This document shows, one piece after another, positions 1 through 64,000 of a DNA stretch of 64,000 nucleotides. Numbering within the stretch: the first letter of the stretch is position 1; each line of letters opens with the position of its first letter. Both the position numbers and the translations under genes were made by a program. The DNA is from Psychrobacter sp. 28M-43. Lineage in GTDB: Bacteria > Pseudomonadota > Gammaproteobacteria > Pseudomonadales > Moraxellaceae. The DNA lies in the NCBI RefSeq assembly GCF_014770435.1, contig NZ_CP061739.1, positions 2,294,001 through 2,358,000 on the forward strand, read 5' to 3'. The notes below the pieces were generated by a model that was not told the DNA's origin, searched no databases, and saw only the letters and a list, made by a program, of their open reading frames with translations.

Positions 1-375
1 TCTAAACGCCGTTTCTTTTATGAGTTCAGGGCTAGAGTTAAACCATGATCTGGCATCCGTATGTGGAAATAATTTGGGAAGTTGCTCATAAAATTCATTA
101 TCATAAGCGACAATCACGGTGATAGGTGCTGTCATTGTTTTTTCGATATTACCTGATGACAATGCTGGCTCTAAGCGCGCTTTAGCGTCATCAGATTTAA
201 GAAATACAAACCGCGCCGGTGAACAATTGGCCGAGGTAGGCGCCATTTTCACTAAGTGATAAATCTCTTCAAGTAGTGCATCTGGTACGTCTTTTTTTTG
301 CCAAGCATTAAAGGATCTGGCCTTACCAAACAGTTGATCTAGATCTTCTGAGGTTAACGATAGGGAATCAGTCAT
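1..375 (-). CDS. rutE: RutE, malonic semialdehyde reductase (3' part cut by window edge)
   Basis: Nitroreductase-family flavoprotein that reduces toxic malonic semialdehyde from uracil breakdown to 3-hydroxypropionate, using FMN and NAD(P)H. The reverse complement from the ATG at 375 reads open to the window start (about 125 residues). It begins [20 protein letters not shown] and then shows the family region [16 protein letters not shown]. The remaining third or so of a roughly 196-residue protein lies outside the window. It starts 18 bases after the rutD stop, so it is the last gene of the rut operon seen here. An mmsA gene in the same operon offers a second fate for the same substrate. Confidence 0.9.
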
Positions 376-393
376 AGTACGTCCTAATTAATA

Positions 394-1170
394 TTAATTT
401 TTGGATAAGAATTGAAGGATTTTGCTATTGGTTGAGCTGGTTTCTGTGATTGTACTGGCATGGCCACCCGTCACCATTAACTCAAATTGGGCATTTTGCA
501 TATTATTGGCCAAAGCCAGACCGCGTTGCCATGGCACCAAAACATCATCAAGATTGCTTAAAACTAGCGTTTTATTTTTGATATGCTTGGCATTTATCAG
601 GGGCTGATAAGCCTGCAAGGCTTTTAGTCTCGTTGAGACGTTCTCGACTGGCGCAAAGTGAGCGATGGCTTTATTTTCTTTTTGCGTGAGTGCTTCTATG
701 TTGTCTGAGATCCATATCGGCGGGTACAAAAATATCGCTTGAGCGCGTACAAAGGCTTCTACCCCTGTATCTTGCAGCAAACTGGTTCGCATACGAAAAC
801 ATTTAATAGTGTGAGGATCGAGGCTTTCCCAACCATTTAAGATGACCAATTTATCTAACAATTCTGGCTCTTTATAAGCGACTTCCATACCGATAAATCC
901 GCCAAGTGCGTGACCGACAAAATGACAATTAGACAGCCCTTCTTGTTTCAAAATTTCAATTAATTGTTCTGCTAAATCTTGCATAGAATAGTTATCAGGT
1001 AAGAGATCACTATCAGGCGACACGCCCTCTTGTTCATAGCAAATCACATTGTAATGCTCGGTAAAACACTCAATTTGAGGTAACCAAAAATCAGCATGCC
1101 CGCCTAAACCTGAACTAAATACGACCGTTTCTGACGTGTCGTTCTTACAAGGATATTTTTTAACTAACAT
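394..1170 (-). CDS. rutD: RutD, aminoacrylate hydrolase
   Basis: Alpha/beta-hydrolase-fold protein of the Rut pathway, assigned to speeding hydrolysis of 3-aminoacrylate to malonic semialdehyde and ammonia. The 258 residues match the family length. VFSSGLGGHADFWLPQ near residue 20 is the oxyanion-hole region. The nucleophile-elbow position reads VGHALGG, so the usual serine is alanine, as I recall for E. coli RutD; this is a family trait and not damage. A C-terminal GGHA holds the usual histidine position. The gene sits between ribB and rutE on the minus strand, with an 81-base gap after ribB. Confidence 0.92.
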   Translation of the reverse strand: MLVKKYPCKNDTSETVVFSSGLGGHADFWLPQIECFTEHYNVICYEQEGVSPDSDLLPDNYSMQDLAEQLIEILKQEGLSNCHFVGHALGGFIGMEVAYKEPELLDKLVILNGWESLDPHTIKCFRMRTSLLQDTGVEAFVRAQAIFLYPPIWISDNIEALTQKENKAIAHFAPVENVSTRLKALQAYQPLINAKHIKNKTLVLSNLDDVLVPWQRGLALANNMQNAQFELMVTGGHASTITETSSTNSKILQFLSKN

Positions 1171-1251
1171 AGGGTTTCATCCAATTTTAGTAAAATTCAA
1201 ATTGCGGTAAAAGTATCTAATAGCTTATAAAATCAAGTTAAATGAAATTTA

Positions 1252-1959
1252 CTAAATCAATTCAACGGTACGCTCATCGCTTTCATCATATTCATACGTT
1301 ACAGTTTCTTCGAAATTTTCGACTTCGCTTTCATTTTTACTTTCGATGACCTCTTGAGACTTAATATATTTAATTAACGCGTCTATAGTGCCGACCTTTA
1401 GATTATGAGTATCGGCGAATTTCATCAGATCATTTCTACGAGCCATTTCACCATCTTGGTTGATAATTTCTACAATAACCGCAGCAGGTTCTAAACCAGC
1501 CAGCTTCGTTAAATCGCAACCTGCTTCGGTATGCCCAGCCCGCTCTAAGACACCGCCTTGTTTAGCCACTAATGGAAAAATATGACCTGGGGTTATGACG
1601 TCATCAAAGGTAACGTCTTGAGACACGGCAGTTCTGATAGTCTGAGCTCTGTCTGCCGTTGATATTCCGGTACTTACGCCTTTTGCTGCATCAATGGAAA
1701 CAGTGAAATTTGTACTATAAGGTGCTTGGTTATCTTTGCACATGAGAGGTAGTTTTAATTTTTTGCAACGCTCGGAGGTCAAGGTCAAACAAACCAAACC
1801 TCTGGCATGGGTGATCATAAAATTGATATCATCAGGTTTGGCTAAAGTGGCGGCCATGATCAGGTCACCTTCATTTTCCCGATCCTCATCATCCATGATT
1901 ATGACCATCTTGCCTGCTTTAATATCTTCAATGATTTCTGGTATTGTATTGATATTCAT
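1252..1959 (-). CDS. ribB: RibB, 3,4-dihydroxy-2-butanone-4-phosphate synthase
   Basis: Converts ribulose 5-phosphate to 3,4-dihydroxy-2-butanone 4-phosphate and formate, supplying the four-carbon half of riboflavin. The metal/substrate motif DDEDRENEGD lies near the N-terminus, followed by HARGLVCLTL, and GHTEAGCDL lies near residue 145. There is no GTP cyclohydrolase II domain, so it is a stand-alone RibB with an acidic C-terminal tail of about 30 residues. The start at 1959 is preferred because GGTGG lies five bases upstream; an ATG at 1977 adds six residues. It lies inside the rut operon between mmsA and rutD. RutA, RutF and RutE all depend on flavin, so the placement suggests co-supply of FMN. 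I see no FMN riboswitch in the 91-base spacer. Confidence 0.9.
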   Translation of the reverse strand: MNINTIPEIIEDIKAGKMVIIMDDEDRENEGDLIMAATLAKPDDINFMITHARGLVCLTLTSERCKKLKLPLMCKDNQAPYSTNFTVSIDAAKGVSTGISTADRAQTIRTAVSQDVTFDDVITPGHIFPLVAKQGGVLERAGHTEAGCDLTKLAGLEPAAVIVEIINQDGEMARRNDLMKFADTHNLKVGTIDALIKYIKSQEVIESKNESEVENFEETVTYEYDESDERTVELI

Positions 1960-1998
1960 AAAATCCACCATTTGCATTTATATTTGCTTTTGTATGTT

Positions 1999-2042
1999 GT
2001 TATGTAGAGCCTATTGTCAATTAATCACACGCTCTACATAAC
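1999..2042. repeat. Perfect 12-bp inverted repeat between mmsA and ribB
   Basis: GTTATGTAGAGC at 1999-2010 pairs exactly with GCTCTACATAAC at 2031-2042 around a 20-base loop. No T-run follows on the transcribed strand, so it is not a standard terminator. It could be an RNA processing or stability hairpin, an operator, or a remnant of a small mobile element. A 12-bp palindrome, ATACGGCCGTAT, lies next to it at 2055-2066, just past the mmsA stop. Confidence 0.6.
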
Positions 2043-2068
2043 GCCCTACGTTTGATACGGCCGTATAC

Positions 2069-3568
2069 CTACTTCATAGAGATAGTGGTATTTACGCCTT
2101 CACTAGCGTCCTCATCAAACCAACGTGATATCACGGTTTTCGTCTGTGTATAAAACTGCACCGCTTGCTTACCATAAGGACCTAAATCACCGAGCTTACT
2201 CGCTCTAGACCCTGTAAACGAAAACATCGGTAGCGGTACTGGAATTGGTAAATTAATACCAACTTGTCCAACATCGATATCTTGTTGGAACTTATGTGCA
2301 TGGGCGCCAGACTGGGTGAAAATTGCAGTGCCATTACCATTTGGATTGGTATTGATAATCTTAATGGCTTCCTCAAGCGTGTCGGCATACATAATGCACA
2401 GGACAGGGCCAAAAATTTCTTCGGTATAGCAGCTCATATCAGTGGTTACATTGTCCAAGATGGTTGGGCCAACAAAGTTACCATCCTCATAACCTGCTAC
2501 CTGACAACCACGGCCATCTAGTCTGAGAGTTGCCCCTTCGTCTATGCCCGCTTGGATTAAGCGCTCGACACGGGCTTTGGCTTGCTTAGATATTAGCGGA
2601 CCTAAATCTTTGTCATCCTTGCCAGCAGACACTACTAGCTGTGCTGATTTTTCTACAATTTCATCAACCCACTGTTTAGACTCCCCAACCAATACCACGA
2701 CAGACAGTGCCATGCATCGCTGCCCTGCTGCACCAAATGCCGCTCCTGCTAACTGATTCAGACTTTGTTTTTTATTGGCGTCAGGCATGATAACGGCATG
2801 GTTTTTCGCACCCATCATACATTGCACACGCTTACCAGCCTGACCGGCTCGATCATACACATGCTTGCCCACTGACGTTGAACCAACAAAAGATATCGCT
2901 TTTATATCAGGGTGATCGCACAGCGCATCCACTGTATCTTTACCACCATGAACCACATTTAGCACCCCTTTTGGTATACCTGCTTCAAGGGCCAACTCGA
3001 CCAATCTCATGGTAACGATTGGGTTTTGCTCAGAGGGTTTTAAGATGAACGTGTTGCCTGTAGCGATGGCCATTGGAAACATCCATAGCGGTATCATGGC
3101 AGGAAAGTTAAAGGGAGTAATACCTGCACAGACGCCTATTGGCTGCTGAACGGTATACATATCAACACTACTGGCGACGTTTTCGATGTAGCCACCTTGT
3201 TGCAAGTTACCGATACCTGATGCGTGCTCTACGACCTCAAGACCTCTAAATACATCGCCTCTCGCATCTGCTAGCGTTTTGCCTTGTTCTTCAGTCAGTA
3301 GCGCTGCCAGCTCATCCATATTTTCACGTATCAGTTGTTGGTACTTTAGAAACACACGGGCCCGTTTGCTGATAGGTGTGACACGCCAACTCTGAAAAGC
3401 CTCAGATGCCGTTTTGATAGCTTGCTCAATTTCCGCAGGTGTTGATTGTGGTACCTTAGCGATAATTTCTTGAGTGGCTGGATTGGTGATATCAATCCAT
3501 TCTGTGGTCGTTGATTCGGTAAATTCGCCATTGATCAATTGTTGTACGCTGCGTGGTTCTGTATTCAT
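2069..3568 (-). CDS. mmsA: MmsA-type CoA-acylating (methyl)malonate-semialdehyde dehydrogenase
   Basis: Aldehyde dehydrogenase superfamily enzyme of 499 residues, the usual MmsA length. It oxidatively decarboxylates malonate or methylmalonate semialdehyde to acetyl- or propionyl-CoA with NAD and Co[20 protein letters not shown] near residue 151 and the catalytic cysteine in GQRCMALS (Cys285) are MmsA signatures. The glutamate used by hydrolysing ALDHs is replaced in [10 protein letters not shown], as expected for a CoA-acylating enzyme. AAGGAATCGTGTC precedes the ATG. It follows rutG by 40 bases, so it probably handles malonic semialdehyde from uracil or methylmalonic semialdehyde from thymine. 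Confidence 0.9.
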
Positions 3569-3608
3569 GACACGATTCCTTAAGGTAATATCAAGTAGGG
3601 ATTTAAAT

Positions 3609-4967
3609 TTATGGATTGAGTTTCAAGAGCGGCTCTGATGTAGCGATTTCTCTCTCAGTAGTCACGCTCACCTCTTTTTGCTTGTTTTTAAAATTGAAAA
3701 CGAGGTTCATAAGAATGGCCAAGAAAGTAGCGGTACCGATACCGCCTAAATCAAAGCCTGCAATGTTTAGTGAATAGTTGCCAGTGCCTAGGATTACTGG
3801 GACGGCGGCTACCAACATATTGCCATTCTTACTAAAATCAATTTTTGCATTCATCCAAATGCGCGCACCAGCGATCGTGATTAAACCAAAGACAACGATT
3901 GAAGCACCGGTCAAAATAGGCACTGGAATGGTGCTGACTAACGTTCCAAACTTAGGGGATAAGCCCAATAAGATTGCAAAGACACCTGCTATGACAAAAA
4001 CGACTGTAGAGTAGATTTTAGTCGCGGCCATCACGCCTATGTTTTCTGCATAGGTCGTCATACCAGTACCGCCTACCGAGGCTGAAAGCGTGGTACAAAG
4101 GCCGTCAGCGAAGAACGCTCTACCCATATAAGGTGAGATGCTTTTGCCAGTCATGGCTTCTACTGCTTTGAAATGCCCAAGATTTTCAGCGATTAAGATG
4201 ATAAAGACGGGTGCAATGACTAATATGGCACTGGTCTCAAAGACAGGAGAATAAAGGGTTGGAATACCGAACCAAGCAGCATTTGCAATTGGACTAAAAT
4301 CAATAGGCGTGCCCATGCCCAATACATTGGTTAATAGGAAATAAATAAAATATGCAGCGACTAGCCCGATTAACAGTAACAGGCGTCTGATCATGCCTTT
4401 GGTAAAGACGGCGACTGAACAAATACATAACACGGTGACCAACGCCATCCAAGAATCAAAGCTACTGCCGATGACGCTTTGTATGGTGACCGGCGCTAAG
4501 TTCAACCCGATAATCATCACAATGGATCCAGTCACTACAGGTGGCATCAAGTTCTCAATCCACTCTGTCCCTGTTTTCATCACCAGCAGACCCATTAATG
4601 CATATAAAACCCCGCAGACAACAGTACCTCCCAGCGCAATACCAATATTTGGATTGATACCCGTGCCGCTATAGCCTGTTACTGCTGCGACCGCTCCGAT
4701 AAATGCAAAACTAGAGCCCAAATAACTTGGTACGTGACCACCAGTAATAAGAAAGAAAAGTATCGTACCTATACCAGTAATTAGCATGGTCAAGCTAGGA
4801 TCAAAGCCCATCAGTAAGGGAGCTAAGATTGTCGCACCGAACATTGCGAATGAGTGCTGTGCGCCTAACACCACACTTTTACCCATTGGTAAGTATTCAT
4901 TGATACCTACCGGTGTCGTTTCTAGGTTCCCGGTGTAGGGACGCCATTTCACAAACCATTTATCCAT
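3609..4967 (-). CDS. rutG: RutG, uracil/xanthine permease (NCS2)
   Basis: Inner-membrane nucleobase:cation symporter-2 that brings in pyrimidines for the Rut enzymes. The N-terminal region [20 protein letters not shown] is the NCS2 QH motif, followed by many hydrophobic segments, about 12-14 predicted by eye. The C-terminal third carries the [18 protein letters not shown] substrate-site region. The start at 4967 ([10 protein letters not shown]) is chosen because AAGGAT lies upstream at good spacing. A longer frame begins at 5015 inside the rutF end, but its first 16 residues look like spacer. It is 452 residues long, normal for the family. Confidence 0.92.
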
Positions 4968-5002
4968 TTTGAATATCCTTAAAAAAAGTAGAGGTGTGAT
5001 AC

Positions 5003-5584
5003 TTAGTTTTTGCACTTACTTAATTGATGGTAGTCTCGATTGAAATAGATGAGACTTTCACAATCAGGCTTATGTTTGATATCCAATACTTCACAAATAA
5101 GAATATCGTGGGTCCCCACCGAGCTGATGAGTTTGATTTTGCAATCAAAAGAGATACTGGCATCCTCTAATACAGGCGATCCGGTTGACAGCGTGGACCA
5201 ATTGCCTTGCTCAAATCTTTCTTCCAACGCCTTTTTGCCGCCGAACACACCGCTTAGATCTTTATGTTCAAGACCAAGTGTGTTGACGCATAGCACCATA
5301 TTTTCTTTAAAAAACTTGTATACAGAAGCGCTTCGGTTTAGACACACTAATAGGGTTGGCGGTTCGTCAGTGACACTGCATACCGCTGAGGCGGTAAATC
5401 CTGCGCGCCCTGCTGGACCCTCAGTGGTAATAATGTTTACGGCAGCCGCCAACTTGCTCATTGCATCTCTAAAAGACTGCTGCATGTCGGTTAAGTTCCC
5501 TGCCGTAGAGGTGAATGATTCTTTAGACTTATGTTTCATTAATGAGGATTGCGTTACTTGGCTTTCTTTAATTACTGTATTCAT
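5003..5584 (-). CDS. rutF: RutF, FMN reductase (NADH) partner of RutA
   Basis: Flavin reductase-like, FMN-binding split-barrel protein that gives reduced FMN to the RutA monooxygenase. The core runs from about residue 36 ([20 protein letters not shown]), with [26 protein letters not shown] as the flavin-site block and [13 protein letters not shown] later. At 193 residues it is about 30 longer than E. coli RutF because of an N-terminal extension. AAGGAA seven bases before the ATG supports the long start, although an internal ATG near residue 34 would give the usual length. It lies between rutC and rutG. Confidence 0.92.
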
Positions 5585-5718
5585 CTGTCATTTCCTTTTA
5601 AACAATATTCCGCCACATGTGTAGTCAACTAAAGCGCCCTACTACAGTCCAATGCTAAGGGGTTCGATGTCAGGTAACTTTAAATTCACTAACTGCAGTT
5701 ATTTTTAAACAGGCTTTC

Positions 5719-6102
5719 TTATCCAATGTGCGCTATGGACGCGATTTCGACCAAAGCGTCTGGTTTTACCAATCCACATTGGATACAAAATCTTGCTGGC
5801 TTTTCATTGGGAAAAAATTCTGCATAGACTTGATTGACCGCGTCATAATCTGCCCAATCTTTTACAAAGATTGAATTAAAGGTCACATCATCCATATCGC
5901 CGCCAGCGGCTTGAATAACGTTTTGAATCGTTGTTAACACATGGCGAGTTTGAGCAGCGGCGTCACCCACATGTACGACATCGTTGTTTTCATCAAAGGG
6001 CAAGGTGCCCGAGACATAGACGATGTTGTCGGCCTTAGTCGCTGGTACATAAGGGGCTAATGGTTTGCTAGTACCTTCAGGGATAATCACTTGTTTAGAC
6101 AT
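5719..6102 (-). CDS. rutC: RutC, aminoacrylate deaminase (RidA family)
   Basis: RidA/YjgF/UK114-family protein of 127 residues, assigned to peracid reduction or aminoacrylate handling in uracil degradation. Typical segments are [20 protein letters not shown], the [22 protein letters not shown] helix, and the C-terminal [22 protein letters not shown], whose conserved arginine and cysteine fall in the family site. AGGAATGTAGAT precedes the ATG. It lies third in the operon after rutB. Most of the confidence in RutC rather than a general RidA comes from the neighbours. Confidence 0.92.
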
Positions 6103-6177
6103 ATCTACATTCCTATTGCGGTTAGGTTAAGTATGAAACGCTTGGTTTAGATTTCTAAAAACTGGCTAGGTAAAATA

Positions 6178-6897
6178 TTAGCTATCTGAAAAACACTGCT
6201 GCATGCTGGCAACATCAGAGACCCAACCAAAAAAGGTTTTTACGTTATATAGTGTGGCGTCATGAGCCTCTACTGGCCCTGCTTGATAACAAGCGTCATC
6301 TAATAACACCCCAAAATACTCAAGGAAGAACCCATCTCGAAGCGTAGATTCAACACAGACGTTGGTCGCGATACCTGTGAGCAATAGATTACGTATGCCC
6401 CGTGACCGCAATACACTATCGAAGTTGGTGTTCGCAAAGCCGCTATATCGAGGTTTATCTATAACGATGTCTTGAGGTGCAGTGCTAAGCTCGTCGACTA
6501 ACTCGTAATCCCAGCCGCCTTTTGCTAATAGCGTTCCCTCAATTTCAGGATTCTTACGCATGGTTTTTAGGGCATTTGACTTGTGATAATTGGGCGATCC
6601 ACTACCACCAGCCTCCACATATTTGTTGTCCCAGCCATTTCTAAAGTAGATAACTTGTATGCCAGATTGATGCGCAATATCCACGGCTTGCTTGATTTTA
6701 TCGATGACAGGTTTGGTCGCTGTGACATCGAACCCAGCCAAATCTAGATAACCACCTTGGCTGGCATACGCGTTTTGCATGTCCACGACGATCAGCGCCG
6801 TCTGGGATGGATCTAACTTGATAGGTTCAGGCAAAGACTCTAAAACAGGAGAGGATTCCTTGGTAAAGTCTGCACAAATTGTATTAACCGAATTCAT
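6178..6897 (-). CDS. rutB: RutB, ureidoacrylate amidohydrolase
   Basis: Isochorismatase-like cysteine hydrolase that splits ureidoacrylate (or its peracid) to carbamate and aminoacrylate. The catalytic triad is visible: Asp39 in [11 protein letters not shown], Lys148 in IDKPRYSGF, and Cys181 in [17 protein letters not shown]. At 239 residues it is a little longer than E. coli RutB. AAGGAG five bases upstream fixes the ATG at 6897. It is second in the operon, 14 bases from the rutA stop. Confidence 0.93.
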
Positions 6898-6911
6898 ATC
6901 TGCTCCTTTTA

Positions 6912-8015
6912 TTAGGCTTCGCTGACAGCTTGGCTGGCCACTGGTGTATCAACATTGATGCGGCTCTGCATCAGCGGTTGAATTCTGCTGCCAAAATCCT
7001 CAACGCCTTGCACGAAATCATCAAAGGTCAATAGAACACCATCTGTACCTTGTACTTCAGCGACTTCGTCTAACATGCTGGCGACATTTTCAAAGGAGCC
7101 GACAAGCGTACCCATATTGATATTGACTGGTGAAACGCTTGAGGCCATATGGCGAACGTTGGTATCTTTGCCTGAGGTTTTGTCCTTACCACCTTGTGAC
7201 TGCAGCCAATCAATGGCTTCAAAGTCCGCGCCATCATTGTATGATTGCCACTTTGCTTGGGCTTTTTCATCGGTCTCATCTGCAATAACCATAAAGAGAA
7301 CATAGGTCGGAACATTACGGCCCGTCTGATCCGTGTGTACCTTTAATCGGTCATTAATACCGGCATAGGCAGTTGGCGTGTTCAGACCTTTACCGAAGAC
7401 AAAGTTGTAATCAGCGTATTTTGCAGAGAACGCCAAGCCTGTATCTGATTGGCCCGCACAGATAATCTTCATATCCGCTTTTGGAATAGGCTTCACCTGA
7501 CAATCATTCATCTGAAAGAACTCACCCTTCAAATCAGATTGGCCTGTCGCCCAAAGATCTCTCAAAATTTGCACATATTCAGATAGGTAGTCATAGCGCT
7601 TGCCAAAATAATCATCGCCTGGCCACATTCCCATCTGTCCATATTCTGCTTCTTGCCAGCCAGTCACGACATTCAATCCAAAACGCCCGTTTGAGATGCT
7701 ATCAAGCGTTGATGCCATTCTCGCTACGATTGCCGGTGGCATGACCAACGTCGCCGATGTGGCATAGATTTTTATCTTAGACGTGACCGCAGCCAACCCT
7801 GCCATCAAAGTAAAGCTCTCGAGGTTGTAATCCCAAAACTCAGTTTCTCCGCCAAAACCGCGCAGCTTGATCATCGAGAGCGCAAAATCGAAACCATAGT
7901 GCTCAGCACGTTGCACAATTTGTTTATTTAGCTCAAATGTTGGCTTGTATTGCGGCGCGTTTTTTGAAATTAACCAGCCGTTGTTGCCAATCGGACAAAA
8001 AATACCTATTTCCAT
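6912..8015 (-). CDS. rutA: RutA, pyrimidine monooxygenase
   Basis: Luciferase-like flavin monooxygenase that opens the uracil ring between N3 and C4, using reduced FMN from RutF and oxygen, giving ureidoacrylate. The 367-residue protein starts [20 protein letters not shown]. It includes [16 protein letters not shown] strand positions, [20 protein letters not shown] and [18 protein letters not shown]. The frame extends upstream to 8090, but the first 25 residues are hydrophobic leader not expected in a soluble enzyme. AGGTGA lies just upstream of 8015. The upstream promoter elements also favour 8015. It is the first gene of the operon. Confidence 0.95.
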
Positions 8016-8085
8016 GATTTCACCTATACGTTTGAGGAAGAAAAGAGCGATAAAAGAAATAAAGATTATTTCATGTTTTTTATGT

Positions 8086-8102
8086 AGCATAATTTATGCC
8101 AA
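8086..8102 (-). promoter_or_regulatory. Sigma-54 type promoter of the rut operon
   Basis: On the minus strand this reads TTGGCATAAATTATGCT. Against the sigma-54 consensus YTGGCAYRNNNNTTGCW only one specified base differs, and the GG (-24) and GC (-12) are exactly ten bases apart. Transcription would start near 8075, about 60 bases before the rutA ATG. In E. coli rut genes are nitrogen controlled through NtrC, which fits. The element is also a near-perfect short inverted repeat, so chance must be kept in mind. Confidence 0.7.
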
Positions 8103-8155
8103 ATTAATTAATATTTATTTATCAATGACTTATATGTTTTTCATACAAAAATTAT

Positions 8156-8171
8156 TGAACCATATGGTCTA
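8156..8171. promoter_or_regulatory. RutR-like operator
   Basis: TGAACCATATGGTCTA matches the E. coli RutR palindrome TTGACCANNTGGTCAA at 11 of 14 specified positions, with a perfect ACCATATGGT core. It lies between the sigma-54 promoter and the upstream repeats, and between rutA and the divergent rutR. It could serve both genes. Confidence 0.7.
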
Positions 8172-8197
8172 AAAAAATGCAGAGAAATAGTGCGGGC

Positions 8198-8257
8198 TGT
8201 TATAAATTGGTGCAAAGTGTTATAAAATAGTGCACAAATGTATAAATTGTTTATAAG
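8198..8257. repeat. Tandem ~20-bp repeats upstream of the rut promoter
   Basis: Two adjacent 20-base units begin TGTTATAAA and carry TTGGTGCAAAG (8198-8217) and ATAGTGCACAAA (8218-8237). A weaker third copy, TGTATAAATTGTTTATAAG, follows at 8239. The period of two helical turns and the GGTGCA-like half-sites, the NtrC half-site sequence, suggest an activator-binding array for the sigma-54 promoter. The half-sites are in direct and not inverted order, so NtrC is only a candidate. Confidence 0.5.
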
Positions 8258-8442
8258 TACATTTTGATAGTGGTTTGGATGAAGATAAGGTGGAAGAAGC
8301 AGCAGAAAAGACTGGTCAACAGCAGGTTTCTATAGTTAGTGAACCTGCAAACCGATATGGTATTGCTCGCTGTTGGAGTAGTTGGCATACCCGTTTTAAT
8401 CAACCAGTAGCATCTGCATTTGGTACTTCGACCCTGTTTTAA
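8257..8442 (+). pseudogene. Possible 3' gene remnant upstream of rutR
   Basis: An open stretch of 61 codons follows an in-frame TAA at 8254 and ends with TAA at 8440. The translation includes GLDEDKVEEAAEKTGQQ and then VSEPANRYGIARCWSSWHTR, with composition like the tail of a real protein. No ATG precedes it. A GTG near 8290 could start a 51-residue product, but no ribosome site is evident. I do not recognise the family. It may be what is left of a gene removed when rutR came to face rutA. Confidence 0.3.
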
Positions 8443-8486
8443 ATTGAATCAACTATCATTTAAAACTAGGTTCATATGGCTTTACG

Positions 8487-9137
8487 ATGAGGGAAAATAT
8501 AGTGAAAGAATACGCACTAAAAGAAGAGACAGAGACGAGTGCAAAGATATTAAAAAAGAAAGAACATATCATTAATGCTGCATTGATCGTATTTTCCCAA
8601 GAGGGGTTAAATGGCGCGCGCATGGAGCAAATTGCCGAAGAAGCTGACATATCTAAATCGAATATATTTTATTACTTTCAAAGTAAAGAAGTTCTGTATG
8701 TTGCTGTTTTAGAAAAGGTGCTGAGTAAGTGGCTATCGCCTTTGAGTGAGATTAACGCCAACCAAGATCCAAGGGTTGCCCTTAAGACCTATATTGAAGA
8801 AAAGTATAAAATCTCAAAAAAATCACCTGCAGCATCGAGACTATATGCGTTAGAGATTATACAAGGAGCGCCTCATTTGATGGCTGTATTAAAAGGCCCT
8901 TTGAAATCTTTGGTTCGTGAAAAGGTGGCAGTGATTGATGGGTGGATTGCAGATAACAAGATTAAGTCCGTGTCTGCCATCCATTTAATTTTTCATATTT
9001 GGGCAGTCACTCAGCACTATTCTGATTTTTCTACGCAAACTGAAGCGGTGTGCAATCATAGTTTGAGAAATAAGAAGTTCGCTAACGAGGCATTAAACAC
9101 TAGTACTCAGCTTTTGGTAGATAGTTTGATTCCGTGA
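8487..9137 (+). CDS. rutR: RutR, TetR-family pyrimidine-responsive regulator
   Basis: TetR-family repressor of the rut operon; in E. coli it releases DNA on binding uracil or thymine. The HTH occupies about residues 24-70 (INAALIVFSQEGLNGARMEQ, then ADISKSNIFYYFQSKEVLYV). The ligand domain keeps RutR-specific segments such as LEKVLSKWLSPL, ASRLYALEIIQGAP and the FHIWAVTQHYSDFSTQTEAV region, close to the E. coli protein as I recall it. The 216 residues match the family. It faces away from rutA, with the RutR-like box between them, and ends in a clear terminator. Confidence 0.93.
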   Translation: MRENIVKEYALKEETETSAKILKKKEHIINAALIVFSQEGLNGARMEQIAEEADISKSNIFYYFQSKEVLYVAVLEKVLSKWLSPLSEINANQDPRVALKTYIEEKYKISKKSPAASRLYALEIIQGAPHLMAVLKGPLKSLVREKVAVIDGWIADNKIKSVSAIHLIFHIWAVTQHYSDFSTQTEAVCNHSLRNKKFANEALNTSTQLLVDSLIP

Positions 9138-9170
9138 TTTGATATGAGTAAAGTACAGATCCCCAATTCG

Positions 9171-9203
9171 AAAAGCCCCAATCTAAAGATTGAGGCTTTT
9201 TTT
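9171..9203 (+). terminator. Intrinsic terminator after rutR
   Basis: AAAAGCCCCAATCT and AGATTGAGGCTTTTTTT form a long stem with a two-base loop and a T-run. It lies 34 bases past the rutR stop. Confidence 0.85.
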
Positions 9204-9327
9204 ATGTCCGTCATTTAAGGGCTGTAGTTTAAATAAAACATTACATGACTAAAACTTCTTTTCTTCAACCCCTATAGTCACGATTGTATAAGGATGACTT
9301 GGGAGAACTCAGCACCTGCAAGTGAGG

Positions 9328-9356
9328 TTAGCAACCAAGGTAAGTAGTGATATAAT
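9328..9356 (+). promoter_or_regulatory. Sigma-70 promoter of ppiC
   Basis: TTAGCA (9328-9333) and TATAAT (9351-9356) are 17 bases apart, ending 36 bases before the ppiC ATG. The -10 is perfect and the -35 matches at four of six positions. Confidence 0.55.
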
Positions 9357-9392
9357 GTCCTGATAATTGATATTTTATGAAAGGGTTACATT

Positions 9393-9671
9393 ATGGCTCG
9401 TACCGCTAGCGCATTGCACATTTTAGTAAAACATAAAGAACAAGCTGAGGACATTATTGCCAAGCTTAAAAAAGGCGCTAAGTTTGATGTACTGGCCAAG
9501 CGATACTCGACCTGCCCATCAGGTAAGAAAGGTGGCAGCTTAGGTGAGTTTGGCAAAGGCGATATGGTAGGGCCATTCGATAAGGTTTGCTTTACCGGCG
9601 AACTATTTACTCCGCATCTAGTAAAGACCAAATTTGGCTGGCATGTCGTAAAAGTCCTTTATAGAACTTAA
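9393..9671 (+). CDS. ppiC: Parvulin-type peptidyl-prolyl isomerase PpiC
   Basis: Small cytoplasmic parvulin that isomerises X-Pro bonds. The 92 residues form one rotamase domain without a signal peptide: ALHILVKHKEQAEDIIAKL, then FDVLAKRYSTCPSGKKGGSL, GEFGKGDMVGPFDKVCF and the final TKFGWHVVKVL. Catalytic-site histidines and the cysteine in STCPS are in place, as in E. coli PpiC, which has almost the same length. AAAGGG lies nine bases upstream. It is monocistronic between the rutR terminator and a hairpin at 9719. Confidence 0.93.
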   Translation: MARTASALHILVKHKEQAEDIIAKLKKGAKFDVLAKRYSTCPSGKKGGSLGEFGKGDMVGPFDKVCFTGELFTPHLVKTKFGWHVVKVLYRT

Positions 9672-9718
9672 GCATTGGCGTTTTGATTGTAAGCCGACTG
9701 GAGTATGCCTCAAATATT

Positions 9719-9770
9719 GTCCTGATTCGCATATGCTTTAATATCGTGGTAATTATGTGCGAATCAGGAC
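9719..9770. repeat. 13-bp inverted repeat downstream of ppiC
   Basis: GTCCTGATTCGCA (9719-9731) and TGCGAATCAGGAC (9758-9770) are perfectly complementary across a 26-base loop. No strong T-run follows, so termination is uncertain. It may be a REP-like hairpin or a mobile-element remnant next to the truncated pirin gene. Confidence 0.55.
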
Positions 9771-9890
9771 TTGATGTTTGATCGACCTAACCCTTACGTC
9801 AAATTACCCTTATTTTACTTAAGCAGTATTTTACTTAAGCAGTTTTCTACGAGTTAAGGTCAGATATTGAGGTGGCGAGACAAACTGTAA

Positions 9891-10229
9891 TCAGCCTTTA
9901 AAACCCCTAGGTAGTTCAGGTGCAGGCAAGCGCTTCATATCAGAGTCAACATTACCGAAACGCTCATGGCCATTATTCCAATCTATAATAGATTGCTCAA
10001 TCTCAGCTTTGTTATCAGCAACGAAGTTCCACCACATTAGCACTTGGCTATTAAGCGGTTCGCCGCCGATAAACATGATACGTGTGCCTTTTTTGGCAGC
10101 CAACTTAATACTTTTGTTATTGGCGACATCGCTATCATGAAAACGGAATAACTGGTCTTGTTGACAAACCTTGCCTTCTGAAACCAAGATACCGTACTCA
10201 AAGCCCGGCTCTAAATTTATTATGCCACT
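9891..10229 (-). pseudogene. Truncated pirin-family protein (C-terminal part only)
   Basis: The last 112 or so codons of a minus-strand frame read as the C-terminal cupin half of a pirin-like protein: LEPGFEYGILVSEGKV, then GTRIMFIGGEPLNSQVLMWW and NGHERFGNVDSDMKRLPAPE. A normal pirin has about 280-300 residues with an N-terminal metal-binding cupin; that half is missing here. Upstream residues in the open frame (to 10466) do not look pirin-like and run antisense through truC. The break lies at the truC promoter, so a deletion or rearrangement probably placed truC here. Confidence 0.75.
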
Positions 10230-10271
10230 ACAGGTACAATAAAAAGGATATATAATTGATGCATCTAAAAT

Positions 10272-11045
10272 ATGAGCAATGAAAACATGGATATCGAAGG
10301 CAATACTGCTGATCAAATAGAAATTATCTATGAAGATGAGTATATAGTAGCGATTAATAAAGAAGCTGGTCTGTTGGTGCATCGCAGTTGGCTGGACAAA
10401 GATGAGACACGCTTTGCCATGCAGCTCACCCGTGATGCGGTAGGCTGCCATGTGTTTCCAGTACATAGGTTAGACAAACCCACATCAGGTGTGTTGTTGT
10501 TTGCTAAGAGTTCATCTGTGGCACGTAGCCTTACCGAAGCGTTTACTGAACGTAAAGTGACCAAGCAATATTTGGCCGTGGTGCGCGGCTTTATGTCTGA
10601 ACAAGGTACTGTTGATTATGCGCTTAGCTTTAAACCTGATGCCATTGCCGATAAATTTGCCAACTTAGATAAACCTGCTCAAGAAGCGGTGACTCACTGG
10701 CAGAGTTTGGCACAAGTTGAGCTGCCATTTGCAGTATCAAAAAAGCATGCCACTAGCCGCTACAGTCTGGTGCGCTTAACGCCTGAAACTGGACGCAAAC
10801 ATCAGCTGCGTCGGCATATGAGACATGTATTCCATCATATCGTGGGTGATACCAGTCACGGCGATATACGTCATACACGATTTTTTCGTACTCACTATGA
10901 TTGCACACGTATGTTGCTGCATGCTCAGATTTTGGCGCTCAGCCACCCCGTCACTGGTGAGCCACTAGTACTAACAGCAGGATTAGACGATCAATGGATG
11001 CGTATCTTAGAAGAGTTCTCTTGGGTAGACAGCGCTAAAGCCTAA
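10272..11045 (+). CDS. truC: TruC, tRNA pseudouridine(65) synthase
   Basis: RluA-family pseudouridine synthase that modifies U65 in some tRNAs. The catalytic aspartate is Asp68 in VHRLDKPTSGVLLF. The TruC-specific stretches GLLVHRSWLDKDE, FKPDAIADKFANLDKPAQEAVTH and the ETGRKHQLRRHMRH motif closely match the E. coli protein as I recall it. There is no S4 domain, as expected for TruC. Its length of 257 residues is normal. The start is not certain: ATG at 10272 has no strong ribosome site and ATG at 10287 is an alternative. Confidence 0.92.
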   Translation: MSNENMDIEGNTADQIEIIYEDEYIVAINKEAGLLVHRSWLDKDETRFAMQLTRDAVGCHVFPVHRLDKPTSGVLLFAKSSSVARSLTEAFTERKVTKQYLAVVRGFMSEQGTVDYALSFKPDAIADKFANLDKPAQEAVTHWQSLAQVELPFAVSKKHATSRYSLVRLTPETGRKHQLRRHMRHVFHHIVGDTSHGDIRHTRFFRTHYDCTRMLLHAQILALSHPVTGEPLVLTAGLDDQWMRILEEFSWVDSAKA

Positions 11046-11251
11046 ACTTATCTAAAATAGTCAGTGAAAAAGGCTAAAATACGGCTGCTAAAGGTTCGGT
11101 TCCCTAGTGAGGACTTGAATCTTAGACTGTAAGATAATGGTATCAGCGTTTTAACTAGCTGAATTAATCACAGTGTACTTCATGGTGTACCTATCATACA
11201 TGTTCTGTCTATGGTCAGTGCGCTACATAGTAGCTATACTCAATATTTACT

Positions 11252-11305
11252 TTATATTGCGGTTACTTTAAATTCGTCACTGTAGTTTCTTACTTTCTTG
11301 GTCAT
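11252..11305 (-). mobile_element. Remnant of an IS transposase OrfA (N-terminus only)
   Basis: Reverse-strand ATG at 11305 opens a 17-codon frame, MTKKVRNYSDEFKVTAI, followed by a stop. This matches the start of IS3-group OrfA proteins, which typically begin with basic residues then Y-S-x-E-F-K. GGAG sits upstream. No further transposase sequence or clear terminal repeats can be seen, so it is a decayed fragment. The rest of the 336-base spacer 11046-11381 has no gene I can support; it ends with AAGGATG before the next ORF. Confidence 0.55.
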
Positions 11306-11381
11306 GATAAACTCCGATTAATACGCTTAGTTTACCAAGTTTACTTGTACGGTTTCTTCAGCATAGCTCATAAGGATGTAA

Positions 11382-11807
11382 ATGATGAGGAAAATATTTA
11401 GGAATAAGCTCGTCGTTTATTGTTTGATTGCACCAAGTATAGGAGGCTTTATTTTTATATTGTATATATTGCTCACAACACAAATGAATAAAAATTTTTA
11501 TACTCATAATGATTTATGGAGTGGTCTTTTATTTCCTTTACTTGGGTCACCTGTTTTAGGTTTAGTGTATTGTGTTCCAGCTTTTATAACTTATATTTTT
11601 TCAGAATTATTATTCTTTTTAAAATTTAATAATAAAGCAACAGAGGTAGGACTGATCTTAATTTTTGGAGGAATAGTATCTATGTTATTCACTTTGATAG
11701 TAATTCCTTACTCTAGTCCGAGCTTGAGGTTAATGACTTTTTTCATTGGTATTATTTGTTCTGGAGTGGCTGAATATATTTCATATTATAATAGATCTCT
11801 TGCGTAA
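11382..11807 (+). CDS. Small membrane protein of unknown function
   Basis: The 141-residue product has four hydrophobic stretches: about residues 11-31 (VYCLIAPSIGGFIFILYILL), 48-72, 86-108 and 112-134. These suggest four membrane helices with short loops. AAGGATG upstream supports the first ATG pair. Codon use is AT-rich compared with truC, as in the unknown genes further right, and an IS remnant lies just upstream. I do not recognise the family. It may belong to the same acquired patch. Confidence 0.6.
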   Translation: MMRKIFRNKLVVYCLIAPSIGGFIFILYILLTTQMNKNFYTHNDLWSGLLFPLLGSPVLGLVYCVPAFITYIFSELLFFLKFNNKATEVGLILIFGGIVSMLFTLIVIPYSSPSLRLMTFFIGIICSGVAEYISYYNRSLA

Positions 11808-11924
11808 GTTGGCTTTATCCATTAGAAGTCAATAAAATGGAACCTTTACAAGGAATCTTGTAAATCATCTAAAAATTATCAGTAAATATTTTTGTACTTA
11901 TCGATTCAAAGTAAAGATTGTAAA

Positions 11925-11940
11925 TTAGGGTATACCCTAA
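11925..11940. repeat. 16-bp perfect palindrome
   Basis: TTAGGGTATACCCTAA lies 40 bases past the stop of the minus-strand unknown gene and is exactly self-complementary. It lacks a loop long enough for a normal RNA hairpin, so a protein-binding site or element end is more likely than a terminator. Confidence 0.5.
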
Positions 11941-11980
11941 ACTGTTGTTAGGTATTAGCGAAATTAATGGTTTAGCTTTA

Positions 11981-12892
11981 TTAGTATACGATATTAATAT
12001 CAGGTGCAATAGCCTTAAGTCTCTCTACTTGCTTTAAGGATGTTTTTTTATTTAAAAGTATTTTTCGCAGGGAGCCAAAAATCTGTTTATTACTAAAAAT
12101 ATCCAAATCGTTTAAACCGTCCAGACCACTGATGTGTATTTTTTCTACGTGTTTAAAGCTATTATTTGCTACCCATATACAGAATAACTTATCTATCATA
12201 TCTTCATTTATACGTAGAGATACAAACTTATCAAATATAAAATACCGATAGTTCTCGATTAACTCATACATTTTTGGTAAAGGAATTGGACAATCAAGGT
12301 AGTTTTTTGAGGTAAGAATGTTGCCTATGATTGTTAATTTACCTATTGTATTTTCCTTCGATATATACTTGATAGAAATATCCTCAAGTTGATTGGTTTC
12401 TTTACAAGTTTTACCATACCCAAAAGTTACATATTCTTTACTGGTGTTCGAATAGTTGAAACCTGACTGCTTATCCTCATATCGAAGCTCAAACATAGAT
12501 GGCTCATGGGGTTTTGTCCTCCACATGATCTGATTTTCTGTTTCGCCATTTTCAATGGTATAGATCTCTCTATCACAGATACCTTCATCAAAGGTATATG
12601 ACATACCTTGATATAACTTACCTTGATAAAGTTGTGGTATCGTGCCACAACCATACTCATCTAAGTCCTCATTACAAAATCCTGTAGAGTCAATATTAAT
12701 AGGCGAAGGCAATCCTATCTGACAAGGTGAGATATAAAGTAAATCGATCTCACCTTCCTTAACTTCATAGGCTTCTAACTGGTTATTAGGTTTATCGAAA
12801 AAAACAATGCCTGTGTAAAGCTTACCGTGCTGAGACCATTTACCATTATTTTTATTTAACAAGGTTGATTTCAATCGTTGCATATTACTCAT
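11981..12892 (-). CDS. Unknown protein, possible immunity-type protein
   Basis: Product of 303 residues from ATG at 12892 (MSNMQRLKSTLLNKNNGKWS); the frame reaches an earlier ATG at 12955, but those 21 residues look like translated spacer. It has no signal peptide or membrane helix from the chosen start. An N-terminal part holds repeats of the type GKLYTGIVFF and GKLYQGMSYTFDEG, reminiscent of YwqK/MORN-like strands, and a C-terminal part has KHVEKIHISGLDGLNDLDIF, resembling leucine-rich or STM-like repeats. The gene is AT-rich and follows two small related genes on the same strand. Function is unknown; a toxin-neutralising role is inferred only from context. Confidence 0.6.
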   Translation of the reverse strand: MSNMQRLKSTLLNKNNGKWSQHGKLYTGIVFFDKPNNQLEAYEVKEGEIDLLYISPCQIGLPSPINIDSTGFCNEDLDEYGCGTIPQLYQGKLYQGMSYTFDEGICDREIYTIENGETENQIMWRTKPHEPSMFELRYEDKQSGFNYSNTSKEYVTFGYGKTCKETNQLEDISIKYISKENTIGKLTIIGNILTSKNYLDCPIPLPKMYELIENYRYFIFDKFVSLRINEDMIDKLFCIWVANNSFKHVEKIHISGLDGLNDLDIFSNKQIFGSLRKILLNKKTSLKQVERLKAIAPDINIVY

Positions 12893-13108
12893 GTTAATCT
12901 TCTCTATAAGAGGAGCTATTAATCGTGCCAGTAGAAGCGGTAATGCTAGAATCATTCATTTTAAGATATACCTACACCGAACCAATCAGGTACGGTACCC
13001 TATACAGGAGTCAAACTGACAGTACTAACGGTAGGTAGGTCATTATGATTAAGCTGTCTGATTTAAATACCCCATGTTTGTTTCTACAAATTCTTCCACA
13101 TAGTTAAA

Positions 13109-13309
13109 TTATTCTTCAAGCGATATTGACACTTTAGTTGGCAAAATAGATAAAAGATCATTGTAATCCTTAATATCTAATAGGTTTCCTGCTACTAGTC
13201 CAAATAAATAGCCTTGCCAAATAAGTGAACCTTGATAAGGATCGTTACTTATTCGCAGATACTCATGAATTTCTTCTTTAAAGTCATCTTTACTGTACTT
13301 AAATATCAT
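13109..13309 (-). CDS. Small unknown protein, paralogue of its upstream neighbour
   Basis: 66 residues with the core DPYQGSLIWQGYLFGLVAGN followed by DLLSILP. The next gene upstream shares WQGYLF, the following aliphatic stretch and an LLP, so the two arose by duplication. The frame continues open for 18 codons after the TAA stop (NYVEEFVETNMGYLNQTA), with composition like a protein tail, so the gene may have been shortened by a nonsense change. The two genes are separated by 26 bases. I do not recognise a named family; small acidic paired proteins behind a toxin tail often act as immunity proteins. Confidence 0.6.
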   Translation of the reverse strand: MIFKYSKDDFKEEIHEYLRISNDPYQGSLIWQGYLFGLVAGNLLDIKDYNDLLSILPTKVSISLEE

Positions 13310-13335
13310 AATTGCTATCTATTTTTTTGTATTAC

Positions 13336-13569
13336 TTAGTCAAGTTCTATATCTGATGGCTCACCCAATAAGAAATCATAGCATTCTTGGTTTCCGACTT
13401 GCGGTAAAAGAGTATATAGCTCATTATCGCCTTCAATCAGACTAAATTCTAATAAAGCAAACAAGTAACCTTGCCAAAATAACGCAGTGTCATCGCAAAA
13501 GTTGTCTAATTCTATCTGCTTCTTAAGCATTATTTTGACGTTTCCAACATTCAAGCTTGTATTTTCCAT
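13336..13569 (-). CDS. Small unknown protein with WQGYLF core
   Basis: 77 residues, acidic, with CDDTALFWQGYLFALLEFSL then ELYTLLPQVGNQECYDFLLG. It is related to the downstream 66-residue protein. Its ATG lies two bases after the stop of an open remnant that reads like the end of a larger protein, so it was probably the gene translated directly after that protein. This toxin-end/immunity spacing is usual in polymorphic-toxin loci. No membrane segment or known motif is seen. Confidence 0.6.
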   Translation of the reverse strand: MENTSLNVGNVKIMLKKQIELDNFCDDTALFWQGYLFALLEFSLIEGDNELYTLLPQVGNQECYDFLLGEPSDIELD

Positions 13570-13571
13570 AG

Positions 13572-13676
13572 CTACCTCTTTTGAAGCTTACCAATAAAAA
13601 TAACCTTAGAGCGTTCGAATGAGCCATGTTGACACAAATTACCACCACTAGGACCAGTTTTATAACCTAGTATTTT
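13572..13676 (-). pseudogene. C-terminal remnant of a larger protein, possibly a toxin domain
   Basis: Between an in-frame TAG at 13677 and the TAG at 13572 the minus strand reads KILGYKTGPSGGNLCQHGSF and then ERSKVIFIGKLQKR, 34 residues with good protein character. No start codon or ribosome site precedes it. It ends two bases before the ATG of the 77-residue gene. The tail looks like that of a secreted enzyme or toxin domain, but I cannot name it. The region upstream (13680-13855) is non-coding, with TATAAT on the minus strand at 13715-13720 that might drive the small genes. Confidence 0.45.
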
Positions 13677-13855
13677 CTATACATTTTCAAAATAGCAGAA
13701 ACAGGCTTTTTTAGATTATACCCCAGCGGAACCAGCTATTTCACCCCAAAAACCTATTAACAGACTACTTAAAACAGACTGGTATAATGGAACCACTTAT
13801 AATGGCCTTTTTGAATAGTTATATCTGTTAGGCTTTACACGAGTACTTTATATTC

Positions 13856-13999
13856 TCATAATACACTTAAAAGATAATCTCTTATACTACGCTCCAAAAC
13901 CTCAAACTTTTCAAAATACCTTTCTATCAAGTCATCAATATCTTGTAGCACTATGTATATAGGCCATTTAATGATTATTAGCCGTTTTTTGGTGATCAT
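13856..13999 (-). CDS. Possible 47-residue small protein
   Basis: ATG at 13999 to TGA at 13856 encodes 47 residues: MITKKRLIIIKWPIYIVLQD, then IDDLIERYFEKFEVLERSIR and a short tail. A basic-hydrophobic start is followed by an acidic amphipathic helix, which is protein-like. The ribosome site is weak. The remaining spacer 14000-14153 has no feature I can support. Confidence 0.3.
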   Translation of the reverse strand: MITKKRLIIIKWPIYIVLQDIDDLIERYFEKFEVLERSIRDYLLSVL

Positions 14000-14153
14000 T
14001 TTATCAAAAACCTTTTGCACAGCTCTGTGACTACGCTCACGGATATTAGTCTCATTTAGACTTATGCATTTTTTTAAGAGTTAAAGGATGATAAGAGAAT
14101 AAAAAAACGCAGAGCACCATTTGATGCCCTGCGTTCATTAGACTGAACTGTAC

Positions 14154-15026
14154 TTACAGGATACTGCGTCTAAATTGTAGATAAGCCGCTGTGATCGCTG
14201 CCGCATTCTCTATCTGCGGATAATGACCTAACATAGGCATATTGGTTATATCAGCGTTGGGTATCAGCTGGCGATAACGATCAATCATATGCTGACCTGA
14301 GATAGGATCTTTGGCGCCAGCAATCAATTTCACAGGTACGGTACTGTTGATAATCGCGCCTACCCATCGCTCGCGGTACTGCTGACGTTGGGGCATATAG
14401 TTAATCAGCTTATGCATCACACCCAATCCATCATTGTGATTTAACAGCTGCCATAGCGTATCTATCACCTTTACTGTGGGCTGCGTGTCAGGGCCAAATA
14501 TCCGTTGTAAGCTGCCCGCAAATTTCTGCTTATTAATCAGCTTTGATACTAGAGGGCCTAATGGCGATAGCAGTAGTTTCTGTACCAAGATAGGTTTGTG
14601 CGTCTCAGGAAACAGACCACCGTTTAAAAAGCATACGCTAGCAATGTGTCGCTCAGCGCTCCCTTCGACTTGTCTTGCTAGTAACTCCTGAGCCACCGTA
14701 TCACCATAGTCATGCGCTAATATATGATAATCACTGACGTCCAGTTTTTCTAAAACCGCTTGATAAATATCAGCCTGTTCACTGATTAGATAGCGCGCGT
14801 TTTTGGGTTTATCTGATAACCCAAACCCTAGCATATCGAGTGTGATGACATAATAATGTTCGGTTAGCGCATCCCACATGCCCTCCCAATCCCAACTGGC
14901 ACTAGGGTAACCATGAATCAATAGCAGTACAGGCGCACTTTTATCCCCTGCATACCGAGTAAAGATTTGATGCCCATGAATAGTTTCATATTGCCCCTGC
15001 CGTTGCCACTCATTAAGAGTTATCAT
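14154..15026 (-). CDS. Alpha/beta hydrolase (epoxide hydrolase/haloalkane dehalogenase-like)
   Basis: Product of 290 residues. LLLIHGYPSASWDWEGMWDA is the oxyanion-hole HG region, and DMLGFGLSDKP follows. The nucleophile elbow AHDYGDTVAQELLAR places an aspartate as nucleophile (H-D-Y-G-D), as in the epoxide hydrolase and haloalkane dehalogenase branch. A C-terminal MLGHYPQIENA holds the catalytic histidine, and AGAKDPISG the acid. The start at 15026 is chosen because GAGGAG is ten bases upstream and it clears the aldolase stop; a TTG at 15044 is the alternative. It is co-transcribed with the aldolase. Substrate unknown. Confidence 0.85.
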   Translation of the reverse strand: MITLNEWQRQGQYETIHGHQIFTRYAGDKSAPVLLLIHGYPSASWDWEGMWDALTEHYYVITLDMLGFGLSDKPKNARYLISEQADIYQAVLEKLDVSDYHILAHDYGDTVAQELLARQVEGSAERHIASVCFLNGGLFPETHKPILVQKLLLSPLGPLVSKLINKQKFAGSLQRIFGPDTQPTVKVIDTLWQLLNHNDGLGVMHKLINYMPQRQQYRERWVGAIINSTVPVKLIAGAKDPISGQHMIDRYRQLIPNADITNMPMLGHYPQIENAAAITAAYLQFRRSIL

Positions 15027-15033
15027 TAGAGAC

Positions 15034-15825
15034 TTACTCCTCAAATGACGGGTCGGTGCGGCGCAATTTTCTCAACAATGCAGGCCATGCGATATCGCCA
15101 TTCGCGCCACGGGTGACTTGCTCTGATGCAGCTTGGATACCGGCCAATATTTGTGCTGGTATTGGCGTCAAGGTACCACCGCCGCTCTGTGCTTTGATCT
15201 GAATCTCGCAAGCTCTTTGCATGATATACATGTATAAGAACGCATTGGCGACCGTATCGGCACAGGTGAGCAGACCATGGTTACGCAAAATCATAAAGTG
15301 AGCATCGCCTAAATCAGCAACCAAACGTACTTTTTCTTCAGGGTTTAATGCGACGCCTTCGTAGTCGTGGTATGCCAAGTTAGATAGTGGAAATAATGAT
15401 TGTTGCGAGATAGGTAGCAGGCCTTTTTCTTGCGCTGAGACGGCAACACCATCATTTGTGTGCAAATGAATGACGCAATGCGCATCGTCGCGAGCCTCGT
15501 GCACAGCACTATGAATGATAAATCCAGCTGGATTTACGTCAAACTCTGACGGCGCTACTTTCTCGCCTGCTTTATTAACCTTGACCAAACTAGAGGCGGT
15601 AATCTCTTCAAATAACATCCCGTACGGATTGATTAAAAACTCATCCTCAGTACCTGGTACGCGCGCAGAGATATGAGTGAATACCAAATCATCCCAGCCA
15701 TAAGAGGCAATCATTCGATAACAGGCGGCAAGATTTACGCGCATCTGCCACTCTTGTTCGCTCATATTATGGTGTACACTCGAGGTTGAATCGGTCGATG
15801 TCGCGGTTTGCATAGTTGTTTGCAT
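15034..15825 (-). CDS. Class II aldolase/adducin family protein
   Basis: 263 residues of the AraD/FucA-adducin family, zinc-dependent aldolases and relatives. VNLAACYRMIASYGWDDLVF and THISARVPG mark the N-terminal half. The zinc ligands are seen in HLHTNDG, and HDYEGVAL and LRNHGLLT follow. The first 20 residues are a low-complexity Thr/Ser extension. AAAGGA is eight bases before the ATG. Many members of this branch sit with an alpha/beta hydrolase, and here the two genes are seven bases apart. A Crp/Fnr regulator is divergent. The substrate cannot be told from sequence. Confidence 0.88.
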   Translation of the reverse strand: MQTTMQTATSTDSTSSVHHNMSEQEWQMRVNLAACYRMIASYGWDDLVFTHISARVPGTEDEFLINPYGMLFEEITASSLVKVNKAGEKVAPSEFDVNPAGFIIHSAVHEARDDAHCVIHLHTNDGVAVSAQEKGLLPISQQSLFPLSNLAYHDYEGVALNPEEKVRLVADLGDAHFMILRNHGLLTCADTVANAFLYMYIMQRACEIQIKAQSGGGTLTPIPAQILAGIQAASEQVTRGANGDIAWPALLRKLRRTDPSFEE

Positions 15826-15910
15826 GGTGTATTCCTTTACTGTGTTAGATATCCTGAATGATTACTTTACACCATTTTATAAAACCAAATCTGTCAAAAA
15901 CATTACACTT

Positions 15911-16600
15911 ATGAATATCAATCATTATTTAAATAACGACCCATGGTTTAGTCAATTACCAGCCATTGTGCAGCCACTACTGGCAGGCGATGCGGTGCTA
16001 AAGGTATACCAAAAAGGCCAAATGATTCATGCCATCGGTGACAACGATGATGCGGCGCTACACTTTGTCGTGTCGGGTACCATTAGGGTCTGTAATGTGA
16101 GCGCTAGTGGCCATGCCATGACGTTGGCGCATCTATCTAGTGGTGAGTGGTTTGGTGAAATATCTATCATAGATGACAATCCTCGCACCCATGATGCGTG
16201 GACGATTAACAAAGTAACGCTAATCTCAATCCCAAGAAATCTCGTCATTCAGACAGCGCAATTGCATCCAATTTTATACAAGCACCTCGCGCTTATAACC
16301 TGCGAGCGAATCCGCCGAGCATTTGATTGGATTGACGATGCTACCTCACTCAATACCTCAGCGCGATTGGCTAGCATGCTGATTGGGCTGATTGACACTT
16401 ATGGTAAGCAAGTGAATGGTGATATCAAAATAGATCTGCGCTTATCGCAAGAAGAGCTTGGTTTCATGCTTGGTACTACCAGACAAACCATCAATAAAAT
16501 CATTCAATCATGGCAAAAGCAGAAACTTATAGATATGCATTATGGCTTTATTACTATAAAAGACAAAACTCAGTTAATGGTAATGATGAATCCTGCCTGA
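15911..16600 (+). CDS. Crp/Fnr-family transcriptional regulator
   Basis: 229 residues from ATG at 15911, the usual size; an upstream ATG at 15824 would add 29 residues and overlap the divergent aldolase start. An N-terminal cyclic-nucleotide-binding fold is seen (VSGTIRVCNVSASGHAMTLA, SGEWFGEISIIDDNPRTHDA). The C-terminal winged helix carries RLSQEELGFMLGTTRQTINK. No cysteine cluster of the FNR type is present, so it is not an iron-sulfur sensor. Neither candidate start has a good ribosome site. Divergence from the aldolase/hydrolase pair suggests it controls that pair. Confidence 0.85.
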   Translation: MNINHYLNNDPWFSQLPAIVQPLLAGDAVLKVYQKGQMIHAIGDNDDAALHFVVSGTIRVCNVSASGHAMTLAHLSSGEWFGEISIIDDNPRTHDAWTINKVTLISIPRNLVIQTAQLHPILYKHLALITCERIRRAFDWIDDATSLNTSARLASMLIGLIDTYGKQVNGDIKIDLRLSQEELGFMLGTTRQTINKIIQSWQKQKLIDMHYGFITIKDKTQLMVMMNPA

Positions 16601-16667
16601 CTTAAATATATAAAATCATCTCAGAAAACACCCCAACCTCTAACTTATTAGAGTTGGCATGAACCGC

Positions 16668-16701
16668 CTTAACATCTTCTTAACAGACCACTTGCTATGG
16701 T
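16668..16701 (+). promoter_or_regulatory. PmrA box and -10 of eptA
   Basis: CTTAAC-ATCTT-CTTAAC (16668-16684) is an exact PmrA-type direct repeat with a five-base spacer. Eleven bases on, TATGGT (16696-16701) fits a -10. The -10 overlaps the earliest ATG of the eptA frame at 16697, so translation must begin at the later ATG at 16742. Confidence 0.8.
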
Positions 16702-16741
16702 AAGGAATGACGTTTCCTACCATCTGTTGAGAAGTATCTGT

Positions 16742-18460
16742 ATGTCCATACCTCAAGTCATCAAGACCAATGTGCTAAAAATCAACGCACCCAACGCCAA
16801 TACAAAGACCAGCTACCTTAGTAAGCTCTATGATCGTGAGATAAGTCTCAGTTATCTTATTATTATCGTGGCTTTATATTTGGTAGTGACTGCAAATATT
16901 GCGTTCTTTGAGCAGGTGCTGGCTGTCTATCCATTTAGCAAAAACGTCGGATTTATCCTGTCTATTATTGGCTTGTTATTTGGACTGATGTGGCTGGTAT
17001 TACAGCTGCTGTGCTATCGCCCAATTGCCAAACCCGTACTAGCTACGTTGCTGATTATCGCTGCCATCTGTGGTTATTTTACTAGCGCCTATGGAACGAT
17101 ATTTGATACCAACATGTTGATTAACAGTCTGGAGACCGATCAAGCAGAGGCGATGGGATTGTTTGCCCCCAGCATTGTCATTCGTGTGCTGCTACTGGGC
17201 GTGTTGCCCGCCTTTATCATTAGCAAGATACGGTTGAAACGCTTTACTTGGCAACGCAGTATTCTACAAAAAACGGCAACCTTGATCCTATCTGTTGCGC
17301 TAATCGCCGTTTGTATTTTGCCGTTTGGTGACCAGTACGCCAGCTTCTTTCGTCAACATAAACAAGTTCGCTCTTATGCCAATCCGATCACGCCTATTTA
17401 CTCTACGATCAAACTTGGCGAAAACTATGTCGATGAGCTACGCCGTCCTGATAGTTTGACGCTGCATGCGACAGATGCAAAGCGTGTGGCACCTGCTGAT
17501 AGTGTGAGTGGCAGTGCTAAACCAAAACTAATGGTATTTGTGGTTGGCGAAACGGCTCGCGCCGATCATTTCGGTTTGAACGGTTATACACGCAATACCA
17601 CACCGCTGCTCTCAAAGCAGTCAGACCTTTATAGCTTTGAAGATGCTGTCTCCTGCGGAACCTCTACGGCCTACTCCGTACCTTGCATGTTTAGCTATGC
17701 AAATCGAACAGACTACGATATCGATACCGCTAAGTATAATGAAAACGTACTAGATACGCTCAGCAAGCAAGGGGTCAATGTCATTTGGCGCGACAATAAC
17801 TCTAGCTCAAAAGGCGTGGCTGATCGCGTTACTTTTGAAGACTATAAAACAGCTGACACAAACCCCAACTGTGATGTCGAATGCCGAGATATCGGTATGC
17901 TTGATGGTTTTGATGAACTGGTTAAATCAGGCAGCTCACAGAAAGAGATGCCGAAAGACACGCTTATTTTGTTACACCAAATGGGTAATCATGGTCCCGC
18001 TTATTATCAGCGCTATCCTAAAGAATTTGAAAAATATAACCCTGTCTGCATGACCAATGAGCTGTCTAAATGTGATGCTCAGTCTGTGATAAATGGTTAC
18101 GATAATGCGATTCGTTATACCGATTACTTTTTGAGTAATGTGATTGATACGCTAAAGCCTTATGAGCAAGATTATGATGTGGTAATGGTATATATTAGTG
18201 ATCATGGGGAGAGTTTGGGTGAAAATAATATCTACCTGCACGGCTTGCCCTATAAGTTCGCACCAGATGCACAAAAACACGTGCCTACGATAGTTTGGTC
18301 GCCCAATAGTAATAGTATCGATACTGAAAGTCTTTCTAGTATGGTCAATCAGCCAGTGTCACACGATTTTATTACGCCGACATTGCTGAACTTTTTTAGT
18401 ATTACGACCGATGAGGTGAAAGGTGCACCAACCTTTTTTAAACTGGGTCATTCTAATTGA
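16742..18460 (+). CDS. eptA: Lipid A phosphoethanolamine transferase EptA/PmrC
   Basis: Inner-membrane enzyme that moves phosphoethanolamine from phosphatidylethanolamine to lipid A, lowering the negative charge and giving polymyxin resistance; the same family as MCR. From ATG 16742 it has 572 residues with five N-terminal membrane helices (about 36-56, 67-90, 97-116, 145-161, 177-196). The periplasmic sulfatase-like domain has VVGETARADHFGLNGY with Thr271 as the phospho-acceptor, SCGTSTAYSVPCMFS, and the metal ligands in SDHGESLGE and LPY after HG. Cysteines for the disulfides are present. It is followed by a PmrAB-like pair, as in the Acinetobacter pmrCAB operon. Confidence 0.93.
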   Translation: MSIPQVIKTNVLKINAPNANTKTSYLSKLYDREISLSYLIIIVALYLVVTANIAFFEQVLAVYPFSKNVGFILSIIGLLFGLMWLVLQLLCYRPIAKPVLATLLIIAAICGYFTSAYGTIFDTNMLINSLETDQAEAMGLFAPSIVIRVLLLGVLPAFIISKIRLKRFTWQRSILQKTATLILSVALIAVCILPFGDQYASFFRQHKQVRSYANPITPIYSTIKLGENYVDELRRPDSLTLHATDAKRVAPADSVSGSAKPKLMVFVVGETARADHFGLNGYTRNTTPLLSKQSDLYSFEDAVSCGTSTAYSVPCMFSYANRTDYDIDTAKYNENVLDTLSKQGVNVIWRDNNSSSKGVADRVTFEDYKTADTNPNCDVECRDIGMLDGFDELVKSGSSQKEMPKDTLILLHQMGNHGPAYYQRYPKEFEKYNPVCMTNELSKCDAQSVINGYDNAIRYTDYFLSNVIDTLKPYEQDYDVVMVYISDHGESLGENNIYLHGLPYKFAPDAQKHVPTIVWSPNSNSIDTESLSSMVNQPVSHDFITPTLLNFFSITTDEVKGAPTFFKLGHSN

Positions 18461-18565
18461 TTGGCTAAAAGTGAGTTATTCCAAAGAATTTATTAAAACA
18501 GCTCACTACATTCGTTTTATATCGTTCAGTCCTTTTAGGTAACCACTATTTTTTAGGTCAGCATC

Positions 18566-19261
18566 ATGTACAAAATACTCGTTATTGAAGACAACCCCGA
18601 TATCGTGGCCAATATTTATGCTTTTTTTGAGCCAAAAGGGTTTGAGTTGGACAACGCGCATAACGGCTATAGCGGGCTAACACTTGCCTCAAACAATCGC
18701 TATGATGTAATCCTGCTAGATGTAATGCTACCAGGTATGGATGGCACGCAGCTGTGCAAAAAGCTCAGAGAAGAGTTGCATGATAAAACGCCCGTGCTAA
18801 TGCTCACGGCTCGCGATACAATCTTGGATAAAGTCGCTGGTTTTGATAGCGGCGCTGATGATTATTTGGTCAAGCCGTTTTCGTTGGTTGAGTTGGAATG
18901 TCGTATCAAAGCGCTCATACGTCGCCATGAAGACGATCATTTTGCCCACAGTATTGCCGTCGGAGCGTTGTCCTTAAACAATAGTGAGCATACTATTATG
19001 CGTGAGGGACAATCACTGAAGCTTACTCCCACTGGCTTTAAAATATTGCACATCCTAATGAGTGCAGCGCCTAGAGTCGTCAGTAAAACTGAGATTGAAG
19101 AAAAAGTGTGGGGGCTAGACATACCCAGTAGTGATGCACTGCGCACCCATATGCATAGCGTGCGCGCACAGGTTGATAAGCCATTTGACATACCCATGAT
19201 AGTCACAGTACCTGGCGTAGGTTACCAAGTTGTTGACCCTAATAAATCAGCAAACGCGTAG
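18566..19261 (+). CDS. pmrA: PmrA-like OmpR-family response regulator
   Basis: 231 residues. The receiver domain has acidic EDN at residues 8-10, the phospho-acceptor Asp52 in LLDVMLPGMDG, the TARD motif and Lys102 in YLVKPFS. The C-terminal winged helix ends with VVSKTEIEEKVWGLDIPSSD and RTHMHSVRAQVDKPFD, then VPGVGYQVV. It lies between eptA and the kinase, the order of pmrCAB. Its name is inferred from this order and from the PmrA boxes upstream of eptA and dgkA, since response regulators of this class look alike. Confidence 0.85.
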   Translation: MYKILVIEDNPDIVANIYAFFEPKGFELDNAHNGYSGLTLASNNRYDVILLDVMLPGMDGTQLCKKLREELHDKTPVLMLTARDTILDKVAGFDSGADDYLVKPFSLVELECRIKALIRRHEDDHFAHSIAVGALSLNNSEHTIMREGQSLKLTPTGFKILHILMSAAPRVVSKTEIEEKVWGLDIPSSDALRTHMHSVRAQVDKPFDIPMIVTVPGVGYQVVDPNKSANA

Positions 19262-19388
19262 TCATGATTGCAGTATGAATTGAATAAACCTTATCCAATT
19301 TACTAATCGACTTACCGTACCATATTTCTCGCTCTATTATATATAGCCCTGTTATATATCGCCTTATTCTATTAGGTTGTCCTACGCC

Positions 19389-20729
19389 ATGCTCAATATA
19401 GACTCGATAGCCAATAAGTTCAGACTGTCTTACTTCATATTCGCGTTATTACTGTGCGCAGCTTTTGTCAGTATTTTCTTGTACGCAGAGAGCCGAATAG
19501 AGCAAGATTTGGTCAAGGCTCGCCTATTGCAGCAGCTAGAGCTTAGTCAAGAAAAATACGGTGACCAGCCTATTTATGTCGCTGACCCAGGTATCAAGAT
19601 TTATCGCTATGATAAAGCACCTGCTAGTTTGCAAGCGATAGCCAATGACACGGTGCAAGAGACTTCTGTCACTGTTAATAAGGCCTCTGGAGCAGGTCAT
19701 GCCAACCTGCATCTTTTTGCCTATACCCAAGACGGTCAAACCTATATTTTGACTTACCTAGAAAACACCGAAATGGTGATGGGAAATTACCCAGTCTTGG
19801 CGATATTTGAGCACCTAGAAGACATTTTTGCAGATACGCTAAAAGTAGCCGTGATTCTAAGCTTACTTATCGCCGCTATTTTTTCCCAATTGTCCTCTAA
19901 ACAAATCATCAAGCCTTTACTAGATTTGAAGCGAGCCGTCGAGACCGACCATCATAACTTAAGCGACTTGACACACTTACCATCTGAGGTTGGTGTCTTG
20001 GCACGGGCTATCGATGAGAAAAACCACAAGTTAGAACAGTACCTCAAGCGCGAGCAACTGTTTACTGGTGATGTCAGCCACGAGTTACGCACGCCATTGA
20101 CTATTATCATGGGGGCTTCCGAGGTGTTGGCCTCGCAACTAGACGCTGACAGCCACTTAAATGAGTTTACCAATCGTATTAGCACTACTGCCAAAGAAAC
20201 TTCTGAGATTATCACCGCTCTGCTTCTACTATCGCGCGCGCCTGAAAAGTTAGATGCACCGCAAACCTCTATTAACAGTATCGCTTTAGCGGAAATGCAG
20301 CGCCTAAAATACTTACTGCGGTATAAGTCTGTTACTTGTCAGGTAATTGCTGAGCAGGAATACAGCGCTTACGTACGCCCCGAACTCCTAAAAATGGCAT
20401 TGGGCAACCTCATAAAAAATGCGTTTCAATATACCGATGATGGCGAAGTAACCATTACTATCGATGACGAAAAAATCATGGTGACTGATACTGGCTTAGG
20501 TATTCCTGAAGCGATGATGCCTCTATTATATGAACGGTTTGAGCGATTAGAGTCTCAGTATAAAGACGAGCAAACAATCCTGTTGTCAGAGCATGAGACA
20601 AAACATAAGGTTGAAGGATCAGGTCTAGGGCTCAGTATCGTCCAGCGTATCATGTCGCATATGGGTTGGCAGCTCACTCACCAAGCCAATCGCTCAGGTG
20701 GTAGCACCTTTAGTATTTATTATAAGTAA
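19389..20729 (+). CDS. pmrB: PmrB-like sensor histidine kinase
   Basis: 446 residues. A first membrane helix (about 12-30) and a second (about 156-172) enclose a periplasmic sensor of about 120 residues. A HAMP-like linker is followed by the H-box GDVSHELRTPLTIIMG, the N-box GNLIKNAFQYTDDGEV, G1 VTDTGLGIPEAM and G2 GSGLGLSIVQRIM. The start at ATG 19389 is preferred over the TTG at 19377. The sensor region lacks a visible ExxE iron motif of the Salmonella type, so the stimulus is unknown. It is the partner of the regulator 127 bases upstream. Confidence 0.85.
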   Translation: MLNIDSIANKFRLSYFIFALLLCAAFVSIFLYAESRIEQDLVKARLLQQLELSQEKYGDQPIYVADPGIKIYRYDKAPASLQAIANDTVQETSVTVNKASGAGHANLHLFAYTQDGQTYILTYLENTEMVMGNYPVLAIFEHLEDIFADTLKVAVILSLLIAAIFSQLSSKQIIKPLLDLKRAVETDHHNLSDLTHLPSEVGVLARAIDEKNHKLEQYLKREQLFTGDVSHELRTPLTIIMGASEVLASQLDADSHLNEFTNRISTTAKETSEIITALLLLSRAPEKLDAPQTSINSIALAEMQRLKYLLRYKSVTCQVIAEQEYSAYVRPELLKMALGNLIKNAFQYTDDGEVTITIDDEKIMVTDTGLGIPEAMMPLLYERFERLESQYKDEQTILLSEHETKHKVEGSGLGLSIVQRIMSHMGWQLTHQANRSGGSTFSIYYK

Positions 20730-20758
20730 CCTTGTGATAGTCCAAAGATATCTTCACC

Positions 20759-20783
20759 TCCCAATCATAATTGCTGATTGGGA
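20759..20783. repeat. Hairpin after pmrB
   Basis: TCCCAATCA and TGATTGGGA pair perfectly around a seven-base loop, 29 bases past the kinase stop. No T-run follows, so it may be a processing or weak termination site. Confidence 0.5.
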
Positions 20784-20834
20784 AATGAAAAATTTAAACA
20801 CCCATTACGCTTTAATCTCATCCATCTATTTCCT

Positions 20835-20868
20835 CTTAACGTTTTCTTAACCTCTCCCGTCTTATACT
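20835..20868 (+). promoter_or_regulatory. PmrA box and -10 of dgkA
   Basis: CTTAAC-GTTTT-CTTAAC (20835-20851) is followed eleven bases later by TATACT (20863-20868), the same geometry as upstream of eptA. The dgkA ATG is 39 bases further on. Confidence 0.85.
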
Positions 20869-20907
20869 CAGGCTATCTTAATTTTAATAGACCGTTAAGA
20901 ACGCCCT

Positions 20908-21381
20908 ATGAAGCAAATTACTCATACCAACCTTGTAGACCCATCAGCCGAGCATAGTTCTATCAATCAGACGACGCATGATAATGCACTCGCAGCTGAT
21001 AGCTTTGCAAGTCATGCCAAAGGTAAAACGGGAATCCTTCGCATTATAAAAGCCACTGGCTACTCTATAGATGGCTTTAAAGCCGCATATAAATTGGAAG
21101 CGGCTTTTAGACAAGTTTTGTGGCTCAATCTTATACTGCTAGCTGCTGTCATCGTTATGCCTTTTGCGCTTGGTATAAAAATGATGCTGGTCGTCGCTTC
21201 TTTTTTATCTTTGATTGTTGAGCTAGTCAACACAGGTATCGAAGCTTGCGTTGACCATACTTCAACCGCCAAACACCCGCTCGCAAAAATCGCAAAAGAT
21301 GTCGGCTCTGCGGCACAGTTCTTAGCGTTAAGTTTGTTAATGGTTTTATGGGTAATGGCGTTGTCTGCTCTACTTTATTAA
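20908..21381 (+). CDS. dgkA: Diacylglycerol kinase DgkA
   Basis: Small membrane kinase that phosphorylates diacylglycerol to phosphatidic acid, so the lipid is recycled. EptA releases diacylglycerol from phosphatidylethanolamine, which explains its control by the same box. The core starts near residue 44 (RIIKATGYSIDGFKAAYKLE AAFRQ region) and has three membrane helices. The catalytic signature is SLIVELVNTGIEACVDH. At 157 residues it has about 40 extra N-terminal residues over the usual 120, polar and probably unstructured. Confidence 0.92.
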   Translation: MKQITHTNLVDPSAEHSSINQTTHDNALAADSFASHAKGKTGILRIIKATGYSIDGFKAAYKLEAAFRQVLWLNLILLAAVIVMPFALGIKMMLVVASFLSLIVELVNTGIEACVDHTSTAKHPLAKIAKDVGSAAQFLALSLLMVLWVMALSALLY

Positions 21382-21509
21382 AGTCTGATCTACTTTATTA
21401 AAGCATGGCGAGCACTCGCCTAACAGCACAATGCGCTGCTTAGATAAACAATAAAACGAAGGTCGTATTAAGAACTATCAACATCGCATATACGTTATCA
21501 GGTGTAGTC

Positions 21510-22334
21510 ATGACTTCAGAAAACAACGCAGTGACTTGGGACTGGCTAAAACTACTGTGCGTGACCATCATGGCCACCTTAGTTTTTGAGCATAGCCAAT
21601 TAGATGTACGCATCAGTGAGCTTTTTTATAACAATGGTCACTGGCTACTCGAAAAGGGCGCGCAGCCTTATGCATTTATCTTTTATGATTTGCCCAAAGT
21701 ATTATTGTTTCTATTGGCTGTCTATCTCATAGCGGTTTTAATCATCAAGTACAGACAATCAAGGCTTAATGCTACTGCCCTAAGCTGCAATAAGCTAAAT
21801 CGCAGTAAGCTCAGTCATAATAACCTTGATCAGTTTCTGCTTCCTTTACCTATGCGCGAGATAAGCTACCTACTGATTATATTGGCGATTGTGCCTACTA
21901 CTATTGCCACGCTCAAAGGCGTCACTCATATTAGCTGCCCAAATGATTTGGTTATTTTTAATGGGGATTTGCCCTACCTCAATCTTTGGCAAAACATCGT
22001 AGCAGCAACGCCTGCCAGATGCTTCCCAGCGGCTCACGCCAGCGCAGGATTTTCTTTATATGGACTGGCTTTTTTACCAACATTAAGAAAATACCGCTAT
22101 CAGATAGTCATATCAGTAACTATTTTGGGCTGGACAATGGGACTGTATAAGATGCTGTTTGGCGATCATTTCTTTAGCCATACATTGGTCTCAATGCTGC
22201 TGTCATTAACCATAGCCTGTGCGCTCGCAGCCCTATTTTTCAAACAATCGATTAAGAGTAAGGCACACAGCACCAACGACGATAAAAGACATATTGGTCT
22301 TAGCTTGTCTAGCATTGAGCACTCTAATACTTAA
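21510..22334 (+). CDS. PAP2-family membrane phosphatase
   Basis: 274 residues with about six membrane helices. The PAP2 motifs are present in a divergent form: KGVTHISCP (motif 1), CFPAAHASAG with the catalytic histidine (motif 2), and MLFGDHFFSHTL (motif 3). Similar genes follow mcr-1 and other EptA genes and belong to the group that includes LpxT and PgpB-like phosphatases. It is 128 bases after dgkA with no clear terminator between, so it may share the PmrA-controlled transcript. It might act on lipid phosphates or lipid A; the substrate is inferred. Confidence 0.88.
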   Translation: MTSENNAVTWDWLKLLCVTIMATLVFEHSQLDVRISELFYNNGHWLLEKGAQPYAFIFYDLPKVLLFLLAVYLIAVLIIKYRQSRLNATALSCNKLNRSKLSHNNLDQFLLPLPMREISYLLIILAIVPTTIATLKGVTHISCPNDLVIFNGDLPYLNLWQNIVAATPARCFPAAHASAGFSLYGLAFLPTLRKYRYQIVISVTILGWTMGLYKMLFGDHFFSHTLVSMLLSLTIACALAALFFKQSIKSKAHSTNDDKRHIGLSLSSIEHSNT

Positions 22335-22551
22335 AGTTGGCACTTAGGTTCAGTACTTATGCATCAGTACTTTGAATGGACGTTCGGGCATGACAGAGTT
22401 GTTCATTATCTCTTTACTAAAATAGCACTACTAAGTATTTGAAAAACCCTGTATAAATAATTGACAATCATTGGCTTATTGTTAAGCAAACGCAAGGATA
22501 GCGCTTGTGAATGAGCTCCTCCATATCAAGAGGCGGTAAAGGAATGTAGCT

Positions 22552-23166
22552 ATGCGCTTGTTGTCTATTAGGTCAAAACCGTCGCATATCTATTCTTTTT
22601 TGACCATTTTATTATTGCTCGTAGGCACTGCAAGTAGCAGTCAAGCTGCCAGTTACGCTATTAATCCTGCCAGCACTCATATCCGATTTGCTATCGAACA
22701 CTTTAAGAGTTCAGCCACGACTGGTGGTTTTTATAATATCAAAGGTCAATTGCAATACGATCCAAACTTAAGATCAGGCGAAATCTCATTGATCATACCG
22801 ATAAACTCCTTAAATACGGGCAACCCTTCTTTTAATAATAGCCTAACTGGGCCTGAATTTTTTGATATGCAGAGGTTTCCTTCAGCGCAGTTTGAATCGA
22901 CAAAATGGCATTTTAATCAAGATAAAAAAAGGCCGCAGGTCTCACAAATAGATGGCCAATTGACACTGCATGGCGAGACCCACCCAATTAGCCTAACCGC
23001 GACTAAGTTTAATTGTTATCTAAATACGAGCATCAAAAAAGATGTTTGTGGGGGTGAGTTCACTGCTACGATTAATCGTACAAAATGGAATATCAATAAA
23101 TTCGCTTGGTTCGGACTGACCAAAAACCTTGACTTAAGTATCAAGGTCGAAGCCGCCAGACAGTAG
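22552..23166 (+). CDS. YceI-family periplasmic protein
   Basis: 204 residues with a signal peptide: basic start, hydrophobic segment around residues 13-27, then cleavage probably near SSQAAS. The mature part is a YceI beta-barrel (YAINPASTHIRFAIEHFKSS at its start, DMQRFPSAQFES and LTLHGETHPISLTATKFNC). YceI proteins bind isoprenoid or amphiphilic ligands and often accompany cytochromes. AAAGGAATGTAGCT precedes the ATG. It is the first gene of a four-gene set with two cytochromes c and an amine oxidase, 73 bases before the next start. Confidence 0.9.
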   Translation: MRLLSIRSKPSHIYSFLTILLLLVGTASSSQAASYAINPASTHIRFAIEHFKSSATTGGFYNIKGQLQYDPNLRSGEISLIIPINSLNTGNPSFNNSLTGPEFFDMQRFPSAQFESTKWHFNQDKKRPQVSQIDGQLTLHGETHPISLTATKFNCYLNTSIKKDVCGGEFTATINRTKWNINKFAWFGLTKNLDLSIKVEAARQ

Positions 23167-23239
23167 TATTTTTAATGTTTCGCCACTGTCTTAATAGATA
23201 CGGGTAGTGATTTGCAGAAAGCTTAAAAAGGAATTAGAC

Positions 23240-24646
23240 ATGATTCATCGATATTATAAGGACATTGTGAAGCCACTTTCTGCAGTCATGCCAGCATTGT
23301 CATTTTCAGTGGTCATAGGATTTGGCGCCTCTACCGTAGCGATGGCCGCTGGCGTCAGTTTCCAAGAAAATACTTTGCCTAGCAGCACAAGCTTACCCAA
23401 TATCAGCCCCACCAATAGTGCGCTTGCCAATCGCGGTGCTTACGTGGCTCGTACAGCCGACTGTATGGCCTGTCACCGTGAAAATTATAGTGGCGGCGTG
23501 CCGATTGAGACGCCCGTTGGCAATATTTACTCAACCAATATCACACCCTCTAAGAAATACGGTATAGGTAATTATACTGAAGCTGATTTTAAAAAAGCCT
23601 TGCAAAAAGGTCGCACACCAAATCATCAGCTTTATCCTGCTATGCCTTACCCGTCTTATCATGGCATGACAGATGAGGATATCAGCGCCTTGTTCGCGTA
23701 CTTTCAGACCGTTCCTATCGTAGACAAACCACCTGAAAAAACCACTCATTTGCCTTTCCCGTTAAATATTCGTAGCTTAATGCTGGCATGGAATGTCATC
23801 AATGTGCCCTCTACTGAAAATCGCTCAGGGCTAACTGAAACTCAGCAGCGCGGTGAATATTTGGTCAATAACTTAGAGCACTGCGGTACCTGTCACACCC
23901 CGCGCAACTTAACCCAAGGCCTAGATAAAGACCACTATTTATCCGGCGCACCACTTGGCAAATGGTTTGCACCGAATATCACCCCTGACAACGACACAGG
24001 TATCGGCCTTTGGAGCGAAGTGGATATCGTAAATTATCTACGTACAGGAACGCTTGATAAGCGCGCTTACGCGGGCGGGCCAATGGCAGAAGCCGTGGCG
24101 CACAGTATGCGCTACCTAACCGACGAAGACCTTATAGCGATGGCTGACTATTTAAAAGTCGTCCCAGCCATTAAGACCGATGACTATTTGATACCTGTCA
24201 ATATTTCTCGTCTACCGCAACCAGTCAGCGATTCTATTACTTACGACTTACTTGAGCAAAAAGACTATCTGGCACATGCCAAAACCAATACTGTCAGCAG
24301 TGCCAACAATAGCGGTCTGAACAGCAACACGCCAAAAGAGTTGTATCTGACACATTGCGCTAGCTGTCATGGGGTCGACGGTTACGCCCAGCCCGATGCA
24401 CGCTACGCCTCCATCGTTGGTTTGAGTAGTATTCGCCGCGTAAAACCTGATGCGCTCGTTGGCGTAATTGCCTTTGGCGCGAAAGGTGCCTTTAACACAG
24501 CACCAAAAATGCCTGGTTTTTCAGAAGACTTAAGCCCTGCGCAGATTGCTAATATTACTAACTACGTACGAGTCAAATTTGGTGGTTTATCAAATAGCGA
24601 TGTTAGTGCCGCTGAAGTCACGCGCGTGATAAAAGAAAAAAGTTAG
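23240..24646 (+). CDS. Triheme cytochrome c (alcohol dehydrogenase cytochrome-subunit type)
   Basis: 468 residues with a signal peptide ending near VAMAAG and three CxxCH heme sites: CMACH at 75-79, CGTCH at 215-219 and CASCH at 373-377. The arrangement is that of AdhB-like cytochrome subunits that receive electrons from periplasmic dehydrogenases and pass them to ubiquinone or an oxidase. AAGGAATTAGAC before the ATG at 23240 decides the start over an earlier frame extension at 23207. It sits directly before a Tat-exported flavin amine oxidase with no PQQ or alcohol dehydrogenase gene near, so it probably serves that flavoprotein. Confidence 0.9.
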   Translation: MIHRYYKDIVKPLSAVMPALSFSVVIGFGASTVAMAAGVSFQENTLPSSTSLPNISPTNSALANRGAYVARTADCMACHRENYSGGVPIETPVGNIYSTNITPSKKYGIGNYTEADFKKALQKGRTPNHQLYPAMPYPSYHGMTDEDISALFAYFQTVPIVDKPPEKTTHLPFPLNIRSLMLAWNVINVPSTENRSGLTETQQRGEYLVNNLEHCGTCHTPRNLTQGLDKDHYLSGAPLGKWFAPNITPDNDTGIGLWSEVDIVNYLRTGTLDKRAYAGGPMAEAVAHSMRYLTDEDLIAMADYLKVVPAIKTDDYLIPVNISRLPQPVSDSITYDLLEQKDYLAHAKTNTVSSANNSGLNSNTPKELYLTHCASCHGVDGYAQPDARYASIVGLSSIRRVKPDALVGVIAFGAKGAFNTAPKMPGFSEDLSPAQIANITNYVRVKFGGLSNSDVSAAEVTRVIKEKS

Positions 24647-24716
24647 CTATAAAGAATAGGCATAAATTAGTATTTTCAATAACACCGCAAAGACTCAGCA
24701 CGATAAGGATAATCCT

Positions 24717-26318
24717 ATGAATGACCTGCTCCAATCTCCCACGCGACGACAACTGCTCTCAATGATAGGCAAGACGGCAGGCGCGACCGCGATGTATCAA
24801 GCGATGGCCACGTTGGGGTTTGCATCTGAGTCGAGCTTCAAAGAAGAGATGAATCTGAAAGGCGCACCGGCTGGTGCCAGCATCCTGATTTTGGGTGCAG
24901 GATTGGGTGGTCTAACTGCCGCCTATGAGCTACGCAAAGCGGGCTACAAAGTGACCGTGCTTGAGTACCAAAATCGTGGCGGTGGCCGCAGCTGGACACT
25001 CAACAGCGGTGACAAATATACTGAACTTGGCGGTGCTGAGGTCACTTGCGACTTTAAAAAAGGCAATTACTTCAATGGCGGACCATGGCGACTGCCCATC
25101 CACCACTACGCGGTCTTTCATTACTGCAAAAAGTTCGGTGTGGCATTGCAGCCTTTTATCCAGACCAATGATCGCGCTTATCTGCATCGTACCAATCACT
25201 TCGATGGTGCGCCGCAGCGCTTGGGCGAAGTACAAAGCGATATTCGTGGCTATGTGTCAGAACTGCTGTCCAAAGCCGTCAATACAGGCAGTCTCGATAG
25301 TACGGTCAATAAAGAGGACAAAGAAAAATTACTCGAAGGTCTCAAGGGCTGGGGCGTGCTAGATAACAACTATCGCTATGTCAAAAGCCATGAAACGGGC
25401 AAGCATCGTGGCTATAGTGTATATCCCGGTGGTGGTCTGATGCCTGAGGCCAAACCATCAACACCCATACCGATGGACAAATTATTAGACTCAGGTATGT
25501 GGTCGGATATTTATAGCAACTATACCGTGCATGTGCATCAACCAACGATGTTTCAGCCTGTCGGCGGTATGGGGAAAATCGGTGATGCGTTCACACGTGA
25601 ATGTCGAGATATGATTACCTTCAATGCCAAAGTCATCAAAATCAATCAAGACGAAACTGGGGTTACCGTTGACTATGTCGATAGCAACAGCCCTGACGGT
25701 ATAGCCAAAACAGTGCGCGCAGGTTGGTGCATTTGTACTATCCCCTTGTCAATATTGACGCAGATTGATATCAATGTCTCCGCGCCAATGAAACAAGCGA
25801 TGGCAGCCGTTCCTTATGACAGCTCGTATAAAGTAGGTTTGGAGTTCAAACGAAGGTTTTGGGAAGAGGATGAATGGATCTATGGCGGTATCACTTATAC
25901 CGATATGCCTATCTCACAAATCTCCTACCCGTCACAAGATATGTTTAGCTCAGGCTCAGGTGTGCTACTTGGCGCGTATGGGTTTGGAGAGGCGTCGTAC
26001 AAGTTTAACTCGTTGACTCCTAAAGAACGTATCAATGCCGCGCTCGCCTATGGCAAACAGATTCATCCGCAATATACCAAAGAGTTCCGTTCGGGCACGT
26101 CTGTCGCATGGCACCGTATCCCTTGGTCGCTTGGCTGCTACGGTATCTGGAGCGAGTCAAGTCGTGAGCAGTATTATCAAACATTATGCGAGATAGACCA
26201 CCGGATTGTGTTAGCAGGTGAGCATTGCTCACATATTCCTGCATGGCAAGAGGGCGCGATATTATCCGGTATGGATGCTGCCAAACGCTTACATCAAAAG
26301 GCCAAGAAACTTGGATAG
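24717..26318 (+). CDS. Tat-exported flavin monoamine oxidase/dehydrogenase
   Basis: 533 residues. An N-terminal twin-arginine signal (TRRQLLSMIGKTAGATA) shows export of the folded FAD protein to the periplasm. The FAD site is ILGAGLGGLTAAYELRKAGY (glycines 60, 62, 65), with YQNRGGGRSWTLN as the second flavin motif. The C-terminal FAD block is VLAGEHCSHIPAWQEGAI. It belongs to the amine oxidase family that includes NicA2; NicA2 hands electrons to a cytochrome c and not to oxygen. Cytochrome c genes lie on both sides here, so a dehydrogenase role is likely. The amine substrate is unknown. Confidence 0.9.
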   Translation: MNDLLQSPTRRQLLSMIGKTAGATAMYQAMATLGFASESSFKEEMNLKGAPAGASILILGAGLGGLTAAYELRKAGYKVTVLEYQNRGGGRSWTLNSGDKYTELGGAEVTCDFKKGNYFNGGPWRLPIHHYAVFHYCKKFGVALQPFIQTNDRAYLHRTNHFDGAPQRLGEVQSDIRGYVSELLSKAVNTGSLDSTVNKEDKEKLLEGLKGWGVLDNNYRYVKSHETGKHRGYSVYPGGGLMPEAKPSTPIPMDKLLDSGMWSDIYSNYTVHVHQPTMFQPVGGMGKIGDAFTRECRDMITFNAKVIKINQDETGVTVDYVDSNSPDGIAKTVRAGWCICTIPLSILTQIDINVSAPMKQAMAAVPYDSSYKVGLEFKRRFWEEDEWIYGGITYTDMPISQISYPSQDMFSSGSGVLLGAYGFGEASYKFNSLTPKERINAALAYGKQIHPQYTKEFRSGTSVAWHRIPWSLGCYGIWSESSREQYYQTLCEIDHRIVLAGEHCSHIPAWQEGAILSGMDAAKRLHQKAKKLG

Positions 26319-26411
26319 CTAAAGCTAACTTTTGAGTAATAAGCTTTGAATAATAACTCTGCCTTTCAAGCAAGAATGATAACAATGAGACTAAGCACAT
26401 TAGGAACAATT

Positions 26412-27101
26412 ATGAACGTAGTGACATCAAACCCGATAAAATCATCTAGCTCGCTCAGCTCGAGCAAGGCAATAATGATGCTCATGGTCGGTGGGTCGAT
26501 AGCGTTAACAACGTTGTCAGGCTGTAGTCAGTATAAGGCAAAAAACGCAGCCACTATCGCCAATCCACAAACAGCGCCCATGCTATTTAACAATAGTTTC
26601 GACAATCAGGCCAGTCGCAATCAGGGCGCATGGGGCGGCGTATATGTGTCCAAAGCAGAGTTGGCTGAGCCTACTACCAATATAGTCGATGTGCGCTCAA
26701 TACCAAACATGAGTGAAGATACCAACATGCAGCAGTGGCTCGCAAAATTTGAAGGAAGCATACAAGGCAAGACGGGATTCCTTACCACCAATGGCAAAAA
26801 GCTCTATGATGACTCCTGTGCAGGTTGCCATATGCAAAAAGGTGAAGGTGCGCAAGGCGCAGGCTACTATCCACCGCTAGCCAATAACAGCAAGATGCAA
26901 TCGAAATACTATATCATCAGTGTGTTAATCAATGGTCTACGCGGCATGCCATCATTCCACCGCATGATGAGCGATGAGCAAATAACAGCCGTCACACAAT
27001 ACGTACATAGCGATCTAAATAGCTTCACTGATATAGTGACCACTGCTAATGTCGCACAGCTACGCCATGATTTTCCACCAGGATCAGACCCTAGTGAGTG
27101 A
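26412..27101 (+). CDS. Lipoprotein cytochrome c
   Basis: 229 residues from ATG 26412, chosen for AGGA six bases upstream; the frame is open further left but without such a site. A lipoprotein signal ends in LTTLSGC, with Cys38 as the lipidated residue. One heme site, CAGCH (136-140), lies in a class I cytochrome c domain, with KGEGAQGAGYYPPLANNSK after it and a methionine in GLRGMPSFHRMMSDEQ as likely ligand. It is 93 bases after the amine oxidase and is a probable electron carrier anchored in a membrane. Confidence 0.88.
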   Translation: MNVVTSNPIKSSSSLSSSKAIMMLMVGGSIALTTLSGCSQYKAKNAATIANPQTAPMLFNNSFDNQASRNQGAWGGVYVSKAELAEPTTNIVDVRSIPNMSEDTNMQQWLAKFEGSIQGKTGFLTTNGKKLYDDSCAGCHMQKGEGAQGAGYYPPLANNSKMQSKYYIISVLINGLRGMPSFHRMMSDEQITAVTQYVHSDLNSFTDIVTTANVAQLRHDFPPGSDPSE

Positions 27102-27128
27102 GTAAAATACACGACAAACTAACTAGCT

Positions 27129-27542
27129 TTAACAACGCTTAGGCGGCACCGAATACGTGCCAACTACGTGAGCCACGATGTCATCACATCCTTCTGAATA
27201 AAGGGACACCTCGCCTACTATCAACGTGCGTCCTACTTTCATCAAGGTACATTCGGCGATAATACGAGCACTTGCTGATGGCTTACGCAAGAAATTGATG
27301 GTCAAACTCGTCGTCACCGTTAACGGGACAATACCGATTCTTCCGAGGATCGCCACATAAATGGCAACATCAGCGACGGCCATCATGACAGGTCCCGAAA
27401 CTGTGCCACCGGGACGCAGCTCATTTACACCGATCTCGTGCGATAAAGTCGCGCCATTTTCGTTGACCGCCTCGACGACGCATTTAGTTTGGGGAAACTC
27501 CAATGCCATAAAGGCGCTGATTTCTTCTTTGGTTGCAGACAT
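27129..27542 (-). CDS. PaaI-type hotdog thioesterase
   Basis: 137 residues from ATG 27542, which has AAGGAA five bases upstream; a longer start at 27569 is less likely. The hotdog fold is shown by GVNELRPGGTVSGPVMMAVA, ADVAIYVAILGRIG and TTSLTINFLRKPSASARIIA. Members hydrolyse acyl-CoA thioesters; the substrate here is unknown. It is convergent with the lipoprotein cytochrome gene, with a 27-base gap and no clear shared terminator. Confidence 0.87.
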   Translation of the reverse strand: MSATKEEISAFMALEFPQTKCVVEAVNENGATLSHEIGVNELRPGGTVSGPVMMAVADVAIYVAILGRIGIVPLTVTTSLTINFLRKPSASARIIAECTLMKVGRTLIVGEVSLYSEGCDDIVAHVVGTYSVPPKRC

Positions 27543-27684
27543 AACTCTTCCTTGAATTGAACTGTCCATGTTGATTCGTTTAATACATTTATAGGATCAT
27601 TGCTAGATAGCAAAATCGAAACTATTTTCGCCTATGCTACGGTGCTCTTTTAATGCCCTAAATTACGTAATGACGATACATATC

Positions 27685-28227
27685 TCAATGTATCACGGGT
27701 GTACCTTCTGTACTAAAGGCAAATCCCTTGTTGCTAAAGTTACCGATCATGACTGCTTCTATCACTGGTTTGACGGTTTCATCCACACCTTCGACTTCGA
27801 TGATAAAGTTAGCGCCAGAACCGCCTTTATCCTCTTCTTTTTCGACGATATAGTTCAGCGTGGCCATCGCTGGTAGCTCGATAGGGTTATCTAGATATGA
27901 TTTGACCAATGCCCCATCTGTATCATAATAATCAATTTTATTAATATACAGTGACTTTTTGAGCGTGGTGTTACGTACACTCAGCGTCGCCGATAGCAGC
28001 ACTTTGCGAGCGTCTCTATCGGTATAGATATCAGAATAAATCGGCACATAAAAGGTTTGCTTGTAACCAAACTGACTGTGATCCACATCTGAGGTAATCG
28101 CCAACTCTTTAATCGGATCTTTTTGATGCTCAGACAAAAGAACGTTCGGGTCTTGCGCGGACTGATCACAACCTGACAGTAGTGCCATTCTAGCGATCAG
28201 TAGGACAGATATACTTCGCTTATTCAT
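27685..28227 (-). CDS. DUF3124-family lipoprotein
   Basis: 180 residues from the second ATG (28227), supported by GGGGA upstream. A lipoprotein signal ends in ALLSGC. The mature protein has strands such as QTFYVPIYSDIYTDRDARKV and LLSATLSVRNTTLKKSLYIN, the DUF3124 pattern. Its role is not known. It follows ktrA at 44 bases on the same strand and may be on the potassium-uptake transcript. Confidence 0.8.
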   Translation of the reverse strand: MNKRSISVLLIARMALLSGCDQSAQDPNVLLSEHQKDPIKELAITSDVDHSQFGYKQTFYVPIYSDIYTDRDARKVLLSATLSVRNTTLKKSLYINKIDYYDTDGALVKSYLDNPIELPAMATLNYIVEKEEDKGGSGANFIIEVEGVDETVKPVIEAVMIGNFSNKGFAFSTEGTPVIH

Positions 28228-28271
28228 AATCATTCCCCTATACCTTCTGGTATCACTGCGATGGCAAGCTA

Positions 28272-28973
28272 CTATTTTATTTTCACACCCACACTACGTA
28301 AGAACTGATTGATGTGTTTATTGGCACCATAGATCACCAGTACATCGCGCTCTTGCAGTACTTGTTCAGGCGTCGCCAAACCTTGGATGCTAGGCTTGCT
28401 CTGCGTACGACCAAAACTGTCTTCATAATACTCATAGCGCAACGTACTAAGCAATCGGATATTGAACTTTTGCTCTAACTGTAAGTCGTCGACAGTCTTA
28501 CCAATCAACACATTTGGAATCTTAATCTCTACCATGCTGAAGTTATCGCTCAATTCAAACGAATCGACAAAATAGCGTAATGACAGACGCTTGGCCCAGC
28601 GATTGGCCGCCTCTTTTTCAGGGTGAATCAAATCATCTACGCCGATAGCTTGTAGGACTTTTTCGTGTAGCGGATTGATACTACGGCTGATCAAACGCTT
28701 GGCTTTTAACGTCTTAAATAGCGCCGTTGCCATGACATTGGCCCCTTGATCTTCACCAATCGCTACGATGACAATATCAGTATCAACGATTGGTAATCCG
28801 CTAACCGTATACTCGTCCGTGGCATCCATACACAGCGTATGCGAAATCACTTCTTTGTAAGCTTCCACCCGTTGCATACTACTATCAATAGCAATCACTT
28901 CATGCCCTTGACTGGTCAATGCCGAACCCAATGATGCACCAAAATTTCCTAGCCCTACGATGATGTACTTCAT
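28272..28973 (-). CDS. ktrA: KtrA/TrkA-type potassium channel regulatory subunit
   Basis: Cytoplasmic RCK protein of 233 residues that gates the KtrB pore. The Rossmann NAD/ATP site is YIIVGLGNFGASLGSALTSQ, with acidic VIAIDSS after strand 2 and MDATDEYTVSGL later. A C-terminal TrkA-C domain begins near residue 145 (VEIKIPNVLIGKTVDDLQLE). A single RCK/TrkA-C unit is the KtrA size, not the double-length TrkA. It lies 89 bases downstream of the ktrB stop and on the same strand. Confidence 0.92.
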   Translation of the reverse strand: MKYIIVGLGNFGASLGSALTSQGHEVIAIDSSMQRVEAYKEVISHTLCMDATDEYTVSGLPIVDTDIVIVAIGEDQGANVMATALFKTLKAKRLISRSINPLHEKVLQAIGVDDLIHPEKEAANRWAKRLSLRYFVDSFELSDNFSMVEIKIPNVLIGKTVDDLQLEQKFNIRLLSTLRYEYYEDSFGRTQSKPSIQGLATPEQVLQERDVLVIYGANKHINQFLRSVGVKIK

Positions 28974-29062
28974 AACTTATACAACCTTTTTTAATATTTT
29001 TTGCTATTTACTAAGAACGACATAGTCTGTTTACGACGGATTAGTTAACTGTTTGCGATGAA

Positions 29063-30823
29063 TTAGTTAATCGTAATCTCTTCCGTAGGATAGCGATAAT
29101 TACGTTGACGCATATTTTTTAGTAGCGCGATAAATATCGTCAGCATACTGACGCGGCCAACGAACATAATGACCGAAACCACTATTTTACTAAAATCTGA
29201 TAAGTCTGCTGTCAGGTTTAAACTTAAGCCCACCGTGCTATAAGCTGAGAAGCACTCAAACACTACTTTAATCAAATCAAGCTCTGGCTGATCATAACTG
29301 ATGAGTGTCACGCCCGTACCGATGACCAGTAGCGACAGCCACATAATAGAAAACGCGCGGCGTACAGAAATCTCAGCAATCTCCCGTTTAAACACCTCTA
29401 TCTTGGTCTGTCCACGAGCTAGGCTCAATGTATTCAATAACGCAATCGCAAAGGTACTGGTCTTGATACCACCACCTGTCGAGTTTGGTGACGCACCAAT
29501 CCACATCAGAAATATCGTCAGCATAACAGTCGGAAATGTAAGTTCACCCATATCAATCACATTGAACCCTGCCGTACGCGGGGTAGCCGCCGTAAAGAAC
29601 CCTGTTACTAGCTTGCCAAGGAAGCTGGTATGGTCAGCGAGCACATTATTATATTCAAAGATCATCACCCCAATCAGACCAACTAGCAATAATGCGCCTG
29701 TGGTAATCAAAGTAATGCGGCTATTGATATTAAGTAACCAAGGCTGATAAATATAGCGTTGGTCATGACGATTTATCAGCCGCTGAGCACGATAACGTAA
29801 ATACCTAAGCACATTGACCACGATGGTAAAACCCATACCACCGAAGATAAATGTCATCGCCAGAATCAGCTGTAGCGAATAATTAAAACGTAGCGAATCA
29901 TCGTACAAGCCAGCACTAAAGGTAGAAAACCCAGCATTACAAAAAGCAGAAATCGCATGAAAGACTGAAAAAAATAACTGCTCAGACCAATCCATATTGG
30001 GTATGTCATAAATACTGATATAAATCAGCGCAGCCGCTACCGCCTCGACAGCAAATGTGACGTATAAGATAGACTTGAGTGTCGACACCACATCACCCAT
30101 ACCGCGCATGTAAGACATCTCGCTGATGCTGGCTTGTGTCTCATAGCTGACACCACCCTTAAAAAAATAACTAAAATAGGTCACAAAGGTCAAAATACCT
30201 AAGCCGCCAATTTGTATCAGACCCATAATAATGACTTGGCCAAAAGTCGTAAAATAGGTGGCAGTATCCACTACGATAAGCCCTGTCACACAAACCGCAC
30301 TGGTCGCGGTAAAAAGCGCATCAACAAAAGACAGCGGCTGCGTCGTCGCATTGGGCATCATCAATAGCAATGCACCAACCAGCACCACGACTAAAAAGCT
30401 TAGAATAAAAAACTGCGCAGGATGTAGAAAGGTACGATTGAGATTAAAATTATGATCGGAGAGTTCGCGGACGAAGGTGACAAACACCGCTATCTTTATC
30501 GCGACAAAGCCATCAACGGCAGCAGATAGGCCCGAACGTACTAAGTCCGTAAAATGCGCGGTCAATAAAATGATAATGGCAATGCTAGTCAGTGCGTCAA
30601 AGACGGCGACTTTATTAAGCGTTAATGGCTTTTTGGTATAGATGTAACGACCAGCGGTCACCATAAAACTAAGGAAGATGATGACCAAATAGAAAATATG
30701 AAATACTTGCTGGAGCCACGTCGGTAGTGTAAAACCACTATCCAACAAGGCAATCGCTACCCCGATGACACTAATGAGAATCGTAAAATTGTTTAATAAT
30801 CGATAACGCGTGGCTGCATTCAT
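29063..30823 (-). CDS. ktrB: KtrB/TrkH-type potassium transporter
   Basis: Membrane protein of 586 residues, counted from ATG at 30823 (a TTG at 30844 adds seven). The four pore-loop regions of the TrkH/KtrB fold can be seen: TATSAVCVTGLIVVDTATYF, HAISAFCNAGFSTFSAGLYD, TAATPRTAGFNVIDMGELTF and CFSAYSTVGLSLNLTADLSD, each with its conserved glycine. It carries about 110 extra N-terminal residues with three or four helices before the first pore motif. Works with KtrA for potassium uptake. Confidence 0.92.
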   Translation of the reverse strand: MNAATRYRLLNNFTILISVIGVAIALLDSGFTLPTWLQQVFHIFYLVIIFLSFMVTAGRYIYTKKPLTLNKVAVFDALTSIAIIILLTAHFTDLVRSGLSAAVDGFVAIKIAVFVTFVRELSDHNFNLNRTFLHPAQFFILSFLVVVLVGALLLMMPNATTQPLSFVDALFTATSAVCVTGLIVVDTATYFTTFGQVIIMGLIQIGGLGILTFVTYFSYFFKGGVSYETQASISEMSYMRGMGDVVSTLKSILYVTFAVEAVAAALIYISIYDIPNMDWSEQLFFSVFHAISAFCNAGFSTFSAGLYDDSLRFNYSLQLILAMTFIFGGMGFTIVVNVLRYLRYRAQRLINRHDQRYIYQPWLLNINSRITLITTGALLLVGLIGVMIFEYNNVLADHTSFLGKLVTGFFTAATPRTAGFNVIDMGELTFPTVMLTIFLMWIGASPNSTGGGIKTSTFAIALLNTLSLARGQTKIEVFKREIAEISVRRAFSIMWLSLLVIGTGVTLISYDQPELDLIKVVFECFSAYSTVGLSLNLTADLSDFSKIVVSVIMFVGRVSMLTIFIALLKNMRQRNYRYPTEEITIN

Positions 30824-31032
30824 AGCCTGAGTCCATGACAACAATAACCACGATACTTATACTCCTTTTTTATCATATCCACAAAAAGTGATTTAAGTTA
30901 ATCGTAACCAATTATTGAGTCATAGTAGCTATTGACAAGTTAGATACGGATAATCCGAGCGAGATAAGAAGTGCCCATTAGGCAGTAACGGCTTTAATAA
31001 CTCTATAGTTTAATGCTATCGCTTATACACAT

Positions 31033-31974
31033 TTATGAGACTTCTTCTTTTACTTTTGCTATTTTTACGCCGCCCCATGTCACTAATGCCACGCCAATCG
31101 CAATCAAAGTAGCGCCTAAAAATAAACCTTCTGGTGGCTGCTCTCCTTGCAAAAAAATAGCGACGGGCACGCCGATAATGGCTCCTACTGCGCCTAACAA
31201 ACTCAGTAACACAGGCCCACCTGTCTTTTGCAATAAAAATAACAGTAAAAACTGTCCAGCAAATACGCATGCTTGTATAGCTATCATGCTTAGCGGCAAC
31301 CAATCCTCTAAAGATACAGCAATAGAGAAATCTGACATCATACTAAACAAACCTAGCAGCAGCGCTGCCGCCATCAACATACCTGGAGCGAGTGCGCCAG
31401 AAGATGCATTATCAGGCCAGCGTAATGTCCTATATATATTGCCCATAGCGAGTAGCACTGGACCACAAAGCGCGATTAAAATCCAAAACACACTAGAATC
31501 TGGCGCAGAGAATTTATGTACGGCTAATGCCCCTGCTCCAATGAGTGCTGCGATGACTCCAAGCGCACGGACAATATAAAATTGCTCTATACGTAGTATC
31601 AGCGCGCCAAGATACGTTAGCAGTGGCGGCAATGAGAGGATTAAGGCGACGAAACCTGCGCCCACATGAGGAATGGCAGAAAATAATAATAAGTTAGCGG
31701 CCGCGACACTGACAAGCGCCGCGACAAAGTAATACTCTAAGCTGCGCGCATTAAGAGGAGGGAGTTCTTTTCTGATGAGCGCTATCATAAATAAAGTAAC
31801 AGCAGCACCAGTAATCGACCAGAACAAAAACCCTAATGGGGTCAGACCGACATCGATAGCGTACTTTGCCACATTGGTCGAGATACCAGTGAGTGCGCCG
31901 CCTGCCAGTAGACAAAAAAAAGGCACCAGCCAAGTGGTCTTTTGAGTACTGGTTTGTTTGAGCGAATCATTCAT
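31033..31974 (-). CDS. EamA/DMT-family transporter
   Basis: 313 residues with ten hydrophobic helices arranged as two EamA repeats, starting FFCLLAGGALTGISTNVAKY. The second repeat runs from about residue 160 (ILIALCGPVLLAMGNIYRTL). Start 31974 has AGGAT five bases upstream; the frame extends to 32010. The family exports amino acids and other metabolites; the substrate here is unknown. An amine oxidase gene precedes it by 77 bases on the same strand, so they may be expressed together. Confidence 0.88.
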   Translation of the reverse strand: MNDSLKQTSTQKTTWLVPFFCLLAGGALTGISTNVAKYAIDVGLTPLGFLFWSITGAAVTLFMIALIRKELPPLNARSLEYYFVAALVSVAAANLLLFSAIPHVGAGFVALILSLPPLLTYLGALILRIEQFYIVRALGVIAALIGAGALAVHKFSAPDSSVFWILIALCGPVLLAMGNIYRTLRWPDNASSGALAPGMLMAAALLLGLFSMMSDFSIAVSLEDWLPLSMIAIQACVFAGQFLLLFLLQKTGGPVLLSLLGAVGAIIGVPVAIFLQGEQPPEGLFLGATLIAIGVALVTWGGVKIAKVKEEVS

Positions 31975-32051
31975 CGAATATCCTATTGGATGACGAATTT
32001 TCTTAGTCATGTTTGATGGCTTTTGTATAGCTTACAACAACACCCTAATAG

Positions 32052-33203
32052 CTACTGGCAAAAAATGTCAGCAGGTAAGCTTTGTATAGCGACGGTTGCT
32101 GCATCCATTGCCCCAGCGACATAGCCAGGGAACTGCGCTGACCACTCACTACCACAACCTGTTAGACAGTCTTGCCACACGCCTTTCTTTGGCTTGGACG
32201 GCGGTGCTACTGCATGCTGACCGTTACCGCTAGCATCAGTGGGCATCGCTGTTAATGGATCCTGTGCCCAGTCCTTAAGATATTCAGCTTTTGGAGTACT
32301 CGCCTGCTCACCGAATAGTCGCACTAACTGCGCACGGCAATGTTCTTTTAGCACTGTATCAGAGACACTCTGTCGTACTTGAGCGGGAACACCAAAGAAA
32401 CCAAACAATGCCCCATCGCCCTCTAGCGTAGAGGCATCATTTATCTCAGTGAGCGGCCCTATCGCACTGCGCGCGGCACCCGAGAGACCAGCATCTCGCC
32501 AAAATGGTGACTCATAAACAGCGACGTATTTGGCATGGGGAGCCATCCAAGTGGCTGTCTCGCGCCACTGTTCACTTAAGTCTTGCGGTAGCGCTGGCTG
32601 AAATACTATCCGACCTTCTACCAATCGAGGCGGTAACGCAAGTAGCACATGCTGTGCTCGGAACGTCGTCACATGTCTGGTCACATGCCCAGAGCTATCT
32701 TCACTCTGTACTTCGATATGTTGAGGCGTCTTGTTCAATTGCCTTACGGTTTGACCGGTCATAATACAACTAGCATCTAGGCGAGCATATAGCGCCTCAA
32801 TCAAAGCGGCCATACCACCGACTAGACGCATAGAAGGTGGTTCGCTTTTACAACCTTGCATACGCACAGGTGGCTGGTTGGCAGCGCGCTCAACCATCAT
32901 ATCGCCTTCTTCGAACTGAGCGAAACGTGGTAAACCTAATGCCTCGATAAGACTGCTCAGCTGCGGCTGATACTCTGGCCAAAACCACGACGGCCCTAAA
33001 TCAAAGCCGTCGTTTGATTTCTCATGATTAATACTTTGACTGCTAGCATTCTGAGCTACTGATGATTTGGCAACAGTGATACGCCCGCCCAATCTATCAC
33101 GAGCCTCTATCAATATATAATCGATGCCTTTTTGTTCTAATAAAAAGGCGGCATACAATCCGCTTAATCCGCCACCGACGATCACCACTGGTACGTTTTG
33201 CAT
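32052..33203 (-). CDS. FAD-dependent amine oxidase/oxidoreductase
   Basis: 383 residues without a signal peptide. VPVVIVGGGLSGLYAAFLLE is the FAD dinucleotide site and YILIEARDRLGGRI the following motif. The C-terminal end VAGAMDAATVAIQSLPADI fits the last FAD helix, though the usual GE-motif before it is weak (GCGSEWSAQFPGYVAGA). It resembles the monoamine-oxidase branch, and unlike the protein at 24717 it is cytoplasmic. Substrate unknown. A run of low-complexity Ser/Asn follows the FAD motif at about residue 45-65. Confidence 0.85.
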   Translation of the reverse strand: MQNVPVVIVGGGLSGLYAAFLLEQKGIDYILIEARDRLGGRITVAKSSVAQNASSQSINHEKSNDGFDLGPSWFWPEYQPQLSSLIEALGLPRFAQFEEGDMMVERAANQPPVRMQGCKSEPPSMRLVGGMAALIEALYARLDASCIMTGQTVRQLNKTPQHIEVQSEDSSGHVTRHVTTFRAQHVLLALPPRLVEGRIVFQPALPQDLSEQWRETATWMAPHAKYVAVYESPFWRDAGLSGAARSAIGPLTEINDASTLEGDGALFGFFGVPAQVRQSVSDTVLKEHCRAQLVRLFGEQASTPKAEYLKDWAQDPLTAMPTDASGNGQHAVAPPSKPKKGVWQDCLTGCGSEWSAQFPGYVAGAMDAATVAIQSLPADIFCQ

Positions 33204-33271
33204 ATCAAATACGTCCTATCTCATCAAGTACATTTAATCAGGACTACTCGATCAAAATTGTTCAAGTGAAA

Positions 33272-33694
33272 CTACTCACCCAACAACTTAGTAAGCATCT
33301 CATCAATCTCAACCTTGAACTCTTTGTCTTCGATCTTATTGGCTGTGATTTTGGCATTTTGCAGACTTTGGATAGCAGCTTCTTTTTCACCTGTCTCAAG
33401 CTGTAGCACCGCCATAGAAAAAGCAATCGATGACATATGATCTTTTGAGTTAATGGCAGTAGCTTTGGCCAGTGCTTTGTCATAAATTACCAATGCTGCA
33501 TCCAAATCTTCTGTGAAGTCAGCGAGCGTTTCCCATTGTTCTGGGTGGTCTTTGTCAGTGCCTTCATTATCGGTACAAATGGCTTTTAGTTCAGCATAAA
33601 ACGCATCAAATTTTTCTTGATTACCGATACGGTCAGCCTCTAGTAACTCTTCTGCCAATTTATAAATAGATTTATATATTTTGGTATTGATCAT
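33272..33694 (-). CDS. Small helical (TPR-like) protein of unknown function
   Basis: 140 residues, acidic and all-helical by composition. Segments such as ALVIYDKALAKATAINSKDH and FSMAVLQLETGEKEAAIQSL resemble two TPR units. No signal peptide or membrane helix. AAAAGG lies nine bases before the ATG. I do not recognise a named family. It lies between the amine oxidase and a MITE-like element. Confidence 0.75.
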   Translation of the reverse strand: MINTKIYKSIYKLAEELLEADRIGNQEKFDAFYAELKAICTDNEGTDKDHPEQWETLADFTEDLDAALVIYDKALAKATAINSKDHMSSIAFSMAVLQLETGEKEAAIQSLQNAKITANKIEDKEFKVEIDEMLTKLLGE

Positions 33695-33754
33695 TGCTTA
33701 CAACCTTTTATTGACTTGGAGTATGGATTATTTGGTTAGGATTATAACGTAATT

Positions 33755-33929
33755 CTAGGGCGTGTCCTCATTTTAAAAATGGTGATAAAAATGAGATAAA
33801 TTGCAGTCAAACAAGGAAAATAGCGTAGATAATATCGGGATATTAACCAGCTATTTAACGATGTTTGGCAAAATTTAGCCATTTTTAGCCCGTTTAGATA
33901 TGATCAATTGAATTGAGGACACGCCCTAG
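33755..33929. mobile_element. MITE-like element, 175 bp
   Basis: CTAGGGCGTGTCCTCA (33755-33770) and TGAGGACACGCCCTAG (33914-33929) form perfect 16-bp terminal inverted repeats, with no ORF between. The ends fall on CTAG, fitting TA or CTAG target duplication as in IS427/IS5-group or Tc1-like elements. The interior is AT-rich. The remaining spacer (33930-34135) has nothing else I can support. Confidence 0.8.
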
Positions 33930-34135
33930 CGGCTCAGATGTTTGCTACAGAGAAGAACACGATATTTATGTGGCTGTTATTAATATTACTATGAACCTTA
34001 TCAAGGTTACTATTCATACTATAGTTGATTCAATTTAAAAGTAGTACAAGACAACCGAGTGCAAGTTATATATTAGTATGCTTAGCGAGGATGACGATGA
34101 TGTAGCGGATTTATATAGACTTGACTATATTAGGG

Positions 34136-34624
34136 TTACAACTCGCGCCAGTGCAGCCACAGTCGCGTATCCAGCTCAAATTGATGATACTCAGGCTCCA
34201 TATGGCAGCATAATTGATAAAACGCTTTGTTATGCTCATGCTCTTTGAAATGGGCAAGCTCGTGCACCACTATCATGCGCAAAAACTCTGGCGGCGCGTC
34301 TTTAAATAGGCTGGCTACCGTAATACTATTGTGCGATTTGAGCTTACTGCCCTGTACGCGTGATTGCGTCGTATGGATACCCAGTGCATGTTTTAAAACT
34401 TTCAATTTACTGCTATAGCTGACATTTGATAGCTGACCAATCTTACGCATGTATTGGGTTTTTATCTCATTTATATACTGATAGAGCGCTTTGTCGCTTT
34501 GGATTTGATGCTGAGTTGGGTACTTTTTTTCCAGATACTCGCCCAACCTACCATCATTGATAAGCTGAGCAGCTTGAGTTTGAATCTGTTCTGAGTAATG
34601 CGCTATGTACTTTAATTTGGTCAC
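34136..34624 (-). CDS. YgjP-type (DUF45) metallopeptidase-like protein
   Basis: 162 residues with the zincin motif VVHELAHFKEHEHNKAFYQL, the HExxH variant HELAH with a third ligand in the following histidines, as in YgjP/WLM proteins. Strong homologues have about 160-240 residues. The start is GTG at 34624, chosen because AAGGAT lies six bases upstream. The N-terminal half is helical. The physiological substrate is unknown. Monocistronic by position. Confidence 0.87.
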   Translation of the reverse strand: MTKLKYIAHYSEQIQTQAAQLINDGRLGEYLEKKYPTQHQIQSDKALYQYINEIKTQYMRKIGQLSNVSYSSKLKVLKHALGIHTTQSRVQGSKLKSHNSITVASLFKDAPPEFLRMIVVHELAHFKEHEHNKAFYQLCCHMEPEYHQFELDTRLWLHWREL

Positions 34625-34772
34625 AAATGTATCCTTTGCTAATACGTTGCAGCGTATCAGTCGATCAATTTAATCTTAGGGAATTTTACCTTATATTTGC
34701 GGTGTTTGTTTGCCACTTATTTGGGATATATCCTCAATTCAAACGACAGTTATTTATAAATAGTTATCCATA

Positions 34773-34808
34773 AAAAAACCCCATAAGCTGCGTTCAACTT
34801 ATGGGGGC
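34773..34808 (-). terminator. Terminator after betT
   Basis: CCCCATAAG and CTTATGGGG form the stem, with a run of A on the plus strand (T on the transcribed minus strand) at 34772-34778. It lies 38 bases past the betT stop. Confidence 0.85.
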
Positions 34809-34845
34809 ATTTTTACTAATAGTTTTACTTAAAAAGTGTGTCTGA

Positions 34846-36891
34846 TTAACGCTCTAAATGCAGATACTGCAAATGACGCTCGTACTGATTTAAGATATCA
34901 ACCAATACCTGCTCTTTTGAGTAGCCAACCAAGTCATACTCTTGCGAGCCTTCGCTTAAGAACACTTCCGCACGGTAGTAGTACTCTGCGTGCTTGGTAG
35001 ATGTGCTCAATGTAAAGTTAGGACGATGAGCTTTAATCAGATTGACTTCATAAATAAAGTCATCTTCATCGCCATGACCGACACGCAGTTTTAGACCATC
35101 TACCTGACCACTGTCTTGATCCATGCCTGCATCGATACCTTCACCGATACTAGCAAGGTTTTTGGTATCTAACGAGGTTTTGAGACCACCTGCTTTAAAC
35201 TCTTTTTCGACCTCAGACATCGCTGGCATCACGACAGTATGCAGGAATTTCTCAACCTGTGCATGTCCTGGGAAGCTCACAATACGTTGCAAGCGCGCTT
35301 TCCAGCTCTTCCCGCTGTCCAATACATTTGCTGTGCCGATTGTACTGGCTTTACGCTTGTTGCCTTCTTCTTTTAGCGACTTCCACATAGACATCATGTA
35401 AAGCACAAGAATGATAGAGAATGGCAAGCCTGCAATGACAGAGACAGATTGCAATGAGGCAAAACCACCTGCAAATAGCAGTCCTAACGTAATAAGACCA
35501 GTGGCTGCTGCCCAAAACAGACGTAACCAAACCGGAGCATCGGTATCATTGGTCATACCTCTTGAACTCAAGTTCGCTAATACTAACGCGCCTGAGTCAG
35601 CAGAAGTCACAAAGAAAATAAGACCAATAACCACACCAGCAAATGACAATACTTCACTGTAAGGGAAGTACTCAAACAGCGCAAACATACCCATTGCCGC
35701 ATCATTGACCGCGATTTCGCCCAGCTCTGTTGCGCCATTGGCAACCAAGTCTATCGCTGAATTACCAAAGATAGAGAACCATGCAAAAATAAACCCAAGC
35801 GGAATAAACATCACGCCAAATACAAACTCGCGCAACGTACGGCCACGGCTAATACGTGCAATAAATAGACCTACAAATGGTGCCCAAGCAACCCACCATG
35901 CCCAGAAAAATATCGTCCACCAAGATTTCCACTCGGCACCAGCAGCACCGTCATAAGCATAAACGTCAAAGGTTTTATAAATGATGGTTTGGAAATATTG
36001 ACCGATATTTTGAGTAAAGGTATTTAATAGATACACCGTATTGCCCATTACCAATATGGCAAGCAACAACAGTATTGAAGACAACATGTTGAATTCAGAT
36101 AGACGACGAACGCCTTTTTCGACACCTGTCATCGCAGAGATAGCAGCAGCCGCGACAACGCCGACGATGATGAGCGCCTGAACCGTTTTGCTAGATTCAA
36201 TACCGAACACATGGGTCAAGCCAGCATTGGCCTGCAATACCCCAATACCCAAACTGGTCGCAATACCCATCAACGTACAGACGACACCAAAGGTATCAAT
36301 ACCATCGCCTAGCCAGCCCTTGATTAAACGTTCACCAAATATCGGTGTCAGCGGCGAGCGTAGCGCGAGTGGCATGTTTTTGCGATAAGCAAAGTAAGCC
36401 AGCGCCATACCGATCAGCGCATAAATACCCCAACCATGTAGACCCCAATGCAAAAAGGTTTGCGCAAGTGCTTCGCGCATGGCCTCAGCACTCGCAGGCT
36501 CTAGGCCTGTATGCGGGGTCAAATAATGCATCAAAGGCTCAGAGGCACCAAAGAACAACAGGTCAATACCGATACCCGCTGAGAACAGCATAGCCGCCCA
36601 CGCTAAAAACGGGAATTGCGCTTTTTCGTGATCTTGACCAAGCTTTATATCGCCATACTTAGAAAAACCAACAAACAACGCAAAGATACTATAAGCGGCA
36701 ACCACCAACATATAATACCAGCCAAACTTGTCTGATACCCAAGTCATGCTCGCGCTCAACAAGGCCTCACTATAATCTGGAAAAGCGATGGTCCAGATTA
36801 TCAATAAAATAGAAATAATAGCTGAGCCCATAAACACGGTTTTGTTTAGGGTCAGAGGTTTCGTCACATCTTGTGATGGCGAACTGTACAT
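34846..36891 (-). CDS. betT: BetT-type choline/betaine BCCT transporter
   Basis: Inner-membrane BCCT carrier of 681 residues, with twelve helices and a long C-terminal cytoplasmic domain of about 160 residues, the form that senses osmolarity in BetT. The BCCT signature is WTIFFWAWWVAWAPFVGLFI followed by ARISRGRTLREF. The glycine-rich helix MGIATSLGIGVLQANAGLTH is in place. Start ATG 36891 has GAGG upstream; the TTG at 36903 is not needed. It is the last gene of the choline locus and is preceded by a hairpin at 37095. Confidence 0.92.
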   Translation of the reverse strand: MYSSPSQDVTKPLTLNKTVFMGSAIISILLIIWTIAFPDYSEALLSASMTWVSDKFGWYYMLVVAAYSIFALFVGFSKYGDIKLGQDHEKAQFPFLAWAAMLFSAGIGIDLLFFGASEPLMHYLTPHTGLEPASAEAMREALAQTFLHWGLHGWGIYALIGMALAYFAYRKNMPLALRSPLTPIFGERLIKGWLGDGIDTFGVVCTLMGIATSLGIGVLQANAGLTHVFGIESSKTVQALIIVGVVAAAAISAMTGVEKGVRRLSEFNMLSSILLLLAILVMGNTVYLLNTFTQNIGQYFQTIIYKTFDVYAYDGAAGAEWKSWWTIFFWAWWVAWAPFVGLFIARISRGRTLREFVFGVMFIPLGFIFAWFSIFGNSAIDLVANGATELGEIAVNDAAMGMFALFEYFPYSEVLSFAGVVIGLIFFVTSADSGALVLANLSSRGMTNDTDAPVWLRLFWAAATGLITLGLLFAGGFASLQSVSVIAGLPFSIILVLYMMSMWKSLKEEGNKRKASTIGTANVLDSGKSWKARLQRIVSFPGHAQVEKFLHTVVMPAMSEVEKEFKAGGLKTSLDTKNLASIGEGIDAGMDQDSGQVDGLKLRVGHGDEDDFIYEVNLIKAHRPNFTLSTSTKHAEYYYRAEVFLSEGSQEYDLVGYSKEQVLVDILNQYERHLQYLHLER

Positions 36892-37094
36892 AAAAGACCT
36901 CAATAAGTAAATTAAACAGGGTCCGATATTGCTTTGTCCGGCATCGTCTAATAGTAGACTGATGATCTATAACCGTATAACGTGGAACCAACCGCATGAC
37001 GGACAAAGCAGTACCAATAAATAAAAAGCTAATAAAATTATAAACAAATTCAACCTGAACGGTATTCATTATTCTAATACGTTAGCGCTGATAG

Positions 37095-37122
37095 AAAAGG
37101 CCTCTACTTGGAAAGGCCTTTT
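37095..37122 (-). terminator. Hairpin between betA and betT
   Basis: AAAAGGCCT (37095-37103) and AGGCCTTTT (37114-37122) pair exactly around a ten-base loop, ending in TTTT on the transcribed strand. It probably attenuates betBA transcription before betT, which may have its own promoter in 36892-37094. Confidence 0.7.
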
Positions 37123-37183
37123 GGTTAAAATTTTCTCATATCGTTATTTATTCAGTATCCTGTATGCAGGCTTATATCGCAGC

Positions 37184-38884
37184 CTACACCGTCGAGAGAT
37201 AATCGCGCATTGGCTCTGAGCGCAGCGGTGCACCATTAGCCACGTAATAATCTGCCGTTGAACGTGGCAACTGTACGCCTCTCATCTTGTCGACGATTTT
37301 TTCTGCTAACATAATAGTCGTAGCATTGAGATTACCACTAATAATGTTTGGCATGATAGACGCATCGACGACTCGCAAGCCATCAATACCATGTACCAGA
37401 CCTTCGCCGTTTACTACCGAATCGTTATCTTCACCCATCGCACAGGTACAAGATGGATGATAAGCCGTCTCACTATGATTACGTACGTATTCATCTAGCT
37501 GGGCGTCGGTGACCAAATCATCGGTCGGTGCAATCGCGCGACCACGATAAGGATCAAGCGCTGGCTGATGCATGATCTCACGCGTGATACGCATTGCAGC
37601 ACGGAACTCTTGCCAGTCTTGATCATGCGACATGTAGTTAAACAAGATACTTGGATGCGCTTTCGGGTCACGTGATTTTAGTTTGACGCGGCCACGGCTT
37701 GGTGAGCGTAATGAACCAACGTGTGCTTGGAAGCTATGCGATTTCACAGCACTGCGGCCATCGTAGCGTACAGCTAGTGGCAAGAAATGATACTGAATAT
37801 TTGGATGGGTGAACTTCTCATCGGTACGGATGAAACCGCCACCTTCGAATTGATTCGACGCACCAAGACCTGTGCCATTGAATAACCATTCCGCACCAAT
37901 CGCAGGCTTATTCCACCATTTGTTGGCAGGCGCGATTGACACTGGCAGTTTACATTCATACTGCATATATAGCTCTAAATGGTCTTGTAAATTATTACCG
38001 ACACCTGGCAGATCCAATATTTCAGTCACACCAGCTTCTTTTAACCACTGACCAGGACCGATACCTGAACGCTGCAGCAGTTGCGGTGAGGCAATCGCAC
38101 CAGATGAGACAATCACTTCACGAGCGGCATGGAAGTTTTTGGTCTGGCCTTCGTGTTCGACTTTGACACCGACAGCGCGCTTGCCGTCAAATAAAATTAC
38201 GTCAGTCAATGCACCTGTCAAAATCGTAATATTGCTACGCGGTTTGGCACGGTCAAGATAGCCGCGAGCCGTCGACGCACGGCGACCGTTAGGCGTCACA
38301 AAGCGATCCATCGGACCAAAACCTTCTTGCTGATAACCGTTTAGATCTTCGGTACGTGGATAACCCGCTTGTACGCCCGCTTCAATCATAGCTTGGAACA
38401 GTGGATTGACTCCTGGCTTTGAGGTAGTCATTTCAACAGGACCGCCCACGCCATGATAGTCGTTCTCGCCAGCGTCACAGTTTTCTAGCTTTTTAAAGTA
38501 CGGCAAGCAATCCGAATACGTCCAGTCTGATAGGCCTTTTATCTTAGACCAGTCATCAAAATCTAGCGCATTACCACGGATGTAGCACATACCGTTAATC
38601 AGTGATGAGCCACCTAAGCCTTTACCGCGGCCACAGTCCATGACACGGTTATTCATATATGGCTCAGGATCTGTCTTATAACCCCAATTATAAGTCGTCC
38701 CTTGTAATGGCATGGCAAGTGCAGCTGGCATTTGGGTACGGAAGTCAAAACGATAGTCTGGACGACCTGCTTCTAATAGCAGTACCTTAATATTGGCGTC
38801 TTCGGTCAGACGCGTTGCCAGCACATTTCCTGCTGAGCCTGCCCCGACAATAATATAGTCATACTCAGGTGTGGTTGATGTCAT
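37184..38884 (-). CDS. betA: Choline dehydrogenase BetA
   Basis: GMC oxidoreductase of 566 residues that oxidises choline to betaine aldehyde. The FAD site is [40 protein letters not shown] is GMC signature 1 and [19 protein letters not shown] signature 2. The catalytic histidine lies in [13 protein letters not shown]. The C-terminus [19 protein letters not shown] closes the FAD domain. The start at 38884 has GGAG six bases upstream. It lies 118 bases after betB, the usual betIBA layout. Confidence 0.95.
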
Positions 38885-39002
38885 AACATACTCCATAATA
38901 TTGAAAAAACATAAATCGTTTAGGGTCAGTAAGGTGTCATAAAAAAGCTAAATAAAAGCTGATAAGAAACCTTACTGGCTTCGTTTTTCTCAATAAGATT
39001 GA

Positions 39003-40505
39003 TTAAAATACAGATTCAAACGCACCCAACTCTACTTGGATAGATTTGGTCTGAGTATAGTGTTCGAGCGCTTCGATACCGTTTTCGCGGCCGACACCAG
39101 AATGCTTATAGCCGCCTACTGGCATTTGTGCTGCTGACTCGCCCCATGTATTCAACCAGCAGATGCCAGCTTCGATCTGAGCGATGACTCGATGCGCGCG
39201 TTTTAGATCTGCAGTCACAACCCCAGCTGCCAAACCGTAATCAGTATCATTGGCACGACGAATGACCTCTTCTTCGGTCTCATAGGTCAATATCGACATC
39301 ACTGGGCCAAAGATTTCTTCGCGTACGATAGTCATATCATCCGTGCAATCAGTGAATACTGTCGGTGCGACAAATGCGCCGTTTGCAAGCTCGTTCGTTG
39401 TAACACGCTCGCCACCTGTTAGCAGACGTGCACCGCCTTTTTTACCTTGCTCGATATAGCCAAGCACACGCTCCATATGCGGGAAGCTAACCAGTGGACC
39501 CATATTGATGTTCTCATCCATAGGATCGCCCAGTCTGATACGCTCAACACGGGTTAAGATGGCTTGCTCAAACTTAGCTTGTAGCGCTTTAGGAACAAAT
39601 ACGCGCGTACCATTGGTACATACCTGACCAGTACTATAGAAGTTGGCCATCATAGCGATGTCAGCAGCAGTATCGATATCTGCGTCATCAAATATGATCA
39701 AAGGTGATTTGCCGCCAAGCTCTAAAGTTACGTCTTTTAGAGATGAGCTTGCTGCGCTCGACATGACTTTTTTACCAGTCGGTACGCCACCTGTGAACGA
39801 TACTTTTGCGATATCTGGGTGTTCAGTTAGCGCTTGACCTACTTCGTAGTTGCCTTGTACCACGTTAAACACACCATCTGGCAATCCAGCTTCGGTCAAT
39901 ATTTCTGCCAGCTTTAGTGCCGTCAACGGTGTCACTTCTGATGGTTTAAAAATCATCGCATTACCAGCAGCCAATGCTGGTGCTGCTTTCCACATCGCGA
40001 TTTGAATCGGATAGTTCCATGCGCCAATACCTGCGACCACGCCAAGTGGCTCGCGGCGAGTGTATACAAAACTAGTATCGCGTAATGGAATCTGACGACC
40101 CTCAATCATCGGTGCCAGCCCTGCATAGTATTCAACGACATCAGCACCAGTGACGATATCGACGTACTTCGTTTCAGAATAGGCTTTACCTGTGTCTTTG
40201 GTCTCAAGTAGTGCCAACACATCATTGCGATCGCGCAATATCTCAACAGCCTTTGATAAGATGCGACCACGCTCGACTGCTGTCATCGCCGCCCAAATTT
40301 TTTGACCTTTATGTGCAGCTTTTACCGCCTCGTCAATCTGCTCATTGCTCGTTTGCTGAATCGTTGCCACTACTTCACCAGTGGCTGGATTGATATCTTC
40401 AAAAGTCGTCAGCGATTCATCAACCGCTAAATAGCGACCATTGATATAGGCTGTTTGTACTTGGTCTAAATCGATAATATCTGTCAAATTATTAAAATCA
40501 GTCAT
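39003..40505 (-). CDS. betB: Betaine aldehyde dehydrogenase BetB
   Basis: NAD-dependent dehydrogenase of 500 residues that forms glycine betaine. The ALDH motifs are [32 protein letters not shown], the glutamate in [14 protein letters not shown] and the nucleophile cysteine in [21 protein letters not shown] lies six bases before the ATG. It follows betI with a 133-base gap that may contain a separate promoter. Confidence 0.95.
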
Positions 40506-40638
40506 AAATTCTCCTTAGGACGATTGGCAAAAGTAGCTATATAAAAGTACTCAGGCCGAATAATGTCGTCGTTAGTTAAGTTTCGAAATTTAGTCTTTAA
40601 ATAGTGAAATAAAAGTTATTTTATAAATCAGCATCGTT

Positions 40639-41208
40639 TTATGAGTCAAAGTCTCGTTGTGTCATTTTTATCAAGCGATCACGTAATGATTGTTTGTCTG
40701 CGATATCGATACCTGAAAAGTCTGAGAGCCAAATGCCGTCAGCGACAAGGCGAACCATACATAATGTCTCGGTATTATCCGTTGCTGCATGTTTTTTGAG
40801 TTGCTCATTCGCCCACTTAGCCCACAATTCACGCAGCTCACTATCGCCTAGCATCAGCACATATAGGGTCGCTTGATTGTCATACTCTTCCTGACCTTGC
40901 TCGCCAAGGCTGATAGTGGCGTCTATATAAGCGCGGGTAAATGAACCGTACTTAACAGGATCGTCAGCCATTGCTGCGTTTACTTCTGCTTCAAACTTAG
41001 CCATTGCATCATTGAAGACTTCTAGCACGAGTGCGTTTTTGGTAGAAAAATGATGCATCACGCCACCTTTTGTCACCCCAACCGCATCAGCGACTGCCTG
41101 AAACGTCACTTTAGATAAGCCTTGCTCCAATGTGATACGTGCTGCCTGATCTAACAACGCACGACGAATGACTTCTGGCTGTTTTTTACGCTTATAAGCA
41201 TTTTCCAT
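40639..41208 (-). CDS. betI: BetI, TetR-family choline-responsive repressor
   Basis: 189-residue TetR regulator. The HTH region runs from about residue 12 to 58 (RRALLDQAARITLEQGLSKV, FQAVADAVGVTKGGVMHHFS). In E. coli BetI represses the bet genes until choline is present. The ATG lies one base after the SMR stop, so the two genes share a transcript. Identity as BetI rests on position next to betBA and on BetI-like length. Confidence 0.88.
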   Translation of the reverse strand: MENAYKRKKQPEVIRRALLDQAARITLEQGLSKVTFQAVADAVGVTKGGVMHHFSTKNALVLEVFNDAMAKFEAEVNAAMADDPVKYGSFTRAYIDATISLGEQGQEEYDNQATLYVLMLGDSELRELWAKWANEQLKKHAATDNTETLCMVRLVADGIWLSDFSGIDIADKQSLRDRLIKMTQRDFDS

Positions 41209-41209
41209 A

Positions 41210-41554
41210 TCAATGCACCACAGAATTAGACAATAAGTTCATCACAACAACACCGCCGACGATCATCGCGATACCGACCACTGCTGCTGTATCAAGATTT
41301 TGCTTGAATAGCACCACACCAACGAGTGATGTCAGCACAATTCCAAGCCCGCCCCACAGTGCGTACGCAATGCCTAGCGGTATGGTTTTGAGCGTCTGAG
41401 CCAGTAGATAAAATGAAACCGCATAGAGCGCGCCCATCATCAAAGTTGGCACCAAACGGGTGAACTGTTCTGACTTTACCAAAAAAGTCGTACCCACCAC
41501 TTCGCATATAATGGCAATAGTCAGATAACCGTAAGCAATCGTAGTAGGACTCAT
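41210..41554 (-). CDS. SMR-family small multidrug transporter (EmrE/QacE-like)
   Basis: 114 residues with four membrane helices, the whole SMR fold. The essential glutamate lies in helix 1 (IAIICEVVGTTFLVKS), and helix 3 has AYALWGGLGIVLTSLVGVVL. EmrE-type proteins export quaternary ammonium compounds; E. coli EmrE has been reported to export choline and betaine. It is the first gene of the betI transcript, one base before betI. A choline/betaine overflow role is inferred. Confidence 0.9.
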   Translation of the reverse strand: MSPTTIAYGYLTIAIICEVVGTTFLVKSEQFTRLVPTLMMGALYAVSFYLLAQTLKTIPLGIAYALWGGLGIVLTSLVGVVLFKQNLDTAAVVGIAMIVGGVVVMNLLSNSVVH

Positions 41555-41622
41555 CTTTAGAACACCCGCTTTTGTTCAACGCATGCTATGAAAAAACATA
41601 GCAAAGAAACCACATGGTCGGT

Positions 41623-41651
41623 ATTTTATAGAACTCTATTGCTAATGTGAA
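41623..41651 (-). promoter_or_regulatory. Sigma-70 promoter of the SMR-betI transcript
   Basis: On the minus strand TTCACA (41646-41651) and TAAAAT (41623-41628) are 17 bases apart, five of six matches in each box, about 70 bases upstream of the SMR start. Confidence 0.65.
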
Positions 41652-41952
41652 GGGTTGTCTTGCAACTTTATTGTGTCAAACGGTGTCGCATCACTTTCAT
41701 ATTCAAATATATAGAGCATTAGATCCAGTTTTACTTTGCCGAATTGACGTCTAGTTCCATATTCTTATCGTTTGTCCATGTGCCATATAAAATTCACTGA
41801 AAATAATTTTTATTTCTAAAGCACATTTTATTTTTAAAACACATTTGTCGTCATTTTCTACTAAGTTCTGCCTTGAAATAGCCTATCTGATAAGGGATTG
41901 GCGTTAATTTTCAATAATTGCGATAATATTTATAATTAAACGCATAATAAGG

Positions 41953-41981
41953 TTGACAGCCTGTAGTGACTTGGCTAAAAT
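41953..41981 (+). promoter_or_regulatory. Promoter of tRNA-Asn
   Basis: TTGACA (41953-41958) and TAAAAT (41976-41981) with a 17-base spacer, followed by a GC-rich discriminator (GTGCCCC), as usual for stringently controlled stable RNA. Confidence 0.8.
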
Positions 41982-42058
41982 GTGCCCCACATAACGCAAA
42001 CAAGCTAATTAACTGCTTTAATATAAAGCGTCAATAACTTGCTGTTATGACCAACTAT

Positions 42059-42134
42059 TCTCCAATAGCTCAGTTGGTAGAGCAACGGACTGTTAATCCG
42101 TGTGTCCCTGGTTCGAGCCCAGGTTGGAGAGCCA
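42059..42134 (+). tRNA. tRNA-Asn (GTT)
   Basis: 76 bases including an encoded CCA. The acceptor arms TCTCCAA and TTGGAGA pair fully. The anticodon loop CTGTTAAT gives GTT, and the T-loop is GGTTCGAGCC. A terminator follows at once. Confidence 0.97.
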
Positions 42135-42140
42135 TATACT

Positions 42141-42176
42141 AAAAACCTTCATCATAATTTGATGGAGGTTTTTTTA
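42141..42176 (+). terminator. Terminator of tRNA-Asn
   Basis: AAAACCTTCATCA and TGATGGAGGTTTT pair with one G-T, then a T-run. It begins a few bases after the CCA. Confidence 0.85.
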
Positions 42177-42324
42177 TTGTTGCGTCTTTTATATTTACTT
42201 CTAATAATATTAGCACGGCTGTGGTGTTCTTTTAGACATTTTTGTTGTATGGTAAGATTAGTTTTGATTGGGTTCGTTTTTGTTTGAGTGCTTCGCTCTT
42301 ACTCACTAAAAGTAATGGTTTATT

Positions 42325-42654
42325 ATGATACCTGTACGTATAAAAAATAAGTTTTCTGATCATCCGCAAAAGATCATGCGCCCGATTAGTATTCGTTTGT
42401 CTGAAGAAATGATTGGCCTATTAGAAACGACGTCATCAGACTTGGGCTTTAAGCGCATTCAAGGGCTTATTCGTCTTTATATTCGTCAGGGCTTGGATCG
42501 TGACCATCAGGATTATACGCTTGCCCATGATGAGGTATTCATCGAAACGCTACGTAAGCGCGGCGTTAGCCAGCATATTATTGATGAAGCGATTGTAGTA
42601 ACGCATAATAACAACATCACTCATCCGCTATCTGAGCTGCAAGACAACGATTAA
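42325..42654 (+). CDS. Ribbon-helix-helix-like protein of unknown function
   Basis: 109 residues, basic N-terminus. RPISIRLSEEMIGLLETTSS then DLGFKRIQGLIRLYIRQGLD has the strand-helix-helix pattern of RHH DNA-binding proteins. The C-terminal part is acidic and helical. No toxin gene is next to it, so a solo regulator is more likely than an antitoxin. A terminator lies 56 bases after the stop. Confidence 0.7.
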   Translation: MIPVRIKNKFSDHPQKIMRPISIRLSEEMIGLLETTSSDLGFKRIQGLIRLYIRQGLDRDHQDYTLAHDEVFIETLRKRGVSQHIIDEAIVVTHNNNITHPLSELQDND

Positions 42655-42978
42655 ACAATTAATAGTGTCGTTGCTAATTAATAGTAACGCTGCTAGATAA
42701 TATTAAAATAAAAAAGACCCAGTTTGCTAACGCGAGCTTGGTCTTTTTTTGCGGCTGTTATAAAAGTTAAAGCATTACTGATATTTCTCTAACTCTCCTC
42801 TTGTTACGTCCTGCTTCCATCTAGTTCTCAGTACATATTTTTTTAAATACTCTGCGATATTTGCGGTTTTAGTTAGCCATAACTAAACACAACAGAGGTT
42901 TAAACAAGGTATATTAAGCATATAGTCGCGACTATTTATAAGGTTTTAACATAATAAAGATCTGTAAGGAGGGGTACG
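42655..42978. other. Spacer with a terminator, otherwise empty
   Basis: Apart from the terminator at 42710-42750 and the ribosome site AAGGAGG for the next gene, I see nothing I can support. Confidence 0.6.
42710..42750 (+). terminator. Terminator after the RHH-like gene
   Basis: AAAAAAGACCCAG and CTTGGTCTTTTTTT pair around a 14-base loop, then a T-run. Confidence 0.8.
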
Positions 42979-43710
42979 ATGACGGGCTTACATCAGCGTT
43001 TCAACAAAACTTTGTTTTCAACCATGACGGTAGCAATGCTAGTGATTGCGACTGGCTGCTCATCGCCGCAGACTGATCCAAGTAAAACAACCATACCGAC
43101 AGATTCTGACCAATGGCAAAAAAAGTTAGGGCAAACTTTTGAGCAATTGTCTGAGGCCGATCAACAAGTACTCAGCCGATATATGCTGCGTATGAAATTG
43201 AGCGACGCTTATGAATCAGGAGCCATGCCGCGCACCACTATCAAGCAAGCGCTGATACAACAGCGTGAATATGAACGTCTGCATCCAAACAACCCAACGG
43301 GTAAGAAAAGCCCAATTGTCAAAGGTCAGGCGACTAATGCTACCGCACAGATGTATCCTGTCGCCCTGCTCCCTGTGAAAACCAGTGATAGCGATAGCTT
43401 AAATCAAGTCAAAATGCAGTTTATGCTATCTAATCATGGCAAAGGCGCGATAAAAAGCTTTAAAGGGACGCTAACCATGAAAGATGCCAACCTGACAAAA
43501 GGTAAAAACTTTAATGTGCCTTTGACAACGTTTGACCCACCTATCGCACCAGAACAGTCTGGCAAAATTATTATTGAAAGCAGCATTGAGGATATCAATG
43601 TCATGCGCGCTATCAAAAATGCTAGTGGCATCACTATTGAGATTAATAAAGGCACGCTTACCTTAATAGATGATCAGACAATCGAATTTGAAAACTCACT
43701 GGTGAAGTAG
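42979..43710 (+). CDS. Unknown lipoprotein
   Basis: 243 residues. A lipoprotein signal runs to VIATGC (Cys27). The N-terminal third of the mature part is helical (QKKLGQTFEQLSEADQQVLS, RYMLRMKLSDAYESG) and the rest is beta-rich (QMYPVALLPVKTS, KSFKGTLTMKDANL), like periplasmic proteins that carry an immunoglobulin-like domain. AAGGAGGGG lies upstream. I do not recognise the family. A bidirectional terminator follows. Confidence 0.75.
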   Translation: MTGLHQRFNKTLFSTMTVAMLVIATGCSSPQTDPSKTTIPTDSDQWQKKLGQTFEQLSEADQQVLSRYMLRMKLSDAYESGAMPRTTIKQALIQQREYERLHPNNPTGKKSPIVKGQATNATAQMYPVALLPVKTSDSDSLNQVKMQFMLSNHGKGAIKSFKGTLTMKDANLTKGKNFNVPLTTFDPPIAPEQSGKIIIESSIEDINVMRAIKNASGITIEINKGTLTLIDDQTIEFENSLVK

Positions 43711-43772
43711 CTGTATAACCTACTATTGAGGATCTTATAGAAGGTACTAATTAATACTTTTATCAATACCAT

Positions 43773-43809
43773 AAAAAAAAGCCCCAATCATTGCTGATTA
43801 GGGCTTTTT
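43773..43809. terminator. Bidirectional terminator for the lipoprotein gene and tRNA-Ser
   Basis: A-run, AGCCCCAATCA, TTGC loop, TGATTAGGGCT, T-run. Runs on both sides let it serve the plus-strand lipoprotein gene and the minus-strand tRNA gene. Confidence 0.85.
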
Positions 43810-43815
43810 CGAATT

Positions 43816-43906
43816 TGGCGGAGACGGAGAGATTCGAACTCTCGAAGGGCTATTAACCCTTGTCGGTTTTCAAGACCGGTGCATTCAACCGCTCTGCCAC
43901 GTCTCC
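43816..43906 (-). tRNA. tRNA-Ser (TGA)
   Basis: 91 bases with encoded CCA and a long variable arm, as in class II tRNAs. Acceptor arms GGAGACG and CGTCTCC pair fully, and the anticodon loop CTTGAAA gives TGA. Confidence 0.95.
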
Positions 43907-43917
43907 ATTGGTGCATC

Positions 43918-43945
43918 ATTATATAGATATCATTTTATAATGCAA
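43918..43945 (-). promoter_or_regulatory. Promoter of tRNA-Ser
   Basis: On the minus strand TTGCAT (43940-43945) and TATAAT (43918-43923) are 16 bases apart, ending 11 bases before the tRNA. Confidence 0.7.
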
Positions 43946-43998
43946 GCCCCTAAACTAAAAAAATTCAATTAATTTTCGAATACTTGTAAATTGATGCA

Positions 43999-45159
43999 TT
44001 ATCGCTTGCTTGAGGCCAGATGTAAGCACATATCGAGCAGCCTATTGGCATAGCCCCATTCATTATCATACCATGCAAAAACCTTATATTGACCGCCTAC
44101 TTGCATAAGCTGTTGCCCATCAATGATAAGCGACTCAGTCTGATGGATAAAGTCACTAGATACCAGTGGCTCATCGGTATAAGCCATGATGTCATGCAAA
44201 TGCGCCTGACTGGCAGATTTAAGTACCTCTCGCACTGTCTCGACATCGACATCTGGCGTATCAAATACGAAAGTGACATCAATCGCAGCCACGTCGATAG
44301 TTGGCACTCGTATCGAATGTCCGTTTATTTTGCCGACCATGGCTGGTAGCACCCGCTCTGTCGCAGCGATACTACTGGATGTCGTTGGGATAATATTATA
44401 GCCAGAAGCGCGCGCCCGTCTTGGATCTCGATGTGCTTGATCTAGTACTGTCTGATCGGCAGTAACTGCATGAATCTCTGTCATCATGGCGGACTGCACA
44501 CCAAACGCCTTATCTAGCGTATCAATCAACGGTACCAATGCCTGCGTGGTGCAAGAAACACTAGAAATAATCGGTAGCTCAAGCGTGAGCGCATCGGTAT
44601 TCACGCCCATCACGATACAAGCATCCACATCGTCAAATGGCGCGGCACCGATAATTACTTGTTGCGCGCCAGCATCGATATGTAGCGTCGCTTGTTCATA
44701 CGAGCGAAAATGCCCAGTACATTCTAAAACCACATCGACACCTAGCGCCTGCCAAGGTAAATTTTGAGGATCAGGCTCTGATAGCATATTGATGCAGTAA
44801 GTCAGATTGTTTTTGGTCAGACAGAGTTCAGTCTTGCTCGTATCACCTGACTCACTCTCTACAATCTCAGCATTTACCCCTAAACGACTGAGGCGGCCAT
44901 GGGTGCTATCAAACTTGAGTAAATGCAACAAGATATCCGCTGGTGCTAAGTCATTAATTGCCACCACATGAATCGCACGGCCTAACACTTCAAAGCGCTC
45001 TAGCAAAGCACGAAGTACATTGCGCCCTATACGCCCAAAACCATTGATAGCGACTCTCAGTGGCTGTGTGTGCTCACCAGTAGTACGGAATGTCGCCGCT
45101 ATCGGGTCAGAGGTCAATTGATAAGTAGCGCTCGAAAAATCAGGCATAACATCGGACAT
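43999..45159 (-). CDS. GAPDH/erythrose-4-phosphate dehydrogenase family enzyme
   Basis: NAD-dependent dehydrogenase of 386 residues, some 50 longer than usual GAPDH, with about 33 extra residues before the Rossmann start PLRVAINGFGRIGRNVLRAL. The catalytic cysteine is Cys203 in ISSVSCTTQALVPLI, and His230 in MTEIHAVTADQ is the base. The block after Cys reads CTTQ, while nearly all family members have CTTN. The ARASGYNIIPT region is closer to Epd than to glycolytic GapA. It stands alone and has no strong ribosome site. Function as gap or epd is open. Confidence 0.75.
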   Translation of the reverse strand: MSDVMPDFSSATYQLTSDPIAATFRTTGEHTQPLRVAINGFGRIGRNVLRALLERFEVLGRAIHVVAINDLAPADILLHLLKFDSTHGRLSRLGVNAEIVESESGDTSKTELCLTKNNLTYCINMLSEPDPQNLPWQALGVDVVLECTGHFRSYEQATLHIDAGAQQVIIGAAPFDDVDACIVMGVNTDALTLELPIISSVSCTTQALVPLIDTLDKAFGVQSAMMTEIHAVTADQTVLDQAHRDPRRARASGYNIIPTTSSSIAATERVLPAMVGKINGHSIRVPTIDVAAIDVTFVFDTPDVDVETVREVLKSASQAHLHDIMAYTDEPLVSSDFIHQTESLIIDGQQLMQVGGQYKVFAWYDNEWGYANRLLDMCLHLASSKR

Positions 45160-45291
45160 AAAGGGTATCGCTATAAATGGGTGTAAAAACTGAGCGTTAT
45201 CACGTTAGGTGCGCTAATGATTGCTAAATACTAAGAAATAGCAAAAATAAAGCCTATAAAAATAAAGGTAACAAAGTTATAGGCAGCAAAA

Positions 45292-47229
45292 CTATGGAGT
45301 GATAAAAATCAATGCGAGGCGAATGGTATTGTAGTCAATACTTTGCTTGAGATGATCATATATCGGACGCAGCTTGATGCTACCGTCATCATTGAAGTCA
45401 TTTGGATTATTGGCGACTTTAATGGCGACATAGGCATTGCCAACGGCTGTCATCACCTCATCATCTGGACGCAGATGATCGCAGGCAAGACTCGGATCTT
45501 GTGATTTTAGGTCAGCAATATGACGCATGATGGTCGACTGTGACAACTGACGGGCTTGTGATATCTCTGCAATGGTCAAACTCTCTTCTAACAACACTCT
45601 GGTCGCAAGTAGAGTACTGTCTGATTTATCAGAGACCTGATTGCCTAACTTCTGTTTTTTATCAATTTTCGCTTGCTGTTGTTCGCGGCGCTTCTTTTGT
45701 AGCGTGGCGTAAGCATCGATTACCGACTTGCTCAATGTCCCACCTGACTTCAGCACGAATTTTTCATGTGCCTGCTGCATGCTTTCTTCATCTAGCATCG
45801 CATAATTGGCATCCGCTTCTTCAGACAGTACTAGAAACCGCTTGTCTGCGCCGCGAGCCAATGGATCGAGTTGCAAGCTCATATCGTTCATACCCAGTAG
45901 CTGTAGGCCAGATAGCGACTTGAGGCGTGACAATGCCACATAGCCTTGTCCTAACTCAAAAGTACGCGACAAATCAATTTCAGCCGCATCGAGGGTCATG
46001 CCCTGCGATTTATGAATGGTAATCGCCCATGCCAGACAGAGCGGCACTTGTAAGTAACTTGCCAGCACGTCACCCGTTTCATCTTCGATAATCCACTCTT
46101 CAGGCTCAGCGATGACTTCTCGTCCTGAATTAAGCCGCACGACAGGCATTTTTTGGGTCGTTGGTTTCTTTGTCTTTGGTTTTTCTTTATCTTTTTTAGC
46201 AGCAGACTTCTTACCTTTGGTCGTTTTTTCGCCAGTAGCATCCTCATCAACGTCATCGCTGCTATCGTCTTCGATTAACGCGTCACTACTGTCTTTATCG
46301 TCTATTTTGACAGCGGCAAACCCTATCAACTCGCCCATCGTCCCGTTAGAGACACCAAGCTCGGCATTGTTTTTAATAAACATTACCTTGGCGCCGACTT
46401 TAAGAATCAGCTCGTCTTGGGTACGCACGGTCTTTTTTAGCGTCTCAACCAGCTTGCTATCGCCTGTCGCCGTCGCCTCAAAACGCATCATCTCTCCATC
46501 TAGAGACGCCAACTCTTTGTCATTGATTTTATTAACATTGAGGTTATGGGTATAGAGACGCGTACGTTTGATATCGACACTTTGGTCATACGTCGCTTCT
46601 AAAGCGGCAATCGCTTCAAAGGTTACTTCCTGACGACGAATTTGGTTAAGAATATCGTCTAAATCGAGACCACCATTGGCTGCATCGCTGACTTGACGAT
46701 GCTGCTCAGACAAGTAGCAAATATGGAATTTGGCATCGAGCCACGCCTCAGACATAAAGGCGAACTTTTCACGATTCGTCTCGCCTTTACTACCAATCGG
46801 TGGTAACTGAAAAAAGTCTCCTGCAACTACCACCTGAATACCACCAAACGCTTTGTCATTTTTGCGAATATGCTTGAGCACTTGGCTGACCAAGTTAAGC
46901 TGCTTGGCGTGTAACATTGATATCTCGTCAATGACCAATACCGCAGTATCTTTCAATCTGTCTGCTAAAAACTGCTTGCGTGATAAGGTGGACAAATCTC
47001 GATCAGTCAGCTCATCTTTGATACCGATGCCTGACCAGCTATGAATCGTCGTGCCGTTCATGTGCGTTGCGGCAATACCCGTACTGGCTGTCACCGCAAC
47101 AGGGACGCGGCGGGCGCGTAGATAGTCGATGTATTGATTGAGAGTATAAGTCTTACCTGAACCTGCTGAGCCGGTCAAAAAGACGTTTTGACCTGTTTTT
47201 AGGATATCAAGAGCAGAAGATTGACGCAT
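45292..47229 (-). CDS. Pif1/RecD-like helicase with C-terminal HTH domain
   Basis: SF1B helicase of 645 residues. Motif I is VFLTGSAGSGKTYTLNQYID; motif II is VLVIDEISML; motif III is VVVAGDFFQLPPIG; the late motif is AITIHKSQGMTLD, followed by VALSRLKSL. A charged insertion of about 50 residues (acidic, then Lys-rich) lies near residue 325-375. The C-terminus (LTIAEISQARQLSQSTIMRH) looks like the HTH_40 domain of RecQ-like helicases. Likely a 5'-3' DNA helicase in genome maintenance. GGAT precedes the ATG. Confidence 0.87.
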   Translation of the reverse strand: MRQSSALDILKTGQNVFLTGSAGSGKTYTLNQYIDYLRARRVPVAVTASTGIAATHMNGTTIHSWSGIGIKDELTDRDLSTLSRKQFLADRLKDTAVLVIDEISMLHAKQLNLVSQVLKHIRKNDKAFGGIQVVVAGDFFQLPPIGSKGETNREKFAFMSEAWLDAKFHICYLSEQHRQVSDAANGGLDLDDILNQIRRQEVTFEAIAALEATYDQSVDIKRTRLYTHNLNVNKINDKELASLDGEMMRFEATATGDSKLVETLKKTVRTQDELILKVGAKVMFIKNNAELGVSNGTMGELIGFAAVKIDDKDSSDALIEDDSSDDVDEDATGEKTTKGKKSAAKKDKEKPKTKKPTTQKMPVVRLNSGREVIAEPEEWIIEDETGDVLASYLQVPLCLAWAITIHKSQGMTLDAAEIDLSRTFELGQGYVALSRLKSLSGLQLLGMNDMSLQLDPLARGADKRFLVLSEEADANYAMLDEESMQQAHEKFVLKSGGTLSKSVIDAYATLQKKRREQQQAKIDKKQKLGNQVSDKSDSTLLATRVLLEESLTIAEISQARQLSQSTIMRHIADLKSQDPSLACDHLRPDDEVMTAVGNAYVAIKVANNPNDFNDDGSIKLRPIYDHLKQSIDYNTIRLALIFITP

Positions 47230-47555
47230 AGATCCAAACCAACCAATATTATGAAGAAGAAATAGTACAAAAAGAAAGCTACCATGATTAACTTAATAAC
47301 CATAGCAAGCCAAAGTAGATGCTCACAATTATAACAGCTGCATACCGTTTGCGAACCATTTTAACCGACTCATATCACATAACTTAAAGTTATACGATAC
47401 AAAATATATCATTATAAAAAGTCATTATCGTTCTGCTAAAAAGCTCAGTACGATAGGATGATAACTTGGTTAGGAAGACCAAGAATATATTTTTAAATGG
47501 TCATACGTAAGTAACCATATTTTAAATAACCATAATACACAACAAGGAGTGGTTA
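47230..47555. other. Spacer upstream of aldB
   Basis: AT-rich divergent promoter region between the Pif1-like gene and aldB. A CTTGGT/ACCAAG hairpin lies at about 47466-47485. No clear sigma-70 or sigma-54 promoter stands out, and no gene is seen. Confidence 0.4.
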
Positions 47556-49082
47556 ATGTTATACGCTTATCCCAATACTGAAAACAGTCCCGTCCAATTC
47601 CGCGAAAAATACGATAACTTTATTAATGGTGAGTGGACCCCTCCTGTCGATGGCGAGTACTTTGACAACCCAAGTCCTATCGATGGTAAAACCATTTGCC
47701 AAGTCGCCCGTTCAAAAGAAGCAGATATCGAAAAAGCCCTAGATGCCGCGCATGCTGCCAAAGACGCTTGGGGCAAAACCAGCGTCGCTGAACGTGCCAA
47801 TTTATTATTAAAAATCGCAGATAGCATGGAAGCCAATCTAGAAGCGATCGCTATTGCTGAATGCTACGAAAATGGCAAGCCTGTACGCGAAACCTTAATG
47901 GCAGATATTCCGCTAGCCATCGATCAATTCCGTTATTTCGCCAGTGCCATCCGCGCACAAGAAGGTGGTATCAGTCAAATTGATGAAGACACCGTTGCTT
48001 ATCATTTTCATGAGCCGCTTGGCGTTGTCGGGCAGATTATCCCATGGAACTTCCCTATTCTAATGGCAGTATGGAAAATCGCCCCTGCTCTAGCCGCTGG
48101 TAACTGTATCGTCATGAAGCCTGCTGAGCAAACGCCTGCCTCTATACTCTATATGTTAGAAGCGATCGGTATTGCTGACATCTTACCTAAAGGCGTGTTA
48201 AACATCGTTAATGGCTTTGGTGTCGAAGCTGGTAAACCACTTGCCTCTAACCCTCGTATCAATAAAGTTGCCTTTACTGGTGAGACCACAACGGGTCGCC
48301 TCATCATGCAGTACGCCAGCGAAAACATCATTCCAGTCACACTAGAGCTTGGTGGTAAAAGTCCAAATATCTTCTTTGCTGATGTCATGGACGAAGACGA
48401 TGACTTCTTGGACAAAGCGGTCGAAGGCCTAGTCATGTTTGCCTTAAACCAAGGTGAGGTCTGTACTTGTCCATCACGTGCGCTCGTACACGAAAGCATC
48501 TATGACGAGTTTATCAAACGCTGTATCGCTCGTGTCGAAGCGATCAAAATGGGCAACCCACTAGATACTGAGACCATGATTGGCGCGCAAGCCAGCTCAG
48601 ACCAGTTAGAGAAAATTTTATCTTATCTTGATATCGGTAAAAAAGAAGGGGCGAAAGTCTTAGTCGGTGGCGATCAGGCTAAACACGATGGCGACCTAGC
48701 AGACGGCTACTATGTTAAGCCAACTATCTTTGAAGGCACCAACGATATGCGTGTGTTCCAAGAAGAAATCTTTGGACCTGTACTCGCTGTCACTACCTTT
48801 AAAGACGACGAAGAAGCCATGCAAATTGCCAATGACACGCTATATGGTCTGGGTGCTGGTGTTTGGACACGTAGCGTACATAAGGCTTATCGTTTCGGCC
48901 GTGGTATCCAAGCGGGTCGCGTCTGGACCAACTGCTACCATCTCTATCCATCACATGCTGCATTTGGTGGTTACAAGCAATCAGGTATCGGCCGCGAAAA
49001 CCATCTGATGATGCTCGATCATTATCAACAAACCAAAAACATGCTGGTCTCATACAGTCCTAAAAAAATGGGTTTCTTTTAA
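47556..49082 (+). CDS. aldB: NAD-dependent acetaldehyde dehydrogenase (AldB/ExaC type)
   Basis: 508 residues. [20 protein letters not shown] is the cofactor strand, [14 protein letters not shown] holds the general base, and the cysteine site is [18 protein letters not shown]. The C-terminal [18 protein letters not shown] is characteristic of the AldB/ExaC/AcoD group, which oxidises acetaldehyde and similar short aldehydes to acids. AAGGAG lies six bases before the ATG. A DUF779 gene follows, the usual partner of this enzyme class. Confidence 0.92.
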
Positions 49083-49239
49083 TCTAACCTGTGAACGCAT
49101 GACAGTACTTAGAAAACAAATGCAATCTGTCGCAAGATAGGTTGCATTTTCACTTTAAGAAGTCGTAAAAAGCCATCTTTTGAATAATAGCTTTTCAGAA
49201 TAGTATGGTTTTTAGACACTGATAGCATAGGAGTTGATT

Positions 49240-49566
49240 ATGAAAATTACGGCAACAGAGTCCTGTAAAGAGCTAATTGAACTATTAAAATCCAAGCACG
49301 GTGAGCTAATGTTTCATCAATCAGGTGGCTGCTGCGATGGTAGCTCACCTATGTGCTATCCATTAGGAGAGTTCAAAGTTGGTGGTCAAGATGTGCTGGT
49401 TGGTGAGCTTGCTGGCTGTCCATTTTATATGGGCAAGGCACAATACAATTTATGGCAGCATACCGATCTCACCATTGATGTCGTCAATGGTCGCGGTGCG
49501 AGCTTTTCGTTAGAAATCCCTGAAGGCAAACGCTTTATCGTACGTTCAGAAATCTGTTCGATATAA
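49240..49566 (+). CDS. DUF779-family protein
   Basis: 108 residues from ATG 49240 (GGAG six bases upstream). MFHQSGGCCDGSSPMCYP is a cysteine-rich motif that could bind metal, and LAGCPFYMGKAQYNLWQHTD is the family core. DUF779 proteins are regularly next to ExaC/AldB aldehyde dehydrogenases, as here; the role is unknown, perhaps as an assembly or metal factor. Confidence 0.9.
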   Translation: MKITATESCKELIELLKSKHGELMFHQSGGCCDGSSPMCYPLGEFKVGGQDVLVGELAGCPFYMGKAQYNLWQHTDLTIDVVNGRGASFSLEIPEGKRFIVRSEICSI

Positions 49567-49756
49567 GCTTGTTCAGTGCAAAATTAAGTAGCATTAATTT
49601 TATATAACATACCGAATATAACAGTCTTAGCTTGTCCTATGATATTGGCGCAAACAGATACCGCAGAGTCATTTTTATTTTATTATTTCAGCAAAATAAT
49701 AGTTACTGTAAAGCGTACCCTATTTTAATTAGCATGGATGCTATAAGGAATATGAA

Positions 49757-51385
49757 ATGGAATTTGACACAACATTTGACTATGTCATCGTCGGTGGTGG
49801 ATCAGCAGGTTGCGTGCTCGCTAGCCGTCTCACTGAAAACCCAGATATCAGTGTTTGTTTATTAGAATACGGCGGTGATGGCAAAGATCTAGCAGTACGC
49901 GTACCTGCTGGACTGATTCTGATGGTTCCTGGTAAACCGCTTAAATTGAACAACTGGTGCTTTCACACTACCCCGCAAGAGCACCTTAATAACCGTAAAG
50001 GTTTTCAGCCGCGTGGACAATGTCTGGGCGGCTCATCAGCGATCAATGCTATGATCTATACGCGTGGTAGTAAGCTAGATTATGAGCGCTGGGTAGAGCA
50101 AGGCTGTACTGGCTGGGGATTTGACGATGTACTGCCTTACTTTATCAAAGCTGAAAACAACGTTCGTGGTAGCGATGACCTACATGGTGATAGCGGGCCG
50201 CTGCATGTTAGCGACCTACTCAGTCCACGAGACATCTCTAAGGCATTCGTAGAAGCTGCGATTGCCAATGGCCTAGATCATAACACCGACTTTAATAGCG
50301 AAAAGCAAGACGGTACAGGGTTGTATCAAGTCACTCATTTCCATGGTGAAAAACAAGGCCAACGCTGCTCTGCCGCGGCTGCCTATCTGCATCCTGTCCA
50401 AAACCGCTCCAACCTGACGGTTATCACTTATGCGCAGGCTAACCGCGTCATTATCGAAGACAATCAAGCGACAGGCGTCGTCTATGAAAAAGACGGGGTC
50501 GAACATACTGTCACGGCGCGTCATGAAGTCTTACTATCAGGTGGCGCGTTTGGTTCACCCAAAGTTCTGATGCTCTCAGGTATCGGCCCTGCAGAGCATT
50601 TGCGGTCTCATGGTATTGATGTGGTGGTAGATGCACCTGAGGTCGGTGGTAATTTGCAGGATCACTTAGACGTCGTCTTTGATTACGAGGTCAATACGAC
50701 TGATGTCATCGGTATTGGCATGGCATCGATTTCGACATTAACCAAAAGTATTCGGCAGTGGAGAAAAGACGGTACAGGGCTGCTGTCTACCAACTATGCA
50801 GAAGCGGGTGCGTTCTTTAGCGTCGGTGATGACCCAAAAGAGTGGCCAAATACTCAGCTGCACTTTGTCATCTCGCGCGTGATAGAGCACGGTCGCGATC
50901 TCAGACGCGGATTTGCTGTCTCTTGTCACAGTTGCTACTTACGGCCTGAAAGTCGAGGTACTATCAGATTGGACTCAGCCGACCCTTCCGATGCTGTCTT
51001 AATCGATCCAAACTATCTGTCGCATCCAAAAGACGTAGAGTATATGGTAGCCGGTGCCGAGCGTACTCGAGCCATCATGCAAGAGTCTGCACTTGCTAAG
51101 TACATCACTGAAGACTACCCTGCCCCTTACCTCGAAAAAGACGGCATGCTCGGTTATATCCGAAATAAATCTGACACCATTTACCATCCAGTAGGCACTT
51201 GCCGCATGGGCTCAGATGACAGCTCTGTGGTTGATTTGGAATTAAAGGTACGAGGTGTGAGTGGATTGCGAGTTATCGACGCTTCAGTGATGCCAACGCT
51301 TATTAGCGCCAATACCAATGCGCCAACTATCATGATTGCCGAAAAAATAGCCGATCTCATTAAGGCAAATCATAGCCCTGTTTAG
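49757..51385 (+). CDS. GMC-family alcohol/choline dehydrogenase
   Basis: 542 residues. [20 protein letters not shown] is the FAD site; [20 protein letters not shown] and [20 protein letters not shown] are the two GMC signatures; [13 protein letters not shown] holds the catalytic histidine. It is of the AlkJ-type alcohol dehydrogenase group as much as BetA. Its place after aldB and DUF779 suggests that it makes aldehydes for AldB to oxidise. AAGGAATATGAA lies before the ATG. Confidence 0.9.
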
Positions 51386-51844
51386 TGCTGCGTTGGACAA
51401 ACGGATTATAGCTGAGTACCCCAAAGAGACATGACTTTATTATTTCTAATTGTTTACACTTAGTAAAATTGTAACTAATTAGTAATCTAAAAATATGCCT
51501 CTTTGCTATTTATAATGAATAAACAAAAAACAATATAATCTAGTACTTAATGTCTTATTGATGCTAAACACGGTAAAACCGTGCATTTTTTATCAAAATT
51601 AGTCTATTTATCGCTTGCATTACCACAGATTAAGAGAGTATATTCGAACGACTTGTTTATATTTTTAGTTTCCATCTACATAATTTAAAGTTATGACAAG
51701 CTTTAATATGTTTTATTTTGTATATAAGAAACATTATATAAATAGATACTTTAGAGGTCATTAAACGCTTTCTCATTGTATTCATGCTCGAGTGCGAACA
51801 TGTGGATACATGAGTACCTACCTACCATTACATAGGATGTAATA
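51386..51844. other. Long AT-rich leader of the dpp operon
   Basis: 459 bases without a gene. A short hairpin, CACGGT-AAA-ACCGTG then a T-run, lies at 51569-51589 and may end the upstream transcript. I cannot point to a convincing promoter. Confidence 0.5.
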
Positions 51845-53485
51845 ATGCAAAAATCACTCTTCAAACTTACGATGTTGGCGACGTTTGTCTTAGGTATCAC
51901 CGCCTGTAGTGGAGACAACAAAACTACGGATGACTCTGCTGCTAGCTCAGATGCCAAAGCCGCCAAAACATTGCTCTATTGCTCAGAAGGTAGCCCTGCT
52001 GGATTCGATCCAGCGCAATATACTTCAGGTACGGATTTTGATGCGAGTGCCTTCCCTATCTATAATGGCTTGGTAGAATTCAAAAGAGCGGAGACTGAGA
52101 TTCAACCAGGACTTGCTGAAAGCTGGGATATTAGCGAAGACGGCAAGACTTATACCTTTAATCTACGCAAAGGGGTTAAGTTCGGTACAACCGACTACTT
52201 TACTCCGACACGCGATTTCAACGCGGATGACATTGTCTTTACGCTAGAACGTATCACTGACCCCGACTTTGAGTTTAACAAAGCTTATCCTGCTGAATTC
52301 CCATATTCAGTCGGCATGGGACTACCTGATATTATCTCTAGTATCGAAAAGGTTGACGACTATACGGTAAAGATTACCCTTAGCGAAACCAATGCGCCGT
52401 TCCTACAGAACCTAGCGATGCCTTTTGCTTATATTGGTTCTGCTGAGTACGCAGATCAATTGCTAGCCTCTGGCAATGCTGCTGATATCAATACTAAGCC
52501 CGTCGGTACTGGACCTTTCGTCTTTACTTCTTATCAAAAAGACGCGCAAATTCGTTATACCAAAAACCCAGACTATTGGAATAAAGACGACATCTATATC
52601 GACAACCTAGTGTTTGTTATCACTAAAGACTCGGCAGTTCGTGCACAGAAAGTGCAAGCTGGCGAATGTCACGTGTCCGCTTATCCAAAACCTGCCGAAA
52701 TCGAATCTGTCAAAAAGTCAGGTAAAGCCACCGTTCTCGATCAGCCTGGCTTCAACGTCGGCTATGTCGGTTATAACGTAGAAAAACCTCAACTGAGCGA
52801 TCTTAAAGTGCGTCAAGCATTAGATATGGCGATCAACAAAGACGCTATTATTAACGCGGTTTATCAGAGCGAAGGCCTCAAAGCGACCAACCCAATGCCG
52901 CCAACGCAGTGGGGCTATGACGAGTCACTTAAAGACGCGCCTTACGATGTTGAGAAAGCAAAATCACTAATCAAAGAAGCTGGCGCGGATAACCTTTCTA
53001 TCAATCTATGGTATATGCCAGTTCAGCGTCCATACAACCCAAATGCCAAGCTAATGGCTGAGATGCTGCAAGCAGATTGGGCGAAGATTGGCGTCGATAC
53101 CAAGCTTGTGACTTATGAGTGGGGCGAGTACTTAAAACGCGCTGCTAAAGGTGAGCCTGATGTCATTCTAGCAGGTTGGACTGGCGATAATGGTGATCCA
53201 GACAACTGGCTTGGATCGTTATTGTCTTGTGACGCGGTCGGTGGTAACAATTACTCGCGCTGGTGTAATAAAGACTTCGATAATTTGGTGACCAATGCCC
53301 GTCAGATTAACAATCAAGATGAGCGTGTCAGTGAATATGAGCAAGCTCAGCAGATATTCAAAGAACAGCTTCCTTGGACAACAATGGCACACTCGGTAGT
53401 GACCGTATTCACCGCACCAAACGTGGTCGATTATAAAATCAGTCCACTTGGCTCAATACGCTTCGATGGTGTAAAAGTTGAATAA
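51845..53485 (+). CDS. dppA: Peptide ABC transporter substrate-binding lipoprotein (DppA-like)
   Basis: 546 residues. A lipoprotein signal ends in GITAC (Cys21), so the binding protein is anchored. SBP family 5 features are YCSEGSPAGFDPAQYTSGTD, NGLVEFKRAETEIQPGLAES and WDISEDGKTYTFNLRKGVKF, and later RQALDMAINKDAIINAVYQ. The DppA cluster (dipeptides, possibly heme) is closest by overall look. AGGATGTAATA precedes the ATG. It is followed by a large hairpin and the permease genes. Confidence 0.9.
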   Translation: MQKSLFKLTMLATFVLGITACSGDNKTTDDSAASSDAKAAKTLLYCSEGSPAGFDPAQYTSGTDFDASAFPIYNGLVEFKRAETEIQPGLAESWDISEDGKTYTFNLRKGVKFGTTDYFTPTRDFNADDIVFTLERITDPDFEFNKAYPAEFPYSVGMGLPDIISSIEKVDDYTVKITLSETNAPFLQNLAMPFAYIGSAEYADQLLASGNAADINTKPVGTGPFVFTSYQKDAQIRYTKNPDYWNKDDIYIDNLVFVITKDSAVRAQKVQAGECHVSAYPKPAEIESVKKSGKATVLDQPGFNVGYVGYNVEKPQLSDLKVRQALDMAINKDAIINAVYQSEGLKATNPMPPTQWGYDESLKDAPYDVEKAKSLIKEAGADNLSINLWYMPVQRPYNPNAKLMAEMLQADWAKIGVDTKLVTYEWGEYLKRAAKGEPDVILAGWTGDNGDPDNWLGSLLSCDAVGGNNYSRWCNKDFDNLVTNARQINNQDERVSEYEQAQQIFKEQLPWTTMAHSVVTVFTAPNVVDYKISPLGSIRFDGVKVE

Positions 53486-53525
53486 CCTTGACTGATTAAT
53501 TCCGTTACGACATAAGCAATTTATT

Positions 53526-53582
53526 CATTCATATAAGTGCGGCTGGGTCAGATACTCTGCTCCAGCCGCACTTATATGAATG
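53526..53582 (+). terminator. 21-bp hairpin between dppA and dppB
   Basis: CATTCATATAAGTGCGGCTGG (53526-53546) and its exact complement (53562-53582) enclose a 15-base loop. No T-run follows. Such hairpins after binding-protein genes protect the upstream mRNA and reduce permease expression. Confidence 0.85.
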
Positions 53583-53671
53583 ATATGGACAATATGAACT
53601 AAGCGCTTTGTCACGGATCTCTTGATCATCGCTAATACTCTAATCATTGAACCACAACTATTGAGCAGCCC

Positions 53672-54688
53672 ATGCTACTTTATATTCTGCGTCGTATTGC
53701 CATTTTAATACCCGTCTATCTTGGCCTAACGCTATCGACTTTTACTCTGATTCGTCTCGTACCTGGAGATGCGGTCGAGATTATGATGGGCGAGCGTATG
53801 GTCGATCCCGAGCTACATGCTCGTGCGTTAGAAAGGCTAGGATTAGACAAACCGCTCGTTGCCCAGTATTGGGATTATTTGACTGGCATCCTAACGGGTG
53901 ATTTCGGTCAGTCCTTTCGTACTCGTACGCCCGTACTACAAGACTTCTTTGCCCACTTTGTTCCTACTTTAGAATTGGCGTTATGCGCTATTGTCATCGC
54001 TAGTGTCATTGGTGTTAGCTTAGGCATCTTTGCTGCCCTGCGCCGTGGTACATGGATCGATTACACCCTAATGTCAGGCGCGTTGGCAGGTTACTCTATG
54101 CCCATCTATTTATTGGGCCCCATCCTGACTGGTATCTTCGCTCATTATTTAGGTCTACTGCCCGTCGCTGGGGTGATATCTGTTGCACAATTTTTAGATG
54201 TGCAGCCACTGTATGGGTCATGGTTACTTGGCTCACTAAGCTCAGGAGAACCTGGCGCGTTTTGGAACGTGGTCAAACACTTTATCCTACCTTCTATTGC
54301 CTTATCGACCATTCCGTTAGCGATGATTGCGCGGATGACACGCTCTGCGATGCTAGAGGTGTTAGATGAGGATTATGTGCGTACAGCACGGGCCAAAGGA
54401 TTATCTCCACGCCGAGTGATACTGGTCCACGTAATGCGTAATGCCTTGATTACTGTAGTTACAGTCGTTGGCTTACAGATGGCGACATTGCTCGCAGGCG
54501 CCATTATTACCGAGACTATCTTTAGTTGGCCAGGCGTTGGTAATTGGCTACTCGATGGGTTTTTCACTCGTGATTATCCTATTGTACAAAATGGTATTTT
54601 ATTGGTCGCCACCGCTCTGATTTTGGTTAGTTTATTTATTGATATTTTGTATGGTCTGATTAATCCACGTATTCGCCATACTTCTTAA
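53672..54688 (+). CDS. dppB: Peptide ABC transporter permease DppB
   Basis: 338 residues with six membrane helices. The N-terminus ILRRIAILIPVYLGLTLSTF is typical of DppB/OppB. The EAA loop is DEDYVRTARAKGLSPRRVIL, which contacts the ATPases. FSWPGVGNWLLDGFFTRDYP near the end is a further family block. It lies 186 bases from dppA across the hairpin. Confidence 0.93.
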   Translation: MLLYILRRIAILIPVYLGLTLSTFTLIRLVPGDAVEIMMGERMVDPELHARALERLGLDKPLVAQYWDYLTGILTGDFGQSFRTRTPVLQDFFAHFVPTLELALCAIVIASVIGVSLGIFAALRRGTWIDYTLMSGALAGYSMPIYLLGPILTGIFAHYLGLLPVAGVISVAQFLDVQPLYGSWLLGSLSSGEPGAFWNVVKHFILPSIALSTIPLAMIARMTRSAMLEVLDEDYVRTARAKGLSPRRVILVHVMRNALITVVTVVGLQMATLLAGAIITETIFSWPGVGNWLLDGFFTRDYPIVQNGILLVATALILVSLFIDILYGLINPRIRHTS

Positions 54689-54828
54689 TCTAACATTGAT
54701 AAATACTCACATTATAAATAGTGATGATTAGCACTTGCATGGTTATAAAGCTTTTTGGCAAATTTCTAATAATTGTTAGGAAGGAAGCCCAAACGAATCC
54801 AATGCGCTAGCCACTATAGGAAATGCTC

Positions 54829-55743
54829 ATGAAGCCTTCTGTTCTCCCCTCTGATATCAATCTGATGGCAGCCACACCGCCGTCATCTTGGCAGCTATTT
54901 TTATCGACGTTCTGCCGAAACAAAGGCGCCGTGATTGGTTTTATCGTACTGGCATTGATGGTCCTAGTTGCCATACTTGCGCCTGCTATTGCGCCTCATG
55001 ATCCTTATGAACTGTTCACCGGTCAAGAGCAATTGCCGCCTGCCTTTTTAGATGGTGGCAATGCGATGTTTTGGCTAGGTACTGATGATGCGGGCCGAGA
55101 TACATTGTCTCGAGTGATGTATGGCGCGCGTTATTCATTGTTTATCGGTCTAAGCGCAACGACTCTGGCGATGTTGGTTGGTATTTCTTTAGGTCTGAGT
55201 GCCGCATTTTGGCCAAAGGTCTGGGGCAAAGCGGTCATGTTGGTCAATGATATCCTGATGTCATATCCGAGCTTGCTATTGGCGATTATCATTGCCGCTA
55301 TCTTAGGGCCTTCTATGACCAATACGATTATTACGATTGCACTGGTCTGTACACCGCCATTTATTCGGCTGACTCGTGCGACTGCGATGGTAGAGCTACA
55401 ACGTGAGTACTTTATTGCCTCACAAGTGATGGGTGCTGGCGTGCTCAGATTGTTGTTTATCACTATTTTGCCCAACTGTATGGCACCGCTTATCGTACAG
55501 GCAACGATGATTTTCTCGTCTGCTATTTTAGAAGCAGGTGCGATTGGTTTCCTAGGCTTTGGCGTACAGCCACCTGATGCCGAATGGGGCGCGATGCTAG
55601 GTACGGCGAGACAATATATTCAAAGTAACGTTTGGCTAGCAATCTGGCCGGGTGTTGCTATTTTCTTGGCTGCATTATCGATTAACCTGACTGGTGATGG
55701 CTTACGCGATGCGCTAGATCCTAAATTAAAGCAGGTGACCTAA
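54829..55743 (+). CDS. dppC: Peptide ABC transporter permease DppC
   Basis: 304 residues from ATG 54829, which has AGGA seven bases upstream; an earlier ATG lies at 54823. [20 protein letters not shown] is the OppC-type N-terminal helix. The EAA loop is [40 protein letters not shown] is the C-terminal family block. It ends one base before dppD. Confidence 0.93.
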
Positions 55744-55744
55744 G

Positions 55745-56812
55745 ATGACTGAACCATTAATTAATACGCCTATCACTCATACGTCTATGAATGGCGCATC
55801 AACAAAAGACTCTCCGTTATTGCTAGATATCGAAAACCTGTCGGTTACTTTTGGACAAGGGGTGCGTGCCTTTCGCGCAGTCGACGATGTGTCTTTAAAG
55901 ATAACCCAAGGTGAAGTCATCGCTGTTGTCGGCGAATCTGGCTCAGGTAAATCAGTCACCATGATGGCGCTGATGGGGCTATTACCACCTTCTGCGACCG
56001 TTCGTGCACAGCGAGTGGTATTTGATAATAAAGATATGCTTAGTATGTCAGCAAAAGAGAAACGCGGCATCATTGGCAAAGACATCTCTATGATTTTTCA
56101 GAATGCGATGTCTTGCCTAAATCCAAGCTTTACTGTTGAAATGCAGTTGGGTGAAGTGCTACGCAAACACCTTGGTTTACGAGGCGCAGCCGTACAAACA
56201 CGTATCTTAGAACTGCTAGAGTTGGTCGAAATGCCCGATGCCAAGAATCGTCTCAAGGTATATCCGCATCAGCTATCAGGCGGTATGAGTCAACGGGTTA
56301 TGATTGCGATGGCCATTGCTTGTGAGCCAAAACTACTTATCGCAGATGAACCAACCACCGCACTGGATGTAACCGTACAAGCACAGATCATGGATTTGCT
56401 CAGCCGATTACAACGCGAAAAACAAATGGCCATGGTATTAATTACCCACGATTTGGGTCTGGTTGCACAAAACTCGCGTGATGTCGCGGTCATGTATGCT
56501 GGACAAGTGGTCGAAACCAGTACCGTACCAGAGATTTTTCAAAAACCTGCTCACCCTTATACTGAAGCATTGCTACAAGCCATCCCTGAATTGGCTATCG
56601 GTCAAGATAGGTTAAACAGTTTACCAGGGGTCGTGCCAAGTCAATATGACCGGCCAGCTGGTTGCTTGCTGTCTCCGCGTTGCCCGTATAAAGAACCTGC
56701 TTGCGAAGTACCGCCACCTATTTTAGATACGCCCAATGGCAAGGTGCGTTGTATTGATTCTAATATTACTTCTCGCCCCTCTCACGCTGCTATCTTGGAG
56801 TCACAAGTATGA
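55745..56812 (+). CDS. dppD: Peptide ABC transporter ATPase DppD
   Basis: 355 residues. Walker [11 protein letters not shown], signature LSGGMSQRV, Walker [14 protein letters not shown], and the C-terminal oligopeptide domain with cysteines in [15 protein letters not shown] that bind an iron-sulfur cluster in this subfamily. It overlaps dppF by four bases. Confidence 0.94.
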
Positions 56813-57780
56813 GTAATAAAGTGGTCCTAAAAGCAGACAATCTACACAAGCACTACCCAGTATCACAAGGTCTGGGCAAAGCAAAAGCGTATGTGAAAGC
56901 GCTCAATGGTGTCTCATTTGAGCTTGAAGCTGGCAAGACACTGGCAGTCGTTGGTGAGTCAGGCTGCGGAAAATCCACCCTTGCGCGCCAGTTGACACTG
57001 ATCGAAGCACCTACACATGGTGAGCTATTTATCAACAATGAAGGCACTACAGGCTATAGCAGAAAAGCGCTCAAAGAGTTGCGTACCGAAATTCAAATGG
57101 TATTCCAAAACCCTTATGGTAGCTTGAACCCACGCCATACTATTGGCTATCAGTTGACGGAACCATTGGATATCCATACGAAACTCTCTAAAGAAGAAAA
57201 GCGTGACAAAATCAACGAGATGATGAGAAATGTTGGTCTACGTCCCGAACATGCTGGCCGCTATCCACACATGTTTTCAGGGGGTCAACGCCAACGTATT
57301 GCCCTCGCCCGCGCCATGATGCTCAATCCTAAAATTGTCGTCGCTGATGAACCGACTTCTGCACTCGATGTCTCTATTCAGGCGCAAGTGCTAAATCTAT
57401 TTATGGATTTGCAGGATGAGTATCGTACCGCTTATGTCTTTATCTCGCATAACTTATCGGTCGTACGCCACGTCGCTGATGATGTGATGGTGATGTATTT
57501 AGGTCAAGCGGTCGAGCACGGTCCCAAAGAAGCGATTTATAATGCGCCAAAACATCCGTATACCATAGCTCTATTGGCTGCTGCTCCAACGGTAAATGGC
57601 CACAAGAATGATCTAACCCTACAAGGTGAGCTACCAAGTCCGCTAAACCCACCAAGTGGCTGCGCTCTGCACAAACGCTGCCCATATGCCAAACAGCAAT
57701 GCAGCGAGATAGAGCCACAACTGCGCGAATGGGATGGTCGATTGGTGGCTTGTTTACGTTTAGAAGAGATATATGGTTAA
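56809..57780 (+). CDS. dppF: Peptide ABC transporter ATPase DppF
   Basis: 323 residues. Walker [14 protein letters not shown], signature FSGGQRQRI, Walker [15 protein letters not shown], and the C-terminal oligopeptide domain with [17 protein letters not shown]. Overlap with dppD (ATGA) shows translational coupling. Its terminator is at 57856, inside the convergent NERD gene. Confidence 0.94.
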
Positions 57781-57807
57781 GGTGATTAAGGTTAAGATGA
57801 TTAACGA

Positions 57808-58842
57808 TTAATCAATATTCACCACACCCCAACATTTAGGAAATTGGCTACAACCAAAAAAGGCCTGCCCTTGATTCAGGCCTTTTTTTGCTACACGCTT
57901 TATCATCTCACCGTTACATCTTGGGCAGGTTGGTTTTTGAATTAAATCAGCTGTATGGTCTATCACCTCAACTGTCGCAGAGGAATTCGCTGCTAATTCA
58001 GGCTCTACAACCTCAAACGGCGTAAGAAAAACCTTATCAGCAATGTCGTGCGATGTAATTGTATGCTGAGTGACTGCATGCTGAGTGTCCATACTATCAA
58101 TTGGTAAATCGCTAGATTCAATTTCAGTCTGACCAGACCATCGAGGCACTTCTCTACTTTTTAGAATAGCGCGTTTAGCGGTCTCTTTTACTATCGGCTC
58201 TGGTGCAGCCTTAGTAGCCACTTTAGCAATTGGTTTATCAGTAGCGTTACCGCTAGGCTGCTTATTTGACTGGCTATGCTTATCTTTCAGATAGGCTTTA
58301 TGCTCTCTATTGGTGCGCCAAGATTTGCTAAATCTGTTGCTGTTAATCTGCTCAACGATGGACTTAACCTCGTCTTCAGTCAGTATTTCATCCTTCTTTT
58401 TCTTAACATAAGACACCATGCCACCTGTCAATACGTGCTCGGGTAACTCATCACGGGTTTTTAATTCGCACTCCCCGATAAAAGCAATCATCGAATGGAA
58501 GTAGCTCAGCTCCAAGCCTAATAAATCTGCGAGCGTCTTAATGTGCAAGTAGTTTTGGCGCAATGGATTTTGGAATTTGAATTTACTTCCATTTTGGAAA
58601 ACTTGTGTCCATTGTCTTTGGTTCTCGCTACCATATATCCAGCCTTTATAGTTTTTCGTCTCAATCACAAAAATGCCGTACACAGAGACGATGATATGGT
58701 CGATTTGCGTACTGCCACCACTCCCTCTTGGCAAGGTGATACCGTTTAATCGGTGGTAAACATTTTTTTCGAGCTTTAGCCACATGGCGACATTAATGAT
58801 GGTTTCACCTAGGAAACCTTTAAAAGTGGATTTTAGGGACAT
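57808..58842 (-). CDS. NERD-domain protein with C-terminal topoisomerase-type zinc finger
   Basis: 344 residues. The nuclease-related NERD domain spans about residues 9-130 (FLGETIINVAMWLKLEKNVY, GGSTQIDHIIVSVYGIFVIE, ETKNYKGWIYG), with the D-(E/V)xK-type catalytic pattern IDHIIV...ETK. A disordered middle leads to a zinc finger CPRCNGEMIKR...FFGCSQFPKC, as in topoisomerase I. The family is inferred to be nucleases or DNA-binding factors; the role here is unknown. No good ribosome site is seen. Confidence 0.88.
   Translation of the reverse strand: MSLKSTFKGFLGETIINVAMWLKLEKNVYHRLNGITLPRGSGGSTQIDHIIVSVYGIFVIETKNYKGWIYGSENQRQWTQVFQNGSKFKFQNPLRQNYLHIKTLADLLGLELSYFHSMIAFIGECELKTRDELPEHVLTGGMVSYVKKKKDEILTEDEVKSIVEQINSNRFSKSWRTNREHKAYLKDKHSQSNKQPSGNATDKPIAKVATKAAPEPIVKETAKRAILKSREVPRWSGQTEIESSDLPIDSMDTQHAVTQHTITSHDIADKVFLTPFEVVEPELAANSSATVEVIDHTADLIQKPTCPRCNGEMIKRVAKKGLNQGQAFFGCSQFPKCWGVVNID
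57856..57889. terminator. Bidirectional terminator inside the NERD gene end
   Basis: AAAAAAGGCCTG and CAGGCCTTTTTT are perfectly paired around a nine-base loop. It lies 76 bases past the dppF stop and within the last 30 codons of the minus-strand NERD gene, where it encodes part of a zinc-finger segment. Confidence 0.85.
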
Positions 58843-58968
58843 GGTTCTTCATCTAAGAATTTCAAATAAGTTAAGTAGATCATATTTTTGCTAATCGATG
58901 CATGACATCTATTTTTCAAATAGATTAGTTTAAGAAATAAATTCATAAATCTAGTTCATAAAAAATTA

Positions 58969-59718
58969 TTATACTTTATTTTTGAAAGGGCGTGTATATT
59001 CAAGCCACGAATACAAAGAGCTTCTTAGTAAGTTCATAATTTCTTCTATATTTTTTCTATTATCACCTGTCAACTTTAAAAACTCTTTGTTAGATTGAAA
59101 AATCTCTTGGTTTAAATCATAACAATCATAAAAATAATAAGACAGTTTTCGATATAGATCAATAATATTTTGAATCATAGAGTTTAGGTTAGCATCGTCA
59201 AAAGGATAGGAGTAGGGTTTAAAGCTATTCAAGCAAATGTTATTAATATCACCGATTCTGAGTATAGAAGAATAAATAACTGACAGTGATGAATTTTCTA
59301 ATTCAAAATATATAGACTGTACATCGTAGAATTCATTTATTAAATTTACTACATAAAAATCACTCTCTCTAACCTCAGTTAATTTAATCTGAATATCTCT
59401 AGTAAAATTTTCTTTGATGCTAATGAGCCTATCGACAGTGTAGTAGTTTGGATCATTATCAATTTTTAAGTGGCAATTAGCGCATAGTAATATCAAATTT
59501 TGATATGAGTTATTCTGTGCCTTACAATCAATGGCTTTATATCTTGGGGCTATTGGATTATCCGCATAAGGTTCAATGTGAGCTATCTGACCAATATTAT
59601 AATATTTACTGTTTTCCGACTCGCTTTCCTTTAACAAACTATAGCTGCATAAATTACACTTTCCTGCAGAATTCCCATAAAGCTGGTTTTTGATAGTTTG
59701 CTTTATACTCCTTGTCAT
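58969..59718 (-). CDS. HNH-endonuclease-like protein
   Basis: 249 residues. The HNH/zinc motif is GKCNLCSYSLL, GQIAHIEPYADN and NLILLCANCHLKIDNDPN, with CxxC pairs binding zinc and AHIE giving the catalytic histidine. The remaining 140 residues are helical and unlike a known domain. The gene is much more AT-rich than its neighbours, so it may be acquired. It resembles HNH effectors of accessory or defence genes, but a standalone role is not shown. It lies 126 bases from the NERD gene on the same strand. Confidence 0.8.
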   Translation of the reverse strand: MTRSIKQTIKNQLYGNSAGKCNLCSYSLLKESESENSKYYNIGQIAHIEPYADNPIAPRYKAIDCKAQNNSYQNLILLCANCHLKIDNDPNYYTVDRLISIKENFTRDIQIKLTEVRESDFYVVNLINEFYDVQSIYFELENSSLSVIYSSILRIGDINNICLNSFKPYSYPFDDANLNSMIQNIIDLYRKLSYYFYDCYDLNQEIFQSNKEFLKLTGDNRKNIEEIMNLLRSSLYSWLEYTRPFKNKV

Positions 59719-60067
59719 GTTCTTTTCCTATTCGTTATTTAGAGTGTATCAAATAAATACTGTCTAAAATTAAAAATTGAATCAACACTTATATCTATGT
59801 CTGGATACGGTTTAGCACAAAAAAATGCTATTATTTATAATGACAATAGCCTTCCAAACTATCAATCCCTAGCCAAAACTTAATTAGGTTCAAACAGTGG
59901 TGGGATAAAATCATACTATAAAAAAACAACTCTTATGGACAACTCAGATAGTAAAAAGAAAAATTTAAACTTCCGTAAAAACTTGAAAGCTTAGCTCAAT
60001 TTACCACAAAAAGAGCCACTAGATTTCTCTAGTGACTCTTTCTTAAACGCTAACTAAGTTAGGTTTA
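59719..60067. other. AT-rich spacer between the HNH gene and tkt
   Basis: 349 bases without a supported gene. The right end has the tkt terminator (60008-60044). The left part would hold the HNH promoter, but no clear box is visible. Confidence 0.5.
60008..60044 (-). terminator. Terminator after tkt
   Basis: AGAGCCACTAGA and TCTAGTGACTCT pair with a single mismatch around TTTC, with A-run on the plus strand giving T-run on the transcribed strand. 24 bases past the tkt stop. Confidence 0.85.
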
Positions 60068-62065
60068 TTACACCAAACTATTTACCGCTTCGACCACAGC
60101 GTCAGTCGTGATACCAAACTCTTTGTATAACTGATCTGCAGGAGCAGATTCGCCATAAGTGGTCATGCCAATGACTTTGCCATCTAAACCAACGAACTTA
60201 TACCAGTAATCTACATGAGCTGCTTCGACTGCGACGCGAGCACGAATATTGGCTGGCAATACGGCTTCACGATAGCTAGCATCTTGCTCAACGAAAATCT
60301 CTGCACATGGCATAGACACCACACGGACACCAACACCATTTGCGCTCAATGCTTGATACGCTTCCATCGCTAGGCCAACTTCTGAACCAGTGGCGATGAT
60401 GATGGCTTGTAGCTCACCCTGTTCTTTCGCCAGTACATAACCGCCTTTGGTGATGTTCGCTACTTGCTCGCCATCACGCGCTTGATGCGGCAGACTCTGA
60501 CGGCTAAAGATCAATGCTGATGGGTTATTTTCTGATTTGATTGCTTCTACCCAAGCACTTGCAGATTCAGTCGCATCACACGGACGCCATGTACGTAGGT
60601 TTGGCGTGGTACGTAGGCTAGTCAATTGCTCAACTGGCTGATGCGTTGGGCCATCTTCACCCAGACCGATAGAGTCATGCGTATAGACATGGATGACGCG
60701 CTGCTTCATCAATGCGCCCATACGTACCGCGTTACGTGCGTATTCCATAAACATCAGGAACGTCGCTACGTAAGGGATAAAGCCACCATGCAATGCGATA
60801 CCATTGGCAATCGCAGTCATACCGAACTCACGCACACCGTAATAGATATAGTTACCGTCAGCGTCTTTTTCGATGCCTTTAGCGCCTTTGAATAGCGTAA
60901 GGTTCGAGCCAGCTAGATCCGCTGAGCCGCCCAATAGTTCTGGCAATAATGGCTGCAAGCTGTTGATAGTATTTTGACTGGCTTTACGACTAGCAACATC
61001 GCCGCCCGCTTCTTGCGTTTGCTGAATATAGGCTTGTGCTTGGCTAGCAAAGTCAGCAGGCAATTCGCCATTTAGACGGCGTGATAGTTCTGCAGCAAGC
61101 TCTGGATAGGCTTTTTTATATGCTTCAAAGTCCGCGTCCCAGTTCTTTTGCTGTACATCGCCTTTGGCTTTGGCATCCCATGCTTCATAGATTTCGTCAT
61201 CTAATTCAAATGGGGCATGTTTCCAAGATAGCGCATCACGAGTCAAGGCAATTTCGTCATCACCAAGTGGAGCACCATGACTAGCCGCTAGACCTTGTTT
61301 GTTCGGGCTACCCGCACCGATCGTGGTTTTACAAATAATTAGACTTGGCTTAGCAGTTTCTGCAATTGCTTGTTCCGTTGCTTGCGTGATTGCATCAGTA
61401 TCATGACCGTCAACTTTGATCACTTGCCAACCGTAAGATTCAAAACGCGCTTCGGTATCATCAGTGAACCAGCCTTCGACGTTACCGTCGATTGAGATGC
61501 CGTTATCATCATAGAAGAATACCAACTTACCAAGCGCCAACGTGCCAGCTAGTGAGCAGACTTCATGACTGATACCTTCCATCAAGCAGCCATCGCCCAA
61601 GAACGCATAAGTATGATGATCGACGACGTTATGACCGTCACGATTGAACTGTGCGGCTAGGGTTTTTTCTGCAATTGCAAAACCAACCGCATTAGCAATG
61701 CCTTGTCCTAGCGGACCAGTCGTCGTTTCTACACCAGGCGTGTAACCAAGTTCAGGATGGCCTGGGGTTTTTGAATGCAGCTGACGGAAACCTTTAAGGT
61801 CATCAACGCTCACATCATAACCTGATAAATGTAGCAATGAATAAATAAGCATCGAGCCATGACCGTTTGACAGTACAAAGCGATCACGGTTGTGCCAATT
61901 AGGATCTGCTGGATTGTGCTTCAAAAATTTGCGCCACAAAACTTCGGCAATATCAGCCATACCCATTGGCGCACCCGGATGTCCAGAGTTGGCTTTTTGA
62001 ACCGCGTCAAACGACAGTACACGGATGGCATTGGCTAGTTTACGTTCGCTAATTGGAGCTGGCAT
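60068..62065 (-). CDS. tkt: Transketolase
   Basis: Thiamine-diphosphate enzyme of the pentose phosphate pathway, 665 residues, the usual size. The TPP motif is [40 protein letters not shown] is the N-terminal signature, and [19 protein letters not shown] marks the second catalytic domain. The C-terminal domain closes with [28 protein letters not shown] precedes the ATG. Supplies erythrose 4-phosphate and ribose 5-phosphate. Confidence 0.97.
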
Positions 62066-62360
62066 AGAGTGTCCTAATATTCGAATGAGTAGTATGAAGA
62101 TAAGAGGAGAGTTTACTCAGAGGATAATCCATCAAAAACGCGACAGGCGTCCTCAATAGATAGGCTATAAAATAAAAATGCAATATTAACATATTTGCTA
62201 TGAGCCTAGCCAAAAATGCGGTGACAAGACCGTTTATATTTAGCAATGACTCACATCAGTTTTGTTAAACGATAAGTAGTTATAGGTTTTAATTTAAGTT
62301 ATAAATAACAAGCTACGAGTAACCTAAGTGACAAGCAGCTCATTACTTATAGTCAATTTA

Positions 62361-63647
62361 TTAAACTGAAATAGTTTCAGCACCGCCCATAAACGGACGC
62401 AATACTTCTGGAATCGTGATGCTGCCATCAGCGTTTTGATGATTTTCCATCACTGCCAGTAGCGTACGACCCACGGCCAAACCTGAACCATTTAAAGTAT
62501 GAGCCAAGCTGGTTTGCTTGCCATCTTTGACACGCGTACCCATACGGCGCGCTTGGAAATCACCACAGTTAGAGCAGCTAGAGATTTCACGATAGGTATC
62601 TTGGCTTGGTAGCCATACTTCGATGTCATAGGTCTTTTGTGCGGCAAAACCCATATCGCCAGTACACAGCTGTACCGTGCGGTATGGCAAGTTCAACTGC
62701 TGCAAGATATATTCAGCCTGTCCTGTCATCGCTTCTAATAGGTCATCAGACTGATCGCTAGTACCGACATTGACCATTTCCACTTTTTCAAACTGATGCT
62801 GACGAATCAAGCCACGGGTATCACGCCCATGTGAACCTGCCTCACTACGGAAACATGGCGTATGCGCCGTGAATTTTAATGGCAACTCTTTAATATCCAA
62901 ACGTTCGCCGCGTACCAAATTGGTCATTGGTACTTCAGCCGTTGGAATAAGGTAAAAATCCATCTCATCGTTATTAGTGTGATTGCTTAATTTAAACAAA
63001 TCATCTTCAAACTTAGGCAACTGACCCGTACCTTTCAAGCTATCGCTGTTAACGATATAAGGTACATAAGTTTCAAGATAGCCGTACTTCATCGTATGCG
63101 TGTTCAACATGAATTGAATCAACGCGCGATGCAGTTGCGCCAATTGCCCTTTAAGCACGTTAAAACGGCTACCAGTCAGCTTGGTTGCCGCTTCAAAGTC
63201 CAACATGCCAAGTGTCTCGCCAATATAAGTGTGATCTTGAATCTCAAAATCAAACGTACGCGGCGTGCCCCATTTGCGCACTTCTACATTATCATCTTCT
63301 GACGTACCGACTGGTACATCCGCCGCCGGAATATTTGGAATTTGCAAAGCCGCTTGAGTGATACGCTCTTGTAACGTACGCAACTCGTCTTCCGCAGCTT
63401 TAATCTCACCGCTAACGCTTTGCATCTCAGCCAATAGCTCACTAGCATCTTCGCCTGATTTTTTTAGGGCACCTACTTGCTTAGCACCAGCATTACGGCG
63501 CGATTGCAACTCTTCGGTTTTTACTTGTAGAGACTTGCGCTCGTTTTCAATCGTCTGCCAGAACTCCATATCAAGCTCATAACCACGGGTGGCTAGCTGC
63601 TGCTGTAGGTCGCTTAAATCGCCGCGTAAGAGTTTCGGATCAATCAT
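62361..63647 (-). CDS. serS: Seryl-tRNA synthetase
   Basis: Class II aminoacyl-tRNA synthetase of 428 residues. The N-terminal coiled-coil arm (about 30-100) begins [20 protein letters not shown]. Motif 2 is [20 protein letters not shown], motif 3 [25 protein letters not shown]-type loop reads [19 protein letters not shown] 63647 fits the family start; an upstream TTG at 63665 adds six residues. Confidence 0.97.
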
Positions 63648-64000
63648 AGTAGTTGCCTGTAACACTAAAGGTGAGTAAAAGGTTTAAAAGTATTATTTAT
63701 AGAGTAATTGCCTAGCGCATCGCTATCACAGTCTTTGTGATAACCGGCTATGACGTTATGTTTTATATCAACATATCTTGTAGACGCTATAATACCAAGA
63801 CACGGCAGATTTGACCATGTTTTGGATATCTTTGACTGCTTTTCCCTGTTTTTGGCTGACTTTCACTAGCTTTTGTTCATTATGCCAATCGCTTATCGCA
63901 AATTATTCTGTTTTTAATTTCTCACTTTTACTTTCGTCTAGTCTGAATAAGCTGAGTATAGAGCGTGAACTACGTCATTAATATGACATCTATCCGTGAA
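63648..64000. other. Spacer upstream of serS, up to the window edge
   Basis: Contains a TATCACA-GTCTT-TGTGATA inverted repeat at 63724-63742, which could be an operator (it recalls CRP/Vfr half-sites), and a TATAAT on the plus strand at 63788-63793. No convincing gene is present. Confidence 0.45.

Follow-up and report, generated by a model that had tools for sequence, protein, structure and literature searches.

An operon for a putative periplasmic cytochrome c-linked L-amino acid dehydrogenase in Psychrobacter

Introduction

Among the closest described counterparts of the locus considered here is the lao–cccA–ridA operon of Gluconacetobacter diazotrophicus PAL5, in which a Tn5 insertion in lao stopped auxin formation and cut indolic compounds by 95%, and in which the cytochrome was proposed to act as a helper of the L-amino acid oxidase (LAAO) (PMC5053998). 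Cytochrome-using members of the flavin amine oxidase superfamily have also been published, namely NicA2 and Pnao with CycN, and clades 1–3 (PMC12224317). In the relatives measured there, a Tat signal together with an adjacent cytochrome c gene predicts use of cytochrome c over O2. The predictor is imperfect, given that the B. anthina enzyme, which has both features, used O2 and cytochrome alike, and that clade 1 pairs gave a modest reaction with their cytochromes; the N5 lysine, for its part, does not separate oxidases from dehydrogenases (PMC12224317). That set was gathered around NicA2 and its cytochromes are monoheme or diheme c4, and a word search of the main text for L-amino acid oxidase, RidA, YceI, triheme and Psychrobacter found none of these terms.

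The operon described here lies in Psychrobacter sp. 28M-43, within a 64-kb window, which is the whole stretch of DNA that was analysed. Like lao–cccA–ridA it encodes a Tat-type LAAO-family protein with an adjacent cytochrome c gene. The lao sequence is known to us through two primers, which encode YPSHGYF (codons 404–410) and QVIHPNY (codons 447–453) of a 533-aa protein; YPSQDMF and KQIHPQY stand at the same positions here, in a protein that is likewise 533 aa long. The two operons differ in that the present one is without RidA, adds a YceI-family protein and a triheme cytochrome of the alcohol or fructose dehydrogenase (ADH/FDH) type, and has a lipoprotein as its monoheme cytochrome. With NicA2, Pnao and CycN it shares a Tat-exported flavin amine oxidase fold and an adjacent cytochrome c gene (PMC12224317; PMC9396064).

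Results

Four genes lie on the + strand in the order YceI (22552..23166), triheme cytochrome c (23240..24646), flavoprotein (24717..26318) and monoheme cytochrome c (26412..27101), as the sequence-only reading had named and placed them. For the triheme gene the ATG at 23240, with its Shine–Dalgarno-like AAGGA, was preferred by eye over the GTG at 23207, and for the monoheme gene the ATG at 26412 appears by eye likelier than the TTG at 26346. With the preferred starts the stop-to-start gaps are 73, 70 and 93 nt, and no + strand terminator-like site was found in the gaps between the four genes. Promoter-like sites (8 versus a mean of 9.1) and terminator-like sites (5 versus a mean of 4.8) were at the level of shuffled sequence.

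The flavoprotein was earlier called a flavin amine oxidase, which stands as a Pfam name (PF01593, E 5.9e-53) but gives way, among its nearest solved relatives, to L-amino acid oxidases. Its best solved sequence match among those listed is the LAAO of Rhodococcus opacus (RoLAAO; 2jae, E 2.6e-86), and LAAOs lead the 60 of 104 sequence matches that were covered. The predicted structure matches 2jb1 and 2jae with a TM score of 0.83–0.84 by query and 0.93 by target, RoLAAO being 35% identical in this comparison, and LAAO-type enzymes rank above monoamine and putrescine oxidases in the 50 fold matches covered, so that in neither comparison was the closest solved relative an amine or nicotine enzyme. 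Bit scores agree, at 294 for RoLAAO versus at most 67 for MAO-B and putrescine oxidase, NicA2 itself being outside this comparison. Across 113 distinct relatives of at least 45% identity, R125 is arginine in 113 and Y421 tyrosine in 110; the equivalents in RoLAAO, Arg84 and Tyr371, we take to be the holders of the substrate carboxylate. K372, the N5 lysine, is conserved in all 113, and W510 is conserved among the relatives as well. Judged by sequence and modelled fold, the protein belongs with the L-amino acid oxidases and not with the amine enzymes of the NicA2/MAO type, which were rejected as its nearest family on sequence, fold and conserved residues. The earlier proposal of a polyamine or aromatic-amine dehydrogenase fares poorly against this grouping and against the retention of the carboxylate-binding arginine and tyrosine. 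The substrate range of RoLAAO is not transferable, because its W426 and Q228 are replaced by tyrosine and histidine and the model is poor at residues 269–276 and 467–475. The two arginines of the Tat-type motif TRRQLL are kept in 112/113 and 113/113 relatives, and a simple Tat-type pattern matches 121/128; of the seven that it misses, five have RR by eye, one has KR and one is unclear.

The monoheme cytochrome (PF13442/PF00034) has a lipobox, LSGC, a single CxxCH (CAGCH) and a GMP motif that is its likely Met ligand. A monoheme cytochrome c gene lies directly downstream of the flavoprotein in all 80 of the best 80 of at least 581 loci, 33 of which are Psychrobacter, whereas such a gene follows only 13 of 467 control ORFs. 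The same arrangement was found in 37 of 42 further genomic neighbourhoods and in 6/6 plasmid neighbourhoods (from 6 of 37 plasmid records), and once doubly counted loci had been removed it was present in 110 of 115 genomic neighbourhoods and, within the best 80 loci, in all 47 outside Psychrobacter. The flavoprotein thus bears, by motif pattern for Tat and by gene position for the cytochrome, the two marks used as a predictor in PMC12224317. The suggestion that the flavoenzyme is wired to c-type cytochromes is supported by these counts, and on this genomic evidence cytochrome c is very probably the electron acceptor, with the monoheme lipoprotein presumed to be the direct one. Conservation of gene order elsewhere, which the sequence-only reading had singled out as a check, extends far beyond the control for the flavoprotein–monoheme pair and, among the loci covered, is confined for YceI to one Psychrobacter clade.

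The triheme cytochrome, with CxxCH at residues 75, 215 and 373 and putatively exported, is homologous over three haem domains to the cytochrome subunits of alcohol, fructose and glucose dehydrogenases (7w2j, 8gy2 and 8hdd; E 3.6e-81 to 8e-72), the best solved match being the fructose dehydrogenase subunit 7w2j_C at E 3.6e-81. The chain tail of these structures beyond about residue 413–436 is unmatched here, and the partner is an LAAO-type flavoprotein where theirs is a GMC or PQQ enzyme. Within the genome the gene is the only match to itself at E 1e-8, and with no second triheme match at that threshold the observation that it stands without its usual partner is upheld. That it belongs to a PQQ alcohol dehydrogenase encoded elsewhere was also considered and rejected. 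PF13360 matches two genes of the genome, one BamB-like (405 aa) and the other resembling a membrane quinoprotein dehydrogenase (840 aa), both by eye.

RidA is an imine deaminase. It adjoins the flavoprotein in 31 of the best 80 of at least 581 loci, and the triheme gene occupies its place, the two occurring together in one of the 80. On the tree the flavoprotein–triheme association takes one change and the RidA label 12, so that a single loss of RidA is not supported. A search of the genome gave four RidA-family matches, none at the operon; one of them (L198) has a signal peptide by eye. Of three plasmid-encoded RidA proteins examined, two likewise start with a stretch that resembles a signal peptide.

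The YceI-family protein (PF04264, E 1.3e-32; signal peptide by eye) scores 74 bits, below the NCBIfam equivalog cut-off of 232, and its relatives of known structure go by the names YceI and polyisoprenoid-binding protein. The YceI fold is that of an isoprenoid binder. Of the 115 distinct genomic neighbourhoods, 17 have a linked YceI gene; these 17 make up a single Psychrobacter clade, to which the window belongs, and in three of them the gene is clearly broken. Some genomes that lack the flavoprotein have YceI homologues too (e.g. G001, G013 and G032). In the window the triheme protein ends 96 residues past its third haem motif and lacks a C-terminal membrane-anchoring helix. Triheme ORFs without a linked YceI run 131–152 residues past that motif and end in a hydrophobic helix, with one exception (93 residues), the helix being present in 45 of 46 such ORFs, or 38 of 39 after removal of doubly counted loci. 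By distinct locus, 17 have a linked YceI and no anchor, 38 an anchor and no linked YceI, and one has neither. All of this is one split in the family, and hence YceI linkage and anchor loss count as one event and not as many.

Discussion

Taken together, the operon mixes parts of two known enzyme systems and probably encodes an L-amino acid dehydrogenase that works in the periplasm and is linked to cytochrome c. Its flavoprotein, exported by Tat, would bind an L-alpha-amino acid by its carboxylate through R125 and Y421 and pass a hydride to FAD, and the resulting imino acid would become a 2-oxo acid and ammonia, either unaided or by way of the apparently exported RidA encoded elsewhere in the genome. 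The monoheme lipoprotein, instead of O2, would re-oxidise FADH2 in single-electron steps, and electrons could then reach a terminal oxidase or the quinone pool via the triheme cytochrome, whose counterparts in the alcohol and fructose dehydrogenases feed quinone. The cold-adapted host thus appears to oxidise amino acids outside the inner membrane and to respire through haem proteins without making H2O2. Counted against a dehydrogenase are the naming of RoLAAO as an oxidase, the retention of K372 and an operon without RidA.

A possible, though unlikely, variant of this scheme reverses the order of the cytochromes, in that electrons would go first to the triheme protein, as they do in fructose dehydrogenase, and would be passed on to an oxidase by the monoheme lipoprotein. 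ADH/FDH-type triheme subunits do accept electrons straight from the dehydrogenase, and the single change on the tree for the flavoprotein–triheme association also speaks for this order. However, the triheme gene is absent from 38 of the 80 loci (best 80 of at least 581) and the monoheme gene is still there, which makes the latter the constant partner.

It is improbable that the flavoprotein is instead a true periplasmic oxidase forming H2O2 from L-amino acids, with the cytochromes removing peroxide or serving another process. The names of its nearest solved relatives and its invariant K372 would suit an oxidase, as would the one enzyme with a Tat signal and an adjacent cytochrome that used O2 too (PMC12224317), but these must be set against the monoheme gene at every one of the best 80 loci, against the mostly poor O2 use of enzymes so marked (PMC12224317), and against the cytochromes themselves, which Pfam puts in cytochrome c and not peroxidase families and which both carry candidate Met ligands. 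A NicA2-like dehydrogenase of carboxylate-free amines (polyamines, aromatic amines or alkaloids) would share superfamily, Tat signal and neighbouring cytochrome with NicA2, Pnao and CycN (PMC9396064; PMC12224317), but is very unlikely given the low scores of MAO-B and putrescine oxidase, the LAAO-type enzymes heading the 50 fold matches covered, the intact carboxylate clamp and the RidA partner of its relatives.

YceI had been cast as a working part, a quinone or lipid carrier, a role that its distribution weakens; as a core part it was rejected on distribution and decay, and it is at best a late, clade-specific accessory. It is conceivable, if doubtful, that in this Psychrobacter clade the triheme protein lost its membrane anchor and YceI, as a putative soluble ubiquinone carrier that would meet the unanchored cytochrome, took over the contact with quinone. 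The corresponding route from periplasmic L-amino acid to quinone, the quinone being ferried by a protein, is equally doubtful.

The set was also thought to be undescribed, which holds in part. The core of flavoprotein and cytochrome c is already in print, with RidA as lao–cccA–ridA (PMC5053998) and as cytochrome-using relatives (PMC12224317). The variant with a triheme cytochrome for RidA was not found in the literature searched, nor did the searches find reports on L-amino acid oxidase with a triheme cytochrome, on YceI with an amine oxidase and cytochrome c, or on a periplasmic L-amino acid dehydrogenase with cytochrome c; those on flavin amine oxidase–cytochrome operons and on Psychrobacter L-amino acid oxidase, judged mostly by title, gave nothing relevant, PMC7511310 proving unrelated on its text.

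If the dehydrogenase reading is correct, the role of 'amine oxidases' as respiratory dehydrogenases reaches the L-amino acid oxidase branch, across many Pseudomonadota and some Campylobacteraceae bins, and a gene that neighbours a cytochrome c gene and carries the annotation 'flavin monoamine oxidase family protein' may encode an amino acid dehydrogenase of the periplasm, one that conserves energy and forms no peroxide. The presence of a cytochrome gene in the lao operon, through which a plant endophyte forms auxin, would also be explained. The triheme variant would couple an amino acid flavoenzyme to a cytochrome of the sort that feeds quinone in acetic acid bacteria, with possible use in amino acid electrodes.

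As for the surroundings, the module adjoins ctaD at one locus (L071) and coxB–ctaD at another (L075), which counts in favour of the dehydrogenase reading. The 64-kb window holds two GMC enzymes, neither adjoining the operon, and the one at 37184–38896 adjoins a BCCT transporter.

Operon and conserved neighbourhood

The four genes recognized in the sequence-only reading, all on the + strand, are indeed present: yceI (ORF 22552–23166), a triheme cytochrome gene (23240–24646, with the preferred start), a PF01593 (Pfam) flavoprotein gene (24717–26318) and a gene for a putative monoheme lipoprotein cytochrome (26412–27101, likewise with the preferred start), separated by gaps of 73, 70 and 93 nt. 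No + strand terminator-like site lies inside any of these gaps, and promoter-like and terminator-like sites are about as numerous as in shuffled sequence. The two genes directly 3' of the operon are on the opposite strand. The surrounding genome is a single contig of 3.1 Mb. Directly upstream, at 16697–22334, a lipid A modification cluster lies all in one row and contains an EptA/B-type phosphoethanolamine transferase, a response regulator and sensor kinase (both identified by eye), a diacylglycerol kinase and a PAP2 lipid A phosphatase.

Among the best 80 of 581 confirmed flavoprotein loci, in which the closest relatives are Psychrobacter (97% identity), a monoheme cytochrome c gene directly follows the flavoprotein in all 80, a triheme gene precedes it in 42 and a same-strand RidA gene is within reach in 31; triheme and RidA genes coexist in one locus (Halomonas halodenitrificans, L161), and neither is present in eight. 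The 47 of these loci outside Psychrobacter comprise 47 with the cytochrome, 9 with the triheme, 31 with RidA and none with YceI. A second set of 42 flavoproteins on 40 stretches, hand-picked from the relative, family and phylum searches, gave 37 downstream cytochromes, 20 trihemes, 17 RidA genes and no locus with the latter two together; four of the five lacking a downstream cytochrome are distant (at most 37% identity), and the fifth (L106) has its cytochrome upstream. Of the 37 plasmid records carrying the flavoprotein, six loci were inspected; the cytochrome was found in 6/6, the triheme in 1/6 and RidA in 3/6.

Seven loci are common to both genomic sets, and once doubles are removed 115 distinct neighbourhoods remain, with the cytochrome in 110, the triheme in 55, RidA in 48, and triheme and RidA together in one; YceI is linked in 17, although five genomic rows out of 122 have less than 2.3 kb of upstream sequence, and YceI could go undetected there. 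As a control, a CxxCH ORF follows only 13 of 467 other long ORFs of these loci. The proposed wiring to c-type cytochromes is well supported. A quick tree was built from 51 representatives below 80% identity, eight of them with a triheme; on it the triheme association required one change (support 93, unstarred) and the RidA label 12.

An L-amino acid oxidase relative

The amine substrate originally proposed should be replaced by L-amino acids, given that L-amino acid oxidases are the closest solved relatives of the flavoprotein by both sequence and model. The best solved match is the Rhodococcus opacus enzyme (RoLAAO; E 2.6e-86, 294 bits), further L-amino acid oxidases rank next, and monoamine oxidase B and putrescine oxidase reach no more than 67 bits (best 60 of 104 solved-structure matches). 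A structure model based on 13 sequences had a mean pLDDT of 75.8, with values under 50 at 1–37, 269–276, 384–388 and 467–475; it aligned with 2jb1/2jae at TM 0.83–0.84 by query and 0.93 by target, and among the 50 matches listed L-amino acid oxidases took ranks 1–44, the first monoamine oxidase being at rank 45.

Among 113 distinct relatives sharing 45% identity or more, the equivalents of RoLAAO Arg84, Lys323 and Trp467 are invariant and Tyr371 is matched by Tyr in 110 and by Phe in three, with numbering that assumes an offset of one between the chain and the literature. Arg84 and Tyr371 are the residues that we take to hold the substrate carboxylate. The side-chain pocket differs from that of RoLAAO because Tyr475 replaces Trp426 and His274 replaces Gln228; Tyr475 is invariant in loci of the triheme type (56/56) but variable in those of the RidA type (Tyr in 14/43).

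Cytochromes, membrane anchor and YceI

Among solved structures the triheme comes closest to the cytochrome subunits of fructose, alcohol and glucose dehydrogenases, which carry electrons from the dehydrogenase to ubiquinone; a genome search at E 1e-8 gave no match to it besides itself. The monoheme cytochrome of Psychrobacter and close kin is usually a predicted lipoprotein, a lipobox being present by pattern in 48 of 54 cytL-type ORFs, with LPGC in two more.

Presence of YceI tracks the form of the triheme. YceI lies upstream in 17 loci (12 from the best 80 of 581, five from the second set), all near the window version (flavoprotein identity 88–97%), and in 17/17 the triheme ends shortly past its third haem domain, even earlier in L121. 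In 45 triheme ORFs (38 distinct) that lack linked YceI, the protein runs on through a hydrophobic helix to a basic tail, interpreted as one anchor in the inner membrane. The exception with neither YceI nor anchor is the second copy in genome G002 (L080), where two complete triheme–FAD–monoheme modules stand in tandem, one triheme anchored and the other unanchored. The YceI-linked class amounts to 18 ORFs from 17 loci since in L124 two overlapping ORFs make up the triheme gene, the flavoprotein and monoheme genes there being whole by length. YceI with an unanchored triheme forms one clade, and therefore represents a single evolutionary event.

YceI, formerly suggested to act as a quinone or lipid carrier, was rejected as a core part of the system: the gene is in pieces or fragmentary in 3 of 17 linked loci (L081, L118, L121), the alignment covers just 185 of 204 residues in L117 and L120, and a stop falls within the matched stretch in genomes G009 and G003. 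Relatives also occur off-operon and in genomes lacking the operon, and YceI is missing from 98 of the 115 distinct neighbourhoods.

Proposed electron route and published relatives

The export signals (by motif), haem motifs, family and conserved order are features of the loci themselves, and from these we infer substrate oxidation and an electron route. The flavoprotein would oxidize an L-amino acid in the periplasm, the imino acid product would be hydrolysed, and electrons from FADH2 would pass to the monoheme cytochrome, the constant partner, and from there via the triheme to quinone or an oxidase. The module adjoins ctaD in Roseinatronobacter (triheme type) and coxB–ctaD in Dinoroseobacter (without triheme), which fits a path ending at a terminal oxidase. 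The genome has four RidA-family genes, one of which, L198 (G000:C1:311939-312259), lies away from the operon with a signal peptide by eye and could serve an imino acid formed in the periplasm.

The system had been suggested to be undescribed, but its core is already published in two pieces. In Gluconacetobacter diazotrophicus, lao clusters with cccA (cytochrome c) and ridA, lao::Tn5 abolished auxin and lowered indolic compounds by 95%, and the cytochrome was proposed to serve the oxidase (Rodrigues et al. 2016, PMC5053998); cytochrome c maturation mutants made just 5% of the auxin in earlier work cited there. In frame, the printed lao primers encode YPSHGYF (starting at codon 404) and QVIHPNY (starting at codon 447) within a protein of 533 aa, and the window flavoprotein, also 533 aa, has YPSQDMF and KQIHPQY at these positions; seen through the two primers, lao is taken to belong to the same family. 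For NicA2-related flavoproteins, a Tat signal and adjacent cytochrome c predict use of cytochrome c over O2, with the qualifications that one enzyme used both and that clade 1 pairs were only modestly reactive (Akram et al. 2025, PMC12224317); a word search of its main text returned no L-amino acid oxidase, RidA, YceI, triheme or Psychrobacter. NicA2/Pnao with CycN are described in PMC9396064, and L-arginine breakdown in cyanobacteria is the subject of PMC2242806. Literature searches on triheme and on YceI combinations found no paper, and as far as these searches go the triheme in place of RidA and the link between YceI and the anchor are new.

Distribution and other genes in the window

Searches at E 1e-40 detected the flavoprotein in 28 of 57 relatives, and searches at E 1e-50 in 34 of the 149 family genomes and 27 of the 398 phylum genomes, the window's own genome being included each time. 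Three Campylobacteraceae metagenome bins (L158, L167, L172) carry the FAD–cytochrome–RidA form at 57–58% identity, which suggests inter-phylum transfer or mis-binning.

Another PF01593 flavoprotein (383 aa) is encoded at 32052–33203 on the - strand, with no CxxCH ORF above 75 aa in 29001–36900. At 5003–6897 (- strand) a flavin reductase, a RidA-family gene (about 5728–6066) and an isochorismatase-type hydrolase lie together, in what we presume resembles a pyrimidine (Rut) degradation cluster. A BCCT transporter, two GMC enzymes and an aldehyde dehydrogenase, at 34846–38896 and 47556–51385, presumably act in choline/betaine metabolism.
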